A DNA stretch of 64,000 nucleotides, from positions 186,001-250,000 of the forward strand of contig CAJTDQ010000002.1 of NCBI GenBank assembly GCA_910574895.1. The letters are read 5' to 3'. Positions 1 to 64,000 of the stretch are shown here, one piece after another. The DNA comes from Eubacteriaceae bacterium (GTDB lineage: Bacteria; Bacillota; Clostridia; Lachnospirales; Lachnospiraceae). The translations under genes were made by a program, and so were the position numbers. Under the pieces are notes generated by a model. That model was not told where the DNA came from, made no database searches, and saw nothing but the letters and a program-made list of their open reading frames with translations. Positions within the stretch are counted from its first letter, which is position 1; every line of letters begins with the position of its first letter.

Positions 1-6
1 GTTTAT

Positions 7-1095
7 TTATCTTCCATTACTATTCACTGTACCTGCATAAGAACATACTCTGGAAGAAGATGAGATGTCAAGGCGTAAAACTGGACGAACGGTACTACAT
101 CCAATCGTTAGATTTGTATAATCAGCCAATGTATATACAACATTTCCCATTGAACCGACACATCGCTGCTGATAATTCGCCGGACCACTCCTGCTAGGAG
201 GGTTATACTTAGCTGACCGCAGCATCCATGGACTACATCCATAATATGGAATAGATATAAATTCTTTATTTATGTGCGTTCCCATTGCTTTAGAAAAAGT
301 GCTGCTTCTGCTCCATCTAGCTCTGTCCAGACTGGTTTCATCATTACTAAAACCATATGACTCTTTAAGAACATCAGACTCTGATAATAAAAATATTTTA
401 TCTGATACGATTGTCTGATTTTCTGTTATTTGAGAAGTTTTAATGGCAGCTCTTTCTGCTGCACTAAATGCTGTTTTTATAAAAGTATCACTACTATCAC
501 CATTCAACCATGTTCTAACTTCTGATCGGTTCCAGTAACTTATCTTTTTACTCTCTGCCGGATTATCTAACCCTTGATCCGCCAGCAATAATGCATCATC
601 TCCTGTGATATTCAATACTCTCCACTTAATTGGTTCATATTTAAAATAATGATATTCTGAATCACTGTCCCACTGATATGCTGTCAGTACTTTACCCAAT
701 GGTCCTGAACTAATTACTGTGGAAGATGTGGCATCAGACTTTTTTATTCGTCTATAATATGTACCGTCTAGATTGATATCTCCATTTTCATTCCAATCCA
801 TATCTTTTGCTTTATTTAATTTATCATATAATTCTTCTGATACAATAACATCCCCATCCTGAAGCAAATCATTGTCTATTGCAGTGTACATACCCGATGG
901 TACAACTTCTGCCTGTGGATAACTTCCAAACCAGACACAGTCCCATTCTGTATTAGAATCCTCTTTCACAGGATTCTTCAATTCATGTCCGGATACTGCA
1001 GCTGCTTTCACATCTGTGCAATATGTAGTTAGCATTGATACCGCCAATGCCGACACACATACTAATGATACTAATTTTCTAAAACTTTTTTTCAT
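7..1095 (-). CDS. Secreted DUF6273-like protein
   Basis: A 362-aa exported protein. The N-terminus has lysines, a hydrophobic stretch and an AxA-like end (residues ~5-32), so it is probably cleaved by signal peptidase I. The mature part carries WFGSYPQ near residue 55, then a KWRVLNI segment near 158, YWNRSEVRTWLN near 188 and a C-terminal RPVLRLDI. This is the pattern of the DUF6273 family found on Firmicute surface proteins, whose molecular role is unknown. Start supported by a G-rich ribosome site 7-9 nt upstream. It is monocistronic by spacing. Family call is from remembered motifs; no catalytic residues can be named. Confidence 0.7.
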   Translation of the reverse strand: MKKSFRKLVSLVCVSALAVSMLTTYCTDVKAAAVSGHELKNPVKEDSNTEWDCVWFGSYPQAEVVPSGMYTAIDNDLLQDGDVIVSEELYDKLNKAKDMDWNENGDINLDGTYYRRIKKSDATSSTVISSGPLGKVLTAYQWDSDSEYHYFKYEPIKWRVLNITGDDALLLADQGLDNPAESKKISYWNRSEVRTWLNGDSSDTFIKTAFSAAERAAIKTSQITENQTIVSDKIFLLSESDVLKESYGFSNDETSLDRARWSRSSTFSKAMGTHINKEFISIPYYGCSPWMLRSAKYNPPSRSGPANYQQRCVGSMGNVVYTLADYTNLTIGCSTVRPVLRLDISSSSRVCSYAGTVNSNGR

Positions 1096-1218
1096 ATTGT
1101 GTTCCCCCTATTTTTTTAAGACTATAAAACTTATTGTGATCACTTATAAATCTTATAATCAAATGATACTATCTATTGATTATGAAGTCAATCACATTTG
1201 TACTCAAATTCATTTCAT

Positions 1219-2862
1219 CTATCTTTTCACAAAATACTCTTCATACCACACCAAGAAGGTATAAATCGTCCACACTTTTCTCCAGTTATCCGAATTTCCT
1301 CCGATATACTCATCGAAAATCGCCTTGATTTCATCCACATGGAAGAACTTCTCTGCAATATCACTGCTAAACAATCTCTGTACATCCTGATTATATCTCT
1401 CATCTGCCATCCAGATACGAATCGGCACAATAAATCCAAGTTTCTTTCTAAAAGCAATTTCCTCCGGCAACACATTAGCTGCTGCTGTTCGGAATGCCAC
1501 CTTGTTCTGTTCTTCGTTTACTTTATATTTTGATGGCATACGTGAAGCAATATCAAAGATTCTTCGGTCTGTAAGAGGCATTCTGATTTCTAAACCTGCC
1601 GCCTCACTCATCTTGTCCACATTTAAATAAATGTCACCTTCCAGCCAGATTTGAATATCTACATTCGACATCTTTGACAATGGGTCTAATTCTTCTGTCT
1701 CTTCATATATGTCTTTCACTAAGTCTATTGGTAACACATTTTCATTGTAGTGTTTGAGAATTTTCTTTTTCTCATCCTCTTTCATAATGTTAGTGTTTCC
1801 TACATAAAAGGTCTTTAAGTTTTCCCCATAACGCTCTGCATTGCGGTACATATTATAGCCACCGAAAAATTCATCTGCTCCCTCTCCTGAATAACAGATA
1901 TCTGCCTTCTTTGCTGCCGCCCTGCATCCCAATGCAAAAACAATCGCGGAAGCATCGCCCAAAGGCTGTTCCATATTGTACATTACATAAGGTACAATCT
2001 CAAAATACTCTTCAGGACTTATGACTCTTCTGTTAAAATCACGTTCCAAAAGTTCTGCAGTCTTTGCTGCCAGCACAGACTCATCAAAACGTTCCTCTTC
2101 ATAACCACAGGCTGCTGCTGTCTGAATATCAGACATTGCCAGTACATAAGAAGAATCCACACCACCTGATAAAAAGGAAGCTGCCACTTCATTCTCGTCT
2201 TTCACCTCCGGCATTATCTCTCGTATTGTCGTATGTATCTCGTCTGCCCAGTCTTCGAGTGACTTGCTTTCATCCGGATGAAACTCCGGTTTCCAGTAAC
2301 GGACAATTTCTATCTTTCCATCCTGCCAAATCATGTAGCGTCCCGGCAGTAGTTTCTTTACACCTTTAAAGAATGTATCTTCTCCTGCTCCATAAGTCAG
2401 ACTCAGATACAACTGAAGCATCTCCTCATTCAATTCTTTCACAAACCCCGGCTGCTCCATAATCTGTCTTATGGTTGTACCATATAATAGTTTCCCTTCT
2501 TCTGTTACATAGTAGTAGAAAGGTTTTGTACCAAACTGGTCTCTCAGACAAAATAGTTTCTGCTCCTCATCATCCCATAATGCAACGGCAAACATACCAT
2601 AAATATGGTCTGCCATATCACATCCCCATTTTTCGTATGCTTTAATAAGAATTGCTTCCTCACGCTCTTTACGGGTCATAGCCTTGTCCGTAACAGGTAC
2701 TTCAGTGACAGATGCAGCCATAATTCCCTGCTCCGAGACATCCTGTGTATTCTCATTTTCTAATAATTCAGTGGAATAGCCCAATGCCTCATATATTTCT
2801 AATTCATGGCAGAGCATTTCCCAGTTTCTAATATGCCCTCTGTATTCTTTTACCTCTATCAT
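1219..2862 (-). CDS. Asparagine synthetase (AsnB-like) lacking the N-terminal nucleophile
   Basis: The synthetase half is intact: the PP-loop SGGVDSS for ATP pyrophosphatase chemistry lies near residue 239 counting from an upstream TTG at 2883, and a C-terminal Asn_synthase domain follows. The N-terminal glutaminase half is cut. AsnB normally begins Met-Cys, with Cys as nucleophile, followed by an RGPD motif about 30 residues on. Here the protein begins inside that domain: YRGHIRN aligns with the usual NGEIYN, and RDQFGTKPFYYY follows. It may use free ammonia, or be a decaying gene. The start is unclear: neither the ATG used here nor the TTG 7 codons upstream has a good ribosome site. The role in Asn synthesis is inferred. 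Confidence 0.75.
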   Translation of the reverse strand: MIEVKEYRGHIRNWEMLCHELEIYEALGYSTELLENENTQDVSEQGIMAASVTEVPVTDKAMTRKEREEAILIKAYEKWGCDMADHIYGMFAVALWDDEEQKLFCLRDQFGTKPFYYYVTEEGKLLYGTTIRQIMEQPGFVKELNEEMLQLYLSLTYGAGEDTFFKGVKKLLPGRYMIWQDGKIEIVRYWKPEFHPDESKSLEDWADEIHTTIREIMPEVKDENEVAASFLSGGVDSSYVLAMSDIQTAAACGYEEERFDESVLAAKTAELLERDFNRRVISPEEYFEIVPYVMYNMEQPLGDASAIVFALGCRAAAKKADICYSGEGADEFFGGYNMYRNAERYGENLKTFYVGNTNIMKEDEKKKILKHYNENVLPIDLVKDIYEETEELDPLSKMSNVDIQIWLEGDIYLNVDKMSEAAGLEIRMPLTDRRIFDIASRMPSKYKVNEEQNKVAFRTAAANVLPEEIAFRKKLGFIVPIRIWMADERYNQDVQRLFSSDIAEKFFHVDEIKAIFDEYIGGNSDNWRKVWTIYTFLVWYEEYFVKR

Positions 2863-3000
2863 GTGTGTTCTCGTATAATACAACTATCCACTTTATGGTA
2901 ATTGGGTTATACTTTTCCTTTCTGAAAATTTTATAGTCCCATTGTATCACGTTCAGGGAGATTGGACTAGAATAAATGAACAAGAATAAGTTTTTCATTT

Positions 3001-4716
3001 TTAATATCTCCACCGATTCATACATGCAAATATTTCTTGTCTTCTTGGAACTGTTAAATTCCCCGAAACTCTTCCTGCACAGATTTTTTCAAATCCAGAA
3101 GTTTTCAAAAGTTCTTCAATTTGATTTACCATTTCCGTCATAGACATATCCTCTGAAAGTAAGTGTGTGCGTATATACCAGACAATATTTGCTATTCCTG
3201 CCAACTGTCCTGTGTCAACCAACTGTTCTACATAACGCAAATCTATTGTTTCTTTATTAATAGAGATGCTGTCTCTGCCCATAACTTTCATTTTTACACG
3301 GTCTCTCATATCTGCTTTCTTCAACCATATACGTGTTTTTGAAAAATTCGGAATCAAAAGTTCAGAAACTTTTTCATTCTCCAATGACTTATTATCATTT
3401 TCTAATATGGCAAATTCCTGTGCTGCAGCTTTCGCCATCTCTGTTATGTCTTCCGGCTGATATTCCTTCATCTGAATTATGTGGTCTGCCTCATAAAAAT
3501 AACTTCCAGAACTCCCTGCCACAAGCATTGTTGAAATATGTGCTTTTTCGTAGAGCTGTCTTACACGAAGTGAAAACGGTGTAATTGGCTCCATATTGCT
3601 ATGAACCACTTTCTGCATCAGCTCATCACGAATCATAAAATTCGTCGCACTAGTATCCTCATCTACTAAAAATAATTTGCTGCCTGCCTCCATAGCCTCC
3701 ACAACATTTGCTGCCTGGGAAGTACTTCCACTAGCATCTTCTGTAGAAAAACAAGAAGTATCTTTTCCATTAGGCAAATTGTTAATAAACATAGAAATAT
3801 CCACCTGCTGAATACTCCGTCCATCCTCTGCACGAAGTTTTACTGCCGATTCATCTGTGATTACATACTCTCGTCCATCTCCAAAAACATGGTTATATAC
3901 TCCAACTTCCAACGCCTTAAGCAACGTGGATTTTCCATGAAATCCACCTCCAACAATCATGGTAATTCCCTGTGGGATTCCCATTCCTTTTATTTCTCCC
4001 TTGTTGGGAAGCTGTAATGTTATCTCTAAAGATTTTGGAGATTCAAACGCTACTGCCTGCTTCATGGGTCTACTGCTCACTCCGGATTCTCTTGGAAGTA
4101 TCGCTCCATTTGCCACAAATGCGACAAGATTTCTCTTCTTTAATTCTCCACGAATAAACCTCTGATCCTCTGCCAGTTCAGCGACCTGCCTATATTGCCT
4201 CTCTTTCGTCTTGTCATAATACAACGTATTAGAGACAACCCTTGGCAAAAACTCTACAAGCATTTTCTCCAGCTGTCTACTCTGAATTCTCCTTCCATTC
4301 GCAGGAAATCCGGCTTCTAAACGTAAACGCACTGCTCCAACATTACTAATTTCACAACCAGTACGTTTTAAGATCTCAGGCCCGGGAACCACTGCTCCCA
4401 TAAATCCTGACTTTCCGGATCCTTTAGCCTGAAAAGAATATTTTCGAAGTTCCCCTGCAAACTGCCTGAGTAATTGGTCTTCCAACGCCACTTTCTTTTC
4501 CATGGTATCATACAAGTCTTTTGGAAAATCTGCTTTTGCTGGTGTAACTTCCACACTTATCATAGAAGGAGATGCAAAGGGATCTCCCTGCACCCTTTCA
4601 ATGAAAAGAATAAAATCCGTCATGTCGTAACTTCCCTTTAGCTGCTTGTATAATGGATAACTTTTATTATCAATTTCTCTTAAAATTTTTACTAACTGCT
4701 GTTTTGATTGCTTCAT
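3001..4716 (-). CDS. Predicted ATPase of the ABC class (COG3044, PF09818)
   Basis: A 571-aa soluble ATPase. It shows a glycine-rich P-loop (VGGGFHGKSTLLKAL, near residue 265), an ABC-like segment with SGSTSQAAN, and a Walker B region LFLVDEDTSATNFM. FRERV-type ABC signatures are absent, as expected for this family, whose cellular role is not established. The start was moved to an internal ATG because AAAGGAG lies 7-8 nt upstream; the 10 extra upstream codons have no ribosome site. It follows the helicase gene with 13 nt between stop and start, so the two are probably co-transcribed. A nucleic-acid-related role is only suggested by that neighbour. Confidence 0.82.
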   Translation of the reverse strand: MKQSKQQLVKILREIDNKSYPLYKQLKGSYDMTDFILFIERVQGDPFASPSMISVEVTPAKADFPKDLYDTMEKKVALEDQLLRQFAGELRKYSFQAKGSGKSGFMGAVVPGPEILKRTGCEISNVGAVRLRLEAGFPANGRRIQSRQLEKMLVEFLPRVVSNTLYYDKTKERQYRQVAELAEDQRFIRGELKKRNLVAFVANGAILPRESGVSSRPMKQAVAFESPKSLEITLQLPNKGEIKGMGIPQGITMIVGGGFHGKSTLLKALEVGVYNHVFGDGREYVITDESAVKLRAEDGRSIQQVDISMFINNLPNGKDTSCFSTEDASGSTSQAANVVEAMEAGSKLFLVDEDTSATNFMIRDELMQKVVHSNMEPITPFSLRVRQLYEKAHISTMLVAGSSGSYFYEADHIIQMKEYQPEDITEMAKAAAQEFAILENDNKSLENEKVSELLIPNFSKTRIWLKKADMRDRVKMKVMGRDSISINKETIDLRYVEQLVDTGQLAGIANIVWYIRTHLLSEDMSMTEMVNQIEELLKTSGFEKICAGRVSGNLTVPRRQEIFACMNRWRY

Positions 4717-4729
4717 ACATATACTCCTT

Positions 4730-6895
4730 TTATAATAACAATTCATGCTCCATCATAAACCGAAGCATACATTTTGTCGTTTTGTCTTCAAAGGCAATTT
4801 CAAGAACATCTCCATTTACAGAAAGAACTTTTCCCTGCCCATATTTTTTATGTCTTACAAATCCTGTTTCTTGTATTTCCCGAAGTTTTTCAAGATATTC
4901 TGTCTGCGTTACCTTATTCTGTCCTTGTTTCTTTTGTAATGCATTTGCCTGCGATAAGGAACATTTTCTTTGTACTTTTACATTACCGGTTCTGATATCT
5001 AACCCCAAAAGTTCATCGGTAAAGGTTGCCCCTTCTATGAATCTAAAAATACATAAAACCTCTTTTGCCCTCGTAACTCCAACATAATATAATCTTCGCT
5101 CCTCTTCATATATTTTCAATTCATCTTTTGAGGCTTTTCTAGGGTTTGTTATCACTTTTTCAGGAAAAATTCCGTCTTTGGCATCCATCAAATAAACTCT
5201 ATCATACTCTAATCCTTTACTGGAGTGTATCGTTGACAATATAAAGTTACAATCTGGATCAAATGTTTTTTCTTTTATTAACTGTGAAAGTTCCTTTAAC
5301 CGCTCAACAAATCTAAGTGCTGATGTTTCATTCGCTGCAATTGCCTCTAATATTTGAACCTTGTCTGATTTAATATGAACTCTCTCCAAATATTCATTAT
5401 ACCCCATAAAGTGTGCAATTCTATAAACTGCTTTATCTGCTCTCTCCTCTAACAGACCTTTCATATGGGTTTGCACAGACCTTATTCCTTTCTGTGTTCC
5501 TGCCGGTATTTTTCCAAAATTCAATGCAGCATCTAACACAGATATATTTTTTTCTTCACTGATTCTACATGCCTCTATTGCAGCCAATTTACTCATATAG
5601 GTACCTATTTTATAATAAATCTGCATAAACAATTCTGTGTTTGTCTGGTCTGCTGCAAATTTAATAATATTTTCTATATCAAGAACTACCCTGTGAGAGA
5701 AAAATGTCAGATCTGCATTTTTAATTCTATACGGAATTCCTTTCCGTTCCAATAAATCTACTACCGGGAGAATACTCTCGTTGTCACGATATAATACTGC
5801 GGTTTCCATTAAGCAGTTCCCTGCAACTTTGACTAAATATGTATACTGAGCCCTACGGCTTTTTATCGGAATATTCTGAATGTCTCTTCCTTCACTTTTA
5901 AATGCTGTCATATGTTTTTCATGACGTAATTCATTTTTCTGAATAAACTGATCTGCTGCTTCTACAATTTTTGCGTTTGACCGAAAATTCTCTTCCATTA
6001 AAAGAACTTTTGCTTTTTCATAATTCTTCTCAAACGATAATAATGCTTCCGGATATGCTGCCCGGAATCCATAAATACTTTGGTCTTCATCTCCAACCAT
6101 AAACAAATTTTCATATTTCTTTGCAAGCAATACAATAATCTCGTGCTGAATTTTAGATGTATCCTGTGCCTCATCTACACAAATGTATTGATATACTTCC
6201 TGAAAATGTTCTAAAACTTCCGATGCATTCTTAAGCATTGTCAATGCATATACCATCTGATCATCATAATCCATCAAAGACTGGCGACGCATTTCATTAC
6301 AATATTCTTTATATATTTTTAGCAACGGAATGTCTTCCTGCTCCCCTAACTCTTCTATCTGCCTCTCAGAAAGCATCATATTTTTTATATATGTAATCTG
6401 TGTGCTGATATTTTTCAAATCATTCTCTGTAGGATATTTCTCTAACATGTTTACATAAATTGATGATAATAATTTTGTCTTATACCCTTCTTCTGTTGTT
6501 AAGTCAAATGCTTTCCTGCCTACGCATTTTCCATAATAACTAATTATTTTTGCACAGATTCCATTAATAGTTCGAAACTCCAGTCTGTCTGCCAGTTCGC
6601 TTCCAAATATATCTGCAAACCTTTTTCGCATATCTTTTGTAGCTGAGACTGTATATGTTACGGTAAGAATCTGCTCCGGATGAATTCCGCAGCAATAAAT
6701 CATATAGCCAAGTCTGGTAACCAGCACGGTGGTCTTTCCGCTGCCCGGAACTGCCAGAAGAAGGGTTGGGCAATCAACAGACTGTACCGCTTCAAGTTGT
6801 TGTTGATTTAGTTCTATGTTAAATTTCTGTATAAATTGTTCAAATGTCATGGTTATGTCTTGTTCGTCAAGCTGGTTCTCCTTATAAAAGTCCAT
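4730..6895 (-). CDS. UvrD/Rep-family superfamily 1 DNA helicase
   Basis: 721 aa, the usual length for a UvrD/PcrA-type 3'-5' helicase. Motif I (AVPGSGKTT) is at residues 48-56, motif II (VDEAQDTS) near 245, motif III (GDEDQSIYGFRAA) near 275, motif V (STIHSSKGLEYDRV) near 565 and motif VI (YVGVTRAKEVL) near 620. The Ia segment reads TYTVSATKDM rather than the more common TFTNKAA, and the C-terminus is Tudor-like (KYGQGKVLSV), as in PcrA. It probably unwinds DNA during repair or replication restart. The gene forms a pair with the downstream COG3044 ATPase. No SOS box is visible upstream. It is shorter than canonical PcrA/UvrD, so it is not named as either. Confidence 0.88.
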   Translation of the reverse strand: MDFYKENQLDEQDITMTFEQFIQKFNIELNQQQLEAVQSVDCPTLLLAVPGSGKTTVLVTRLGYMIYCCGIHPEQILTVTYTVSATKDMRKRFADIFGSELADRLEFRTINGICAKIISYYGKCVGRKAFDLTTEEGYKTKLLSSIYVNMLEKYPTENDLKNISTQITYIKNMMLSERQIEELGEQEDIPLLKIYKEYCNEMRRQSLMDYDDQMVYALTMLKNASEVLEHFQEVYQYICVDEAQDTSKIQHEIIVLLAKKYENLFMVGDEDQSIYGFRAAYPEALLSFEKNYEKAKVLLMEENFRSNAKIVEAADQFIQKNELRHEKHMTAFKSEGRDIQNIPIKSRRAQYTYLVKVAGNCLMETAVLYRDNESILPVVDLLERKGIPYRIKNADLTFFSHRVVLDIENIIKFAADQTNTELFMQIYYKIGTYMSKLAAIEACRISEEKNISVLDAALNFGKIPAGTQKGIRSVQTHMKGLLEERADKAVYRIAHFMGYNEYLERVHIKSDKVQILEAIAANETSALRFVERLKELSQLIKEKTFDPDCNFILSTIHSSKGLEYDRVYLMDAKDGIFPEKVITNPRKASKDELKIYEEERRLYYVGVTRAKEVLCIFRFIEGATFTDELLGLDIRTGNVKVQRKCSLSQANALQKKQGQNKVTQTEYLEKLREIQETGFVRHKKYGQGKVLSVNGDVLEIAFEDKTTKCMLRFMMEHELLL

Positions 6896-7026
6896 TATCA
6901 GCTTTACAATACTCTCCTCTTTTTCTAATATTTTGATTTCTATTGTATCATATTCTTGCCTCCTGGTGTCAATCTGTATGAAATTTCAAATATTAGAACA
7001 AAATGCTCTCTTACAAACTTTCTCGC

Positions 7027-7066
7027 GAGGCACGGGTTCGAAAGAACAACTAGCATTGTGTGCCTC
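7027..7066. repeat. Inverted repeat downstream of the IS200-like element
   Basis: GAGGCAC at 7027-7033 pairs with GTGCCTC at 7060-7066. A second hairpin (ATAGAAAA...TTTTCTAT) follows at about 7094-7119. Neither is explained by a gene. They lie between the helicase start and the first IS hairpin, and may be part of the insertion element or an older intergenic repeat. No function can be assigned. Confidence 0.5.
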
Positions 7067-7119
7067 TGTGATTTTGCGGAATATTTTATTATATAGAAAA
7101 TCACTCTGAGTTTTCTATT

Positions 7120-7860
7120 ATAATCATGACCACCCGTCAAACGGGTGGTTTGCTCGCCCCTATAAGGGGCAGTTACCGGCCAGCGCCTAAAGACGCTGGC
7201 TTTCACTTTGTTCAAGCCTTAATGCCCTTGACTCGTTGCCGCCCTTAAAAGGGCGTTTGTATTACCTGCTACCCTTAAAAGGGTCCTCATATTCTTTTAC
7301 ACTCAATTTGTCCATTGCTATATCATGTTTTTCCTGTTCTTGTATATATTTTCTTATTGTTGCCTCATTTAATCCTACAGTGCTTACATAATATCCCTCT
7401 GCCCAAAAGTGTCTGTTTCCATACTTATACTTTAAGTTTGCATGCTTATCGAATATCATTAGTGCACTTTTTCCTTTGAGATATCCCATAAACTGTGATA
7501 CACTTATTTTCGGTGGAATGCTTACTAGCATATGGACATGGTCTGGCATTAGATGACCTTCTAGTATTTCCACTCCTTTGTACCTGCATAGTTGTATCAA
7601 TATTTCACGTATACTCTCTTTGTATACCCCATATATTGCCTTTCTCCTATACTTAGGAATAAATACTATGTGGTACTTACACATCCATTTGGTGTGTGAT
7701 AAACTATTTGACTTATTTGCCATTAAAATCACCTTTCCTTTCATTTATAATTTCGGCTTGAACAACCTCATTATAAATGGAAAGGTGATTTTTTTGTATA
7801 ACATACACCGCGCACCCGCATAGCGGGTGGTTGATATTTCGCTCGTTTCCGAGCTCAACA
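7120..7860 (-). mobile_element. IS200/IS605-family element, tnpA only
   Basis: The element consists of a Y1 transposase gene bracketed by subterminal hairpins rather than inverted terminal repeats, as in IS200-type elements that move as single strands. Hairpins on the right (downstream) side: ACCACCCGT/ACGGGTGGT at 7129-7149, CCCC/GGGG near 7156-7170, CAGCG/CGCTG near 7180-7199 and GCCC/GGGC near 7240-7254. On the left side, ACCCGC/GCGGGT lies near 7816-7830. No tnpB accessory gene is present. Exact ends cannot be fixed by eye because these elements lack target duplications. Confidence 0.72.
7262..7723 (-). CDS. tnpA: IS200/IS605 family transposase TnpA (Y1 HUH)
   Basis: A 153-aa REP-type/IS200 transposase. 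The HUH metal-binding motif reads PDHVHML near residue 63 of the predicted protein, the nucleophilic tyrosine is probably in the EGYYVSTVG segment near residue 118, and the N-terminus KYHIVFIPKYRR is typical. The start is the ATG preceded by AAAGGTGA; the frame runs open 7 codons further upstream without a ribosome site. The gene looks intact, so the element may still be mobile. It transposes by single-strand cut and paste directed by the flanking hairpins. Confidence 0.93.
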   Translation of the reverse strand: MANKSNSLSHTKWMCKYHIVFIPKYRRKAIYGVYKESIREILIQLCRYKGVEILEGHLMPDHVHMLVSIPPKISVSQFMGYLKGKSALMIFDKHANLKYKYGNRHFWAEGYYVSTVGLNEATIRKYIQEQEKHDIAMDKLSVKEYEDPFKGSR

Positions 7861-7881
7861 GGGTCACGACCCATAATAAAA

Positions 7882-7920
7882 AAGTACCGAATATGTGAAA
7901 TCCACACATATTCGGTACTT
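7882..7920 (-). terminator. Intrinsic terminator of the SGNH-like gene
   Basis: A perfect 16-bp stem (AAGTACCGAATATGTG with its complement) and 7-nt loop, followed on the minus strand by T6. It lies 60 bp downstream of the gene ending at 7982 and outside the IS hairpins. Confidence 0.9.
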
Positions 7921-7981
7921 AACTCATTCATTAATATATTCATATAATTATTGTATTAAATAACACCTCTAACGCAAGAAA

Positions 7982-9184
7982 CTATTTCCAAGCTGCTTTT
8001 GTGGTTGTACCATAATTCTGAACATATTGATATAATGTTGCATTGTTATTTTTCACAAATGTATAGTCAGCTGATGTCGGTAAATGATTCGTTCCATCTG
8101 CAGCAAGACAATCAGATAAATTAAATGCCGGTGTAACACTAGTCAGTGTCAAATAAGAAGGAAGTTTTCCAAAAATGACTCTGTAAATTGTTGCTGCCTG
8201 CATAATAGAAGCTGCATACTTTGGATGCTTATAATCGCTACGAATCATCGCTGAAATATTACTTGCTGTGCATGTAATACCATTACCTTTTGTATTATGT
8301 AAGTAACTAAATACAACATCACCTGTATATGCTGCTTTTACATCACCACTTCCCAAATTATATGTCTTACCTCCCGGGACATTGAAACTACTAGCCAAAT
8401 CATTCTTCATTTTTTCAGCCTGATTATCGATTTTCGTCTGCAATGTTTCTGCTGCTGAAAGTTTTTTATCTTTCACTGAAGTATATGTCGCATTTATTAT
8501 ATATTTTGTGGCACCATGAGTTGCTCCATTACTTCTTAACTCGTAAATATCTCTACATAAACCACCCTTCCAAGTATTTTTAAAATAATCTCTGGATAAT
8601 GCTGCGCTTGAATTATTAATATATGAATTAAAGTTTGCAGTATCTTTTACATTATCAGTTAAATCTTGCAGCACTACATAATCATATGAAATTGGAGTTA
8701 ACTGTTTTGTATTTGTTTCGTTTGTATAATCCTTAAACAGAGCACTGGCATACCAATTAAACCTCTTTTTTGCTCTTTCCTCATTAAAAGTGGAAGCCTT
8801 ACCATCTTTAACTAATGCTGCTTTATCCTGTGTTGTCAAACTGTTTTTAAAGTTGGTATAAATACCTCCCGATTTTAAAACTTTATTAATCCACTCACCG
8901 TGCTTATATAAAGACTGGCCACTCCAAGTTAGATAATTTACTACAACACCACTACCTGTCATTTTTCTTAGCAAAAATGGAGTATTGTTATAAAATGTCA
9001 TGCTATTACCAATACACAATATTTCTTTCTTGTTATTCACAGCACTTGATGCCGTAATGTTCGGCATCCAATTGTTAGCCGCTCTGGCTGTTTTGACTCC
9101 TACACAGGAAAAAATTAGTGCACAGGCTAAAAGACCCGCCATCATTTTCCTTCCGCAATTCTTTTTCATTATTTTTCTTATCAT
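7982..9184 (-). CDS. Secreted SGNH/GDSL-like hydrolase
   Basis: A 400-aa protein with an N-terminal signal peptide (basic start, hydrophobic core, ending TARA near residue 35). The SGNH blocks are recognisable: CIGNSMTFYNN near residue 57 carries the block-I serine, VVLQDLTDN near 170 fits block III, and DYKHPKY near 330 supplies the likely catalytic Asp-x-x-His of block V. The family includes esterases acting on acylated carbohydrates, often DUF4886-like. Substrate unknown. No strong ribosome site; a second ATG at codon 6 is possible. A strong terminator follows. Confidence 0.72.
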   Translation of the reverse strand: MIRKIMKKNCGRKMMAGLLACALIFSCVGVKTARAANNWMPNITASSAVNNKKEILCIGNSMTFYNNTPFLLRKMTGSGVVVNYLTWSGQSLYKHGEWINKVLKSGGIYTNFKNSLTTQDKAALVKDGKASTFNEERAKKRFNWYASALFKDYTNETNTKQLTPISYDYVVLQDLTDNVKDTANFNSYINNSSAALSRDYFKNTWKGGLCRDIYELRSNGATHGATKYIINATYTSVKDKKLSAAETLQTKIDNQAEKMKNDLASSFNVPGGKTYNLGSGDVKAAYTGDVVFSYLHNTKGNGITCTASNISAMIRSDYKHPKYAASIMQAATIYRVIFGKLPSYLTLTSVTPAFNLSDCLAADGTNHLPTSADYTFVKNNNATLYQYVQNYGTTTKAAWK

Positions 9185-9359
9185 ATTGTTTTTCGTTTAT
9201 CAAAATAATATTAGAAAGGGGTTTGATAAAACTCTCCTTTCTTCATATATAATTTTGTTGTATGTCATCTCTAATATCCCCCCACATACATAATAAAATA
9301 CACTTTTATTTTACATCTTTTCCCAAATATGTCAATTTGAGATTTTATTTTAATTACTC

Positions 9360-9854
9360 TCACGCTCTTCGAAACTTTTCCAACCTGTAATGTCCCTCAT
9401 CATCTAACTCCTTTACACCATTTTTGAAATCATATCCGAATTTTCTATAAAACTCCACCGCTGTAATAGATGCAGGAATTTCGATTCTATCGGCTCTGGT
9501 AAACAAGTCATCTGCTTCCAGCGTTTTAATAATCAACCTGCCTATACCTTTTCCATGAAGTTCCGGAAGAACAAAAACTGTCAGCAAAATGCTTTCTGTT
9601 TCACTTTCCCAAAAGCTGGAAATTGAACCGACACCTATGATTTGATTTCCCCTTTCAAATACATACATATGTGCATATCCTGCTACCTGTCTCACCCATG
9701 CGGCATCATGGCTCTGTGCCAATTCCTTCATCGCCTCAATTCCATAATCTTTGCTGTTTACCTCTAAAAAATTTCTAACTATAAGTCTGCTAATTGGTTC
9801 TGCATCTTTGTCTTTATATGTTCGAATGTTTACATCAAATATTTTTTCTCTCAT
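9360..9854 (-). CDS. GNAT family N-acetyltransferase
   Basis: 164 aa. The acetyl-CoA binding motif A is visible as VFVLPELHGKGIGRLII near residues 90-106 (Q/RxxGxG/A pattern HGKGIG), followed by an alpha/beta end with FYRKFGYDF near 140. A single GNAT domain fills the protein. The start is set by AGGAGG 6-7 nt upstream. Substrate cannot be read from the sequence. Two further GNAT genes lie downstream on the same strand but are separated by gaps, so this is a cluster and not clearly an operon. Confidence 0.9.
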   Translation of the reverse strand: MREKIFDVNIRTYKDKDAEPISRLIVRNFLEVNSKDYGIEAMKELAQSHDAAWVRQVAGYAHMYVFERGNQIIGVGSISSFWESETESILLTVFVLPELHGKGIGRLIIKTLEADDLFTRADRIEIPASITAVEFYRKFGYDFKNGVKELDDEGHYRLEKFRRA

Positions 9855-10036
9855 AACTTACCTCCTATTTTATACTCGAGCAGTCTGGCTCCTTTCCGAT
9901 TTTGGATAAAGCATCTTGAAGCCCAAACTCTCGTTGTTCTTATGCCCTGCAGATGATATTTTATGTAATCAAAAAATCGCACCAAGCGTCTATATGCCTG
10001 ATGCGATAAATATATGATGTAATATATAAAAACAGT

Positions 10037-10162
10037 GATTTACATTCTATCTATGCACAGACATATAAGACCTATCGGTTTATAACTGTGCATGTAATGT
10101 GCTATGGTTATAAACTGATATGCCTATAATACATGTACATGTAATATCTTGAATGTAAATTC
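10037..10162. repeat. Long imperfect palindrome (~126 bp), MITE-like
   Basis: The arms begin GATTTACATTC (10037-10047) and end GAATGTAAATTC (10151-10162). The inner arms ATCGGTTTATAAC and GTTATAAACTGAT pair with one G-T mismatch. With small bulges the pairing runs nearly the full length, around a ~20-nt loop near 10086-10106. It lies in a 460-bp gene-free gap between two GNAT genes. It has no coding capacity, so a non-autonomous element or a folded RNA are the options. The rest of the gap shows nothing clear. Confidence 0.65.
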
Positions 10163-10265
10163 TGGCTCATTTTTATACTCTCCTTAATTTTTTTGTTATG
10201 GTAACATCTAATAAGTAGGATGTCAACATTTCTTTTTTATCTAAACTGATTCAAACAAATTCTCT

Positions 10266-10296
10266 AGTGGCTGTTTCCATTTTGGAAATAACCACT
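10266..10296 (-). terminator. Hairpin downstream of second GNAT gene
   Basis: AGTGG...CCACT with an inner TTTCC/GGAAA, about 20 bp past the stop of the gene ending at 10315. The T-tract is poor, so termination is likely but not certain. Confidence 0.55.
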
Positions 10297-10314
10297 CACA
10301 TTTAAATCTCTCGC

Positions 10315-10788
10315 TTATTTCAATGAGCAAATCATTATATACTCTTCTTCCTTTTCTTCAACTACCTCAAATCCTAATTTCCTGTACATATTCACCGCAT
10401 AATTTGCTTTCTGGACAGAAAGAGACACTTGCTTATATCCCTTCTCCTTTAAAAGTTTCAGCATTTTTCTCATAAGTTTAGTACCAATCCCTAAATGCCT
10501 ATATTGTTCATAAAGAGATATTGCAAGTGATGGCGTTTCATCATCAACATGCCCATAATCATACATAATACGCCCCCAAACTGCACCTACCACCTTGTCA
10601 TTGGTTTCTGCAACCAGACACCAATCATCCAGCTTCCCGAAATCAGCAACATATACCTGCAGTTCCGGTTGTAAGATAATAGATTTCGGTGGTTTCGCCA
10701 TTCCTTCTGGAATAAAAATCGCTTCATATAAAAACTCAGACAAAATTGAGTATTCACTTTCTCTAATTTCACGGATTATATAATTCAT
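10315..10788 (-). CDS. GNAT family N-acetyltransferase
   Basis: 157 aa. Motif A reads SLYEQYRHLGIGTKLMRKML near residues 90-110, with the acetyl-CoA loop RHLGIG, and the C-terminal half has NMYRKLGFEVVEE. An AAGGTAAGGA ribosome site precedes the ATG. The substrate is unknown. A hairpin follows the stop, so it is probably transcribed alone or with the upstream GNAT gene 53 bp away. Confidence 0.9.
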   Translation of the reverse strand: MNYIIREIRESEYSILSEFLYEAIFIPEGMAKPPKSIILQPELQVYVADFGKLDDWCLVAETNDKVVGAVWGRIMYDYGHVDDETPSLAISLYEQYRHLGIGTKLMRKMLKLLKEKGYKQVSLSVQKANYAVNMYRKLGFEVVEEKEEEYIMICSLK

Positions 10789-10841
10789 TGTCCTTACCTT
10801 AATTTTACTTCCTTTTGCAAGAAATCGTTATTTGCACTTGT

Positions 10842-11447
10842 TTAGAGGTTATGCATTTCATCATACTTTAATTCTTTCTCCATAATTTCATAAACTAGTT
10901 TCACATCATTTTCCAATTCAAATATTCCATGCCCTACAGTCTTATAGCCTCTGTTCTCATATAAACATGCTGCCGGAAGTGAAGCATCTAAGATAGCTTT
11001 CTCAAAATTTTTTGCAATTTCTGTTTCCAAGCAATTCATAATGTAAGAGCCACAACCTTGTTTTTGATATGAGGGTAGCACATATACCCCTGTAATATGA
11101 TTGCCATCAAAGCAACCTGTTCCAACAATCACATCACCATCCATTAATACCCCCATATTTCCAGATGCTATTCCGTCTAAAATGTGTTCTTTGCTATGGT
11201 GCTCACAAAAGAAATCTACCACTTCTTTTGGATAATACTTTGGATATACTGTTTTGATTGTTGTGTGTAAAAGACTGTAAATATCATTTGCCATATCAGA
11301 AGTTGCTTTTATGTATTTCATGTATGATTTTAAGGGTAGTGTTGATGTATATGGTGTGTTATTGTCATTATCTATGCCTTGTGCTGTTTTTTCAACTGCC
11401 ATTTCTTCCATCCCTTCTGAAATTCCTTTGGATATCTTCTCTATCAT
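10842..11447 (-). CDS. GNAT family N-acetyltransferase
   Basis: 201 aa. The GNAT domain begins near residue 43 (MKYIKATSDMA) and carries GVYVLPSYQKQGCGSYIM near 118-135, with the acetyl-CoA loop QKQGCG, and CLYENRGYKTVGHG near 160. The first ~40 residues have no counterpart in the domain and are polar. The start is uncertain: the first ATG has a weak ribosome site, while ATGs at codons 13 and 16 have AGAAGGG or GGAAG just upstream. Substrate unknown. Confidence 0.85.
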   Translation of the reverse strand: MIEKISKGISEGMEEMAVEKTAQGIDNDNNTPYTSTLPLKSYMKYIKATSDMANDIYSLLHTTIKTVYPKYYPKEVVDFFCEHHSKEHILDGIASGNMGVLMDGDVIVGTGCFDGNHITGVYVLPSYQKQGCGSYIMNCLETEIAKNFEKAILDASLPAACLYENRGYKTVGHGIFELENDVKLVYEIMEKELKYDEMHNL

Positions 11448-11567
11448 TAACTTGTAAAATATTAAAATATCTTCCCTTTTAGTTCTTATGTTGCTATTTA
11501 TAAAGTAATTATAATATCTGCTGATAAACTCTTCTAGACTTGAGAATATTTAAAACAAATACTTAAT

Positions 11568-11900
11568 TCACTCAAAAGAATTATGGAGTGCCATGTTATT
11601 ATGGACACTCCGTATAAAAACTAATCGCTTTTTTACACCTTGACTAGTTACGACATTGTCATACACATGTAACAAAACAATAAAATTGTAAGTAAAATTC
11701 TTTGACAAATTATTTGTTATCAATGTCTTTCCTGCAAAATTCATGTTCTTGACAAAATAAATTATTCTTCTATTTGTTTTTCCTTCTAAACCCTTACTTA
11801 GTTTATTAATTAAGCAATCACTGTGGGCCAACACATTTCGAATATCTCTAACTAAATTCATAAATTTATTATCTACAATTAATTCTGATTCGTTTTGCAT
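11568..11900 (-). CDS. Abi-2/HEPN-like C-terminal fragment
   Basis: A 110-aa protein with a good start (GAGGAG 5 nt before ATG). Residues 21-26 read RNVLAH, which fits the R-x4-H catalytic motif of HEPN ribonucleases and the RNxxAH segment of AbiD/AbiF (Abi_2) abortive-infection proteins. In those proteins the motif is in the C-terminal half of a ~300-aa chain, and here the N-terminal half is absent. It could be a decayed phage-defence gene or a small stand-alone HEPN protein. Family assignment rests on the motif only. Confidence 0.5.
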   Translation of the reverse strand: MQNESELIVDNKFMNLVRDIRNVLAHSDCLINKLSKGLEGKTNRRIIYFVKNMNFAGKTLITNNLSKNFTYNFIVLLHVYDNVVTSQGVKKRLVFIRSVHNNMALHNSFE

Positions 11901-11968
11901 ATTCTCCTCAATTTTTTCATAATGCTAATACTGATTATATGTGTATGTCAATGGCTTTTTAATTCTAA

Positions 11969-14014
11969 TTAGTAACTTTCCACTTCAGTATTTTTTATAT
12001 CATACTGATCTTTAAATATTTCAATAACATACTGATTAGAAGTATAAATAATTTTTAACAAACGGCTTCCTGAAAAACTTACAGAATCTATATATGTAAT
12101 ACTGTTCGGAATTGTAATGCTTTTAAGATTTGCACAACATGAAAATGCACACTCATCTATCCTCTCAACGCCTTCCGGAACTACAAAATTCTCTATTCCA
12201 TCACAATTAAAAAATGCACCTTCTCCTATCACTTTTACACTATTGGGAATATTAATTTTGGCATTAACTGACAGCTCTCGAAATGCTTCATCTCCAATAT
12301 TAGAAATTCCATCTTCTAAAACTATTTCCTCTATTACTGACCTGCTTATATACCAAGGTGTATATCTATAATATACTTTTCCAGGCGAAGATTCACCTAA
12401 CCCTTCATATGAAATCATTGTTCCGTTTCCTTTAGTAAGATACACTGTTTTTAAATTATATACGTTTAAAAACGAACTAAACACATATTCTGTTGAACAC
12501 GGGATAGCCATTTTTGTAAGTCCACTACATCCTGCAAATGCATAAGCCTCTATAGACTCTACACTATCAGGAATATTAATCTCTGTTAACTCTGTGCAAT
12601 CCCTAAAGCTCTCCATTCCTATCCTTTTTAACCCACTAGGAAGATTAATGCTTTTTAGTCCACTACAAGATTTAAAAGCGCTATCTCCTATCCAAATAAC
12701 ACTATCAGGAATAATGATATATTTCAGTCGATTCTTGGAATCAAATGCCTGCGCTCCGATTGTTATAGTTCCTTCTTTTATTGTATAACTCTCCGATGAA
12801 AAACCTTTCATTATACTTGCCTTTATAAGATGATTCCCAACATATAACACTCCATCTACCCAATTATCGTCATTTTTATAATATGCTGTACCATAAAATG
12901 CATCTTCTCCAATGTTCTTTACATTATCTGACACTTCAATTTGTTTAAGATTGCTACAACAATAAAAAGAATAAAAACCTATACTAGTTACACTTTCAGG
13001 TATCACAATTTCAGTTAGACCATTACATCCACGAAATGCCGAGTCTCCTATCGTAGTTACACTGCTTGGAATAATTACCTTTTCCAATGAAACACATTCC
13101 TCAAACGCTCCCATAATATATGTTAACCCATATTCTATTTTAACACATTTCATTCCTTCGCAATCATAAAATGCTCTCGAGCCTAAATCCCTTAAACTAC
13201 CTGGTATTACAATCTCTTTTATGCTACTACATCTAAAAAAAGCCATCTTCCCAATACTTACAATTCCTTCTGGAAGAGTTAAAGAAGATAATTTTTTACA
13301 ATCCTTAAAAGAGTTTGCTCCTATTTTTGTTACAGTGCTTGGAATAGCAACCTGCTCCAACTCTTGACAATCCTCAAATGCATAACTTCCAATGCTTGTA
13401 ACACCTGCTTCAATAATAACATTTCTCACTGTATAATCTTTCAAATTCCAAGGTGCTTCCCTATTTGTTGAAAATGAATATTCATACATATCACCACTAC
13501 CACTAATTCTCAATTGACCCGTGGAACTATCAAACAAATATGTAACATTCTCTCCACATTGACCTGACGCAATATATGATGTTGTCACCTCTTCCGTTTG
13601 ACTTGTTGTTGGTACTTCATTTAATGTTGTACATTCTTCTGTGCTTTTTTCGAATACAGGCTTTTTCGTCGTAACATCCTCTGAAGCAGTTTTTTCAACG
13701 TCTTTCTTTTTAGTTATAACTTTTATTCTACATTTTATAATTTTTTTCCCAACTTTTGCAACAACATATGTTTTTCCCTTTTTCTTTGCCTTTACTCTCC
13801 CATTCTTTGACACCGTAGCAATTTTTTTGTTTTTTGAACTCCACTTTACCTTTTTGGTAGTATTTTTAATCGTAAGCTTTTTAGACTTTCCTACCACAAG
13901 TGTTATACTTTTATTACTAATCCTTATTTTCCTATTTGATGCTTTTACTTGATTTGTTTGAGTCGAACTAACAATAACCGATAAACAAATAATCATTACT
14001 AATATTTTCTTCAT
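11969..14014 (-). CDS. BspA-like leucine-rich repeat surface protein with Big_2 domain
   Basis: 681 aa. A signal peptide (residues ~1-28) precedes one bacterial Ig-like group 2 domain at ~30-105, seen from the patterns LVVGKSKKLTIKN and ATVSKNGRVKAKKKG. A Thr/Glu-rich linker follows (~105-155). From ~165 to the end there are about 17 copies of a ~23-residue LRR_5 (TpLRR/BspA) repeat of the form IPxSVTxIGxxAFxxCxxL. Such proteins bind host or other surface ligands. No LPxTG motif or GW repeat for anchoring is seen. The second ATG is preferred because GGAGG is only 1 nt from the first. Basic lysine-rich N-terminal part, acidic LRR part. Confidence 0.9.
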   Translation of the reverse strand: MKKILVMIICLSVIVSSTQTNQVKASNRKIRISNKSITLVVGKSKKLTIKNTTKKVKWSSKNKKIATVSKNGRVKAKKKGKTYVVAKVGKKIIKCRIKVITKKKDVEKTASEDVTTKKPVFEKSTEECTTLNEVPTTSQTEEVTTSYIASGQCGENVTYLFDSSTGQLRISGSGDMYEYSFSTNREAPWNLKDYTVRNVIIEAGVTSIGSYAFEDCQELEQVAIPSTVTKIGANSFKDCKKLSSLTLPEGIVSIGKMAFFRCSSIKEIVIPGSLRDLGSRAFYDCEGMKCVKIEYGLTYIMGAFEECVSLEKVIIPSSVTTIGDSAFRGCNGLTEIVIPESVTSIGFYSFYCCSNLKQIEVSDNVKNIGEDAFYGTAYYKNDDNWVDGVLYVGNHLIKASIMKGFSSESYTIKEGTITIGAQAFDSKNRLKYIIIPDSVIWIGDSAFKSCSGLKSINLPSGLKRIGMESFRDCTELTEINIPDSVESIEAYAFAGCSGLTKMAIPCSTEYVFSSFLNVYNLKTVYLTKGNGTMISYEGLGESSPGKVYYRYTPWYISRSVIEEIVLEDGISNIGDEAFRELSVNAKINIPNSVKVIGEGAFFNCDGIENFVVPEGVERIDECAFSCCANLKSITIPNSITYIDSVSFSGSRLLKIIYTSNQYVIEIFKDQYDIKNTEVESY

Positions 14015-14224
14015 CTTCATACCTCCATATCTTAACTACTCATCAACTTCTTTAATTAATTTAATTTTTTCATATAACACTTTACCATGTCTGCAGTTGC
14101 TGTTATATATTTCCTCCTTTCTGTTACCTTATCTATATACACCAATTCTTTCGTTACTATTTATAAAATAATTATAACATCTACTAATAAATTCTTCTAT
14201 ACTCAAAAGTATCTTAAAAAAATC

Positions 14225-14259
14225 CCTCTATCTGAACTAATAATTAGTTAAGATAGAGG
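14225..14259 (-). terminator. Intrinsic terminator of the Big_2 protein gene
   Basis: CCTCTATCT pairs with AGATAGAGG and the stem extends inward through AACTAAT/ATTAGTT with one mismatch. T7 follows on the minus strand. It lies 7 bp past the stop. Confidence 0.9.
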
Positions 14260-14265
14260 AAACAA

Positions 14266-15261
14266 TTACTGCACAATAACGTGGCATTTAGCCGTCTTTC
14301 CTCCGACTGTCATTGTTATATCTGTTTCGCCAACTCCGACCGTATATACATCTACATAATCATACTCTGAATATTTTATTTGTACCACAGACTCATTTTC
14401 GCTCTTCCATGTTGCATTATAATAATCAAGTACGCTTTCCGGATTTGACATATATCTTATCGTATACGTTTGTTTTGCATTCAAGGTTATATTCGAAGGA
14501 TTAAGCCAAATCTTAGCTACATCTGGTCTCTTTACAGTCACTTTACAACTGTATGTCTTCCCATGTACCTTTACTTTAATTTTTGTTGTTCCAGTATCTT
14601 TTGCTTTCAGTTTTCCTTTTGCCACTTTGACAATATCACTATCCTCTGACCACCACTTTACAGAATGTTTACAACCTTTTAATTTTAAAGTTTTTGTTTC
14701 TCCAACTTTCATAACAATCTTTGCTGAACTAAGTTTTGGCGATTCAACTTTGACTGTACATTTTTTCTTTTGACTTCCAACAGTTGCAGTGATAACAGCT
14801 TTTCCTGCCTTCTTTGCTGTCACTTTTCCACTTGAAGAAACAGATGCAACTGATGTTTTCGTTGTTTTCCATTTTATTTTCTGCGTTGCATTTTTTATTT
14901 TCAGTCTAACTGATTTTCCTTTTACTAAAATCACGGAAGTTTTGTTGATTTTGATTGGTTTTGTTGTCCTCTTAGGGGTAGAAGAACCACCGCTGCCACT
15001 AGAACCGCTACTTGGTGCACCATAAGGAAAACATTTGCTACACGCTGTGAGTCCCATTGCCTTCGCTGATGATAAACTGGACGGAAAATAATTTCCATTT
15101 CCGCACTTGTGTGTATGATACTTTTCTCCTGTACGGGTTATGTACACTGTAGTGTCAGCATGAACCGGTGTGTCGTTGTAATAAAAGTTACCACCTGCTA
15201 GTAATAATATGAATGAAAATATTACTACTTTTGTTTGAATAATTCTTTTGATTTTTTCCAT
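14266..15261 (-). CDS. Secreted Big_2-domain protein with a Cys/His N-terminal module
   Basis: 331 aa. The signal peptide runs over residues ~1-35. A short module follows, carrying HTHKCGNG and, 18-20 residues on, ACSKC; its two His and three Cys suggest a metal site. It occurs in other Firmicute surface proteins. A Gly/Ser-rich linker leads to three Ig-like domains of Big_2 type (patterns VLVKGKSVRLKIKN, MKVGETKTLKLKG, ITLNAKQTYTIRY). The start is the ATG preceded by AAGGAGAGA; upstream codons in the same frame have no ribosome site. Extracellular, probably adhesive. No sortase motif. Confidence 0.85.
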   Translation of the reverse strand: MEKIKRIIQTKVVIFSFILLLAGGNFYYNDTPVHADTTVYITRTGEKYHTHKCGNGNYFPSSLSSAKAMGLTACSKCFPYGAPSSGSSGSGGSSTPKRTTKPIKINKTSVILVKGKSVRLKIKNATQKIKWKTTKTSVASVSSSGKVTAKKAGKAVITATVGSQKKKCTVKVESPKLSSAKIVMKVGETKTLKLKGCKHSVKWWSEDSDIVKVAKGKLKAKDTGTTKIKVKVHGKTYSCKVTVKRPDVAKIWLNPSNITLNAKQTYTIRYMSNPESVLDYYNATWKSENESVVQIKYSEYDYVDVYTVGVGETDITMTVGGKTAKCHVIVQ

Positions 15262-15499
15262 TGTGTTTCTCTCCTTTTTGTACTTTAAACGGCCATGTTT
15301 GTTTTCTTTATAGTACTTATTATACATGAATAATTTAATAACTGTCTAGATACAAATACCACACAAATTGCCCCTAATATATAATTTACCACATATCATA
15401 CCGATTAACTATTTTACGACCCTAAAATCTTATGTTCACATATATAATAACTCCAACATTACCACTGCTAATGTTTTTCCTGTGTGATTTTTATCACAA

Positions 15500-15528
15500 T
15501 TGTACTTATGTTGAAAATGACTTATACT
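15500..15528 (+). promoter_or_regulatory. Sigma-A-type promoter of the DUF4238 gene
   Basis: TTGTAC, a 17-bp spacer and TATACT, about 60 bp before the ATG at 15587. The surrounding gap (15262-15586) holds nothing else that is clear. Confidence 0.6.
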
Positions 15529-15586
15529 TAGAATAGGTTATTAAAATTTGATTCATTCATAGATATTGAAAGGAATACGAAATACA

Positions 15587-16498
15587 ATGAAAAAAAAACC
15601 TATAAGACATCACTATATCCCACAATTTATTTTAAGAAACTTCTGTTTTAATGACAAAAGCAACCTGTTTTTCTTTGACAAAAAAACTTCTAAAATGTTA
15701 ATTAAAAATACTAAGGATATCTTCATGGTTAAAAACCTGTATCGAGATGATATAAATAATCCTGATGAACCAGTAAAAATTGAGAAGGACTTGGCACGTT
15801 TTGAAAACGAAATATCTCAAATCATTACAAAAAAATTTCTTCATAACAACGAAATAACAATCAGTCTGAAAGATGACGAGAAAATAAAACTATTTTTTGC
15901 TGTTATGGCATTTAGATCAAATGGAACAAGAAGATTTTTTACTTCTAAGATGTCAGAAGAATCCAGGGCATTCTATTCCACATATCAAAAAAATGGAGAT
16001 TTGACAGATTTCTGGAAAAGAAACCTAAGCAATCTGGTTAATTGCAGGTCATTAAAAGATATAATACAACATACAGAGATTGATTTCCCCATTAAAGCCT
16101 TTTTTCAGAGAGATATTCTTGGATTATTTGGTCTTTACTTTATTGTTGTGGAAAGAAGAGGTCCCCTTGATTTTATTATAAGCGATGTTTATCCAACTGT
16201 TATTAGTGGAGAATTGGACGACGGATTAGAACTACCTCTATATAACATATTTCCAATTTCGCCAGACCGAATCATTCTAATTGCCTCTAATGGAATTGAA
16301 AGTGCATCGAAAAATATTGTTGTTCTTCCTGATAATATCTTAAAAAAACCCAAATTAAATCCTATTAAAAAAGAGATAACCATTCATGTTCGAAAAATAT
16401 ATGAAGATGAAGTACGACATTTAGATTCTATTCTAATAAAAGAGGCATCTGAAGGATTTGCATTTAAAACTAAACATAGGGTAATATTTCCAGCGTAA
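15587..16498 (+). CDS. DUF4238 domain protein
   Basis: 303 aa. The N-terminus HHYIPQFILRNF is the hallmark of DUF4238, with an FFDKK segment near residue 28. These proteins are frequent in defence islands and on mobile DNA; their biochemistry is not established, though the conserved His residues suggest a nuclease-like fold. The ATG is chosen because AAAGGA lies ~12 nt upstream; the frame is open 7 codons earlier only from a TTG. It is transcribed opposite to the dnd operon and sits at the far edge of the island next to several gene remnants. Confidence 0.85.
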   Translation: MKKKPIRHHYIPQFILRNFCFNDKSNLFFFDKKTSKMLIKNTKDIFMVKNLYRDDINNPDEPVKIEKDLARFENEISQIITKKFLHNNEITISLKDDEKIKLFFAVMAFRSNGTRRFFTSKMSEESRAFYSTYQKNGDLTDFWKRNLSNLVNCRSLKDIIQHTEIDFPIKAFFQRDILGLFGLYFIVVERRGPLDFIISDVYPTVISGELDDGLELPLYNIFPISPDRIILIASNGIESASKNIVVLPDNILKKPKLNPIKKEITIHVRKIYEDEVRHLDSILIKEASEGFAFKTKHRVIFPA

Positions 16499-16652
16499 AT
16501 TAATATTTTACTCAATAATAATTTTATAAAAAACAATTCAGAGACCTATGAAAAAAGTTTAAAAAGAATATTCAACAGACTTTATTACTGTTTTTGAAAA
16601 ATATGTAGAATATTTAGAAAATGAATATAAAAATGACTAGGAGAGTACTATT

Positions 16653-16966
16653 ATATACAGAAAAATTATTACGAAGAACAGATTATAAAAGATAAAAATT
16701 ATGAAAATATAACAAAAGAACAATGCAAATTTATAGACTGCACCTTTGAATACTGTTCCTTTGAAGAGTGCAATCTGCAGGAAAGCAATTTTAGGGATTA
16801 CCGATTAGAAGCTACTCAATTTTTTAAATGTGATATTCATAAAGCTGATTTTAGGAATGTTAAAGGATATGCGATAGATTTTCCTTCAAGTAAAATAAAA
16901 CAAGCAAAATTTTCATATTCAGAAGTTACGAGCTTGTTAGCATCTTTAGAAATAAAAATTGATTGA
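16653..16966 (+). pseudogene. Pentapeptide-repeat protein remnant
   Basis: A frame of ~104 codons without an ATG or other good start. It encodes a run of A(D/N)LxF-type pentapeptides: CKFIDCTFEYCSFEEC, then NLQESNF and KADFRN. It closes with a tail ending SLLASLEIKID, typical of Qnr/McbG-like pentapeptide proteins. An AGGAGAG ribosome site stands just upstream at ~16638-16644, but the codons after it are TAC TAT TAT ATA, so the initiator is lost. The repeat count is also short, as if the middle were deleted. Its end overlaps the end of the ion-channel remnant on the other strand. Confidence 0.75.
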
Positions 16967-17622
16967 CATAATCGATAATGGGGAACCAAGCACTGTGCTT
17001 ATTTGCCCTACCATGGACACTGGATAAATATCTCCATGTCTCCCTGTTGTAAGCGATACCGTTGCCCAATAAACCCCCATCAAAAAATGAATGAAATGTC
17101 TGTGGTTCAACATTAAATATAATTAGTACCAAAACAAGAACATATGCAATTGCTATCCATAAAACTACTAATAATGAATCCCTTTGTCTTTTCAAAACTC
17201 TTAAAATAATTATGATATTTTTTTAATAACGAGCTGCTTTGAAAACTCTGAATACTTTAAAAGTTCTCATAAGCCTAAATATTTTTAGAAGCCTGAATCC
17301 ACTATTTAGTATAGTTATTGATGGATGTATCGAAAATAAATCTATAATTGCCATAGGGGGTAAAGGGATAAACAATAAATACTCTTATCCCTTTTCCTTT
17401 TAATTTTAAATTCGCTGTTGCAAATCTTAATATGCAATCAATAACAAAAACAGTTACGGTAATTCGATCTAATCATAAATAGGTTAGGGGCTGTTCTTTG
17501 AAAGCAACAGGAATATAGACTTAATAATATTATGAACATCATAAAGATGTCGTATATTCCACTTATAATGTCATTCTCTTCTGCAAGTTCAATTATTTGG
17601 TAAATTCATTGTCTCGTCTCAT
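16946..17622 (-). pseudogene. Voltage-gated ion-channel (ion transporter) remnant
   Basis: The pieces on the minus strand read in order as a 6-TM potassium-type channel: N-terminal ELAEENDIISGIYDIFMMF, then TVTVFVIDCILRF (S2), MAIIDLFSIHPSITILNSGF (S3) and the Arg/Lys-rich S4 RLLKIFRLMRTFKVFRVFK. RQRDSLLVVLWIAIAYVL (S5), FNVEPQTFHSFFD and a pore region YWATVSLTT-GRHGDIYP follow. Lesions: N-terminal frame loss; a frameshift before MAIIDL near 17357; an in-frame TAA near 17217 where Ser is expected after AARY; a further shift after SFFD. The selectivity filter is altered from the usual TVGYGD. The gene is clearly dead. Confidence 0.8.
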
Positions 17623-17756
17623 TTATATTCTCCGATAAGATTCATTTTTACAATAATTTTATTTAAAATAATCTTGTTTTGTTTTAATTCAGTTTATATC
17701 TTTTATTAATAAACTCAATAGCTGATTTATCATAAATCAAACATCCTACCTTATCC

Positions 17757-18371
17757 TTAGTTTTTTTCACCTTTTCCGCTATTGGAAAACCAGTTATGAG
17801 AAGTAATAATCATAAATTCATCATCGATTATTAAAATCTTTGAATATAACAGTGGTTTATATTGCAAATCTGCTTCTATAATGTTTTTCAATTCTTCAAT
17901 TGCCCTTATATGTTTTTCCTTTTGCTCCCAAAACCAATCTCTGTTTACAATTTTATCAATTTCATCCAAATTATAATTAACTTTATTATGTTCAAAACAA
18001 ATTTTTATCGTTTTACATTGTTTCTTTATTTCTTGTATGTATTTTAAGAAATTTTGATTTACTACGTTAGCAGTAATCCATGGATTAATAATTTTAAGAG
18101 ATTTTGAAAAACATAACTGCATCTCTTCTATCTGTTCCTTATTCATTGTATTCGCTTCATACATTGAATATAATTTTCCATTTTCTCTTAAACATTTCGT
18201 TGATAATGAAAGATAATTTCCTGACTCATTACACGTTTCATAATTTCCTACTAAAATCAACTGTTTCTTGGCTCTAGTAAAAGCTACATTTAAACAATTA
18301 GGTTTATTTCCGACAAAATATGTTCCACTATTTTGCTTTGAATTATCCACCACCATACTCATTATAATCAC
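17757..18371 (-). pseudogene. C-terminal remnant of a superfamily 1 helicase fused to a PLD-like domain
   Basis: The ~204-codon frame begins in the middle of a helicase domain: YDVIIMSMVV (motif V side) and CLNVAFTRAKKQLILVGN (motif VI). After a spacer comes a phospholipase D-like half-site, YSKILIIDDEFMIITSHNW, where the first position of the HxK motif is Tyr instead of His. The preceding helicase motifs I-IV are absent, and the frame is closed by a stop ~50 bp upstream. The parent architecture, a UvrD/DNA2-like helicase with C-terminal PLD nuclease, is common among defence genes. Interpreted as a decayed neighbour of the dnd island. Confidence 0.7.
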
Positions 18372-18512
18372 ATCATATCCTGCCTCTGATTCATTATTTT
18401 TAGTTTTAGACCTGTTTTCTCCATATTAATAACTGGATGCATAAAAATAACTTCTCCTTTGTTAAATGTCATTAATTGAACTCTTTTACCGTATTTCAAA
18501 TTCAAATTCGAA

Positions 18513-18527
18513 CCATCACCGTGATGG
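18513..18527 (-). terminator. Hairpin past the end of the dnd/dpt operon
   Basis: CCATCAC-c-GTGATGG lies ~40 bp downstream of the 129-aa gene. It is the only strong stem in the 18372-18565 gap but lacks a T-run, so its role as terminator is tentative. Confidence 0.4.
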
Positions 18528-18565
18528 CTTCTTTATTCGTTACGTTATTATTCGTTATAAATCCG

Positions 18566-18955
18566 TTACATATATTTTTTTATCATTTCATACGCCTCTT
18601 GTTTGATAACATCTGAATTTGTCAAATATTCATTCATCAACTCTTTCATCCATTTACTTTCGTGTCCTGTTATTTGTCCTTTATAGTCCGGATCGAAATG
18701 GCTTAAATTCTCTCTTTGAGCTTGAATCCCTCTGATATTTCTATATTTTTCACCAACATGATATTCTAGTCTTTTGCCACGCTTTCTGAGTAATTCGCTA
18801 ACGAAAACATCACTCTTCTTAATTTCTTGTGGTGACTTTTTATACAGAAAATACTCAACAATTAACAATACTTGCTCTTCCCTGTCCCATCCCGGCTGGG
18901 ATTGTGGCTTTTCAAAATTATCTTCATCATATTCTGATAATTGACTTCTTATCAT
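18566..18955 (-). CDS. Small HNH-associated-type protein coupled to dptH
   Basis: 129 aa, acidic/basic mixed, no membrane segment. The order WDREEQVLLIVEYFLY, SELLRKRGKR, EKYRNIRGIQAQRENLSHFDP resembles the domain that often precedes HNH or Mrr-like nuclease domains in restriction proteins (pattern RNxxGVxxKxxNFxxxDP). No nuclease motif follows. The ATG overlaps the dptH stop as ATGA, so translation is coupled, and it is the last gene of the dnd/dpt operon. It is not a standard dpt gene. An adaptor or DNA-recognition subunit for restriction is a reasonable guess. Confidence is high that it is a gene, low on function. Confidence 0.7.
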   Translation of the reverse strand: MIRSQLSEYDEDNFEKPQSQPGWDREEQVLLIVEYFLYKKSPQEIKKSDVFVSELLRKRGKRLEYHVGEKYRNIRGIQAQRENLSHFDPDYKGQITGHESKWMKELMNEYLTNSDVIKQEAYEMIKKYM

Positions 18956-21900
18956 ATTAATGTATCCCTTTCTTCAAATGGTATAATCGATGTTACAACT
19001 GGTGCAGATGGTCCTACAGTTCCATTTGATTTCATCTTATCTCCAACAGTAATACATTGTCCTTTTTTTAATTTTTGAACCTCTGGAATCCAATCAACTT
19101 CACCAGTGACATCTAATTGTTTTGCAGTTTTTATTATTTCATTATCCGTAGGCTTAAAATATAGTTTAAACGAGGCTTGTAATAATCTGACAATTTCATC
19201 ACTTTTTAATACCGCCAATGACTGTGTCGCAAACCATGCAGACCAACCAAATTTACGTCCCTCCGTCAATATAGCTGCACTAGGTGATTTCATTGCATGA
19301 GATAGGTTTTGTGCTTCATCTAGTACTACTACAAAAGGCTTATCTTTTGTCCCAAATTTCTTTGTATAATACCACGCATCCCACAGCATCATTTCAGTAA
19401 TGATAATTTTCATTTCTTGGGTAAACATAGCAAGCTGAATAATATTAACCTTCGAATCATCTGAGTACAATATATCCCCCCAATTGTATTTAGAATCGGA
19501 CGTGAAGTCCACAGTTCTAAAGAATGGAGACATTTTCGATAATACTGACTTTGCTGTCTTATTTTGTTCTACAATTTCCTCTAGTTCATCTTTAAATATT
19601 TTCATATTCATTTTATCATTATATTTTATTAATCCATTATATGCAGCATCAAAAATAGCTGCATATTGTTGATCTCCAAAGTCATAAACATGGGCAAAAA
19701 TATCTGCTAGTCTAGCTGCCACATCTGATTCCTTCTCCAAAATCATCTGACCAGCCAATTCGACTTGATGTCGCTGAAACGGATTAATGTGGACTCCTGT
19801 ACTATATACAATATGCTGATTAATCCTATTATCTAAGCCATCCTTAAATGATTGTTCAAGTTGCTGTTCCATAAAACCTTCTGTGTAATCAAATATAACA
19901 GAGGAAACTTTATATTTTGCCAATTCATACAACATAGTTTGAATACTATATGTTTTTCCCTGACCTGAGGTTCCTGTTATAAGCAAATGCCTATTTGCTA
20001 AAGCCTTATTTCCAAACTCCCAATATACCTGATGATTGTATTTATCCTTTCCAATCAAAACACGAACATCTGATTTTAAATTGTTGTCAAGCTCAGCTTT
20101 ATCTGCATTTGATTCTTCCAAAGCATTTCCCATGTCATTTGAAACCTCTTCACTTTTTTCCTCTACTATTTCGACTTCTTCATTATGCAGTTCAATAATA
20201 TCAGCAAGATTTTCTACTTCCACAACAAGCTGGAAATCTACTGTACTAATTTCTTTCATATCTGTTGCAAGCAAATTGACACCTTCTTTTTTGTTTTTTT
20301 CAACAATTAATACATCTTGGTTTAAGATTTCTCTTTCTTTCGTACACTCTTCTCTAAAAGATATTACTCCAGCTTTTCCCATCTTTGGAATTAGTAATTC
20401 AACTATTTCATATTCCTCATTTAGCAATTTCCTTCGTAAGTCTGTTTTAGTTACTGTTTTCCATACATCGTTATCCTTATCTACTTCATATAACATCATT
20501 TTTTCTGCATTAACCAAAACTTGCTGCATAAAGAAATTTCTAAAAAATCTGATCTTTATATTTTTCTGTAAACACGGTCCAAATTCTAAAATTTCATCAA
20601 ATATTTGTTTCGTCCTAAGTGCCTGTCTAATTCCTTTCTCAAGATAGTCTGACTCAACTTTTCCTATTTTAACTTCTATTGGATAAAATGTTATTTTTAC
20701 TTTTTCACCATTCAATATCCCTACCAAGAGCAAATCATCACTTGTTTGTCCTTCAAATCCCATATTCTTGGCGGAAAAAATAGACCCTCTCTGAGATAAT
20801 CCCACCGAACCAGAAACACGTAATATTTCCTCTAAAGAAACCGGAACCCAAATAACATTATCAATTGAATATCTTTTCACTGCTAATTTCATTGCGGATA
20901 AAATGCTTAATTTTTCAACTGGAAAATGTGATTTATATGAAAGCATACGTAGGAGCCAATCTCCATTCAACGCATTAAACATATTTATTATCTTCTTTGA
21001 ATTGCTTTGAACATCATTAACACCATTCGCTTCCAAATAACGAGATATTGCAATTTGATATTGCTTTGATTTTTTCGTTACTGTAATTGCATCATATCCA
21101 CTTGATGTCATGTTATACTGATCACTATAATGGATTATCAATAAATCCTTGGAACTTGAATCACTTTTAAAATAATTTAAATCTACTTTTGGATTAATAA
21201 ATGTAACCCAATTACTTGCTTCATATATTTTATCTAATATATTCTGTTCACTAACCCCCATCTTCAATGCATAGCAGGAACTGTTTCTATAGGTATCTCC
21301 ATTCATAGATGCATTCAATGAATTATAATCAACAGCAACTTTAAGTAATTTTGAATCCAAATTGGCATATTTTATTCCAAAACCAGTTCTATATGAATCT
21401 CCTAACATCTCAGATGGTACTCCAGAGGAGATCCCCCCCATAACAACACCAGATGGAATATCTCCCATTTCCGTTGTAATTGCTTGATGATCATCGTCCA
21501 ACTCCATAAAAGTAATATGCGCATACTCAAATGAATCTGTTAATTTTTTATAATAGAATTCGACATTATCCCTATAAACATGGATAACCTCTTCAACACT
21601 CATATTATCAACTTTTACTTCTATTCCCAAAGATTTTACCAATATTTCAGGGTTGTCAATTTGTGACATTAACTCAAATGCATTATCCATTTTTGAATCT
21701 TCATACATAGTAACCTGAATAGGGATAACATTCTTGTTTTTTGTAGTGTTTAATTCACGTATATAGTATTTAACCACTCCCTGTACTATTTCCCTACAAT
21801 CACCTGTATTAATCAAATTAATGCGTATAGGAGTACTTATATCTGCCGAAAACAAATAACTAAAATGTTCAACAAATTCTCTAATTTTTTCTGCTACTAA

Positions 21901-24087
21901 TTTTGAAACAAAATCTTTCGATCCTTTATATCTCGGCAAATCTTCTTCTACATATATTTTCCATTCTGGTGAATGAATTTGTTCAACAGGCATAAAAACA
22001 TTAGGGCTATTAGTTAATGGATCAATATTAATATAAGGAAGCAATGATGTGTGCTGAAATTTTCTGATTAGATCTGTTTCATTTTCGTCTATTCCATCTA
22101 TAATTTGATCGTTAATATATAATTGATAGGCAATATTGATAGGATGAAGTGGAGTCAATAAAATCTCCATATCACCATAACATTTTTTAATAACACCAAG
22201 CTTGAATAAACCTTTTTCTTCCTCAGTTAAATAGGCTCCTTCTTTAATCGAACCAGCTGCTTCAATCACCTCGTCTAAATATTTTTTATATAACGATTCT
22301 ATCTCACTACTTATATAAACCAAACTAGGTACTTCTTTTTTTGTTCTAAAATACTCTATAATTGCATCAAAAGCGACCCTCACTCCATCTGGAAGGCAAA
22401 TAGGTACTGATTCTAATTTTTCATCTGGTCCTTTCTCCTTGGCTAAAGGACTTCCCAATTTGATATATTTTTTTTCTAAAAATAAACTTTTTCGGAATTC
22501 GTCTCTTGTATAATATTTCTTTGTTCCAAATACAAGACTATTCTCCCCCTGCATTTCAAAATTACATTTCTTTGTTTTTTTCAAATACCATAGTTTCATT
22601 CCTTCAATTACTGTTGGTTTTTCAATTGCAAAAGTTTTAATTATAGGAATAACAAAATTGGTTGTAGATAATGTAAAGTACACATTTTCGTTATCTTCTT
22701 CGTATGGATATTCATCACTTATGCCTATCGAAAGAGAATCTTGTGCAGCTAATGAAACAACTTGATTATTTTCCGAAATGAAAATACTCTGCTTGTTAGA
22801 GCCATATTCATTTATTATTATTTCATCTTCTTCTGAATTTATTCTAATCGCATATTTATCTTTTATACGCATCTCGACAGAATATTGAGTCTTTATTGAT
22901 TCAAGCAATAGTGGATTACATCTTAATACTGCAATCTTGAATTCAAATTTTGTACCTTCAAATTCGTACTGAAAACGGCCAAACAATGCGACATCCTCTA
23001 TATCTGTTAGTTTTACAATCAATTTTTTTCCACTGCTAGTTACAGATAAAAATGATTGAAATTCTTTAAATATAGTAATACCAACACCTTTTGTAAATTC
23101 AGAGAACAATAACTGAAACTTAACTTGATCTTGGCTACTATCTATGAAAACTAATAAATTTCTTGTTCTACTTTTTACTTTTGATGTTCCTTCTTCTTTG
23201 TCCCATATTGTCGCATTCGAAATTATAGGATAGTATTCAATTGGCGATTGGTTTTTTTTACGATTAACATATTTTTCTACTTGTGAAAATCCTACATCTT
23301 TCCAATCGTCTTTCGAAAAAACTTTAGCTCCATCTTCTCCATATATATTTTCAAGTTTAGAAAAATCAGCTCCATAACTATGAATCTCAGATATTTTCAC
23401 AAAATGTTTGTGATTACTCTCCAATCTCTTTTTTAATTCAGTTCCAGACAACAAAGGCAATTTATCATCTGGAAATAACTCAAATTTTTTATATTCATCA
23501 GAAGTAATCTGTGAGTCAGCCAAACACTGTATTATATCTTCATACTCAAAAATAGTTGCAGTTGTTCCATCTAGTTCTTTACTTTTGTTTTCCAAATACT
23601 GTAAAAGAATTATCTTATCTAGATCACTATATCCTGTCTCATTAATTTTTCGATTAATGTCCATTTCTATAGTTGCGATATTTAAAGGCATACCTTCTTT
23701 TCCCAAAGAGCCTGCACCACCTAAAATACTATCTAAGGAAGAGCAATGAATAAATAATATTGCACTATTTTCGTAATCAGGATAAACACCAACCATATTT
23801 CTTAGCGTTGCTAAAAAATCAGGGTGTGGTCCTCCTTCCATTGCTGCAGCAACAATCAAATCAACATTTCCAAATGTCAACTTGTATGAATCGTATTTTT
23901 GCTTTCTCTCTTTATCTTCATATACAAATGAACTAGCGATAATATTTTTTTTCAATTCTTTATACAGATTTTTCACTTGCTCCTCTGTCTCAAATTGAAT
24001 ATAATATTTATCACCCGAATTAAGTTCATTAGTTTTAAAAAATGTTATTATTTTTTCAGATATATAACTATAAAATATATTTAACAT
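18952..24087 (-). CDS. dptH: DptH, HerA-like ATPase of phosphorothioate-dependent restriction
   Basis: About 1711 aa, the expected size for DptH. The large N-terminal part is family-specific. The C-terminal third is a HerA/FtsK-type ATPase, with Walker A ITGTSGQGKTYS near residue 1375 and Walker B FVVVLDEAQN near 1590. With DptF and DptG it restricts DNA lacking phosphorothioate marks. The frame is open to 24120 from a TTG; the ATG chosen here has GGGG 9 nt upstream and the next residues MLNIFYSYISEK look like a natural start. It overlaps the dptG stop by 20 nt. Confidence 0.92.
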   Translation of the reverse strand: MLNIFYSYISEKIITFFKTNELNSGDKYYIQFETEEQVKNLYKELKKNIIASSFVYEDKERKQKYDSYKLTFGNVDLIVAAAMEGGPHPDFLATLRNMVGVYPDYENSAILFIHCSSLDSILGGAGSLGKEGMPLNIATIEMDINRKINETGYSDLDKIILLQYLENKSKELDGTTATIFEYEDIIQCLADSQITSDEYKKFELFPDDKLPLLSGTELKKRLESNHKHFVKISEIHSYGADFSKLENIYGEDGAKVFSKDDWKDVGFSQVEKYVNRKKNQSPIEYYPIISNATIWDKEEGTSKVKSRTRNLLVFIDSSQDQVKFQLLFSEFTKGVGITIFKEFQSFLSVTSSGKKLIVKLTDIEDVALFGRFQYEFEGTKFEFKIAVLRCNPLLLESIKTQYSVEMRIKDKYAIRINSEEDEIIINEYGSNKQSIFISENNQVVSLAAQDSLSIGISDEYPYEEDNENVYFTLSTTNFVIPIIKTFAIEKPTVIEGMKLWYLKKTKKCNFEMQGENSLVFGTKKYYTRDEFRKSLFLEKKYIKLGSPLAKEKGPDEKLESVPICLPDGVRVAFDAIIEYFRTKKEVPSLVYISSEIESLYKKYLDEVIEAAGSIKEGAYLTEEEKGLFKLGVIKKCYGDMEILLTPLHPINIAYQLYINDQIIDGIDENETDLIRKFQHTSLLPYINIDPLTNSPNVFMPVEQIHSPEWKIYVEEDLPRYKGSKDFVSKLVAEKIREFVEHFSYLFSADISTPIRINLINTGDCREIVQGVVKYYIRELNTTKNKNVIPIQVTMYEDSKMDNAFELMSQIDNPEILVKSLGIEVKVDNMSVEEVIHVYRDNVEFYYKKLTDSFEYAHITFMELDDDHQAITTEMGDIPSGVVMGGISSGVPSEMLGDSYRTGFGIKYANLDSKLLKVAVDYNSLNASMNGDTYRNSSCYALKMGVSEQNILDKIYEASNWVTFINPKVDLNYFKSDSSSKDLLIIHYSDQYNMTSSGYDAITVTKKSKQYQIAISRYLEANGVNDVQSNSKKIINMFNALNGDWLLRMLSYKSHFPVEKLSILSAMKLAVKRYSIDNVIWVPVSLEEILRVSGSVGLSQRGSIFSAKNMGFEGQTSDDLLLVGILNGEKVKITFYPIEVKIGKVESDYLEKGIRQALRTKQIFDEILEFGPCLQKNIKIRFFRNFFMQQVLVNAEKMMLYEVDKDNDVWKTVTKTDLRRKLLNEEYEIVELLIPKMGKAGVISFREECTKEREILNQDVLIVEKNKKEGVNLLATDMKEISTVDFQLVVEVENLADIIELHNEEVEIVEEKSEEVSNDMGNALEESNADKAELDNNLKSDVRVLIGKDKYNHQVYWEFGNKALANRHLLITGTSGQGKTYSIQTMLYELAKYKVSSVIFDYTEGFMEQQLEQSFKDGLDNRINQHIVYSTGVHINPFQRHQVELAGQMILEKESDVAARLADIFAHVYDFGDQQYAAIFDAAYNGLIKYNDKMNMKIFKDELEEIVEQNKTAKSVLSKMSPFFRTVDFTSDSKYNWGDILYSDDSKVNIIQLAMFTQEMKIIITEMMLWDAWYYTKKFGTKDKPFVVVLDEAQNLSHAMKSPSAAILTEGRKFGWSAWFATQSLAVLKSDEIVRLLQASFKLYFKPTDNEIIKTAKQLDVTGEVDWIPEVQKLKKGQCITVGDKMKSNGTVGPSAPVVTSIIPFEERDTLI

Positions 24088-25450
24088 ATTGCGCATCCCC
24101 ACTATCTGATCTCTTTTCAAGCAAGTTCATTTTTTCAAAAAGTTCAACAATCCGTTTCTTTGATTCTCTATCAAAAAGAAGTCCTCTTTTTTCAAATTCC
24201 TCAAACAACTTCGTAAGCTTTATTTTTCCACTATATTCATTCAAAATAATTCTAGTAAACATTATTATGTCACTATCATAAACACTCAATGTATATCCAT
24301 ACATTCCTCTAAATTTACCAAAGTTCTTTTGAATAAAATTTATAAATTTTTTGTTATACCCATTATAATGAGACTTTCTTCCACCATTTATAAACTGGTA
24401 ATCTATTGTTTCAAATAGTTTTTTTATTTCCACTGACACTTTACATAATGTATCTTGATTCTCACTATATTTACATCCACTATAATCTAGCGGAATCCAC
24501 TCTTGATATAATTTCCGAAGATTCACTATTTCTTCGGCAACTTGACTATCATGTTCCGAATTGTTAAAGAGCTCGTAGAAACCAATATAATCAGTATGCA
24601 CAGAATCTTTATTGTGTGATAGCAATTCCATCACTACAGAATGTGAAAACATATTACTCATTTTATCCTTAACATATTTCCACCCGTATTCGTATCCTGG
24701 ACGTACCCTTGTTACTACTTCCTCATGTAGCGTAAGAAATATATTTTCAATTTCATTCTTATCGCCTTTTTCAAATTTGTTAAGTTTGACTGCTAACTGA
24801 GTTACATAGAACATATAATAGTATGCCAGAAATCTAGTTATATTATCCTGATACAATTTTGTATCTTTTATTAAAGTTTCAAAATCTTTAACAAACACTT
24901 TCTTAACATACGGCAAAAAACAATTCGCCGGAGCAATATTACTTACATTATCATTTTGATTTTCATCTAATGAATCAAATACGAGCATTTCTAATATATT
25001 TGTGTCTTCGGAATCCTGAATCTTTTTATAAGCTTCTTTCAAATTAGATTCTTCAACGAACAAACTATATATATACTCTGCAACCTGTTGTTGAGTAATA
25101 TTGCAGTCTATATAGCTTAATGCTTTAACATTAATCGGAAGAAGTTTTTTATTTACAAAATATATATCCTCAATAATGTAAAATAACTTTTCAAAGTTTT
25201 CATCTGTGCAGTCATCCATTTTTTCATGCATTCTTCTTTTTAATTCTTCAAAATCAAGTTTTTTCTTTGCAGGATTATCTGAAATAATGCGCGAAAACGC
25301 CCCAACTACTCCAGAAAAATCTTCATATTGATTTTTATCATTTTTTGTTCTAAACGGAACAAGTGCATCATCACCTTTATGCTTTTTATTTTTGTTAAAG
25401 ACATCATTAATTCCATTTTCATCTTCAAAAATGAACCATGTTTTTTCCAT
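24068..25450 (-). CDS. dptG: DptG, phosphorothioate-dependent restriction protein
   Basis: 460 aa, soluble. No enzyme motif is recognisable, as is usual for DptG. Identification rests on length, position between dptF and dptH, and the general run of the sequence, so it is partly by context. GAGGAG precedes the ATG, and the start overlaps the dptF stop by one base (TAATG), indicating translational coupling. The protein works with DptF and DptH in damaging DNA that lacks the dnd modification. Confidence 0.85.
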   Translation of the reverse strand: MEKTWFIFEDENGINDVFNKNKKHKGDDALVPFRTKNDKNQYEDFSGVVGAFSRIISDNPAKKKLDFEELKRRMHEKMDDCTDENFEKLFYIIEDIYFVNKKLLPINVKALSYIDCNITQQQVAEYIYSLFVEESNLKEAYKKIQDSEDTNILEMLVFDSLDENQNDNVSNIAPANCFLPYVKKVFVKDFETLIKDTKLYQDNITRFLAYYYMFYVTQLAVKLNKFEKGDKNEIENIFLTLHEEVVTRVRPGYEYGWKYVKDKMSNMFSHSVVMELLSHNKDSVHTDYIGFYELFNNSEHDSQVAEEIVNLRKLYQEWIPLDYSGCKYSENQDTLCKVSVEIKKLFETIDYQFINGGRKSHYNGYNKKFINFIQKNFGKFRGMYGYTLSVYDSDIIMFTRIILNEYSGKIKLTKLFEEFEKRGLLFDRESKKRIVELFEKMNLLEKRSDSGDAQYVKYIL

Positions 25451-27218
25451 TAATCATTCTCCTCAAAAGTATATCCATAATCTTCGTCATATGATAGACT
25501 ATATTCCTTTGCTAGTTTTTGAGATAAATCTCGAATAAATATCTTTTCCATTTTAGATCCACCTTGCGATATCTCATTAATAAATTCAACGCATTTAATA
25601 TTTACTCGTTTATCGTTTATATTAGGTACATATCCATTTAACACTCTCTTTAATAATTTGTATAAAGCGAAATCTACATCTAGCTCTGCTTCTTTATCTC
25701 CTGAGTATCTATACTTTAATCTTAGTTCATCTCTAAATATATTTAATTCTCCTTGTCCTAAATCAAGCAAATTATCAACACGCTTTTTAATCTCAATTTT
25801 TTGAACTAGATGAAAATCAGATTTTTTATTTCCAATAAACAATTGCATTTCGTCCTGATTTACCTTTCCATTCCATGCTAATACACCTTTTTCTACAACA
25901 TTATATACATCCTTCAATTCTCTATGATTTCCCGTATTCCATGAATATAATGCTCTCATATATTCTACATAATCTTCATCCTTTGGTAATAAATCTTCCC
26001 TTGACCCAGTCAACCAACAAGTTCTAACATATATTTTTAAAATTTCTTCTTTAACCAACTGCATTGACTTGTCCGAAAAATTTATATGTCTTAATCTTTC
26101 AATTAAAGATAAATAATCAGGTAAACCTCTATCATATATATCAATTACATCATCTGTATTTTCGTAAAAAACAAAAAAATCATCAATGTTTTCGTTTCTA
26201 ATTCTCATTGGATCAACACTAATCATAGAATCCAGCATCTCAGATGAATTTCTTTTTCCAAATAAAGTATTAGGTAATAGAGCTTCACAATAATTAACAC
26301 TATTAATTTTTTGAGGATTTTTTCTCGGCTCTAACGAACCTCTATCCCAATATCGTTCATCAACTATGATCTCGTAGATCATATTAAGCAATGCTCTTGT
26401 TGAAACTATCAATTTATTTTTCACTATATTTTCAACTAATGCATTCACAAGTCCTTGTTGAATTTTATTATCTGAAATCAATTCATAATTTGCTCTTACT
26501 GGACAATCTACCTTCGATGGGCAATCTACACAATTTTTGCAATATTCATTATAAAAAACATTTGTTGAATTCTTTGCAGTAATCTTATTTAAAATTCCTC
26601 TAATATATTTTGAAGACACTCCATCTTTTTCTAATTCATACAAATGATAATCAGCAAAATTAACACTATGAAAATTTTTACATTCCCCTACTGAACAAAT
26701 CATTTCATCTAAAATTCCAGTGTCATCTACATATTTTTTTAATTTAGCAAATCTTCCTTCCCCATCAGCTTCAAGAAAGTTACTCAATGTACCTAAATTA
26801 ATAGCTAAAATAACTTTTTTTACTGAACTATCAAGTTTTTCATCTGCAAAATCTTCCATTATTTCTTTAAGCGTATAGGCCGCCGGCTTATCAATATATA
26901 AACTTGCTGTTGAATCATTATGAACGTAAAACTTATCCATCATTTCCGGATAAACAGATTTACAATATGATAGAATATGTGATTTTCCGTCACCTACACT
27001 TCCACATAACAATATTAATTCTGCATCATTTGAATCATAAGTTTTTTTAGTATAGAAACAAACCTATCTTGTACCGCTCTATCTACATGCATATACATTG
27101 TGTAGTTGTCCGTTTCAGTAGAATCTGCAGATACAACTGCCTCTTTTGAAGATTCTCTCAACCTTGCTAAAATATTCGCAAAACAATTTTGGTTATCTGA
27201 TGTACTCTGAAAATCCAT
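25450..27218 (-). CDS. dptF: DptF, ATPase of phosphorothioate-dependent restriction, frameshifted
   Basis: Two frames together give a full DptF. The first encodes ~59 residues from the ATG at 27218 (frame closes at 27015) and ends VQDRFVSILKK. The second carries TYDSNDAELILLCGSVGDGKS onward, with the Walker A GSVGDGKS, and continues 500+ residues to 25450. A Cys cluster (CKNCVDCPSKVDCP) lies mid-protein. The frames join by a -1 shift at an A7 run (27042-27048). The downstream frame has an ATG-less entry just before the P-loop. The alternatives are a true mutation, phase variation, programmed slippage or a base-calling error. Start chosen by AAGGTGG ~9 nt upstream; an ATG 8 codons earlier overlaps dndA. 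Confidence 0.85.
27042..27048 (-). other. A7 slippery run at the dptF frameshift
   Basis: T7 on the plus strand. Reading cta aaa aaa ctt stays in the short frame that stops at 27015; slipping back one base gives aaa aaa act tat and the conserved continuation into the Walker A motif. No obvious stimulatory stem-loop follows, and no clear internal ribosome site precedes it. Confidence 0.8.
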
Positions 27219-27234
27219 ATTATCATCCACCTTT

Positions 27235-28428
27235 TCAAACATTACTTTTTATTGTCGAAACAAGAAAATCTATGTCATCTTTTGTCGTATATTTATTAAT
27301 AGTAACACGCAAAACTTTTGCAACTTTCTTCTCTAACCCCATAGCACTTATTACATACGATGGTTCCCCCGCACTACATGCAGAACCACTTGACATAGCA
27401 ATTTGTTCACTAATTCTTTTTAAAAATCTTTCATTATAAAAATTAGGTAATTGAATTATCATACTAATCAATCCGGGCATTCTATTGGAAGATGGATTTG
27501 TTAATTTTACATATCCTAAATCCAATAACTTGCTAATCGCATATGTATCCAAATCTTTTATTATCTTTTCATTTTTTTCCAAATCTCTTTTTGCGATTTC
27601 TGCAGCTTTTCCGAATCCAACTATGTTATGTACAGCTAACGTTCCAGCTCTAAATCCGAACTCTTGCTCTCCTCCATGTAATAAAGCTGTTATAGGAGAT
27701 ATTCCATAATCATCACTCATTAGATATGCAGCTCCTATTCCTTTGGGTCCATACAGTTTATGCGCAGAACATGAAGCATAATCAATACACATTTCTTTTA
27801 CATCAATTGGTATTTTCCCAAATGATTGTGTAATATCAGCATGAAAAACTATGTTTCTTTCATGACACTTTTTAGATAATTCAGTAATGTTATTTATTGT
27901 CCCCACTTCATTATTAACATGAATGACTGATACCATTGCTGTGTTTTCTTTTATAAGCTCTTCAATGGTTTTAGATTTTACCTCTCCAGTTTGAGAAACA
28001 TCCGCAAAACTTGCTTCAAATCCTCTATCAACAGATTTAAATTCATTAAATAACGAAAATGTTGGATCGTTGTTCGAATAAATTTCTCCATTTAGATACT
28101 TGCATGTATTTAATGTTGCCTTATGCTCTACTTTAGAAGTAATAATATGATTTTTCCCGTCTAAATAATACTTTCTATAATCTAGATATCCTTTTATAAT
28201 AAAACTTGTACTTTCAGTAGCTCCTGCAGTAAATATAATTTCCTCAGATTTTGCTCCCATCAATTGAGCAACCTTTTCACGCGCTTCTTCAACTGCATCC
28301 TGAGCTGTTTTTGCTTTGACATAATACTTGCTTGATGGATTTCCATATTCTTCTTTTAAATATGGCATCATTGCATCTAACACTTCTTCATCAACCGGAG
28401 AAGTTGCACTATTATCCAAATAAATCAT
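27235..28428 (-). CDS. dndA: DndA, cysteine desulfurase
   Basis: 397 aa, PLP-dependent IscS/NifS class. It begins MIYLDNSATSP, shows the PLP-binding lysine in SAHKLYGPKG near residue 205 and the catalytic cysteine loop SSGSACSAGEPS near 330. DndA takes sulfur from cysteine and passes it, via the DndC iron-sulfur protein, to the DNA backbone. It is encoded inside the dnd operon rather than relying on a housekeeping IscS, and lies between dndE and dptF, a junction between modification and restriction genes. A weak AGATAGG site precedes the start. Confidence 0.92.
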   Translation of the reverse strand: MIYLDNSATSPVDEEVLDAMMPYLKEEYGNPSSKYYVKAKTAQDAVEEAREKVAQLMGAKSEEIIFTAGATESTSFIIKGYLDYRKYYLDGKNHIITSKVEHKATLNTCKYLNGEIYSNNDPTFSLFNEFKSVDRGFEASFADVSQTGEVKSKTIEELIKENTAMVSVIHVNNEVGTINNITELSKKCHERNIVFHADITQSFGKIPIDVKEMCIDYASCSAHKLYGPKGIGAAYLMSDDYGISPITALLHGGEQEFGFRAGTLAVHNIVGFGKAAEIAKRDLEKNEKIIKDLDTYAISKLLDLGYVKLTNPSSNRMPGLISMIIQLPNFYNERFLKRISEQIAMSSGSACSAGEPSYVISAMGLEKKVAKVLRVTINKYTTKDDIDFLVSTIKSNV

Positions 28429-28457
28429 AATTAATACCTATCTCTTTCTTTGCAAAA

Positions 28458-28838
28458 TTATACTGTATCTCCAATACCAAGAGTCTGCAATACATACTTA
28501 TCAACACTACCTGCGTGATTATACATATCCATCAACAATTCACTTCCTCTGTCAATATGTGCCTTTACATACTTTGGAAAAAACTCTTCATCTGATAATC
28601 CTCTACCCTCAATTGTTTCTATTAATATTTTAAAGAAAACTTCATTATCTCCAGTTATTGTTTGTCTATTTAAATCTAATCCTTCGGAATCCGATACAAA
28701 TCCTTCTACTGATGTATTTTCTTTAATAGACCAGGCGATAGCGTGCTTAACCAAAGTATATGGCTTATAATTTGTTCTCGCTTCTAACTCTTCAAAAATC
28801 TCTTGTGTTCTTTTTGATGTCTTTAGTCTAAATATCAT
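28458..28838 (-). CDS. dndE: DndE, DNA sulfur modification protein
   Basis: 126 aa, normal for DndE. The sequence MIFRLKTSKRTQEIFEELE and the lysine-bearing start fit the ribbon-helix-helix-like family that binds nicked double-stranded DNA as a tetramer. GAGGAG precedes the ATG, and the dndD stop is inside that ribosome site, so the two are tightly coupled. It works with DndC and DndD to insert sulfur at specific sites. Confidence 0.9.
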   Translation of the reverse strand: MIFRLKTSKRTQEIFEELEARTNYKPYTLVKHAIAWSIKENTSVEGFVSDSEGLDLNRQTITGDNEVFFKILIETIEGRGLSDEEFFPKYVKAHIDRGSELLMDMYNHAGSVDKYVLQTLGIGDTV

Positions 28839-28841
28839 TTA

Positions 28842-30986
28842 CTACTCCTCAAAAAAATAATGTTCTTCTACCGATGTTCTATTCTGGTTTTCATCATTAA
28901 CAAGCATATATTCTTTTGCAATATGAGGCTTTAAAATATTATAATATTCTTCATTAACCTCTTCATCTGTCGATAGAATGATAACCTGCTTGCTAATGCT
29001 AGGAAAAAATTTCTCTGATATTTCTTTTCTATGATTTGCATCTATTCTTGCATATGGTGTATCAATAATAAAAGGAATATCTTGACCTGAAAGCATTATA
29101 ATGGCCCAATACAAAGATAGAATGAATATCTGTCTTTCACCTTTTGATAACCTACTCAACTCAATTTTTTTATATAATGAAAATTTTTTCTTTTCATCAC
29201 CTTTTTCAATCTTATGACGAACTTCAGAAAGATTGCTTGCTGACATTTTTTCAAAAAGCTGTTTTGTTCCCTGTTCTCCAATTAACTCACCAAATTCTGA
29301 ATTACCTAAGTTTTTTATTAAATATAAAAGCTCATTATTGTTATAAACTTCATCTTGATACAATTTAAATTGAAAATCCTCAGTTATTTCAACATGAGTA
29401 ATTAAATTGTTCTTTCGATATATATGTTTGAGGTTTTGAACAACTAATTCCTCTAATCTTAATCTCATAGCAATAGTCTTATTCTTTAACAATTCTTCCA
29501 TCACTTTTGATAACCCAGCACTTAATTCATATACATGTTTGTTTTGTGCCTTTAATTTAATGCTTTGGAAAATTCGTTCTTTTAGCTGCTGTTGAGTCTG
29601 TAATTCATCCTCAATATCACTACTGCTTTTTTGTGCTTCATATAGTTTAGCCACTAGTACTTCCTTTTCTCTTAACAAGAGATTTTCTCTTTCTGCAAAT
29701 TTTATAGCATCTTCCTCTCTCATTGCACTCTTCAATATTCGGTTAATATTCACAGTAACTACAGATGCTTCCATTCTTTCTTTGACTGCTTTAACTATTT
29801 CATCAATATCAAAGTTTTCGATAGAAGAAATAATTCCATGAGCATAATTCATCTCCGCTTTTGAAAGATCAAAAATAACCTCTTTGCTATTATAATTTCC
29901 TTCTGGCTTAAATTTTCCAAGAATCATTTCTAACAGTCTATTTGCCAATTCTGTATTTGAAACATCCTCTTTCGACAAATACTCTTTTATATCATCCACA
30001 ACTAATTTTTTAGATATGTAATCGTATATTTTTTCTTTTTCTTCGTAGTTAATTTGTTCTTTTATTTTTGGTGCAAATTCTCTCACTATCAAAAATGGCA
30101 TCATGCCTTCAACGAATATCTTCATTTTGACTACTGATTCAACTTTCTTTGATTCTGCCGCTTTATATCTTTTCTGCAATTCCTTTCGTTCTTTCTCTGT
30201 TATTCCTCCTGCATTTTTAAACTCTGTTTCTAATTCTGTTAATTTAATCCCAAGACTATTAAGAGTATCTTGAGTCTCTTCTATTTCTTTTAAAAGACTC
30301 TTTTCTCTTACTTCAAGTCTCTCTACTTCTTTCTTTGCCACTTCAAATTCAATATATAAATTATCATTCTCTTCATCACTTGTCTTTGATATATATCCTT
30401 TTGTGTATTTTCTAATTATTTCAAAAATATCCATTCCACACAATGTGAATACAGCATTTTTTACATATGTATTATATGAACTAGTTGAAAATATGTTACC
30501 GACTTCTTCTCCATCAAACAAGAAAAATTCAAACAAATCTGGAGGAACAATACTCTGCAAATAATTTTGAAAATATGATAATTCTTGCTGCGATAATTTT
30601 TTCCCTTCCTTTTCAACGTAATATTCTTCGCTTAATTTTTTCTTTGAATAATTCCATTTTCGAGTGATAATATATTCTCTCATTTCACGCTCTTTTTTAA
30701 GAGATATTGTTATTTGAACTTCAGTTTCAACTTTATCCTGCTGAAATGCTTTTGAATTAATCAAATCTTTTATTTTCATTATATAATGCGAATTCACACC
30801 AACATATCCATATGCCAGCGGTCCATATAGCGCAACCTTTATCGCAGTAAACAGTGAAGTCTTTCCTGCACCATTTTTTCCTCCAATGAGAATAATATTC
30901 CTATTTTTATCATCACACCTAAAATCAAAAACATTCTCACCTTCATAAGAACTAAAATTATATAATTTTATTTTATTTATCTTCAT
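28842..30986 (-). CDS. dndD: DndD, SMC/Rad50-like ATPase of DNA sulfur modification
   Basis: 714 aa. The N-terminal Walker A reads GGKNGAGKTSL near residue 40. Long coiled coils occupy ~190-300 and ~420-520. The C-terminal half has the ABC signature LSKGERQIF near 610 and Walker B PFIIDTPYARID near 635. It is thought to alter DNA structure or nick the strand during sulfur insertion. The ATG used follows AAGGAG by 7 nt; the frame is open two codons earlier from a TTG. It overlaps the dndC stop by 14 nt. Confidence 0.93.
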   Translation of the reverse strand: MKINKIKLYNFSSYEGENVFDFRCDDKNRNIILIGGKNGAGKTSLFTAIKVALYGPLAYGYVGVNSHYIMKIKDLINSKAFQQDKVETEVQITISLKKEREMREYIITRKWNYSKKKLSEEYYVEKEGKKLSQQELSYFQNYLQSIVPPDLFEFFLFDGEEVGNIFSTSSYNTYVKNAVFTLCGMDIFEIIRKYTKGYISKTSDEENDNLYIEFEVAKKEVERLEVREKSLLKEIEETQDTLNSLGIKLTELETEFKNAGGITEKERKELQKRYKAAESKKVESVVKMKIFVEGMMPFLIVREFAPKIKEQINYEEKEKIYDYISKKLVVDDIKEYLSKEDVSNTELANRLLEMILGKFKPEGNYNSKEVIFDLSKAEMNYAHGIISSIENFDIDEIVKAVKERMEASVVTVNINRILKSAMREEDAIKFAERENLLLREKEVLVAKLYEAQKSSSDIEDELQTQQQLKERIFQSIKLKAQNKHVYELSAGLSKVMEELLKNKTIAMRLRLEELVVQNLKHIYRKNNLITHVEITEDFQFKLYQDEVYNNNELLYLIKNLGNSEFGELIGEQGTKQLFEKMSASNLSEVRHKIEKGDEKKKFSLYKKIELSRLSKGERQIFILSLYWAIIMLSGQDIPFIIDTPYARIDANHRKEISEKFFPSISKQVIILSTDEEVNEEYYNILKPHIAKEYMLVNDENQNRTSVEEHYFFEE

Positions 30987-32361
30987 TTTCAAGCTCCTTC
31001 AAGATATCATAATGAAGCCATTGCTGATTTAACAAGCGATCTATGCCTTCTTTAAGTATTCTCTGATTTGAATAATTCTTATTATGATATACAGATAAAA
31101 TCACGTTTCTCACTAAATCAAAATGGATATGATTCTTTTTAGCAAGTTCTTCTAATTCTAGAAGTGTTTCTGAATCAATCAAAGATTCTTTATAATCATA
31201 CCAAGGCAATTTCTCACCTGTAATCTCTTCATACAATTCTATGAGCGTTCTACGTGACAAATCAAGTTCATCATCCCATATCTCATCAATTGCTTTTAAT
31301 TCATCAATTGTTATCAACTCATAATCCATCTTTTTTTGGGTTTCAATCAACTTTGACAAAATTAATTTTCTGGCTTCCCAGGTAAATGGTCCATAGCCAA
31401 TATTTCCCTCTCTATCTTCGTAAACAGAACCGTTTCTTTTCCTTTTTTCTCTATATTCAGGAATATCACGAATTGACATTAGCCATTTTCTGAATTCAGC
31501 CAGTGGTATTAACTCTCTATGTCCACTCTTTATAAATCCATTCAAAGATTTGTCTTCTTTAACTACAGTACAAACCCAACAACCAAATCGTGAATTTCCA
31601 CAACTTTGAGTCTGTCCTCCTGCTTGAGTTCCCGCAAAAGGACATTCTCCACTATCTGCATCTGCGTATAAACTTACTAATTCAGAGTTATCTGTTCCCC
31701 ACGGAGTTTTACCTCCATCCAATCTTAATAAAACATCCCATACATCTTCAGTAGTAAGTTCTACTATTGGATTATATACATATGCATCCTGTATAGTTTC
31801 ATGTCGGTTCAGCAATCTATTAGCCAACTCTCTTCCTTCAATTCTTCTTTTTCGTGCAATACTCTCTGCTTTTCTTACTCCCAAGAGAACAACTACCTCT
31901 TCTGATTCATTTTGTATTATTTCACGAATATACTCAGCACTGGGATTAATTTTCAGCTTATCAGTACACCATCTGAATGAACCGTTCATTCTAGGCGTAG
32001 GATAACCTCTTCCAATAACATTTGCCCAAAATGAGTTATTCGCCGGTGGAGTAACCATAACGGATTTAATAGGTAACCCATCTCTTTTTGCTGCATTACC
32101 TAGCGCCTCATTCATCCTAGCCAAATATATTTTTATTAATGGGTTTTCTATCAACGTGTCAGATGACACAATGTAAACGTTTTTTCTTCTCTCAGCTGGT
32201 TTCAATTCTAACAACATTTTATATACCAGTTCCACTACCGTTGTAGAATCTTTTCCTCCACTATAACCAATGACCCATGGTCTCTTGTCCGACTGATATA
32301 CATACTTTATTTCATCAATCAACTCCTCCAATGTATTCTCGTTAAAAAAACTATTTTGCAT
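30973..32361 (-). CDS. dndC: DndC, PAPS-reductase-like sulfurtransferase
   Basis: 462 aa. The PP-loop SGGKDSTT is at residues 34-41. Cysteines near ~215-250 (GECPFAG, QSCGN, FGCWVC) fit the ligands of the 4Fe-4S cluster known for DndC. It has ATP pyrophosphatase activity and activates the DNA phosphate for sulfur attack. The start overlaps the xre stop by one base (TAATG), so the regulator and modification genes form one transcription unit. Confidence 0.94.
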   Translation of the reverse strand: MQNSFFNENTLEELIDEIKYVYQSDKRPWVIGYSGGKDSTTVVELVYKMLLELKPAERRKNVYIVSSDTLIENPLIKIYLARMNEALGNAAKRDGLPIKSVMVTPPANNSFWANVIGRGYPTPRMNGSFRWCTDKLKINPSAEYIREIIQNESEEVVVLLGVRKAESIARKRRIEGRELANRLLNRHETIQDAYVYNPIVELTTEDVWDVLLRLDGGKTPWGTDNSELVSLYADADSGECPFAGTQAGGQTQSCGNSRFGCWVCTVVKEDKSLNGFIKSGHRELIPLAEFRKWLMSIRDIPEYREKRKRNGSVYEDREGNIGYGPFTWEARKLILSKLIETQKKMDYELITIDELKAIDEIWDDELDLSRRTLIELYEEITGEKLPWYDYKESLIDSETLLELEELAKKNHIHFDLVRNVILSVYHNKNYSNQRILKEGIDRLLNQQWLHYDILKELENEDK

Positions 32362-32684
32362 TATTGTTTTCCCTGATGTTGAGCTACCTTATCTAGCAAG
32401 TCATAACTCAATTCCTTTCCTTCATCATCTAACGTTGAGATAATGTTCATTATACGTTTTTCAATGCTATTTTCATTATCTACGTTGAAATGTCTACCAA
32501 CAAGTTCATCTAATGACATTTCATATAAATCAGCAAGCCTCTTTAATAAATCTATGTCTGGAGATGTTTCCCCTCTTTCTATATTGCTAATAACTTGCTG
32601 TGAAACATCAAGTGCTTTTGCAATATCTTTTTGTTTATATTCTTTTTCATTTCTAATTTTTGCTAACCTTTCTCCTAATTTCAT
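32361..32684 (-). CDS. XRE-family regulator at the head of the dnd operon
   Basis: 107 aa. The helix-turn-helix is clear at residues ~5-60: LAKIRNEKEYKQKDIAKALD, then VSQQVISNIERGETSPDID. The remaining ~45 residues form an acidic tail that may dimerise. It occupies the position where many dnd clusters carry dndB, and no DndB homologue is present. Most likely it binds the palindromic DNA upstream and controls both itself and the divergent PP-loop gene. GAGGAT lies ~10 nt upstream of the ATG. Confidence 0.92.
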   Translation of the reverse strand: MKLGERLAKIRNEKEYKQKDIAKALDVSQQVISNIERGETSPDIDLLKRLADLYEMSLDELVGRHFNVDNENSIEKRIMNIISTLDDEGKELSYDLLDKVAQHQGKQ

Positions 32685-32736
32685 AGTTCGATTATCCTCA
32701 TTAACGCATGCTATTTAATTAAAATTTACCTACTAT

Positions 32737-32804
32737 ATTATACAATATTTTTTTGTATTATCATAGTTGACTAACAACATTCTTGTGTATTATAATATTT
32801 ACAA
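32737..32804. promoter_or_regulatory. Divergent promoters with candidate XRE operators
   Basis: Plus strand: TTGACT (32767-32772), 18-bp spacer, TATAAT (32791-32796), driving the 333-aa gene. Minus strand: a TATAAT at 32737-32742 fits xre. A palindrome ATACAA-n7-TTGTAT (32740-32758) covers the xre -10, and TTGT...ACAA arms (32783-32804) straddle the other -10. Autoregulation by the XRE protein would explain this layout. Confidence 0.6.
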
Positions 32805-32847
32805 ATATATTGTTATTTTAAATTAATTTAAAAAGGAGAAAACAATA

Positions 32848-33849
32848 ATGATTTGTAAAAAATGTGGAGAACTCATAAGTGACAAAAACAAATATCCTTC
32901 TGATTCTAGGTATTGTCTTTCATGTGGATTAGATCGCTCCGAATTTATTAAGTTTAGGAAAAAAACCTTAAAATCTCTTCGTGACATGAATCTTGAATCA
33001 AAAATAATTCAAACCAAATACCTAATTAAACAAGCTGTTCATGAATTTGGAATTGATCATGTTTATATTTCATATTCTGGCGGAAAGGATTCTACCGTTT
33101 TATCACATATTGCAAAACAAATATATCCAAATATTTTGCACATATTTTCAAACACTACCAATGAGTATCCTGAAACTCTACAACATATAAAATGGGAAAT
33201 CGAAGAAAATGGAAGTAACATATTAGTCGTTTATCCTAAAGATAAAAGTGGTAATATTTGGACATTTAAAAAAGTAGTCGAATACTACGGTTATCCTATG
33301 TTCTCAAAGCGAGTTGCAAATGCGATTAGAACATATCAACATGCTCGTTCTCCTAAAACAAAACAAAATTCGCTAGATTATATCAATCGTAATTTCAAAA
33401 AATACGAAAAATATATAACGCTTCCAATATCAGATAAATGCTGTGACAAATTAAAAAAAGAACCTCTTCGAAAAAAAGCTAAAGAATTAGGATTAAACTG
33501 CGCAATACTAGGTCTTCTTGCCTCCGAAAGCTATCAACGTGAAAAAGATTGGATTGAATATGGTTGTAACGTATTCTATGTAAGAAAAGATAATCAATGT
33601 CGACCACTTTCTTTTTGGACAGATGAAGACATACTTGAATATATAAAAAAGTATAATGTAAAAATATCTGAATTATATAGCATGGGATATATCAGAAACG
33701 GATGTATGTACTGTGGTTTTGGTGTTCATCTCGAGCCTGATAGTAATAATCGGTTTCAAATATTAAAACAAACTCATCCTAAACAATATAATTATTTTAT
33801 TAACAACTTTGGTGATTTAATGGTAGAATTTAATATTAATGTTTGTTAG
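32848..33849 (+). CDS. Second PAPS-reductase-like PP-loop protein with N-terminal zinc ribbon
   Basis: 333 aa. Residues 3-26 hold CxxC and CLSC pairs, a probable zinc ribbon. The PP-loop SGGKDST is at 77-83. A C-terminal CMYCGFG motif near 290 follows RNGC, so there may be a metal or Fe-S site as in phage-type phosphoadenosine reductase-like proteins. It is not DndC: it is shorter, has a different cysteine layout, and DndC is already present. Strong AAGGAG site ~11 nt upstream. It is divergent from xre and may be controlled by it. Possible role in sulfur or nucleic-acid modification, inferred from the fold and neighbours only. Confidence 0.75.
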   Translation: MICKKCGELISDKNKYPSDSRYCLSCGLDRSEFIKFRKKTLKSLRDMNLESKIIQTKYLIKQAVHEFGIDHVYISYSGGKDSTVLSHIAKQIYPNILHIFSNTTNEYPETLQHIKWEIEENGSNILVVYPKDKSGNIWTFKKVVEYYGYPMFSKRVANAIRTYQHARSPKTKQNSLDYINRNFKKYEKYITLPISDKCCDKLKKEPLRKKAKELGLNCAILGLLASESYQREKDWIEYGCNVFYVRKDNQCRPLSFWTDEDILEYIKKYNVKISELYSMGYIRNGCMYCGFGVHLEPDSNNRFQILKQTHPKQYNYFINNFGDLMVEFNINVC

Positions 33850-33880
33850 AAAGGAGATTCTTATAGTCCCTTATACAAAA

Positions 33881-33907
33881 TTAGGGGCTGTAAAAAAATT
33901 CCCCTAA
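33881..33907 (+). terminator. Terminator-like hairpin after the 333-aa gene
   Basis: TTAGGGG pairs with CCCCTAA around a 13-nt A-rich loop, 31 bp past the stop. A ribosome-site-like AAAGGAG at 33850-33856 stands in front of it with no start codon after it, as if a following gene had been lost. Confidence 0.45.
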
Positions 33908-33970
33908 ATCATAACCACCGGATAAGCCGGTGGTTTGTTCTGCTCTAAAAGGGTCTAATATTATCTATTA
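33908..33970. repeat. Solo end of an IS200/IS605-like element
   Basis: The stretch AATCATAACCACCGG...CCGGTGGTTTG (stem 33913-33935) closely matches the right-end hairpin of the IS element at 7123-7152 (AATCATGACCACCCG...CGGGTGGTTTG), including flanking bases, and is followed by a similar AAGGGTC segment. There is no transposase here, so it is a remnant or a non-autonomous copy at the edge of the dnd island. Confidence 0.65.
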
Positions 33971-33986
33971 CATGAAATTTTATAAA

Positions 33987-34769
33987 TTATTTTCTTTCTA
34001 TTACAGCATTTATATTCATTGTTATAGGTACATGAGATACTTTATAAGATTCCTCATCGAATGGTCTTATTCTTAAATTATATCTTTGACATGGAGTATG
34101 AAAAGAAATATCTTTAAGACAAATCCTCCCTTCATTTTGATATTTGTATTCTGGAAACTTATAAAATAATTCTTTATAATCTTTCGTTGGTTCAATGAAA
34201 AATGTATCTTTCTTAAACTCTTCATAATCTACATTTCCCATTCTGAATCCTAAACCTTTATTAGCCATAGCCTCTCTAACTCTCATAACAAATGTTTGTG
34301 GCTGTATTGCTATTTGTGAAAACTGAAATTCATTTCTTACCACATTTGGTGCAATTAAAGAATCACTAAATCCATTATAAAGTAAATCATTAAATTTATG
34401 TTTCAATGTTTGCTCCCCTATTTTATATATCTCATTTTCATTTAACAAATCTTTAACTCTAATTGTATAAAAACAAAATATAGGCTTTAATTTAGCACTC
34501 CTTCTTCTCAATAATATTCTATTGTCAATTTCAAATATTTCTAAATCTTTTCCTAATTTCTTTTTCATCTCACTGATTCTTTTATCGTTAGTATCTAATC
34601 TTGCAAAAATACCTTCATATGGATCCCCTTGTACTAAATTTCCTAATGCTATAGCTTGATTAACAAAAGCTCCTGCACATGAAAAACTTAATTCTCCATC
34701 AATTATTTTATCAATCCATCTTTGTTCACTGAATTTAAATATTTGTACTGCATGATCATTCGGTATCAT
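33987..34769 (-). CDS. Uncharacterised 260-aa protein
   Basis: Not recognised with confidence. It is a soluble protein with no signal peptide. The N-terminal region QIFKFSEQRWIDKIIDGELSF followed by a DPYEG segment resembles hypothetical proteins of phages and integrative elements that begin with a short 'F-S-x-x-R-W' stretch. The C-terminus (RICLKDISFHTPCQRYNLRI) has no motif I can name. A GAGGGA ribosome site precedes the ATG. It sits between the IS remnant and the guaA terminator, so it is probably the last cargo gene of the island on this side. Confidence 0.7.
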   Translation of the reverse strand: MIPNDHAVQIFKFSEQRWIDKIIDGELSFSCAGAFVNQAIALGNLVQGDPYEGIFARLDTNDKRISEMKKKLGKDLEIFEIDNRILLRRRSAKLKPIFCFYTIRVKDLLNENEIYKIGEQTLKHKFNDLLYNGFSDSLIAPNVVRNEFQFSQIAIQPQTFVMRVREAMANKGLGFRMGNVDYEEFKKDTFFIEPTKDYKELFYKFPEYKYQNEGRICLKDISFHTPCQRYNLRIRPFDEESYKVSHVPITMNINAVIERK

Positions 34770-34844
34770 CTTATTCCCTCATAATAAATTTTACAAATCA
34801 TTTTTTTATAGAATAGAATCAAAATAGACGCACCTTAATATAAA

Positions 34845-34886
34845 AACATCCCACAACGCCTATAAATAAAGGCTTTGTGGGATGTT
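34845..34886 (-). terminator. Intrinsic terminator of guaA
   Basis: AACATCCCACAA and TTGTGGGATGTT form the main stem, extended by GCC/GGC across one mismatch, followed on the minus strand by TTTTTAT. It lies 6 bp past the guaA stop. Confidence 0.92.
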
Positions 34887-34891
34887 AGTGC

Positions 34892-36466
34892 CTACTCGAA
34901 CTCTATCGTTCCTGGAGGCTTACTTGTCAAATCATAGAATACTCTATTAACCCCTTTGACCTCATTAATGATCCTGTTCATCACCTTATTCAGCACCTCA
35001 TATGGTATCTCTGCTGACTCTGCTGTCATAAAATCTATTGTCTTCACTGCTCTCAGTGCCACAGCGTAATCATAGGTTCTCTCATCTCCCATTACACCAA
35101 CAGATCTCATATTAGTCAATGCTGCAAAGTACTGATCCGGCTTCCATGATGCATCCGCTCCATTTGCTTTCTTGTATGCTTCTAATGCATTTCCTATCTC
35201 CTCCCGATAAATTGCATCAGCATCCTGCACGATTTTTACCTTTTCTTCTGTCACTTCGCCAATGATTCGGATTCCAAGTCCCGGACCCGGGAATGGCTGA
35301 CGGAATACCAGATACTCTGGGATTCCCAGTTCTAATCCTGCCTTACGCACTTCATCCTTGAACAAGTCACGCAGAGGCTCAATAATCTCTTTGAAATCTA
35401 CATAATCAGGCAGTCCACCTACGTTGTGGTGTGACTTAATCACTGCAGATTCTCCACCGAGACCGCTCTCCACCACATCCGGGTAGATTGTTCCCTGTAC
35501 CAGATAATCCACTGCACCGATTTTCTTTGCTTCTTCCTCAAATACACGGATGAACTCCTCGCCGATAATCTTACGCTTTTCTTCCGGCTCTTCCACCCCT
35601 GCTAATTTCTTATAATATCTATCCTGTGCATTCACACGAATAAAGTTCAGGTCGTACTCTCCTTCTGGACCAAATACAGCCTCAACCTCGTCTCCCTCAT
35701 TCTTTCTCAAAAGACCATGGTCTACAAACACGCATGTCAACTGTTTTCCAATAGCTTTTGCAAGAAGCACTGCTGCCACTGATGAATCCACACCGCCTGA
35801 CAATGCACATAACACCTTGCCGTCGCCTACCTTTTCACGGATTGCCTGAATAGAATTCTCCACAAAAGAATCCATCTTCCAGTCTCCTGCACAGCCACAT
35901 ACATTGTATACATAGTTGCTGAGGATTTCCTTTCCTCGCACTGTATGCAGTACCTCCGGATGGAACTGAATCGCATAAAGGCTCTTCTCTTCACATTCAG
36001 CCACTGCTACAGGACAGTCCTTTGTGTAACCAGTAATCTTAAATCCCGGCGCTGCCTGAGAAATGTAATCAAAATGGCTCATCCATACCACAGTGTCTTC
36101 TTCCACGCCCTCAAATAACTTCGAAGTAACATCTACATGTGTCTCTGTCTTTCCATATTCACGGACAGGCGCTTTTTCCACCTTACCGCCTAAAATATGC
36201 TGCATCAACTGTGCACCATAACACAGCCCAAGCACTGGTATTCCCAGCTCAAACAATTCCTTTGTATATGTAGGCGAATCTGCCTCATAACAACTGTTCG
36301 GTCCACCTGTTAAGATAATTCCTTTTGGATTCATCTCCTTTATTTTTTCAATGTCTGTTTTGTAAGAATAAATTTCACAGTACACATTACATTCACGAAC
36401 ACGACGTGCCACCAGCTGATTGTACTGTCCACCGAAATCAATTACAACAACTAACTCTCTATTCAT
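34892..36466 (-). CDS. guaA: GMP synthase (glutamine-hydrolysing)
   Basis: 524 aa, standard length. The N-terminal class I glutamine amidotransferase has the nucleophile in GLCYGAQ near residue 82 and the His-Glu pair in QFHPEV near 168. The PP-loop SGGVDSS is near 224, and the C-terminal dimerisation domain ends in [13 protein letters not shown]. It converts XMP to GMP with glutamine and ATP. The 5' leader contains an unusual set of stems (separate entry). The 3' end of guaA is a known target site for integrative elements, which fits the dnd island beginning just beyond it. Confidence 0.98.
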
Positions 36467-36495
36467 GTTTCCTCCTAAGTTCTCATTTAACTATT

Positions 36496-36672
36496 CAAGA
36501 CTCGCTCGCGAGTCTTGGCGCGGGATTCGGGGCAGCTTTAGCTGACATAATACATCTCCGAATCCCTGCGCATCCTCGCGGAGCGTATATCAGATGGGTG
36601 ATTGACACCCGCCACTGATACATTTTGGTTGCTTACCACCTAAAGAGGCGGGAGTCATCTCACATCTGATAT
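36496..36672 (-). other. Cluster of strong stem-loops upstream of guaA
   Basis: Three paired blocks. CAAGACTCGC with its complement forms a nearly loopless palindrome (36496-36517). GCGCGGGATTCGG (36518-36530) pairs with CCGAATCCCtGCGC (36558-36571). ATATCAGATG (36587-36596) pairs with CATCTGATAT (36663-36672) and encloses CCCGCC/GGCGGG (36608-36613 with 36647-36652). It is GC-richer than the flanks. It could be a folded guaA leader RNA or an IS605-derived non-autonomous element. No known riboswitch consensus was recognised. The rest of the 36467-36889 gap shows no gene. Confidence 0.7.
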
Positions 36673-36820
36673 AACAAATCAGGTAATAACATCGCCTAAT
36701 TTGTCGAATTAACTTCTACAATTTTACTTCATTTTCCCTTATTAAACAAGAACAAAGAGTATTTTTTTTACATTCGCAGCAACAAACCATTATCTCATCT
36801 GAAATATCCACACACAACAA

Positions 36821-36857
36821 AGGCACCTGATACATAATTCCTACATACCAGATGCCT
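36821..36857 (-). terminator. Hairpin after the 91-aa gene
   Basis: AGGCACCTG pairs with CAGATGCCT (one G-T), and the minus-strand 3' side is TTTGTTGT. It lies ~32 bp past the stop of the small ORF. Confidence 0.5.
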
Positions 36858-36889
36858 CCTATATCAATACCTCGTTTTTACCTCTTTCA

Positions 36890-37165
36890 CTAACAACTAC
36901 AGGCTTTTTCTTTCTCCCTTGGAAACTTTCTCATCACTCCTATCCGACTTTTCTCTTCTACTATCGGCTCTTTTGTTTCCCTCTTCTCTTTACTTCTCTG
37001 CCTGCTTTCGGCTTTAGATATCTGCTTAAATAAAATATCATTCCTCGTCAGACCTTCGTTTTGAATACTCTCATCTATCCTTTCCGGTCTTCCGTGATAC
37101 CTTATCCAATAAATACTCATTTTACAGTCTTTTTCGTTTCCACTGTAATATAAGCAGGATATCAA
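36890..37165 (-). CDS. Small basic hypothetical protein with a TTG start
   Basis: 91 aa, highly charged, with many Lys, Arg and Glu residues in the second half and a final CSC. No family recognised. The support for it being real is an AAGGAG ribosome site 8 nt before a TTG start and a hairpin after the stop. An internal ATG (MSIYWIRYHGRP, codon 16) is an alternative start but lacks a ribosome site. No signal peptide. Confidence 0.5.
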   Translation of the reverse strand: MISCLYYSGNEKDCKMSIYWIRYHGRPERIDESIQNEGLTRNDILFKQISKAESRQRSKEKRETKEPIVEEKSRIGVMRKFPREKEKACSC

Positions 37166-37486
37166 TTGGTAATCTCCTTTGCTTACCTATACTCAGATAC
37201 TTTTGTTACCGGGTCGACATCCGGTACCACATGCTGTTAATGCACCTTGTAAAAACATTCGGTATAAAAAACTTATTTAATTTGTACTTAGAATTTACCA
37301 TATTTTCTGCCTTATTTAAAGGGTTTTCAAGCAACTTTTTCATCTTCATCACATTGCCTAAAACTCTTAAAATTTAAACATTTTTATGAATCGTTTTTTT
37401 ATAAAAAATCAACAAACCACCTGTTAAAGCCTTAACAAACACCCCTTTGTCCATTTGCTGATTCCTTTAATTTGTAAATAGTTCTT

Positions 37487-40330
37487 CTACTGCTCTGCAC
37501 CCTTTTCCAGCATCTGTTTCACAAACCTTGCTGTATAACTTGTCGGATGCTCTGCCACCTCTTCCGGTGTTCCTGCCACTACCACAGTTCCACCACGGTC
37601 ACCGCCATCCGGTCCCATATCAATAATATAATCTGCCGCCTTAATGACATCCAGATTATGCTCGATGACAAGCACTGTGTTTCCTTCATCCGTCAGCCTC
37701 TGCAAAATCTCAACCAGTTTATGAACATCAGCAAAATGTAGTCCTGTTGTTGGCTCATCCAATACATATATTGTCTTTCCTGTACTGCGTCGGCTGAGTT
37801 CTGTCGCCAGCTTAATACGCTGAGCCTCACCTCCGGACAGCTGTGTGCTTGGCTGTCCCAGTTTGATATATCCCAATCCTACATCATATAACGTCTTAAC
37901 CTTATTATAGATTCTTGGCACATTCTCAAAGAATTTCAAAGCCTCTTCCACAGTCATCTCAAGAACATCATAAATATTTTTACCCTTATATTTTACCTCT
38001 AACGTTTCGCGATTATAACGTTTTCCACCACACACCTCACAAGGCACATAGACATCCGGAAGGAAATGCATCTCCACTTTCAAAATACCGTCACCGGAAC
38101 ATGCCTCACAACGTCCGCCTTTTACATTAAAACTAAATCTGCCTTTCTTGTAGCCACGCTCCTTTGCATCCATTGTAGCTGCAAAAAGATCTCGGATCAT
38201 ATCAAACATACCCGTATATGTTGCAGGGTTACTGCGTGGCGTTCTTCCAATCGGCGACTGGTCAATGTTAATAATCTTGTCCAGTTGTTCCACGCCTTCG
38301 ATTTTCTTGTGTTTTCCGGGAATCGTTCTGGCTCTGTTCAACTGTTTTGCCAGACTCTTATAGAGAATCTCATTCACCAGCGAACTCTTTCCGGAACCGG
38401 ACACCCCTGTAACACATGTAAAAACACCCAAAGGGACTTTCACATTAACATTCTTCAGATTATTTTCCTGTGCGCCTTTCACCTCAATATATCCAGATGG
38501 TTTACGGCGGACTTCCGGCACAGGAACCTGCAGTTTTCCACTAAGATACTGCCCTGTAATAGACTTCCTATTTTTCATAATCTGTTTTGCTGTGCCTGCT
38601 GCAATGACCTCTCCGCCATGCTCTCCGGCACGTGGTCCAATATCCACCACATAATCAGCCGCCAGCATTGTATCCTCGTCATGCTCTACCACAATCAGAG
38701 TGTTTCCCAAATCCCTTAAATGCTGTAACGTCTTTAACAACTTCTCGTTATCATTCTGATGCAGTCCGATACTTGGCTCATCCATAATATAAGCCACACC
38801 AACCAGCCCGGAACCAATCTGCGTTGCCAGACGGATTCTCTGTGCCTCACCGCCGGACAGCGTTCCGGTTGCTCTGGATAAGCTGAGATAATCCAATCCC
38901 ACATCAATTAAAAACTGTAATCTGCCCTTAATCTCTTTTAAGATTTCCTTACCGATAGCCATCTGAGTCTCTGTCAGTTTCAGTTCCTCAAGAAAAGCTC
39001 TCAAATCTCTTACGGACATTTCTGTCATCTCAATAATATTTTTATCTCCTATCGTTACTGCCAGAGATTCTGGTTTCAATTTATGTCCGTGGCAGGTGCT
39101 ACATGGAGTAATTCTCATATATGTCTCATATTCTGCTTTCGTAGATTCAGCACTGGTCTCACGGTAACGTCTTTCAACATTACGTACCAATCCCTCAAAT
39201 GCAATATCATAAGTTCCAATACCTCTTTGTCCCTGATAATGCACCGGCACCTTTTCTCCCTTCGTACCATTTATCAGGATATCCTGAATATTTTCGGGAT
39301 ATTTTTCAAAAGGAGTATCCAAATCAAACCCATACCGCTTACATAATGCCTGAAGTATCGCATTACTGAAACTCTTACCGTCATTAGCACTCTGCCATCC
39401 CAAAACTGCAATAGCACCTTCATTGATACTCAGACTTTTATTTGGTATCATCAAGTCAATATCGAACTCCATCTTATATCCCAAGCCATAGCAATGCGGA
39501 CACGCACCAAAAGGGTTATTAAAAGAGAAACTTCTCGGCTGGATTTCTTCAATGCTGATTCCACAATCTGTACATGCAAAATTCTGACTGAATGTCATCG
39601 TCTCTCCACCAATTACATCCAGATTCATCAGTCCATCACCTAGCTTCAACGCATTCTCGATAGAATCCGTCAATCTTTTTTCAATGCCTTCACGAATACT
39701 CAATCGGTCAATCACAATCTCAATATTGTGTTTAATATTTTTATCCAGTTTAATTTCCTCTGTCAGTTCGTACATATTTCCATCTACAATAACACGCACA
39801 TAACCACTCTTCTTGGCACTCTCGAACACCTTTTCATGGCGTCCCTTCTTTCCTCTTACGATAGGAGCCAGAATCTGAAACTTTGTTTTTTCAGGCAAAG
39901 CCAGAACCCTGTCGACAATCTCATCTATCGACTGTTTCTTAATCTCCTTACCACAGTTTGGACAATGAGGTACACCTGCTCTTGCGTAAAGCAGTCTCAT
40001 ATAATCATAAATCTCTGTAACCGTTCCTACTGTAGAACGTGGATTTCTATTCGTCGACTTCTGGTCAATAGATATCGCCGGTGGAAGTCCCTCAATACTC
40101 TCAACCTGCGGTTTCTCCATCTGTCCCAAAAACTGTCTGGCATAGGAAGACAGCGATTCCATATATCTTCTCTGTCCCTCTGCATAAATCGTATCAAAAG
40201 CCAGAGATGATTTTCCCGAACCACTAAGTCCTGTAATAACCGTAAATTCATCTCTTGGAATATCAATATCTATATTTTTCAGGTTATGTTCACACGCTCC
40301 GCGTATCTTAATGTATTTCTTTCCTGCCAT
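37487..40330 (-). CDS. uvrA: UvrABC excision nuclease subunit A
   Basis: 947 aa, typical. Two ABC ATPase modules: Walker [13 protein letters not shown] near residue 34 and [13 protein letters not shown] near 645, each with an LSGGEAQRI(R/K)LA signature (near 490 and 830). Zinc-finger cysteines (CPNCG near 120, CTDCG near 253, CEACSGDG near 745) are in place. It detects bulky DNA damage and loads UvrB. It sits 41 bp after uvrB and shares its promoter, so it is under the SOS box upstream of uvrB. The 320-bp gap past its end (37166-37486) holds only weak hairpins: TACCGG/CCGGTA at 37207-37226 and TGTTAA/TTAACA at 37422-37437. Confidence 0.98.
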
Positions 40331-40371
40331 TTTCTTCCCTTTCTATTTCAACATGTTTTATATAAAACCAA

Positions 40372-42351
40372 TTAATTATGATACATAAGTTTTAACTCAG
40401 CAAGGCGCTCACGCATTTCAATCGCCGTCTCAAAGTCAAGCTCTGCCGCCGCTTTCTGCATACGCTTTTCAACCTTTTCAATTAACTTCTTAAGTTCTTT
40501 CGCATCCATGGATTCAGGGTCTTTCTCAATATCAGAAATCTTCTTGTCAACCTCTTTAGAAATGCTGATAAGCTCCCTGACTGCCTTCTTAATCGTAGTC
40601 GGTGTAATGCCGTGTTCCTCATTATATTTCTGCTGAATCTCACGACGACGGTTCGTCTCCGAAATAGCCCTGTCCATAGAGTCCGTCATATTATCAGCAT
40701 ACATGATGACATGTCCTTCGGAATTTCTGGCAGCACGTCCTATCGTCTGAATTAACGATGTCTCCGAACGCAGGAAGCCTTCCTTATCTGCATCAAGTAT
40801 CGCTACCAGACTAATCTCAGGAATATCCAGTCCCTCTCGAAGTAAATTAATACCCACTAACACATCAAACACATCCAGACGCATATCACGAATAATCTCC
40901 GTACGCTCCAATGTATCAATATCAGAATGAAGATACTTTACTCTGATGCCAACATCTCGCATATAGTCTGTCAAATCCTCTGCCATACGTTTCGTCAGTG
41001 TCGTAACAAGCACCTTATTCTTCTTTTCTACTTCTTTATTAATCTCTGAAATCAAATCATCAATCTGCCCCTCTATCGGCCGGACACTGATTTCCGGATC
41101 TAATAACCCTGTCGGTCTGATAATCTGTTCTGTCCTGAGCAGTTCATGCTCGTTCTCATAAACATTCGGAGTCGCCGACACAAAAAGCATCTGGTCGATC
41201 ATTCCCTCAAACTCTTCGAACTTCAAAGGGCGGTTGTCTTTCGCAGAAGGCAGTCGGAATCCAAAATCTACCAGCGTACCCTTTCTTGACTGGTCTCCAT
41301 TATACATCCCACGCACCTGTGGTATTGTAATGTGGCTTTCATCTACAATAATCAGAAAATCATCTCCAAAATATTCTATCAACGTATGTGGAGTCGCTCC
41401 CGGCTCCAGTCCTGCCATATGCCTCGAATAATTTTCTATCCCGGAACAAATACCGGTCTCCCTCAGCATCTCCATATCAAAGTTTGTGCGCTCCGCAATA
41501 CGCTGAGCCTCTATCAGCTTGTCCTCTGACTTAAAGTATGACACCTGCTCTGCCAGTTCTTTCTCAATATCCTTTATGGCTCGTTCCATCTTCTCTGGTG
41601 CCACCACATAATGAGAATTCGGAAAAACCGCCACATGCTCCAGTTCATGACGCACCTCTCCTGTCAGTGAATCAATCTCTGTAATACGCTCTATCTCATC
41701 ATCAAAAAACTCAATACGCACAGCACTGTCCGTATAAGAGGCAGGAAAAACCTCTAAATTCTCCCCACGCACTCTGAATGTACCACGCTTAAAATCCATA
41801 TCATTTCTGTCATATTGTATCTCTATCAACTTATGAATAATATCATCCCTGTCCCTTATTGTACCCGGACGCAGTGAAACCACCATATTCTTATAATCGA
41901 TTGGATCACCCAGTCCATATATGCAGGAAACCGAAGATACAATAATAACATCTTTCCTCTCCATCAGCGCCATCGTGGCTGAGTGGCGCAGTTTATCAAT
42001 TTCATCATTAATGGCCGAGTCTTTCTCGATATACGTATCCGTACTCGGTACATACGCCTCCGGCTGATAATAATCATAATAGGACACAAAATACTCTACT
42101 GCATTTTCAGGAAAAAACTCCTTAAACTCACCATAAAGCTGTGCTGCCAAGGTCTTATTATGCGCAATAATCAATGTTGGTTTATTTAATTGTTCAATAA
42201 CATTCGCCATCGTAAAAGTCTTACCGGAGCCGGTAACCCCCAATAATGTCTGAAACTGATTACCACTCTGAAAACCTTCTACCAACTCTTGTATCGCTTG
42301 CGGCTGGTCACCGGTAGGCTTATATTCTGAATGTAATTTAAAACTATCCAC
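40372..42351 (-). CDS. uvrB: UvrABC excision nuclease subunit B
   Basis: 659 aa. A damage-recognition helicase with Walker [11 protein letters not shown] near residue 40, the beta-hairpin region [12 protein letters not shown] near 93, DEAD-like DESH near 338, and a C-terminal UVR domain ([19 protein letters not shown] near 630) that contacts UvrC. First gene of the uvrB-uvrA operon. A Firmicute-type LexA/DinR box lies ~100 bp upstream, so it is expected to be induced by DNA damage. Confidence 0.98.
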
Positions 42352-42450
42352 ATGAATACCTCCGTTTCCACAAAAAGATATCTCATAATAAACTCATTGT
42401 AAATCTCAAACTATTTTACCATATAAAAATATAAATGTATAGCAAAATCA

Positions 42451-42462
42451 GAACAAACGTTC
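42451..42462. promoter_or_regulatory. SOS box (LexA/DinR operator) of uvrBA
   Basis: GAACAAACGTTC matches the Firmicute consensus GAACNNNNGTTC exactly. It lies about 100 bp before the uvrB ATG, in AT-rich DNA that would hold the promoter. uvrBA are classic SOS genes in Bacillus and Clostridium. Confidence 0.85.
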
Positions 42463-42512
42463 TTTTTTAATATTCCTATTATTCATTATTTACTTTTATT
42501 TCTTTAAAAATT

Positions 42513-42550
42513 CAGCCGGGAAATTTTACATTTCAAAAATCTCCCGGCTG
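42513..42550 (-). terminator. Intrinsic terminator of the amidase gene
   Basis: CAGCCGGGA pairs with TCCCGGCTG, with further AAATTTT/AAAAAT pairing inside, followed by TTTTT on the minus strand. It is 6 bp past the stop. Confidence 0.88.
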
Positions 42551-42555
42551 TCTCT

Positions 42556-43194
42556 TTATTTTTCTCTATATTTTTTCACATCATCTTTGAACTCTTCCCA
42601 CTTATCCTCATTCCTTACATAATAACGTGGACATTCTTTGCCTGTAATATCATAATGTCTGATAATATGTTTCTCTTTCAAACCACATCTCTCCAAAAGC
42701 CATGCTGTCAGTTTTACCAAAGACTGATATGTTTTCTTATTGAATTTTCCGCCATCATCAGGATGACACACCTCAATAGAAATCGTATCATTATTTCTCC
42801 AATTACTTGCTGCCGACATTTCATCGAGCGGAATACATTGAATAATCTCCCCTTTTAACCCTACGATAAAATGAGAACTCACATTAGATTGGGGGCTCAC
42901 ATAAAAATCATGGTTTCCCTGGGCAGTGCTTCCCGGATTTCCTACATAATGAATGACAATATCTTTTACACGACTTAACTTTTTTCCGTTTCGTGAAGTC
43001 CCATCGTTTTCAATAATCTGCTTGTCAATCCATTCAGGAGTTTTTGTCTTACCAAGATTTTGAACCTGCAGTCTATCTTTCCAAAATCCCTTCCCCCATA
43101 TCCCTGCTATTATCAAAACTATTATAATTATGAAAGCAATAATCCATTGCTTATTTTTCTTTCTTCTGTTTCTTTTATATTTCTTATTTTTCAT
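42556..43194 (-). CDS. N-acetylmuramoyl-L-alanine amidase (Amidase_2/PGRP type)
   Basis: 212 aa. A short basic N-terminus and one membrane segment (IIAFIIIIVLIIAGIWG, ~19-35) anchor it with the catalytic part outside. The amidase domain shows the zinc-binding His in DIVIHYVG near residue 85, SIEVCHPDD near 145 and a second ligand set in HIIRHYDITGKECP near 185. It cuts the amide bond between MurNAc and L-Ala in peptidoglycan. It is transcribed toward uvrB but has its own terminator. Confidence 0.93.
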   Translation of the reverse strand: MKNKKYKRNRRKKNKQWIIAFIIIIVLIIAGIWGKGFWKDRLQVQNLGKTKTPEWIDKQIIENDGTSRNGKKLSRVKDIVIHYVGNPGSTAQGNHDFYVSPQSNVSSHFIVGLKGEIIQCIPLDEMSAASNWRNNDTISIEVCHPDDGGKFNKKTYQSLVKLTAWLLERCGLKEKHIIRHYDITGKECPRYYVRNEDKWEEFKDDVKKYREK

Positions 43195-43260
43195 CTTCTG
43201 TCCCTTTTCTTTGCAAATCCGAAATCCACTCGTAAAATAATCCTTTACCTCTAATTATAT

Positions 43261-44463
43261 CTATGCTTTAATTTCCCCAATCTTAACGAGCATAACTTTT
43301 GTCAATATCGGTCCAATCAATTCATATATAATTGTTCCGCATACGACCACTGCTGTAATTTCATTTGCATATTCCGGAACTACCGAACCACACATCATAG
43401 CCAGCCCGATAGCCACGCCTGCCTGTGGAATCAATCCAATGCCCAAGTATTTCTGAACATTAGAATCAGCATGAGATACCCTGCCGCCAATAAATGCTCC
43501 AAGCATCTTTCCAATCACTCTGACAATTATGTAAACCACGCCAATCAGACCAACCTTTGGCAGAATAGATATATCCATTCCTGCACCTGTCACAAAAAAG
43601 AACAACATAAACAGTGGTGGTGTCATTCGATCCATCTGGTCAAATACCGGTCCCCAGTTATGGGAGATGTTCACAACCGTAATGCTCAATGCCATACATG
43701 CAAGAAGCGGTGAAAAACTAAGCACCTCTATATGTGACACTGCCACACAGAAAGAAACCATTGCAATTGTTATGGCAAGTCTGTTTCCTCTGCCTGTAAA
43801 ATACTTAATTAATATTGCAAAAATAATTCCTAAAATAATGCCAAAGGCAAGCGAACCAAATATTTCCTTAATCGGCTCAATAAATGTCATAAGACTTACC
43901 TGACCTGTGAGCGTTCTTGCCAAAGCTACACAAATACCATAGGACATCAACGCAGTCGCATCATCAATAGCAACAACCGGTATCAAAGTCTTTGTGACAA
44001 TACCATTCGCTTTATACTGTCTGGCAACCAGTATTGTCGCTGCCGGGTCTGTTGCTGCTGCAATCGCTCCCATAATTAATGCCAGCTGAATATTTCCTGT
44101 TACTGCAAAAATCCCTAGAGCAACTGCTATTACTGCACCTACTGACTCAAAACACGCAATAACAATCGGAGATTTTCCTAACTTTCGTATATATTTAAAT
44201 TCAAATTCTGTTCCTATGGAGAAAGCAATAAACCCGGTTGCCAAATCCTTGATAACATCAAACTTTGACACCATCTCTGCTGCTACATTCTGCCCAAAAA
44301 ACTGTTCCATCTGCCGGGTACCAAGCACAAGTCCTGCTAAAAGTCCCATAATAATGTATCCTGTGACATTCGGTAATTTAAACTGTTTCACAATTTTGCC
44401 TGCTATCAGACATAAAAACAGACCAACTGTCAAATATATCAATAGTAAATATTTCGCGTCCAT
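43261..44463 (-). CDS. CPA2-type cation/proton antiporter
   Basis: About 400 aa with 11-13 hydrophobic helices, beginning LLLIYLTVGLFLCLIAGKIV. The family signature of Kef/Nha-type transporters is seen in AATDPAATILVARQYKANG near residue 140 and a following AIDDATALMSYG near 165, with paired Asp residues likely in ion translocation. It lacks the cytoplasmic TrkA-N domain of KefB/C. The ATG used follows GGAG by 6 nt; upstream codons overlap the preceding gene. It directly follows the PII-like gene (1-nt gap). Confidence 0.9.
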   Translation of the reverse strand: MDAKYLLLIYLTVGLFLCLIAGKIVKQFKLPNVTGYIIMGLLAGLVLGTRQMEQFFGQNVAAEMVSKFDVIKDLATGFIAFSIGTEFEFKYIRKLGKSPIVIACFESVGAVIAVALGIFAVTGNIQLALIMGAIAAATDPAATILVARQYKANGIVTKTLIPVVAIDDATALMSYGICVALARTLTGQVSLMTFIEPIKEIFGSLAFGIILGIIFAILIKYFTGRGNRLAITIAMVSFCVAVSHIEVLSFSPLLACMALSITVVNISHNWGPVFDQMDRMTPPLFMLFFFVTGAGMDISILPKVGLIGVVYIIVRVIGKMLGAFIGGRVSHADSNVQKYLGIGLIPQAGVAIGLAMMCGSVVPEYANEITAVVVCGTIIYELIGPILTKVMLVKIGEIKA

Positions 44464-44464
44464 C

Positions 44465-44809
44465 TTATTCTCCAAGCCCCTCCGCAAAATCTATTGGAAC
44501 AGTAAACATAACTCCTGTCCCCGGTTTATTAATATCTCCAATCACATTCTCAATCACTTTTTCAGCCTCTTTCAGCAATTCATCTTTTAAGATAAACAAC
44601 AGAACTTTACACTCTTCATTATATTCAAAGTTCTTCGCACGTCTTAAAAATCCTCCAATAATAATGGAATCGTCTGACCATGCACTTAATCCTTTCGTCA
44701 TACTCTTTGCATCAATAATTGTTCCATGATGCACACCGATTTTTTTCAATTCATCATTTAATTCGCTGATTAATTCTGTCTGCTTCAAGATTAATGTTAA
44801 TAACTTCAT
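44465..44809 (-). CDS. PII-like/CutA-like protein paired with the antiporter
   Basis: 114 aa. The fold is suggested by an N-terminal strand MKLLTLILKQ, a GVHHGTIIDA turn, a GGFLR segment and a C-terminal GTGVMFTVPIDFAEGLGE that resembles the ends of PII and CutA1-type trimers. There is no classical T-loop tyrosine. The start follows AGGTGAGG by 6-7 nt. Its stop is one base from the antiporter start, so it most likely regulates that transporter, perhaps through a bound nucleotide. Functional role inferred from gene pairing. Confidence 0.75.
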   Translation of the reverse strand: MKLLTLILKQTELISELNDELKKIGVHHGTIIDAKSMTKGLSAWSDDSIIIGGFLRRAKNFEYNEECKVLLFILKDELLKEAEKVIENVIGDINKPGTGVMFTVPIDFAEGLGE

Positions 44810-44877
44810 ATTCGACCTCACCTTTCGTGAATAACTTTTTTCAGAAATTTATAATCTGAACTATTTCTTCTAAGTAA

Positions 44878-46086
44878 TTATTTCAACTCTTCTATCGCTT
44901 TTTCGAGCTGGATATCTTTCTTTTCATCTTCTCCCTGCTGCACCTTTATGTCAGGTGTAATACCCTTACCGTGTATGTTCTTTCCACTTGGTGTATAATA
45001 TTTTTCTACTGTCAGTTTCACTGCCGAACCATCACCCAATGGAATAATTTGCTGAACAATTCCTTTTCCAAAAGACTGTGTTCCTATGATTTTCCCAGCC
45101 TTAAAGTCCTGAATCGCACCTGCAAAAATCTCCGATGCACTGGCACTATTTTCATTCTGCAAAACGACCATCGGCATATTCAGGCTATTTGGTTCTGATA
45201 CCTGTTTTTCCTCATTGCCATACTTATCTTTCGTATAAACCAGCGTTCCTGCCGGAAGAATTTCATCTAACATATCACAAACAGTAGAGTACGAACCACC
45301 CGGATTATTTCTTACATCGAAAATAACCTTTTTCATACCCTTCTTTTTTAACTGACTCAAAGCCTTCGTAAACTGTTCTCCTGTTATCTCGTCAAACTCT
45401 GTAATCTGTATATATCCAATCTCCTTATTCAACATCTTACTCTCAACAGTTGGAACTTTTACTTCGTCTCTTATAATCTTCAAATCTATATATTTTTTCT
45501 CTGAAGGGCGATACACCGTTACCTTTACCTGTGTTCCCTTTTCTCCCTTCATCATTGCAACAACCTTATCTACTTCTTTTCCATCAACGCTTTCATCATC
45601 AACCTTATGGATAGCGTCTTCTGCCTTCATTCCTGCCTTATCCGCCGGTGCTCCCTGAAATACCTTAGAAATTGTAATAAGCCCTGTTTTCATATCTTGA
45701 GAAACTAACGCTCCAATTCCATAATACTTTCCTGATGTAGCCTGCATTAATTCCTTATACTCTTCCTTTGTATAATAAACAGAATACGGGTCTCCAATTC
45801 CTGCAAACAGCCCCTTATAAAGACCTTCCACGAGGTAATCCTGATTCACATCTTCTAAATAATAATTATGTATTACATGTTCCAATGACTTCAGTTTTTT
45901 TTCTGCTTTACTTACTGCCACATCGTTTTTTGAAGAAGTAATGCCGGTATCTGAAAGATAAATACCCGCGCCAATTCCTGCCACCATAATAAACATTGAA
46001 AGCATTCCTATCAAAAATCCCGGAACAAATCCACTTCTATTCTTTTTCTTCACAATCACTTTTCCTTTTCTTCTTTTTATTATCAT
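44878..46086 (-). CDS. S41-family C-terminal processing peptidase
   Basis: 402 aa. An N-terminal membrane segment (~residues 20-45) is followed by a PDZ domain (GIGALVSQDMKTGLITIS ... GAPADKAGMKAEDAI near 115-165). The S41 core has NENSASASEIFAGAI near 310, which supplies the catalytic serine, and the lysine in GTQSFGKGIVQ near 345. It trims or degrades envelope proteins. In this locus it probably acts on peptidoglycan hydrolases or the FtsEX complex, since it follows ftsE-ftsX and an M23 protein. The start is unclear: a GTG 11 codons in has AAAAGG upstream while the ATG has none. Confidence 0.93.
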   Translation of the reverse strand: MIIKRRKGKVIVKKKNRSGFVPGFLIGMLSMFIMVAGIGAGIYLSDTGITSSKNDVAVSKAEKKLKSLEHVIHNYYLEDVNQDYLVEGLYKGLFAGIGDPYSVYYTKEEYKELMQATSGKYYGIGALVSQDMKTGLITISKVFQGAPADKAGMKAEDAIHKVDDESVDGKEVDKVVAMMKGEKGTQVKVTVYRPSEKKYIDLKIIRDEVKVPTVESKMLNKEIGYIQITEFDEITGEQFTKALSQLKKKGMKKVIFDVRNNPGGSYSTVCDMLDEILPAGTLVYTKDKYGNEEKQVSEPNSLNMPMVVLQNENSASASEIFAGAIQDFKAGKIIGTQSFGKGIVQQIIPLGDGSAVKLTVEKYYTPSGKNIHGKGITPDIKVQQGEDEKKDIQLEKAIEELK

Positions 46087-46101
46087 TTTTAATCGAGTAG
46101 A

Positions 46102-46133
46102 ATGAGGAATGAAAATCTTCTTTCATTCCTCAT
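46102..46133 (-). terminator. Hairpin between the M23 gene and the S41 peptidase gene
   Basis: ATGAGGAATGAAA pairs perfectly with TTTCATTCCTCAT around a 6-nt loop. It lacks a T-run, so it may cap or partly terminate transcripts, or be a processing site that lowers ctp expression relative to ftsEX. Confidence 0.5.
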
Positions 46134-46183
46134 CCTCTCTAAGCCTGCACTGCTGATACTATGCTTAATATTATTCTGTTATT

Positions 46184-47398
46184 TTAAAAATATGACCAAG
46201 GATTCACCCAGTTGCCCGGAGTAGATCCTGATGTTGCACCCAGATGCAGATGATTTCCTGTAGAAGAACCGGTCGTTCCTACCAGACCAATCGTCTGTCC
46301 CTGACTTACATGCTGTCCCACACTTACAAGAATAGATGACTGGTGCATATAAACAGATGTAACACCATTAGAATGCCTGATTCCAGTCCAGTTTCCTGCC
46401 GTGGCATTATAGTTCGCCCAGACAACCGTACCATCAGCTACCGCTACAACCGGTGTACCACCCGGTGCCGGAAAATCAATTCCGTTGTGGAATGATGATG
46501 CCCCAGAAAATGGGTCTTTTCTATATCCATAATTCGATGACACAGATGTATGACCTGGAACCGGATAAATCCATCCACTCGAATGTCCCGGATTTACTGC
46601 CGGTGTTTTTGGTGTGTCATTGTCGCCCGCCGGTGCCGGTGCCTGTGTTGGAGCCTGTGTCGGTGGTTCTGTCATAGCATTAATTGCATCGGCAACCTTT
46701 TGCTCCTGTGCCTTAATCTCTCTATTCAATGCCTCTGCTGAAGCCTCGTTAGCATGCAGCAATTCTTCATAACCTGACAATTCTTTCTGTTTTGAAGCAA
46801 CTGTGTTTTCTAAATCTGCCTGATCTTTTTTCTGCTTTGCCTGCATGGTAACCAGATTCTTTTCTTCTTTTTCCAATACTGTTTTAGAGTCAGCAATTTC
46901 TTTTCTGGTATCTTTCAGCTTCTTAAGCATCTTTCTGTCATACTGTGATAATTCCGTTATGTATTCTGCCTTATTTAAAAATTCTGTAATGCTGGAAGAA
47001 TTTAAGATTAAATCTAATAACTGTGTGTCACCATTTTCATACATATACTGAATTCTTAATTTCATATCTGCATACTGTACAGTGACACTCTCCTGTGCCG
47101 CCTTCAGTTTTACTTCTGTCTTTTTTATCTTATCCTGTGTCTGCTCCAGTTTTTTTCCTGTGTTATAGATATCTGTAGATAAATTTGTTAACTTTCTATC
47201 TACTTCTTCAATATAAGCCTCAGCTTTTGCTTTTGATGCTTCTAACTCCTGCTGTTTCTTTGCATTCTGTTGTTTTTTATCTTTTAAATCTGAAAGTTTA
47301 CCTTTTTCTCCGGCAACATCTCCAAATGCTGTAAATGTCATTGATAAAACTAAAATCACTGAAAGCAGTAAACTAAAAATCTTCGTTATTCTTTTCAT
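46184..47398 (-). CDS. Murein hydrolase activator, EnvC-like with M23 (LytM) domain
   Basis: 404 aa. A signal peptide (residues ~1-27) is followed by two long coiled coils rich in Lys/Glu (~30-115 and ~140-230). A Pro/Thr-rich linker (~240-275) leads to a C-terminal LytM domain with HNGIDFPAPGGTPV near 310, HSNGVTSVYMHQS near 345 and GNHLHLG near 385. The zinc ligands appear complete, so it may hydrolyse peptidoglycan itself. The start follows GGAGGAT; it is preferred over the ATG 5 codons upstream. It is encoded right after ftsX and is the likely periplasmic partner of FtsEX. Confidence 0.93.
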   Translation of the reverse strand: MKRITKIFSLLLSVILVLSMTFTAFGDVAGEKGKLSDLKDKKQQNAKKQQELEASKAKAEAYIEEVDRKLTNLSTDIYNTGKKLEQTQDKIKKTEVKLKAAQESVTVQYADMKLRIQYMYENGDTQLLDLILNSSSITEFLNKAEYITELSQYDRKMLKKLKDTRKEIADSKTVLEKEEKNLVTMQAKQKKDQADLENTVASKQKELSGYEELLHANEASAEALNREIKAQEQKVADAINAMTEPPTQAPTQAPAPAGDNDTPKTPAVNPGHSSGWIYPVPGHTSVSSNYGYRKDPFSGASSFHNGIDFPAPGGTPVVAVADGTVVWANYNATAGNWTGIRHSNGVTSVYMHQSSILVSVGQHVSQGQTIGLVGTTGSSTGNHLHLGATSGSTPGNWVNPWSYF

Positions 47399-47412
47399 CT
47401 GCCTATCCTCCA

Positions 47413-48321
47413 TTATACCTTTAAGTGTTTTCTAATAGAAAGTATAGAACCAATCAGTCCGATTCCGGCTCCGATTCCAAGTCCCATTGGTACAAGTATC
47501 ACAAAGATATCACTTACCGATGCAAAACTTATAGAACTTGCCATAACACCAAACTTTGACATAATAAACGCAATCGCCTTTCCATATACCAGTCTCAAAA
47601 TAATCAGTGGTATCATGGAACCAACCAGGCCAATAATCACACCCTCTATAATAAATGGTGCTCTTACAAAACTATTCGTTGAACCAATCAGCTTCATGAT
47701 TTTTATCTCATGCCTTCTTACCGAAATACCAATCATAACGGTATTACTTATAAGGAATATTCCCACACCCAGCAATATTACAATCAACGCCACAGATACA
47801 TATCCTAAAAGCCGTGATACTTTGCTGAGCGTCTCCTTTGCCTGTTCGGAATGTTTCACTTTTCGAACTCCCTGTACCGCAGAAATGCTTTTCACAAATG
47901 CATCCTGGTCCTGAATATTCTTTAAGAAGACTGTATATGATGCTGAGTTTGCTAACGGATTGTCATTCGTAAATGCTTTTGCCAAGTCAGGATCCTCTGC
48001 AAAATAACTTTTCTGAAATGCATTCCATGCTTCATCCGCTGAAGTATATTCAAATTTATCTACTCTCTTATCAGCTTTGATAACCTCTCCGATAGCATCG
48101 ATTCCTTCTTGATTGAGTCCTTTGTCAAAGAACACTGTTACACCAAGATTCTGTTCCACCTGTTTTTCCATAAAATTTACGTTAATAATAATAGAAAAGA
48201 TAATACCAATCAGAAAAATACAGGCAGCAATTGTACCAATAGATGCTATTGAGAATAACTTATTTCTCTTAATGTTTACCAGTCCCTGGTTAATACAATA
48301 CCCTGTCGTTCTCGCATTCAT
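47413..48321 (-). CDS. ftsX: Cell-division ABC transporter permease FtsX
   Basis: 302 aa, normal length. Four transmembrane helices in the FtsX pattern: one N-terminal (~25-50), a large extracellular loop (~55-165) and three at ~175-195, ~225-250 and ~270-290. NVNFMEKQVEQNLGVTVFFDKG near residue 50 begins the loop, which contacts the EnvC-like partner. FtsX transmits ATP-driven signals from FtsE to extracellular peptidoglycan hydrolases. Confidence 0.95.
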   Translation of the reverse strand: MNARTTGYCINQGLVNIKRNKLFSIASIGTIAACIFLIGIIFSIIINVNFMEKQVEQNLGVTVFFDKGLNQEGIDAIGEVIKADKRVDKFEYTSADEAWNAFQKSYFAEDPDLAKAFTNDNPLANSASYTVFLKNIQDQDAFVKSISAVQGVRKVKHSEQAKETLSKVSRLLGYVSVALIVILLGVGIFLISNTVMIGISVRRHEIKIMKLIGSTNSFVRAPFIIEGVIIGLVGSMIPLIILRLVYGKAIAFIMSKFGVMASSISFASVSDIFVILVPMGLGIGAGIGLIGSILSIRKHLKV

Positions 48322-48993
48322 TTATTCCACCACCTTACTGTCGCTGACTTTTACACCTTTTTTCATTGTAATCACACGCTTCTGCATTGCTTCCACAATC
48401 TCCATATTATGTGTAACAACAATAACGGTAGTGCCCTGACTATTTACTTTATCTAATAACTTCATAATTTCCCATGAATTCTCTGGATCCAGATTTCCTG
48501 TCGGCTCATCCGCCAGTAAGATATCCGGTTTATTAACTAACGCTCTCGCAAGAGCCACTCTCTGCTGCTCACCGCCGGATAATTCGTTTGGATTCGAACG
48601 GTACTTCTCAGACAATCCTACAAGAGACAGAACCCTTGCAACATTTTTCTTAATTTCTTTTGGAGAAGCCCCAATAACACGCTGTGCAAACGCAATATTG
48701 GAATACACGTCCCTATCCTGTAACAATCTGAAATCCTGAAATACCACGCCGATATTTCTGCGGTATTTTGCAACACCTCTGGATTTTAATTTTGACAATT
48801 TTGTGTCATTTACGATAATCGTTCCTTCTGTAGGATTTAGTTCTTTTAAAAGTAATTTAATAAATGTAGATTTTCCTGAACCACTGGCACCAACAATAAA
48901 TACAAACTCGCCTTCTTCAATATCGAGATTTAAATTACTAAGGGCCGGTGCTCCATTTCCATAAAACTTACTAACACCTTTTATTTGAATCAT
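48322..48993 (-). CDS. ftsE: Cell-division ATP-binding protein FtsE
   Basis: 223 aa. Walker A GASGSGKSTFIK near residue 36, signature LSGGEQQRVALARAL near 135 and Walker B ILLADEPTGNLDP near 157. The ATG follows AAGGAGAGA; the open frame upstream lacks a better site. It joins ftsX with no gap and probably starts the division operon ftsE-ftsX-M23-ctp. A terminator-like hairpin separates it from the regulator gene above. Confidence 0.96.
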   Translation of the reverse strand: MIQIKGVSKFYGNGAPALSNLNLDIEEGEFVFIVGASGSGKSTFIKLLLKELNPTEGTIIVNDTKLSKLKSRGVAKYRRNIGVVFQDFRLLQDRDVYSNIAFAQRVIGASPKEIKKNVARVLSLVGLSEKYRSNPNELSGGEQQRVALARALVNKPDILLADEPTGNLDPENSWEIMKLLDKVNSQGTTVIVVTHNMEIVEAMQKRVITMKKGVKVSDSKVVE

Positions 48994-49016
48994 TTGTTCT
49001 CTCCTTAACACGCACT

Positions 49017-49049
49017 AAAAGTGAAAAGCATATACGGCTTCTCACTTTT
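49017..49049 (-). terminator. Terminator between the CdaR-like gene and ftsE
   Basis: AAAAGTGA pairs with TCACTTTT, with inner AAGC/GGCTT pairing, 8 bp past the regulator stop. TTTT is on the stem's 3' side. Confidence 0.75.
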
Positions 49050-49057
49050 ATGAACTT

Positions 49058-50146
49058 TTAAAACTCAGTATTTTCCATATATTTCATATACTTCACAACC
49101 ATCAATGCAATCTTAAATGTGATAGCATCTTCAAATACTCTAAGGTCAAGACCGGTACTCTTCTGGAGCTTGTCCAATCTATATACCAATGTATTTCTGT
49201 GAATATATAATTGTCTTGAAGTTTCAGAAACATTCAAGCTGTTTTCAAAAAACTTATTAATTGTGGCAAGTGTCTCCTCGTCAAACTCATCAGGTGATTT
49301 TCCATCGAAAATTTCCTTAATAAACATCTTGCAAAGAGGGATCGGAAGCTGGTAAATCAAACGTCCGATTCCTAAATTATTGTAGGCGATTACATTCTTT
49401 GTACTAAAGAAAATCTTTCCAACATCTAATGCCATTCTGGCTTCTTTGTAAGAACGTGATACTTCCTTAATCTCCTTAACGATTGTTCCATAAGCAATAT
49501 TTGCTTTTACCATAGCCTCAGTGTTCAACATATCAACGATGGTATTTGCAATATGCTCAACCTCTTCATATCCCTGCTTTTCATCTAATTCTTTTACAAG
49601 GATAATACTCTTTTCATCCACTGCTGTGATAAAGTCTCTCTTCTGGCCTGCAAACAATGTACGGATAGTCTCCAATGCCACGCTGTCTTTCTCATTTTTT
49701 GTCTCAATAATGCAGACACACCTTCTCGCATCCACATCAACATGCAATTTTTTTGCACGATTATATATATCTACAAGGAGAAGATTATCTAGCAGAAGAT
49801 TCTTGATAAAGTTATCCTTATCATATCTTTCTTTATATGCAACTAACAGATTCTGAATCTGAAACGCTGCCATTTTCCCAACCATGAAAACATCATCACT
49901 GCTTCCCTGAGCAATCAATATCAATTCTAACTGATTTTCATCATATACTTTAAAAAACTGATATCCCTGAACCGACTGGCTGTCTGCCGGAGATGCCACA
50001 AAAGACATAATTGCATGTCCAAACTGGTCTCCTGCCTGTGATGTTGTAGCAACGATTTTTCCATCTGTATCTGCTACGTGCAAATCTACTCTGGATATAC
50101 TTTTAATCCCTTCGATTGTATTCTGTAAAATCTGATTTGAAATCAT
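49058..50146 (-). CDS. CdaR/PucR-type transcriptional regulator
   Basis: 362 aa. An N-terminal diacid-recognition-like domain (LQNTIEGIKSISRVDLHVAD..., ~5-110), a central GGDEF-like/PucR region (~120-260) and a C-terminal HTH_30 domain (~305-355) with NVSETSRQLYIHRNTLVYRL. This is the carbohydrate-diacid regulator architecture. It precedes an MsmX/UgpC-type ATPase gene only after a 330-bp gap, so a link is suggestive. Effector unknown. Confidence 0.88.
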   Translation of the reverse strand: MISNQILQNTIEGIKSISRVDLHVADTDGKIVATTSQAGDQFGHAIMSFVASPADSQSVQGYQFFKVYDENQLELILIAQGSSDDVFMVGKMAAFQIQNLLVAYKERYDKDNFIKNLLLDNLLLVDIYNRAKKLHVDVDARRCVCIIETKNEKDSVALETIRTLFAGQKRDFITAVDEKSIILVKELDEKQGYEEVEHIANTIVDMLNTEAMVKANIAYGTIVKEIKEVSRSYKEARMALDVGKIFFSTKNVIAYNNLGIGRLIYQLPIPLCKMFIKEIFDGKSPDEFDEETLATINKFFENSLNVSETSRQLYIHRNTLVYRLDKLQKSTGLDLRVFEDAITFKIALMVVKYMKYMENTEF

Positions 50147-50265
50147 ATTATTCTCCTTGTTTCAATCCTGCGTTATGTAAATAATAACTCAATTTATATT
50201 CTAAACCAATTCAAAAGCAAAAACAAGAGGAAACTGTGTGAAGTTTCTGTGACAATCGCCATGCC

Positions 50266-50386
50266 TACCTCGATTCCACACCTTCGGTGCTGCATCTCGG
50301 TAGAGGGCTGCAATATCTAATTCTTAATGTCAAAGCCGTGCCGCGTACCTCGAATACGCTTCGCTTCTTCTCGGTCGCAGGGCTGC
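50266..50386. repeat. Two degenerate GC-rich direct repeats
   Basis: Repeat A (50266-50311) and repeat B (50346-50386) share TACCTCGA, CTTCG, TCTCGGT and AGGGCTGC in the same order. They are much richer in GC than the rest of the 50147-50474 gap, which has no gene. A REP-like intergenic repeat family is likely; no function can be read. Confidence 0.55.
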
Positions 50387-50393
50387 GCCCTAT

Positions 50394-50457
50394 AAATAAA
50401 AGAAAGAGCAATTACTCTTGTGTGCAAGCACACATCGTATTGCTCTTTCTTTTATTT
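50394..50457. terminator. Long two-part terminator hairpin
   Basis: A 19-bp perfect outer stem (AAATAAAAGAAAGAGCAAT) encloses an inner TGTGTGC/GCACACA stem. T-rich tails lie on both strands, so it can end the ABC ATPase transcript on the minus strand. It is 18 bp past the stop. Confidence 0.88.
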
Positions 50458-50474
50458 GCATGGCTTTAGCCTAA

Positions 50475-51593
50475 CTAATTCGTGATAACTTTTTCTGTAT
50501 CTTTATCAAAAATGTGTAATTTTGAAAGATCCATAGCGAACTTCACTTCATCACCCGGTCTTGCTTCTGTACGGGAATTAACTCTTGCTGTACAGTCAAA
50601 ACCTTCTACATCAAAGTATAAGTATACTTCTGCACCAAGTAATTCGTAAATTCTGATAGTTGTTGAGAATACACTATCTGGTGAGTTAGCAATAAAGCTT
50701 TCTTCATCATGAATGTCTTCTGGTCTGATACCCATAACAACTGTCTTTCCAACATATCCGCCTTCTTCAAGAACCTTAGCCTGCTCTGCAGGAACTGTAA
50801 TGTATGTTCTTGCCTGACCGATATGAAGTTTAATATCTCCATCAACTTTTTCTACTTCAGCATCTATGAAGTTCATCTGTGGTGAACCCATAAATCCTGC
50901 TACGAATAAGTTAACTGGCTTATCATATAAGTTCTTAGGTGAATCAACCTGCTGTACAACACCATCTTTCATAACTACGATTCTTGTTCCAAGTGTCATA
51001 GCCTCTGTCTGGTCATGTGTTACGTAGATGATTGTAGCACCCAGTCTCTTATGAATCTTAGCAATCTCAACACGCATCTGAACTCTTAACTTAGCATCTA
51101 AGTTTGAAAGAGGCTCATCCATAAGGAATACCTTAGGATTACGAACGATTGCACGTCCCATAGCAACTCTCTGTCTCTGACCACCTGATAAAGCCTTTGG
51201 CTTTCTGTCAAGCAACTGCTCTAAATCAAGAATCTTTGCTGCGTCTTTAACTAATCTTTCCTGTTCAGCCTTTGGTACTTTTCTTAACTTAAGACCAAAT
51301 GCCATGTTATCATATACTGTCATATGTGGATATAAAGCGTAATTCTGGAATACCATTGCGATATCTCTATCCTTTGGCTCAACATCATTAACTAACTTAT
51401 CTCCAATGTATAACTCTCCTGATGAGATTTCTTCAAGTCCTGCAATCATACGAAGTGTTGTAGATTTACCACAACCTGATGGACCTACGAAGATAATAAA
51501 TTCCTTGTCTTTAATCTCAAGATTAAAATCCTTAACTGCTGCAAATCCATTTGGATATACTTTGCAGATATTCTTAAGTGATAAACTTGCCAT
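50475..51593 (-). CDS. Sugar ABC transporter ATP-binding protein (MsmX/UgpC type)
   Basis: 372 aa. Walker A GPSGCGKSTTLR near residue 37, signature LSGGQRQRVAMGRA near 135, Walker B VFLMDEPLSNLDA near 157, and a C-terminal TOBE/OB region (~240-370) typical of carbohydrate importers. No permease or binding protein is nearby, so it is probably a shared ATPase serving several sugar transporters, as MsmX does in Bacillus. Terminated by the long hairpin. Confidence 0.94.
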   Translation of the reverse strand: MASLSLKNICKVYPNGFAAVKDFNLEIKDKEFIIFVGPSGCGKSTTLRMIAGLEEISSGELYIGDKLVNDVEPKDRDIAMVFQNYALYPHMTVYDNMAFGLKLRKVPKAEQERLVKDAAKILDLEQLLDRKPKALSGGQRQRVAMGRAIVRNPKVFLMDEPLSNLDAKLRVQMRVEIAKIHKRLGATIIYVTHDQTEAMTLGTRIVVMKDGVVQQVDSPKNLYDKPVNLFVAGFMGSPQMNFIDAEVEKVDGDIKLHIGQARTYITVPAEQAKVLEEGGYVGKTVVMGIRPEDIHDEESFIANSPDSVFSTTIRIYELLGAEVYLYFDVEGFDCTARVNSRTEARPGDEVKFAMDLSKLHIFDKDTEKVITN

Positions 51594-51725
51594 ATGTTCT
51601 CTCCTTCATATCTAGATTTCTCTACTCTCGTATGAAAGTATTCTAAATCACATTAATTTAAATTACTATATGTCAATTACACAAAATAATAAAAAAATCT
51701 TTGTTAATTTTGCATAGCCCTTCTG

Positions 51726-52550
51726 CTATTTATCTAAAAATATGTTATTTTCACCAATGATTATGTGCTTTTCTTTGAGCAATCTGCCAATAGCACGCTT
51801 AAATTCACTCTTACTCATGTTAAAATCTTTTCGAATCACTTCCGGCTTTTCCTTGTCAGTATAGTCAATTTTTCCACCATTATTCTTCATATATTCCAAA
51901 ATTTTCTGAGCATCATCCTCAATCTGAAGATATGATTTCTTTCGAAGTGCTAAATCTAGTTTACCATCCGGGCGTACGCTCTTCACTCTGGCTTCAACCT
52001 CCATGCCGACATATACTTTTGAAGTCAATTCTTTTGTCTGAATCAATCCATGGTATTTATTATTTACTGCGACAAATGCACCATATTGTGGATTATAATT
52101 ATAGACTACACCCTTCACGATATCCTCTTCTTCATATGTAGAATTGCAATTCAAATAATTATATACTTTCATTGTTGCACAAAGCCTGTCACTTTTGTCC
52201 GTATAGATGCCAATTAATACCTTATCGCCTGCTTTTATGTCTGTCGTCTGCTCTTTATATGGAAGAAACAAATCCTTTCCAAGCCCCCAGTCCAGAAAAG
52301 CTCCGAATTTTGTAATTTCCTTTACTTCAACATACGCAGTTTCTCCTACCTGAGCCACCGGTCTGTGTATTGTGGCAATGATTCTATCCTGAGAATCTCT
52401 GCATATAAATACCTCTACTTCATCTCCTATATCTGTGTTTTCCGGAACTTCATTTTTGGGCAGAAGCACTTTATCTTCTTCCGTTCCCAGATACATACCA
52501 AAATCCGTTCTTTTTACTGCTTTTAGTTTTAAAACTTTTCCTAATTCCAT
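51726..52550 (-). CDS. CvfB-family S1 RNA-binding protein
   Basis: 274 aa. Three S1-like OB domains (around residues 3-65, 70-140 and 145-215) and a C-terminal winged helix (DKEKPEVIRKDFNMSKSEFK ... IIIGENNIFL). This is the CvfB layout; in Staphylococcus it affects virulence-factor mRNAs and may bind RNA. It precedes the thioesterase gene's downstream side by 10 bp on the same strand, so the thioesterase and this gene are likely co-transcribed. Confidence 0.9.
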   Translation of the reverse strand: MELGKVLKLKAVKRTDFGMYLGTEEDKVLLPKNEVPENTDIGDEVEVFICRDSQDRIIATIHRPVAQVGETAYVEVKEITKFGAFLDWGLGKDLFLPYKEQTTDIKAGDKVLIGIYTDKSDRLCATMKVYNYLNCNSTYEEEDIVKGVVYNYNPQYGAFVAVNNKYHGLIQTKELTSKVYVGMEVEARVKSVRPDGKLDLALRKKSYLQIEDDAQKILEYMKNNGGKIDYTDKEKPEVIRKDFNMSKSEFKRAIGRLLKEKHIIIGENNIFLDK

Positions 52551-52560
52551 TGTCTCTCCA

Positions 52561-53268
52561 TTAAATTTTCTTAAATTTTATCTGTGCATGTGTCTCTCCA
52601 TCATTATTTTTCAAGCTCATGCCTAACCCATCTTCTTCACAATATTTTGTACATATAATATTCTCACCTTCAAGAGCTTCCTTATTATACACAATTTCTA
52701 CCTGATTATAATATCCGTCTTTCGGAAGATAATCCGATATCATTCTCAAATAATTTGCATTGTTCACATGCCCATTGGTATCAATGTCAATTCCATGTAC
52801 TTTGACATCCCCAACAATCTCTCCCTGTCCGGTAAACCGAAGCTTCCTGGATGGTCTGATACTATCAAAAGCCGTCTCTTTCAAATACTTACAATAATCT
52901 TCTTCTCTGATTCTTATCGGAATGCGTTCCTGAATGTCAATTAATCCCCAGATAGATTCCGCCTTAACCACAAAAGCTCCTGTTCTATCTTTTATGAAAA
53001 ACTGCCTTGTTGCCATTACCTTTCCAAAATCCGTTGGACATGTTCCTACTATAATTTCTTCACCTAACTGTAATTCCCTGAGGATCTGTATCTTATGTGC
53101 CAGCATGACCCACGCTTTATTCTGTGCCTTTAAATGCTCTACTCCTACACCAAGTTCCTCCGATTGAAAGGTACTGCAATCCTGTAAATAGTTTATAATC
53201 TCATGATAAGGTACTTTTCCTGTTTTATCTAATCTGCTGTAACTTACTTTTGTATTGTATGTGTACAT
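52561..53268 (-). CDS. Acyl-ACP thioesterase
   Basis: 235 aa. Two hot-dog folds: the N-terminal one begins YNTKVSYSRLDKTGKVPYHEII, and the second has VHGIDIDTNGHVNNANYLRM near residue 165, the conserved Asp/Asn-His segment of the FatA/FatB-like family (PF01643). It hydrolyses long acyl-ACP to set fatty-acid chain length or export. It lies 10 bp upstream of the CvfB-like gene. Chain specificity unknown. Confidence 0.92.
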   Translation of the reverse strand: MYTYNTKVSYSRLDKTGKVPYHEIINYLQDCSTFQSEELGVGVEHLKAQNKAWVMLAHKIQILRELQLGEEIIVGTCPTDFGKVMATRQFFIKDRTGAFVVKAESIWGLIDIQERIPIRIREEDYCKYLKETAFDSIRPSRKLRFTGQGEIVGDVKVHGIDIDTNGHVNNANYLRMISDYLPKDGYYNQVEIVYNKEALEGENIICTKYCEEDGLGMSLKNNDGETHAQIKFKKI

Positions 53269-53289
53269 ATCATGCCTCTCTTACAATTT

Positions 53290-54756
53290 TTAATGAAAGT
53301 CTGTCCATCCATTTGTTTCATTTGCACTCTCCCCATTATTTCCTCCTGCTGTAGTTTCCTCCGGTCCGGTTGTTGGCTGCTCCGGTGTTGTCGTTTCTTC
53401 AGGTACCGGCACTACAACTGTCTTTGGAACAACTACAACTGTCAATTTTTTGGTTACTGCCGTATAATCCTGTTTTTTATATTGTCCTTTATAGGTAACA
53501 ATATATTCTCCCGGCTTCGTTGTATCTACTTTTCCTGTATACGTAACATGAGAACGAATATTTAATGCTTTATTCTGATAGGACTTAACACCCTTTACAT
53601 ATTTGTAGTAATCAAATACACTTCCCTCTGTAACAGTTATCTTTGTGTTTGTTAAAGTTAATTTTACTTTATGACTTTTTACTTTATATTTAATTGATTT
53701 TGTTGCTGTCTTGCGATTCTTTCCTTTTACTGTATATGTTATCTTATAAGTTCCTTTTTTTGCAAAAAATACGATTCCCTTCTTTGCTGTGACTTTTTTT
53801 CCTTTATATTTTACAGTAACTTTAACTCTTGATGTCAGGTTCGTTCCTGTTACTGACTTCGCTTTAACTCCAGCCAAAACATTTACCTTACTGCCCATTG
53901 CCACGTCTTTTTTTGCTTTTGCACCTTTAATAATTGGAGACTTTGTGTCAACGACCTTGAACTTCACTGTTTTAGAAAGTCTGTTACCAAGCGTATCTTT
54001 TACAGTAAATTTAACTTTATATGTACCTAATTTCTTTGTGTTAATTTTTCCTTTTACTTTTATACCGGATTTTTGAATCGTATTTCCGGCACTATCTTTT
54101 ATTGTCACCAAATCTATCGGTTTTACTTTTTTTCCATATTCTACTGTACTCTCATTTACTGTAAGCGTCGGGACTTTTTTCCGATATGGATTTTTCGGAT
54201 CCGGGTCTGTAGGATCCCAGTCTGTAAATTTCCCATTTCGTATTGGTGTAAAAGATGGTCTCGGTAATGGATCATCTTTCTTATTTCCCCAGAATATCGT
54301 AATTTTTGTGCCTACCGGACATTTATCATAAATCCATTTTGCGTCCTTACACAATAATCTTACACATCCATGAGATGCCTTTTGTCCCATAACATTATAA
54401 GCGGAAACCGACATTGTCGATTTATCTCCATTTTTATAGTACCATACAGAATGAAACAATATCCCTGTTGTTATTCTCGAGCAATACTGAGCATAACAGT
54501 TTCCAATCATTTCATGCCATCTGTATTTTACAGGTATGTAAAATGTTCCTGTCGGAGTCTCACTGCTGGGAGAGCAAATCATTGCCTTCACTGCCTTTCC
54601 ATTTTTATAAATAGTTGTACAATTTGTTCCAAGATTTACTTTAATCGTATATTTACCTGCTGCCTGTGTCTCTTCAGTTTTATAAATTGAGACACTGCTT
54701 ACTATCATAATAACTGCAAGTATCATTGCAATTCCTTTTGTTTTCATTTTTTTCAT
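53290..54756 (-). CDS. L,D-transpeptidase (YkuD) with Ig-like domains
   Basis: 488 aa. Signal peptide (residues ~8-32). The YkuD domain occupies ~35-160, with the catalytic motif SHGCVRLLCKDA near 130 and an upstream His near 112 in the LFHSVWYY stretch. Three Ig-like repeats (~195-440, from the patterns VEYGKKVKPID, VAMGSKVNVLA, VTEGSVFDYYKY) are followed by a Pro/Thr/Glu tail. It makes 3-3 cross-links or anchors proteins in peptidoglycan; the Ig tail is unusual and may bind surface polymers. GGAGG 6-8 nt before the start. Confidence 0.92.
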   Translation of the reverse strand: MKKMKTKGIAMILAVIMIVSSVSIYKTEETQAAGKYTIKVNLGTNCTTIYKNGKAVKAMICSPSSETPTGTFYIPVKYRWHEMIGNCYAQYCSRITTGILFHSVWYYKNGDKSTMSVSAYNVMGQKASHGCVRLLCKDAKWIYDKCPVGTKITIFWGNKKDDPLPRPSFTPIRNGKFTDWDPTDPDPKNPYRKKVPTLTVNESTVEYGKKVKPIDLVTIKDSAGNTIQKSGIKVKGKINTKKLGTYKVKFTVKDTLGNRLSKTVKFKVVDTKSPIIKGAKAKKDVAMGSKVNVLAGVKAKSVTGTNLTSRVKVTVKYKGKKVTAKKGIVFFAKKGTYKITYTVKGKNRKTATKSIKYKVKSHKVKLTLTNTKITVTEGSVFDYYKYVKGVKSYQNKALNIRSHVTYTGKVDTTKPGEYIVTYKGQYKKQDYTAVTKKLTVVVVPKTVVVPVPEETTTPEQPTTGPEETTAGGNNGESANETNGWTDFH

Positions 54757-54827
54757 TTAACCGCCTCCTGATTGATAAAATCTCCTTAATTATACTACAT
54801 TCTCCTTATTTTACAATCTAAATAATA

Positions 54828-54857
54828 TTGCATTTCTTTCTATTTTTAATATATAAT
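54828..54857 (+). promoter_or_regulatory. Promoter of the membrane protein-MBL operon
   Basis: TTGCAT, an 18-bp spacer and TATAAT on the plus strand, about 100 bp before the ATG at 54959. A short hairpin (CTGC/GCAG) with T5 follows in the leader. Confidence 0.55.
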
Positions 54858-54958
54858 GATATTTGTGTGATTTTATATAATAATATGGAGAAACATTGGA
54901 GTTTCTGCTTTACGCAGAGTTTTTATAAAAATACTAAAGTCATAGAACGGAGATAATT

Positions 54959-55768
54959 ATGTCAAATTTAAAATTCAGATTATTTTTCATTTTTTTAGCA
55001 GTCGGTTTTATTTTTATTGCACTTGATGCAGATATAAAAACAAATATGAAATATCCTCATCCATATGACAATTCAGACAGCGTGATTGGTGAATTTCAAT
55101 ATTACAATATTGCATCAAATTATGGTGCTAAATGTACTTATAAATTTATTGATACTTCTGATTCCACAGAAGATATGAATAATAACACCACAAATTCAAC
55201 AACAAAAAAGTCTGCCGGCATGACACAAACTAAAGTTATTGACAAAGTTTTTTTCGACAATATTCATATTGATATTTTCAATGATATTATCGGATTTTTA
55301 CTAATTTTAGCCGCTTGTTTTGGTTTTAAAAAGGTAAATAAAGTTTTTTCTTTTGCTTTTTTTAGTGCATTTTGTGGATTGCTTCTGCACATAATATTAA
55401 CATCGCTTCCATTCTTTTTAAACGGACTATTCTTATGTAATATTTCGATGATACTTGGAATTGCATATTTAGGAAGTATTATACTGACAACTTTTCTTTT
55501 TTCTAAAGGACTGTTTTCAATGTGTCCCGATGTATGTTGCAGAGACGAGAGAAAATGGGGCAAAATTGCCTGGTTCATCTCTATGGTTCTTCAGATTCTG
55601 CTAATCTTTGTTTTTTGGATTGGTTCAGACTTTGGAGCCTTAAAATCTCTCGGCTATATTATTGAAGGACTTTTAGTTTTTGATATTATTATGTTTTGGC
55701 TGATTTTAAAAAGAGCCTATATTTATCTGGAACAATCATATATCAATGCTGTTTCCGGAAGAAAGTAG
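54959..55768 (+). CDS. Membrane protein, unknown function
   Basis: 269 aa. Five or six transmembrane helices: one N-terminal (~5-25), then a long extracellular loop (~28-95), and helices at ~100-120, 125-150, 160-185, 205-225 and 230-250. No enzyme motif seen. It is cotranscribed with the next gene, whose start is 7 nt past its stop. The loop is rich in Asn, Ser and Thr. Not assigned to a family. Confidence 0.75.
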   Translation: MSNLKFRLFFIFLAVGFIFIALDADIKTNMKYPHPYDNSDSVIGEFQYYNIASNYGAKCTYKFIDTSDSTEDMNNNTTNSTTKKSAGMTQTKVIDKVFFDNIHIDIFNDIIGFLLILAACFGFKKVNKVFSFAFFSAFCGLLLHIILTSLPFFLNGLFLCNISMILGIAYLGSIILTTFLFSKGLFSMCPDVCCRDERKWGKIAWFISMVLQILLIFVFWIGSDFGALKSLGYIIEGLLVFDIIMFWLILKRAYIYLEQSYINAVSGRK

Positions 55769-55775
55769 AGGTTAT

Positions 55776-57440
55776 ATGAGTAAATCATTTATTAAAAATT
55801 TCATAATTACGTTATCTTTGCTTTTTGTTGTAACTGCTTCTGCTTTTTTTATTCAGGCAAACGCAGATAACGGCGAAATGACCTTTCACTCCATATATGT
55901 GGGGTCTGGAGATGCACTGATTATCAACAGCAATGATCATTACATGATTGTTGATTCCGGGCCTCCTAAAAGCGAATCAATGGTAATGAATTATCTGAAT
56001 AAATTAAATATTCCTGAAAACAAAATAGATTATGTCGTGGCAACACATCCTGATGGCGACCACGTAGGAAACTTTAAAAAAATATTTGATAAATATGAAG
56101 TTGGACAAGTTATTTATTCTCCCTGTACAAAAGCAAACACCACTTACTCTAAATTCATTGAGAGCGTTAAAGAAAAAGGCTGCCCTTACCGCAATCCTAT
56201 CGAGGGCGAATCATGGGAATTGGGAGATGCTACTGTAACAGTTCTCTACGACGGTTCACAAGGAGCAACATATAACGAATGCAGTATCGTTCTTCGTGTA
56301 ACATGTGGTGGTAAATCACTTTTACTCACTGGCGATTTACCTTCCAATATAGAGAAGCAATTGATGGCACAAGGCTATAATTTTCAGGCTGATGTGTTGA
56401 AAGTAGGACATCACGGTGCCGGTTCTTCTACCAGTGCAGCTTTTTTAGATGCAGTAAAACCAGAATATGCAATTATTTCTTCATCTAGAGAACCCACTGC
56501 TTCACTGCCAAGAGATTCCATTTTGATGAAACTGGCACGACGCTTTATTAAAGTATATCGGACCACTGACAAAGATGTCGTATTTAATTTTAAAAACGGA
56601 AAAATAACCACACCAAATAAGGAAAACAAAAAATTTATATCCATAAAAAAGGGAACTATTACTCTTTCAAACAATGTGTTTTATGCTTCAAAAAAAGCAA
56701 ACACCCCAGGTGTTGCCTTAATTGTTAATGGGCAGGTTGTTCCTTCCTCCCAGTATAAAATTAAATATTCTTCTAATAAGCATACTGGATTTGGAAAGGT
56801 AAAACTTACCGGTACTGATGTAAAATATATCAGTACGTGCAGTACAACTTTTATGATACTGCCTGCTAAAGAGACTATTAAAGGTAAAGCCGGTACAATT
56901 AATAATATTAAATTAGACTGGAGTTCTCAAAGTCATGCTACCGGATATCAGATACGGTACTCAACTGACAAGAAATTTAAAAAGAATGTGAAATATATCA
57001 CTTATAAAACACCAAAGACTACCAGCATGAAACTTTCCAATCTGTCTTTTAATAAAAAATATTATATTTCTGTCCGTGCATATAAAAGCAATATCGGCAA
57101 TGGAAAATGGAGTAAAACACTGACGATTAAAACCAGTAAGCCTCCAATTCCTGCCAAACAGGAAATTAAAGACTTTGAAAATGGTAAAAATAAAATTCTT
57201 ATTAAATGGACAAAACAATCAAAAAAATATAATGCCGGATACAAAATCCAGTATTCTAAGGATAAAACATTTAAAAAGAGTGTTACAGAAGTGGTCATGA
57301 AAAAAACCACAAAAAACAAATTGAAATTAAAAAAATTAAATACAAACAAACCTTACTATATCCGTATAAAAGGATATAACCGATATGGAGAAGGAAAATG
57401 GAGCAAAACTTTAAAATTCTATTTTAAAGAGAAAATTTAA
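55776..57440 (+). CDS. Exported ComEC-like metallo-beta-lactamase-fold protein with Fn3 domains
   Basis: 554 aa. A signal peptide (~1-35) is followed by a ComEC/Rec2-type MBL hydrolase domain (~40-270) with the metal motifs THPDGDHVGN near 95, a GDLPSN segment near 190 and GHHGAGSST near 215. A beta-rich segment and two Fn3-like repeats (VKYITYKTPKTTSMKLSNLSF ... and a matching pair near 500-550) close the protein. The DNA-uptake membrane part of ComEC is absent. An extracellular nuclease or phosphodiesterase bound to the wall is a likely role. The start follows AGAGGT. Confidence 0.85.
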   Translation: MSKSFIKNFIITLSLLFVVTASAFFIQANADNGEMTFHSIYVGSGDALIINSNDHYMIVDSGPPKSESMVMNYLNKLNIPENKIDYVVATHPDGDHVGNFKKIFDKYEVGQVIYSPCTKANTTYSKFIESVKEKGCPYRNPIEGESWELGDATVTVLYDGSQGATYNECSIVLRVTCGGKSLLLTGDLPSNIEKQLMAQGYNFQADVLKVGHHGAGSSTSAAFLDAVKPEYAIISSSREPTASLPRDSILMKLARRFIKVYRTTDKDVVFNFKNGKITTPNKENKKFISIKKGTITLSNNVFYASKKANTPGVALIVNGQVVPSSQYKIKYSSNKHTGFGKVKLTGTDVKYISTCSTTFMILPAKETIKGKAGTINNIKLDWSSQSHATGYQIRYSTDKKFKKNVKYITYKTPKTTSMKLSNLSFNKKYYISVRAYKSNIGNGKWSKTLTIKTSKPPIPAKQEIKDFENGKNKILIKWTKQSKKYNAGYKIQYSKDKTFKKSVTEVVMKKTTKNKLKLKKLNTNKPYYIRIKGYNRYGEGKWSKTLKFYFKEKI

Positions 57441-57456
57441 ACTTCCTATTTACTAT

Positions 57457-57492
57457 AAAAAGTGTGGTACAAGTTTTGTACCACACTTTTTT
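57457..57492. terminator. Bidirectional terminator between convergent genes
   Basis: AAAAAGTGTGGTACAA pairs with TTGTACCACACTTTTT around a short loop, with T-runs on both strands. It serves the plus-strand MBL gene and the minus-strand DegV gene. Confidence 0.92.
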
Positions 57493-57504
57493 ACAATTCT
57501 TATC

Positions 57505-58380
57505 TTATTCATCTCTTAAAATAACACTGACACCCATACCTACTGCTTCCGGTCCGGTATGTGTACCCACCACAAATGATAACGGATCATAGTAAATATC
57601 TGCCACATCACTGAATCTTTCTTTTACCTGATGATACCACGCATCAGCATCTTCCTGTTTACTAAAAGAACCCGCTGCGCCGATACGTATTTTTTCGATA
57701 TCATGTTCCTCTAACATCTTATTGACAAAATCTTCAGAATAATCCAGCATTTTTGCAATACCTTTTTTCATACCACGTACTTTTTCCAAAGCATCAAACT
57801 TTCCACCTACGGTTGTCAGTACAGGTTTAATATTTAATACAGCACCTAGTGCAGCTGCCGCAGGCGTTACTCTACCGCCTTTTTTTAGATATTTCAAATC
57901 GTCGACTGTCAGGAAAATTACAGAATTGTAAGCATTTGCTTCCAATGCCTCTTTTATTTCTTTCGCTGACTTTTCATTGTCTGCCATCCATTTCGCATCC
58001 AAAACAGACTGACGCATTGTTACAGAAATACGATGGTCATCCACTACCTGGACTTTTCCGTCATAATCCTCTGCTAACTGTATCGCAGTATGACAGGAAT
58101 TACTAAGTCCACTTGAAAGCGGAACATAAACCACCTCATCATATCCTTCTTCTAAAAGTTTATCCCACATATCCATAACATCTCCGGGTGACGGCATAGA
58201 TGTTGTGATATCTTTATCTCCTGCTAACTGTGTATAAAACTCTTCCTGTGTTAAATTGGTTTCCTGATAAAACACTTCTCCGTCAATAATAATCGGTGTA
58301 TAAGTCAGATATATACCTAACTTTGCCGCCTCATCAGGCTTTATTCCTGCATTGCTGTCTGTCATTACTGCTACTTTCAT
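57505..58380 (-). CDS. DegV family fatty-acid-binding protein
   Basis: 291 aa. The start MKVAVMTDSNAGI has the DegV N-terminal pattern, followed by a central ligand region with TSMPSPGD, SSGLSNSCHT and the C-terminal VGTHTGPEAVG. The proteins bind fatty acids and serve FakB-like roles with a FakA kinase. GGAG is 7 nt upstream of the ATG. The next gene upstream encodes a second DegV protein, so the two may favour different fatty acids. Confidence 0.93.
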   Translation of the reverse strand: MKVAVMTDSNAGIKPDEAAKLGIYLTYTPIIIDGEVFYQETNLTQEEFYTQLAGDKDITTSMPSPGDVMDMWDKLLEEGYDEVVYVPLSSGLSNSCHTAIQLAEDYDGKVQVVDDHRISVTMRQSVLDAKWMADNEKSAKEIKEALEANAYNSVIFLTVDDLKYLKKGGRVTPAAAALGAVLNIKPVLTTVGGKFDALEKVRGMKKGIAKMLDYSEDFVNKMLEEHDIEKIRIGAAGSFSKQEDADAWYHQVKERFSDVADIYYDPLSFVVGTHTGPEAVGMGVSVILRDE

Positions 58381-58416
58381 AACACTCTCCAATCTCTTTA
58401 TTGTTCTTCAATATAG

Positions 58417-59319
58417 TTAGTCGATTCTTTCTTTCCCCCAGAAAAATAACGCCACTGTTCCGGGACCTGTATGACTTCCTATTGTTGTTCCAATATCATT
58501 TATTTCTATTTTTCCTTTTGTATTAGGGAACTTTTCTTCTATCAAAGAAGCAACTTTTTGTGCATCCTCTATGCAGGCTGAATGACTCATATATACTTTG
58601 TCTGCATAATCGAATCCATTATCAGCCAGTTCCTCCATCTTTGAAACCATTGCATGATAGACTTTTTTCTTTCCTTTTACTTTTATTCTTGGTATTAGTC
58701 TACCCTCATTATCTACATTTAACAACGGACATATACCTAAAATTCCTCCAACAACACCTGCTGTCTTAGAAACTCTTCCGCCTTTAATATAAAATGTCAA
58801 ATCTGTAGAGAAAAACCAATGATTCAATCTTCTTTTATTTGTTTCAATCCAATGAAACAACTCATCAATAGACTTTCCCTGATCTCTCAGGTCTGCCATT
58901 TTATCTGCCAGCAGTCCAAAACCTGATGAAGCTGCAAGTGAATCCACTACATACAACTTTCTTTCCGGAAACTCTTCCTCCAAATTTGCCTTTGCTACCA
59001 ATGCCGAATTAATTGTACCTGAAATCCCGGATGATAATGTTAAATGTATTACATCTTTTCCCTGTTCCAGATATTTTCTAAAATGCGCTTCATACTCTTC
59101 TGCATTGACCTGAGACGTCCGCGTCTCTGCTCCGTCAACCATTGCCTGATAAAAATCACTCATCGACATGGTTTCCCCCAAATCATCTATGTACTGTTTC
59201 CCATCTAATTCATAGTGAAAACATAAGTATTCTATATTTCTTTCTTTAAAATGATCTGCTGTTAAGTCTGCTGTTGAACAGCAGCTAATTACATATTCTC
59301 CCATACTTTTTCCTTTCAT
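58417..59319 (-). CDS. DegV family fatty-acid-binding protein
   Basis: About 300 aa. EYVISCCSTADLT at the start, TSQVNAEEYEAHF and TLSSGISGTINSA in the fatty-acid-binding region, and IGSHTGPGTVALFF at the end match DegV/FakB. Two starts are possible: the ATG here has GGGGGAG 5-6 nt upstream; another 5 codons in has AAAGG. It lies 36 bp before the other DegV gene and they probably form an operon. Confidence 0.92.
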   Translation of the reverse strand: MKGKSMGEYVISCCSTADLTADHFKERNIEYLCFHYELDGKQYIDDLGETMSMSDFYQAMVDGAETRTSQVNAEEYEAHFRKYLEQGKDVIHLTLSSGISGTINSALVAKANLEEEFPERKLYVVDSLAASSGFGLLADKMADLRDQGKSIDELFHWIETNKRRLNHWFFSTDLTFYIKGGRVSKTAGVVGGILGICPLLNVDNEGRLIPRIKVKGKKKVYHAMVSKMEELADNGFDYADKVYMSHSACIEDAQKVASLIEEKFPNTKGKIEINDIGTTIGSHTGPGTVALFFWGKERID

Positions 59320-59469
59320 TAAGTACTCCCCCAAAATTTTTCTTATTATATCATTATACTGATAATTGTGCAAATAAAACCACTATAATAAAAGATTCTT
59401 ATAACAAAATAAAAGACACCTCATATATGAAATGTCTTTTATCTTATTTCTTTATCCAAATAATACTTT

Positions 59470-59826
59470 CTATTCCTGACGCTGTATTGCATCATACCCT
59501 GTTTCGCCGGTTCTTATCTTCTGTGCACTGCGCACTTCATAGGTGAAAATTTTTCCATCGCCAAAATCTCCTGTGTATGCAGCCTTTCTTATTGCTTTTT
59601 CTGTCAGGTCTGCCCAATCTTCTGAGGAAACAACAACTTCAATTTTGACCTTCTGTTTCATTCTCTCTTCTAATTTCATACCTTTTGTCCAATTGTCACT
59701 GCCTCTCTGTGCACCATATCCCTCTACTCTCGAAACAGTTAATCCATTAACCTGTAAATCTTCGAGTGCTTCCATAACCGCTTCACATTTTTCTTCCCTT
59801 ACAATTGCCTCTACTTTAATAATCAT
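59470..59826 (-). CDS. PII signalling protein with altered T-loop
   Basis: 118 aa. The first half (IKVEAIVREEKCEAVMEAL) and the C-loop TGDFGDGKIFTYEV ... IRTGETG are standard PII. The T-loop differs: where GlnB has a tyrosine in ELYRGAEY, this protein has SDNWTKGMKLEER, so uridylylation at Tyr51 is not possible. No amtB or glnA is adjacent. The start follows TGGAGG; the open frame upstream is a leader containing a terminator hairpin. It may be an orphan PII controlling something nearby or sensing nucleotides. Confidence 0.9.
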   Translation of the reverse strand: MIIKVEAIVREEKCEAVMEALEDLQVNGLTVSRVEGYGAQRGSDNWTKGMKLEERMKQKVKIEVVVSSEDWADLTEKAIRKAAYTGDFGDGKIFTYEVRSAQKIRTGETGYDAIQRQE

Positions 59827-59860
59827 TATTATACCTCCATTTACTTTCCCGAAAAAAAAT

Positions 59861-59900
59861 AAGAACGTACGACAAATAACTGTCGAACGTCCTTGTTCTT
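59861..59900 (-). terminator. Terminator between the flavo-diiron gene and the PII gene
   Basis: AAGAACGTACGACA pairs with TGTCGAACG...TTGTTCTT (one or two mismatches) and is followed by T8 on the minus strand. It lies 34 bp before the PII ATG, so it can end the upstream transcript or attenuate PII expression. Confidence 0.8.
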
Positions 59901-59977
59901 CACAAAGTCTAGCACTTGTGTTTTCAAAAAGCAAGTACCTTTCTCTTATTCTTAATTATTTTAAGTTTTCTGTTAAT

Positions 59978-61135
59978 TTATTTAACTAAAACTTTTGCTA
60001 ACTCCTTCATCTGCTCTACGTTGTCCGGTTTCATAGTGGATTTAATAGTAATAACAGGCTCAATTATATCAATATTTTTCATACCTTCAAGCTGTGCTTT
60101 CATTACTCTGGCAGCTGTCGGTGCCCATGAACCATTTTCCATAATAGCCACTGTTCTCTTCTGATAATTTTTTGCTTTCAAATGATGTAGAAACTCTGCC
60201 ATTGGCGGAAATACTTCTGCATCATAAGAAGATGCTGCCAGTACCAGTCTGTCATACCTAAATGCGTCTTCTACAGACTCATGCATATCTTCACGGCACA
60301 AATCTGCAATTGCAACTTTCTCTGCGCCCGCTTCTTCTAAAATCTCTTTTAATTTCTCTGCTGCCTTTGCGGTATTTCCATGGATAGAAGCATGTGCAAT
60401 AAAAATTCCTTTATCTTCCGGCTCGTAACTGCTCCATGTATTATATTTATCAATGTAATATTCCAGATTTTCTGAAAGTACCGGTCCGTGTAGCGGACAG
60501 ATTATCTGGATATCCAAAGTTGCTGCTTTCTTTAAAAGCATCTGCACCTGCACACCATACTTTCCTACAATATTAAAATAATATCTTCTGGCTTCACATG
60601 CCCAGTCTTCGTCTGCATCCCTTGTCCCAAACTTTCCAAATGCATCTGCACTAAACAGCACCTTTTCTAAGCTCTCATATGTAACCATAACTTCCGGCCA
60701 ATGAACCATCGGTGCCATCATAAAAGTAAGAGTTCGGCTTCCCAACTCTAATGTATCACCCTCTGCCACAACTATCTTTTTATCTTCTATATCTATATCA
60801 AAGAACTGCCCCATCATGGAGAATGTCTTTGCATTTCCTACGATTTTCATTTCCGGAAACTTTTCAATTAATTTTAAAAGACTTCCCGAATGATCCGGTT
60901 CCATATGCTGAACAACCACATAATCAACACTTCTTTCATCCAATGCATCATTCAGGTTCTTCATCCATTCCTCTGTTACTGCACTGTCGACAGTGTCCAT
61001 TACTGCTACTTTATCATCAAGAATCACGTAAGAATTATATGCCATTCCTGCTTCGAGCATATACTGGCTTTCAAACAACGTTGCCTCATAGTCATTTACA
61101 CCCACGTTTATTATTGCATTAGTTACTTTTTCCAT
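59978..61135 (-). CDS. Flavo-diiron protein (FprA-type A-flavoprotein)
   Basis: 385 aa. The N-terminal metallo-beta-lactamase-like diiron domain shows HMEPDHSGSL near residue 80 and an APMVHWPEVM region near 145. A C-terminal flavodoxin domain follows (~250-385), with IAHASIHGNTAKAAE near 255 forming the FMN phosphate loop. Such proteins reduce O2 or NO to protect anaerobes. There is no rubredoxin domain. A terminator follows before the PII gene. Confidence 0.95.
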   Translation of the reverse strand: MEKVTNAIINVGVNDYEATLFESQYMLEAGMAYNSYVILDDKVAVMDTVDSAVTEEWMKNLNDALDERSVDYVVVQHMEPDHSGSLLKLIEKFPEMKIVGNAKTFSMMGQFFDIDIEDKKIVVAEGDTLELGSRTLTFMMAPMVHWPEVMVTYESLEKVLFSADAFGKFGTRDADEDWACEARRYYFNIVGKYGVQVQMLLKKAATLDIQIICPLHGPVLSENLEYYIDKYNTWSSYEPEDKGIFIAHASIHGNTAKAAEKLKEILEEAGAEKVAIADLCREDMHESVEDAFRYDRLVLAASSYDAEVFPPMAEFLHHLKAKNYQKRTVAIMENGSWAPTAARVMKAQLEGMKNIDIIEPVITIKSTMKPDNVEQMKELAKVLVK

Positions 61136-61271
61136 AATGTCTCCTTTTATCCTATCTTTTGCCTTTTACCGCAAATGTTTTGTCTCTTATTATGGTGCAT
61201 TATACCATAAGATACTTAAATATGGAAATATTATTGTATATATACTCCTGATTTCAAAGCAACTTACTTGT

Positions 61272-62150
61272 TTATTTATAATTTTTTATAATTTTACAAA
61301 AATCTATATCATTAATAAAGTTTATACCTGTTAAATAATCCTTCAAAGTGCTTTTATCGTTATTTTTTTCCAATAATAATGCTGCGAGTCCTGTACATAT
61401 CGCTGTTGAAAAAGATGTTCCATCACATCCAGCATAATGATTTCCTCCTATAGGTGCAACGATATTTTTACCAGGAAAATAAATAATCTTCTTATTTGAT
61501 ACTCCCTTTGGAGATAAAATGTTGTAATCTTTATCAACCGCACCAATACATATAACTTCGTCATATTGGGCTGGATATAAAACATTATTCTCCATATAGT
61601 TGCCACCCGAAGCAATAACTATAATATCCTTGTCTATTGCTTTATTGATAACACTTTTAAGCTCTTTAGATTCTTTTAAACATCCAACACTAATATTAAT
61701 TATATCTACATTTTTTTCAATTGCATAATTAAGTCCTTTTATTAAATGTTCTATTTGCACGATTCCATTTTCATCATCAGTAACATCTATAGATATTATT
61801 CTTGAGTCTTTAGCTATACCCATAGCCTGGTTTTCATCTTTTGCTTCACCTGCAATGATTCCACATATTGCTGTTCCATGTGCAACATCATTATTTTCAT
61901 TTGTATGAACGATTCTTTTCTCTTCTATAATAGCAGTATTTAATTCTGAAATAGTTGAATCTACACCCGTGTCGATTACTGCAATCTTAATACCCTTTCC
62001 TGAATAACTTAACCTATCATTCCAACCTATCTGAGAAAGCCAGCTTTGTCGACGATGTTTTTGTAATTTATTGGAACTATTATTTGTATAAAAACAAACA
62101 GCAGCTCCAACAACCATCAAACTAATTACCACTATTTTTAATTTTTTCAT
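61272..62150 (-). CDS. Membrane-anchored S8 (subtilisin-like) serine protease
   Basis: 292 aa. A hydrophobic N-terminal segment (~4-22) serves as anchor or signal. The catalytic triad is visible: Asp in VIDTGVD near residue 57, His in AHGTAICGIIAG near 92, Ser in GTSFSTAICTGLAALLL near 247, with the oxyanion Asn in ASGGNYMENN near 183. There is no long propeptide, so it is compact. It overlaps the preceding membrane protein gene by 29 nt. Its position downstream of a small peptide ORF and a GHKL kinase suggests it processes a secreted peptide. Confidence 0.93.
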   Translation of the reverse strand: MKKLKIVVISLMVVGAAVCFYTNNSSNKLQKHRRQSWLSQIGWNDRLSYSGKGIKIAVIDTGVDSTISELNTAIIEEKRIVHTNENNDVAHGTAICGIIAGEAKDENQAMGIAKDSRIISIDVTDDENGIVQIEHLIKGLNYAIEKNVDIINISVGCLKESKELKSVINKAIDKDIIVIASGGNYMENNVLYPAQYDEVICIGAVDKDYNILSPKGVSNKKIIYFPGKNIVAPIGGNHYAGCDGTSFSTAICTGLAALLLEKNNDKSTLKDYLTGINFINDIDFCKIIKNYK

Positions 62151-62994
62151 ATGTAGCTCCTATTAACGAAACCAATATTATCCAAACTAATACGAATACA
62201 AAACTGTAACCATTTCTTTCTTGCATTTTAAATATAACATCACTTTGCTTAAACGTAGGTTTATATGTAATACTTATTTCGTCATCATTAAATGAACACT
62301 GATAGTTTAATATAGGAGCATATACTTCTTTTCCTAAAGTATTTTCTTTTATAAACTGTTCACATTCTTTTTTAGTATCAAATGCAAAAAAGTTCATAGT
62401 ATCTCCCAATAAATCCCTTACGAATACAGCATTATCTGAATATTCGACAATCACATATGAATCAAACGGCTTATTGTGATGTAATTCTTTATATTTTTCA
62501 TAAAAAGCAACTTCATCAAATTCATATTTTTCGGGCAGACTACATTCTTTTACCGAAATAGTATACTGACCTATGTATATTATTAATATTCCAAACAAAC
62601 ATGTTGCTGTAATATATATGATTTGTCTAAGGTTAACTAATTTAAATAAAACTCTTAAACTAAAACAATATATAATTGTACATGCACAGAAAATAAAGAC
62701 ATTCGTTATTAAATTAGAATTTGTATTTATTGAATTTATACCAATATAAATTGCACAAAGGACACAATTAAAAACTATTCCTCTTTTAGTAAACGTTTTA
62801 TCTTCTTTGTCCTGATAATTCTTAACGAACATACATATAATTAAATTAACAAAAACCACCAAGTATTTTATAATTCCATTATCATAAAACACTATAGGAT
62901 TAGGTATCGGTGTAATCTTGCAACAAACAAGAAAAAAAAGCATTATATTTACGCACCAAACTATTTTATTTATTAACCTGTTAATATTCTTCAT
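62122..62994 (-). CDS. Multi-pass membrane protein of a putative signalling locus
   Basis: 290 aa. Four to five transmembrane helices in the first 130 residues (~10-28, 40-57, 70-90, 92-112, 115-135), an exposed loop (~140-255) and a last helix at ~262-282. The loop is rich in Asp, Glu, Lys and aromatic residues, suggesting ligand binding. It is not an AgrB-like cysteine protease: no His/Cys pair is obvious. An AGGAAAAGAAGG tract precedes the ATG. It overlaps the S8 protease gene, so the two are probably co-transcribed. Confidence 0.75.
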   Translation of the reverse strand: MKNINRLINKIVWCVNIMLFFLVCCKITPIPNPIVFYDNGIIKYLVVFVNLIICMFVKNYQDKEDKTFTKRGIVFNCVLCAIYIGINSINTNSNLITNVFIFCACTIIYCFSLRVLFKLVNLRQIIYITATCLFGILIIYIGQYTISVKECSLPEKYEFDEVAFYEKYKELHHNKPFDSYVIVEYSDNAVFVRDLLGDTMNFFAFDTKKECEQFIKENTLGKEVYAPILNYQCSFNDDEISITYKPTFKQSDVIFKMQERNGYSFVFVLVWIILVSLIGATYEKIKNSGN

Positions 62995-63125
62995 CCTTCT
63001 TTTCCTTTTTCTGTTCTTTTATCTTTATGTTTTTCATTTTATTTCCTTTATTTTTCATCCCCCTATAAAGTATATTTTATCTTTTCATTCTCAACCTAGT
63101 GAATACTCTGCAAAATCTCTTCTTA

Positions 63126-63182
63126 CTAACCGAATAATCTTTTTAAAATATCCCACACTGAACTTATGCCATAAAATTGCAT
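63126..63182 (-). CDS. Candidate 18-aa secreted peptide
   Basis: The ORF starts ATG and encodes MQFYGISSVWDILKRLFG, then TAG. AAAGGAGGG lies 8 nt upstream, one of the strongest ribosome sites in the window. The peptide is amphipathic with aromatic residues at both ends and two central basic residues. It has no Cys, so it is not an Agr-type cyclic lactone by the usual route. It sits between the kinase gene and the membrane protein-protease pair. Alternatives are a leader peptide controlling translation, or chance. Confidence 0.5.
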   Translation of the reverse strand: MQFYGISSVWDILKRLFG

Positions 63183-63259
63183 TATAGAAGCCCTCCTTTC
63201 TCAGTTTCCCCTTTGCACTATATAATATAAAATCATTGAGAATCGAAAGGCAATCCATT

Positions 63260-63290
63260 TGTTGAGAACGTCATTTTTTGTTGATAACGT
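63260..63290 (-). promoter_or_regulatory. Direct repeats resembling LytTR response-regulator boxes
   Basis: On the minus strand ACGTTATCAACA (63279-63290) and ACGTTCTCAACA (63260-63271) are repeated with a 19-bp step. LytTR regulators bind a pair of ~9-bp boxes such as ACGTTnnnn spaced about two helical turns. A TTGCCT with a TATA-rich region downstream could be the controlled promoter of the peptide ORF. The response regulator gene is not in the window. Confidence 0.55.
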
Positions 63291-63294
63291 TGTT

Positions 63295-63999
63295 CTATAA
63301 TTCAATTTTTAATGAAAAACATCCATTTTCATATTCTGTTGTAACTTTTCCGTTATATTTAAATACTACATATTTTATATTTTCTAACCCATATCCATGA
63401 TTAATTTTATCTTTTTTCGTTGTTTTAAAATTTTTTGTTTCTATTTCCATTGCGGAATTTGTAATTTCTAAAAATAAAGATTGTTTATAACTTCCAATAT
63501 CAATATTTAACTGCTTCACTCCTTTTACTTTTTCTAATGCCTCTCCTGCATTGTCCAATGCATTTCCTAAAACAATACATAAATCTGTATCTTCTATCTG
63601 CATATTCTGTGGGAATGTCCCTATGACATTTAACTCTACATTTCCCTGATTCTTTATCTCCTTAGTTTTTCCATTTATAATATAATCAGCAATTGTATTT
63701 CCTGTTTTAAAAACTCTTCCAACATCTTTTTTATTTGATAACTGACTAATATATTTTTTCGCTCTATTCCAATCTTTTTCGTAAATCAACATCAATAGCA
63801 CTTCATAGTGTTTATTTACATCATGTCGAAATGCCCGCATCTCCTCATCAAACTTTATTATTTCCATATAATAATCTTTTTGATATTTTATACACTGTTC
63901 ATTTAATTGATTAATATATTGTAGTTTCTCTTTTGAATCGGAAACATAAGCAAAAAGAATTAATACTACAAACAAAAACACAACTACAAAAACACCCAA
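63295..63999 (-). CDS. GHKL-type sensor histidine kinase (partial)
   Basis: The visible 234 residues start in a membrane segment (GVFVVVFLFVVLILFAYV) and run to the true C-terminus; the N-terminus lies beyond the window. The H-box reads FRHDVNKHYEVL near residue 57, the N-box LGNALDNAGEAL near 145, and the G-box YGLENIKYVV near 203, giving the HATPase_c_5 pattern of AgrC/ComD-like peptide sensors. Such kinases usually pair with LytTR response regulators, which fits the repeats just after its stop. The probable ligand is the peptide encoded downstream. Confidence 0.9.
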   Translation of the reverse strand: MGVFVVVFLFVVLILFAYVSDSKEKLQYINQLNEQCIKYQKDYYMEIIKFDEEMRAFRHDVNKHYEVLLMLIYEKDWNRAKKYISQLSNKKDVGRVFKTGNTIADYIINGKTKEIKNQGNVELNVIGTFPQNMQIEDTDLCIVLGNALDNAGEALEKVKGVKQLNIDIGSYKQSLFLEITNSAMEIETKNFKTTKKDKINHGYGLENIKYVVFKYNGKVTTEYENGCFSLKIEL

Positions 64000-64000
64000 A

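Follow-up and report, generated by a model that had tools for sequence, protein, structure and literature searches.

Gene content of the operon

The window, a stretch of 64,000 nucleotides, carries on its minus strand a run of genes in the order XRE-dndC-dndD-dndE-dndA-dptF-dptG-dptH plus a gene for a protein of 129 residues, with junctions that overlap or nearly abut. At two of these junctions, XRE-dndC and dptF-dptG, stop and start codons overlap in the sequence TAATG. The operon is headed by a gene for a 107-residue protein of the XRE/Cro helix-turn-helix type (32361–32684; Pfam HTH_3, 61 bits). Divergent from it, on the plus strand (32848–33849), lies a gene for a 333-residue PP-loop protein resembling PAPS reductase (PF01507, 85 bits; phrog_424, 159.7 bits), which shares its promoter region with the XRE gene and, while inside the coordinates of the first-pass annotation, was absent from its gene list.

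Profile searches of each protein bear out the gene identities and order claimed there, with all claimed genes on the minus strand. DndC (30973–32361), a PP-loop sulfurtransferase carrying an SGGKDS motif and five cysteines, scores 407.6 bits against the NCBIfam model TIGR03183 (cut-off 290.4), and DndD (28842–30992), an ABC-type ATPase with its Walker A motif at residue 38, scores 339.6 bits against TIGR03185 (cut-off 245.85). DndE (28458–28838) passes Pfam PF08870 with 82.6 bits against 25 but falls under the stricter NCBIfam equivalog cut-off (40.6 versus 71.85). The cysteine desulfurase DndA (27235–28428) has its best match in TIGR03235, at 358 bits under a cut-off of 480, and the PADLOC profiles give it 402.8 bits as DndA and 400.9 bits as SspA. 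DptF, DptG and DptH are encoded together and each exceeds its NCBIfam cut-off, DptF through the main piece described below, DptG (24068–25450) with 135.2 bits against 20 for TIGR03236, and DptH (18952 to approximately 24096) with 656.2 bits against 620.65 for TIGR03237. The dptH start at 24096 was our choice, the mechanical open reading frame beginning at 24120; the gene encodes a HerA/FtsK-type ATPase domain (PF01935, 47.2 bits) with the Walker A motif GTSGQGKT. With DndC, DndD and DndE likewise encoded together, a cysteine desulfurase present, and each claimed Dnd or Dpt protein matching its own family, the operon is a genuine Dnd-Dpt operon. The joining of modification and restriction genes in a single unit holds as far as the shared strand and the overlaps or short gaps are concerned, but it is not peculiar to this locus: one-strand clusters occur in relatives as well, and in the four other loci with DptFGH beside dndC (L010–L013) dptFGH precede dndB and dndC in the same direction.

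The break in dptF

The operon had also been called complete, a description that fails at dptF (25450–27218, minus strand), which the assembly divides between two reading frames shortly before its Walker A motif and which had been listed without its N-terminus. The N-terminal piece, 67 residues in a separate frame (27015–27218; ATG at 27218, stop ending at 27015), is preceded by the ribosome-site-like sequence AAGGTGG and is 69% identical over 59 residues to the DptF N-terminus of the nearest relative, a locus in a Lachnospiraceae MAG (JAAUZX010000064.1, here L015). Inspection of the sequence places the loss of frame at a run of seven A (27042–27048). The main piece (25450–27063) is an open frame of 537 codons that scores 249.8 bits against 50 for TIGR03238; its match begins at position 36 of that profile and at position 52 of the PADLOC DndF profile, and the earliest start in its frame is a TTG at 27012, three residues ahead of the Walker A motif GSVGDGKS. 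A search of PDB sequences with the main piece returned no match.

Loss of the frame before the ATP-binding motif would leave restriction off or weak while modification should work, and a modification arm without full restriction is the likely state of the sequenced genome, as judged from this one assembly. With one of its restriction genes interrupted in the available sequence, the system may mark DNA without providing defense. Both dptG and dptH are open, and in comparison with L015 the dptF main piece, dptG and dptH show pN of 0.16–0.17 and pS of 0.70–0.75, nonsynonymous change low enough that any loss of restriction would be recent.

A sequencing or assembly error in the A run, leaving the Dnd-Dpt system intact, is unlikely but has to be taken seriously: the break coincides exactly with a homopolymer, neither dptG nor dptH is interrupted, and dptF is a single frame in all six relatives examined. 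Against such an error, 55 of the 67 A/T runs of at least seven in the window lie inside open reading frames (one of these frames, at 17757–18371, is a gene fragment), so that run-length errors are not general in the window.

The XRE gene and its promoter region

The absence of DndB and the presence of an XRE protein in its position, both noted at first pass, stand: no match to PF14072 was found in the assembly (2.48 Mb in 27 contigs, 98.87% complete), and relatives make the arrangement a clade-wide trait. Directly before dndC, 21 other dndC loci carry DndB in 17 cases, neither gene in three, and XRE in one, that of G284, a genome of the same family as that of the window. L015 is also headed by XRE, and in a tree of DndC the three XRE loci (window, L015 and G284) fall into one clade (99/97). 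The XRE orthologues at the equivalent place are 66% (L015) and 45% (G284) identical to that of the window, and the recognition helix VSQQ.ISNIE is conserved among them. In both relatives a PAPS-reductase-like orthologue is again divergent from XRE.

Two palindromes lie between the divergent genes, and both overlap promoter-like sites. The first, TACAA-N7-TTGTA (32741–32757), a proposed operator over the XRE promoter-like site, is found at the same offset in all three XRE loci. Its frequency in shuffled sequences is 0.0009–0.0029 and the window holds a single exact copy; genome-wide, it occurs at 17 places versus 10 for a reversed control and hence lacks specificity on its own. The second, TTGTA-N12-TACAA (32783–32804), a proposed operator over the divergent promoter, has one mismatch here and is exact in L015 and G284; with one mismatch tolerated, the window contains 7 copies versus 5.2 expected, so the pattern is not a rare one. 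A promoter-pattern scan assigned to the divergent gene the sigma-70-like sequence TTGACT-18-TATAAT (11/12; 32767–32796, plus strand), but the intergenic region contains 7 promoter-like sites versus 2.8 expected, making any single site weak evidence. The palindromes were chosen after the sequences had been viewed, and their conservation across three loci may partly reflect common descent. An analogy for such sites comes from Salmonella, where DndB binds two palindromic boxes within its own promoter, as described in an excerpt of the report (PMC4507180).

The shared position, the single clade and the conserved operator-like sites, the last chosen after inspection of three loci, make it probable that control of the promoter passed once from DndB to an XRE repressor. 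The absence of DndB is not unusual, as DndB is present in only 51% of taxa with modification genes according to an excerpt of a published report (PMC10853773). Loss of the DndB-family gene from the whole cluster is true of the window, while L015 retains one between dndE and dndA and G284 one at the far end. XRE at the front therefore need not have taken on all DndB functions, and the statement that control must differ from the known model is an inference. It is quite improbable, in our estimate, that XRE is a mere passenger or controls the divergent neighbor alone, with the dnd genes under another promoter or regulator. The retained DndB-family genes would fit such an arrangement, as would the best NCBIfam match of XRE, a phage-type RstR-like repressor (73 bits, under the cut-off of 80); yet XRE overlaps dndC in the window, leaving no intergenic gap, and the pair is kept in all three loci.

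In G284 the divergent gene is interrupted by an in-frame TGA, which was considered as a selenocysteine codon and rejected as such, the codon aligning with an arginine in the window, and in another genome (G243) only a fragment is found.

Relatives, origin and proposed model

The Dnd-Dpt system of Salmonella enterica Cerro 87 (DndABCDE with DndFGH/DptFGH) comprises the same modification and restriction protein families. In contrast with it, the window has no DndB match, is headed by XRE, carries dndA inside the operon, has a dptF that is split in the assembly, and places dptFGH collinear and downstream, where the Salmonella genes are described as divergent (excerpt of PMC4507180). The Priestia megaterium plasmid pBMG4 also holds all modification and restriction families (dndBCDE and dptFGH, with a PLP enzyme after dndE in the record annotation), but is headed by DndB, with dptFGH divergent and dptF annotated as one gene. 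L015 has the order of the window, from the divergent PAPS-reductase-like gene through XRE-dndC-dndD-dndE to dndA-dptF-dptG-dptH, and its proteins are 64–87% identical; it differs in a single-frame dptF, in having no match to the 129-residue protein, and in a 207-residue protein (a membrane protein by eye) that stands with the DndB/DpdB-family protein between dndE and dndA. G284 shares XRE-dndC-dndD-dndE-dndA and the divergent gene (DndC 80%, DndE 84% identity), but it has no DptFGH match and its cluster adjoins Dpd-like genes (DpdE, DpdF, DpdH-like). A DpdH-like gene adjoins dnd genes in 11 of the 21 other dndC loci. The nearest relative headed by DndB, the dndBCDEA locus of a genome in the same taxonomic order (G492), is more distant (DndC 59%, DndE 65%, DndA 55%) and shows neither XRE nor dptFGH matches in the stretch read.

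The island, beside guaA, was probably acquired by transfer. GC content is 0.28–0.33 over about 16–34 kb of the window versus 0.37–0.43 just past it, at guaA; low GC at about 10–16, 54–56 and 61–64 kb counts against this explanation. Among 23 genomes of the genus, only that of the window has a DptF above cut-off, and two congeners (G012, G009) carry a phage integrase past guaA. A candidate att repeat of the guaA 3' end was present in one copy only, whether in the window with as many as 3 mismatches allowed or in the genome with as many as 2, direct repeats within 1–37000 were short and unconvincing as att sites, and no integrase gene was seen among the part of the island's open reading frames that was searched. 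Viral contigs held no close relatives of dptF or dndC, and plasmids no near DNA match; DndC proteins occur in 39 plasmid records, each below 60% identity, of which two neighborhoods were read. Rfam gave no match in 14000–38000 at gathering scores, and the window contains no tRNA.

We favor, at a probability of roughly 60%, a model based on these sequence comparisons in which a transferred Dnd-Dpt island had its promoter-proximal regulator DndB swapped once, in this lineage, for an XRE repressor, and in which dptF has lost its frame in the sequenced genome. DndA, DndC, DndD and DndE would put phosphorothioates into host DNA, and DptF, DptG and DptH would restrict DNA lacking the mark. XRE would most likely bind the two palindromes between itself and the PAPS-reductase-like gene and, when bound, repress the divergent gene as well as the operon that it heads. 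The lost frame would leave the modification arm working with the restriction arm off or weak. In the reports cited here the regulator of phosphorothioation is DndB, and the XRE lineage, with its candidate operators, presents a second solution that is open to direct test. Labeling the operon a complete defense system would be wrong for this genome in its sequenced form, and states with modification only may escape notice when gene presence alone is counted.

It is very doubtful that the dptF break is instead functional, with ribosomal −1 frameshifting or polymerase slippage giving some full DptF, or with a reversible change in run length switching restriction on and off. The downstream frames are well kept and, read as CTA AAA AAA, the run offers an A-AAA-AAA heptamer in phase for entry to the downstream frame, but the A run is not conserved in L015 (the sole relative compared at the DNA level), the RNA 3' of the run has no unusual structure (z 0.17 and 0.54), and seven A is short for slippage. 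Programmed −1 frameshifting in particular was rejected, the heptamer being present yet unconserved in L015 and accompanied by no stimulatory structure. Two layers of control, in which XRE in place of DndB would set the level of the whole unit while, owing to the A run, full DptF came from only a minority of the ribosomes, transcripts or cells, restriction being switched or metered apart from modification, are a long shot.

The 129-residue protein, whose gene (18566–18955, minus strand) overlaps dptH by 4 bases, belongs to no known family: it had no match in Pfam at 0.01, NCBIfam or PHROGs, and its weak matches were to PADLOC (E 0.004), Pfam RE_Bpu10I (E 0.022) and PDB sequences. Single-sequence structure prediction was poor (mean pLDDT 43.5, pTM 0.30), and no fold was assigned. 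Homologues of the protein adjoin other modification-linked genes.

An XRE gene at the head of the dnd operon

The stretch at 18566-33849 carries, on the minus strand, eight genes and one small gene (xre-dndC-dndD-dndE-dndA-dptF-dptG-dptH and a gene for a 129-aa protein), whose ORF coordinates in the window overlap at the junctions or leave gaps of at most 29 bases. Family searches confirmed the identities given to XRE, DndC, DndD, DndE, DndA, DptF, DptG and DptH in the first-pass annotation; DndE and DndA fall below the NCBIfam equivalog cut-offs, yet have family matches in Pfam or PADLOC. In line with the reported absence of DndB, the usual regulator, the window's assembly, which is 98.87% complete, has no PF14072 match. 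The cluster is a true Dnd-Dpt island and belongs to a type already known; a putative clade-specific regulator heads it, and one of its restriction genes is probably broken.

A DndC search of 397 genomes of the family gave 21 matches at 1e-40, and a search of 392 genomes of the order gave three at 1e-100, adding genome G492; both counts include the window's own. With the window's locus excluded, DndB directly precedes dndC at 17 of 21 loci and XRE at one (G284, of the same family), while three (L020, L023, L032) have neither within 1.5 kb upstream of dndC. At one of these three, in G405, an XRE-like gene lies about 7 kb beyond dndC on the opposite strand. XRE also stands at the operon head in L015, the nearest relative, which comes from a separate collection (Lachnospiraceae MAG contig JAAUZX010000064.1). 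The XRE loci form one group (support 99/97) in a DndC tree of 23 rows, rooted by midpoint only and with the distant DndC locus G738 outside it; this group adjoins two DndB-headed loci, one of which, L018, sits on a long branch. On the simplest reading, the switch from DndB to XRE would have happened once. Among the papers listed on lacking dndB no title concerned an XRE-headed dnd operon, and in the literature searched dndC and XRE were found together only in a prophage paper, where, in the portions of text available, the terms refer to different things (PMC12429752).

The proposed replacement of DndB has its limits, as a DndB-family gene is wholly absent from only one of the three XRE loci, that of the window. 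In L015 a DpdB-like DndB-family protein (L015 7322-8440; PF14072, 58.5 bits; PADLOC DpdB 66.5 vs DndB 25.9) is encoded between dndE and dndA, together with a 207-aa protein that appears membrane-like by eye (L015 6699-7322). In G284 a DndB-family gene (PADLOC DndB, 85 bits) lies at the far end of the cluster.

The putative control region upstream of XRE

XRE (32361-32684, minus strand) is divergent from a PAPS-reductase-like gene (32848-33849, plus strand), an arrangement found in all three XRE loci (window, L015 and G284). The intergenic region of each contains TACAA-N7-TTGTA at an identical offset with differing spacers. This pattern occurs at a frequency of 0.0009-0.0029 in shuffled single sequences, to be read with the pattern having been picked after inspection of the sequences, and at 17 places genome-wide, against 10 for a reversed control. 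L015 and G284 also share an exact second palindrome, TTGTA-N12-TACAA, which carries one mismatch in the window. Both palindromes overlap promoter-like sites on either strand. According to the available portions of a study in Salmonella, the promoter of dndB contains two TACG-N10-CGTA boxes to which DndB itself binds, and loss of DndB raises dndCD transcripts about 15-fold (PMC4507180). Judged from sequence, the XRE loci appear to follow this logic with a different protein.

The PAPS-reductase-like gene may be dispensable, since it is interrupted in G284 and fragmentary in G243. The G243 fragment (L057, about 9145-9543; 74% identical) stands alone in a genome with no dndC match at 1e-40, and is perhaps the scar of a lost cassette.

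A frame break in dptF

The system had been described as complete, which does not hold for the assembly because dptF is broken into two frames at a run of seven A (27042-27048); the six relatives examined have one. The first start of the listed dptF is a TTG three residues ahead of the Walker A motif, and family profile matches begin only at profile position 36 or 52. The N-terminus is found upstream in a different frame, with an ATG at 27218 preceded by a ribosome-site-like AAGGTGG. By the published domain description, as far as available (PMC10853773), a product started at the TTG would be missing its N-terminal helices, and the first strand of its P-loop fold would be incomplete. DptF of L015 occupies a single frame of 588 aa, is 71% identical over the main piece and lacks the A run. 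A search of the 397 family genomes found DptF in six, the window's own included, and dptF has open frames of 578-587 codons in five other genomes of the family.

A single run-length error at the seven A could account for the break. Alternatively, a slippery heptamer at the run could give a -1 shift, in the correct phase for entering the downstream frame, but L015 does not share this heptamer, and 3' of it no RNA structure was found. A general run-length problem is unlikely, since 55 of the 67 A/T runs of at least seven in the window lie inside open ORFs.

Restriction partners and genomic setting

Searches by tblastn near the 21 other dndC loci detected DpdH-like genes at 11, DptFGH at four, a PbeA-type PLD-helicase at four and none of these at two, counts that are lower bounds for stretches of about 10-20 kb around dndC, bounded by contig ends and including several close kin. 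DpdH-like genes lie beside dnd in L037 with L049 (G284), L040 with L050 and L097 (G275), L087 (G103), L088 (G207), L089 (G318), L091 (G360), L092 (G325), L093 (G378), L094 (G089), L095 (G181) and L096 (G054). PADLOC named DpdH in all four cases tested (G275, G207, G325, G378), DpdE and DpdF in G284 and G207, and PbeA and PbeC in G365. In the literature searched, DpdH was not mentioned together with phosphorothioation, nor, among the matches listed, DpdE or DpdF with phosphorothioation or dndC. Neither DpdH-type genes beside dnd nor an XRE-headed dnd operon was described there, including in the available parts of PMC10853773, PMC4507180, PMC12345140, PMC12839542 and PMC10470545.

GC content is 0.28-0.33 over about 16-34 kb of the window and 0.37-0.43 at guaA and beyond, with further low-GC stretches at about 10-16, 54-56 and 61-64 kb. 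A phage integrase (Pfam) lies about 0.5 kb past guaA in the congeners G012 (L061) and G009 (L064), so that in this genus guaA seems prone to insertions; a search for an att repeat of the window's own island found none. G017 (65% complete) is 98% identical to the window over 2.1 kb at guaA and matches the operon only in one stretch of less than 50 bases; G012 has no operon match, and G022 has four short ones, each below 60 bases. The low-GC flanks of the operon encode a DUF4238 protein (15566-16498), a pentapeptide-repeat protein (16637-16966) and a 260-aa protein with a weak resemblance to phrog_26561 (33987-34769). Adjoining the operon, 17757-18371 encodes a C-terminal fragment that matches the end of MkoC (PADLOC, 95.5 bits, profile 904-1105 of 1136) and is apparently left over from a further defence gene.

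The 129-aa protein (18566-18955) matched only G132 and the window's own genome among 200 sampled genomes of the family. Its homologues, 31-37% identical, are found in G275 (L040 6468-6803), terminating a Dpd-like module that faces dndA, and in G132 (L048 9418-9786), after a row of BrxP-like, SspA-DndA-like, PbeA and PbeC genes.
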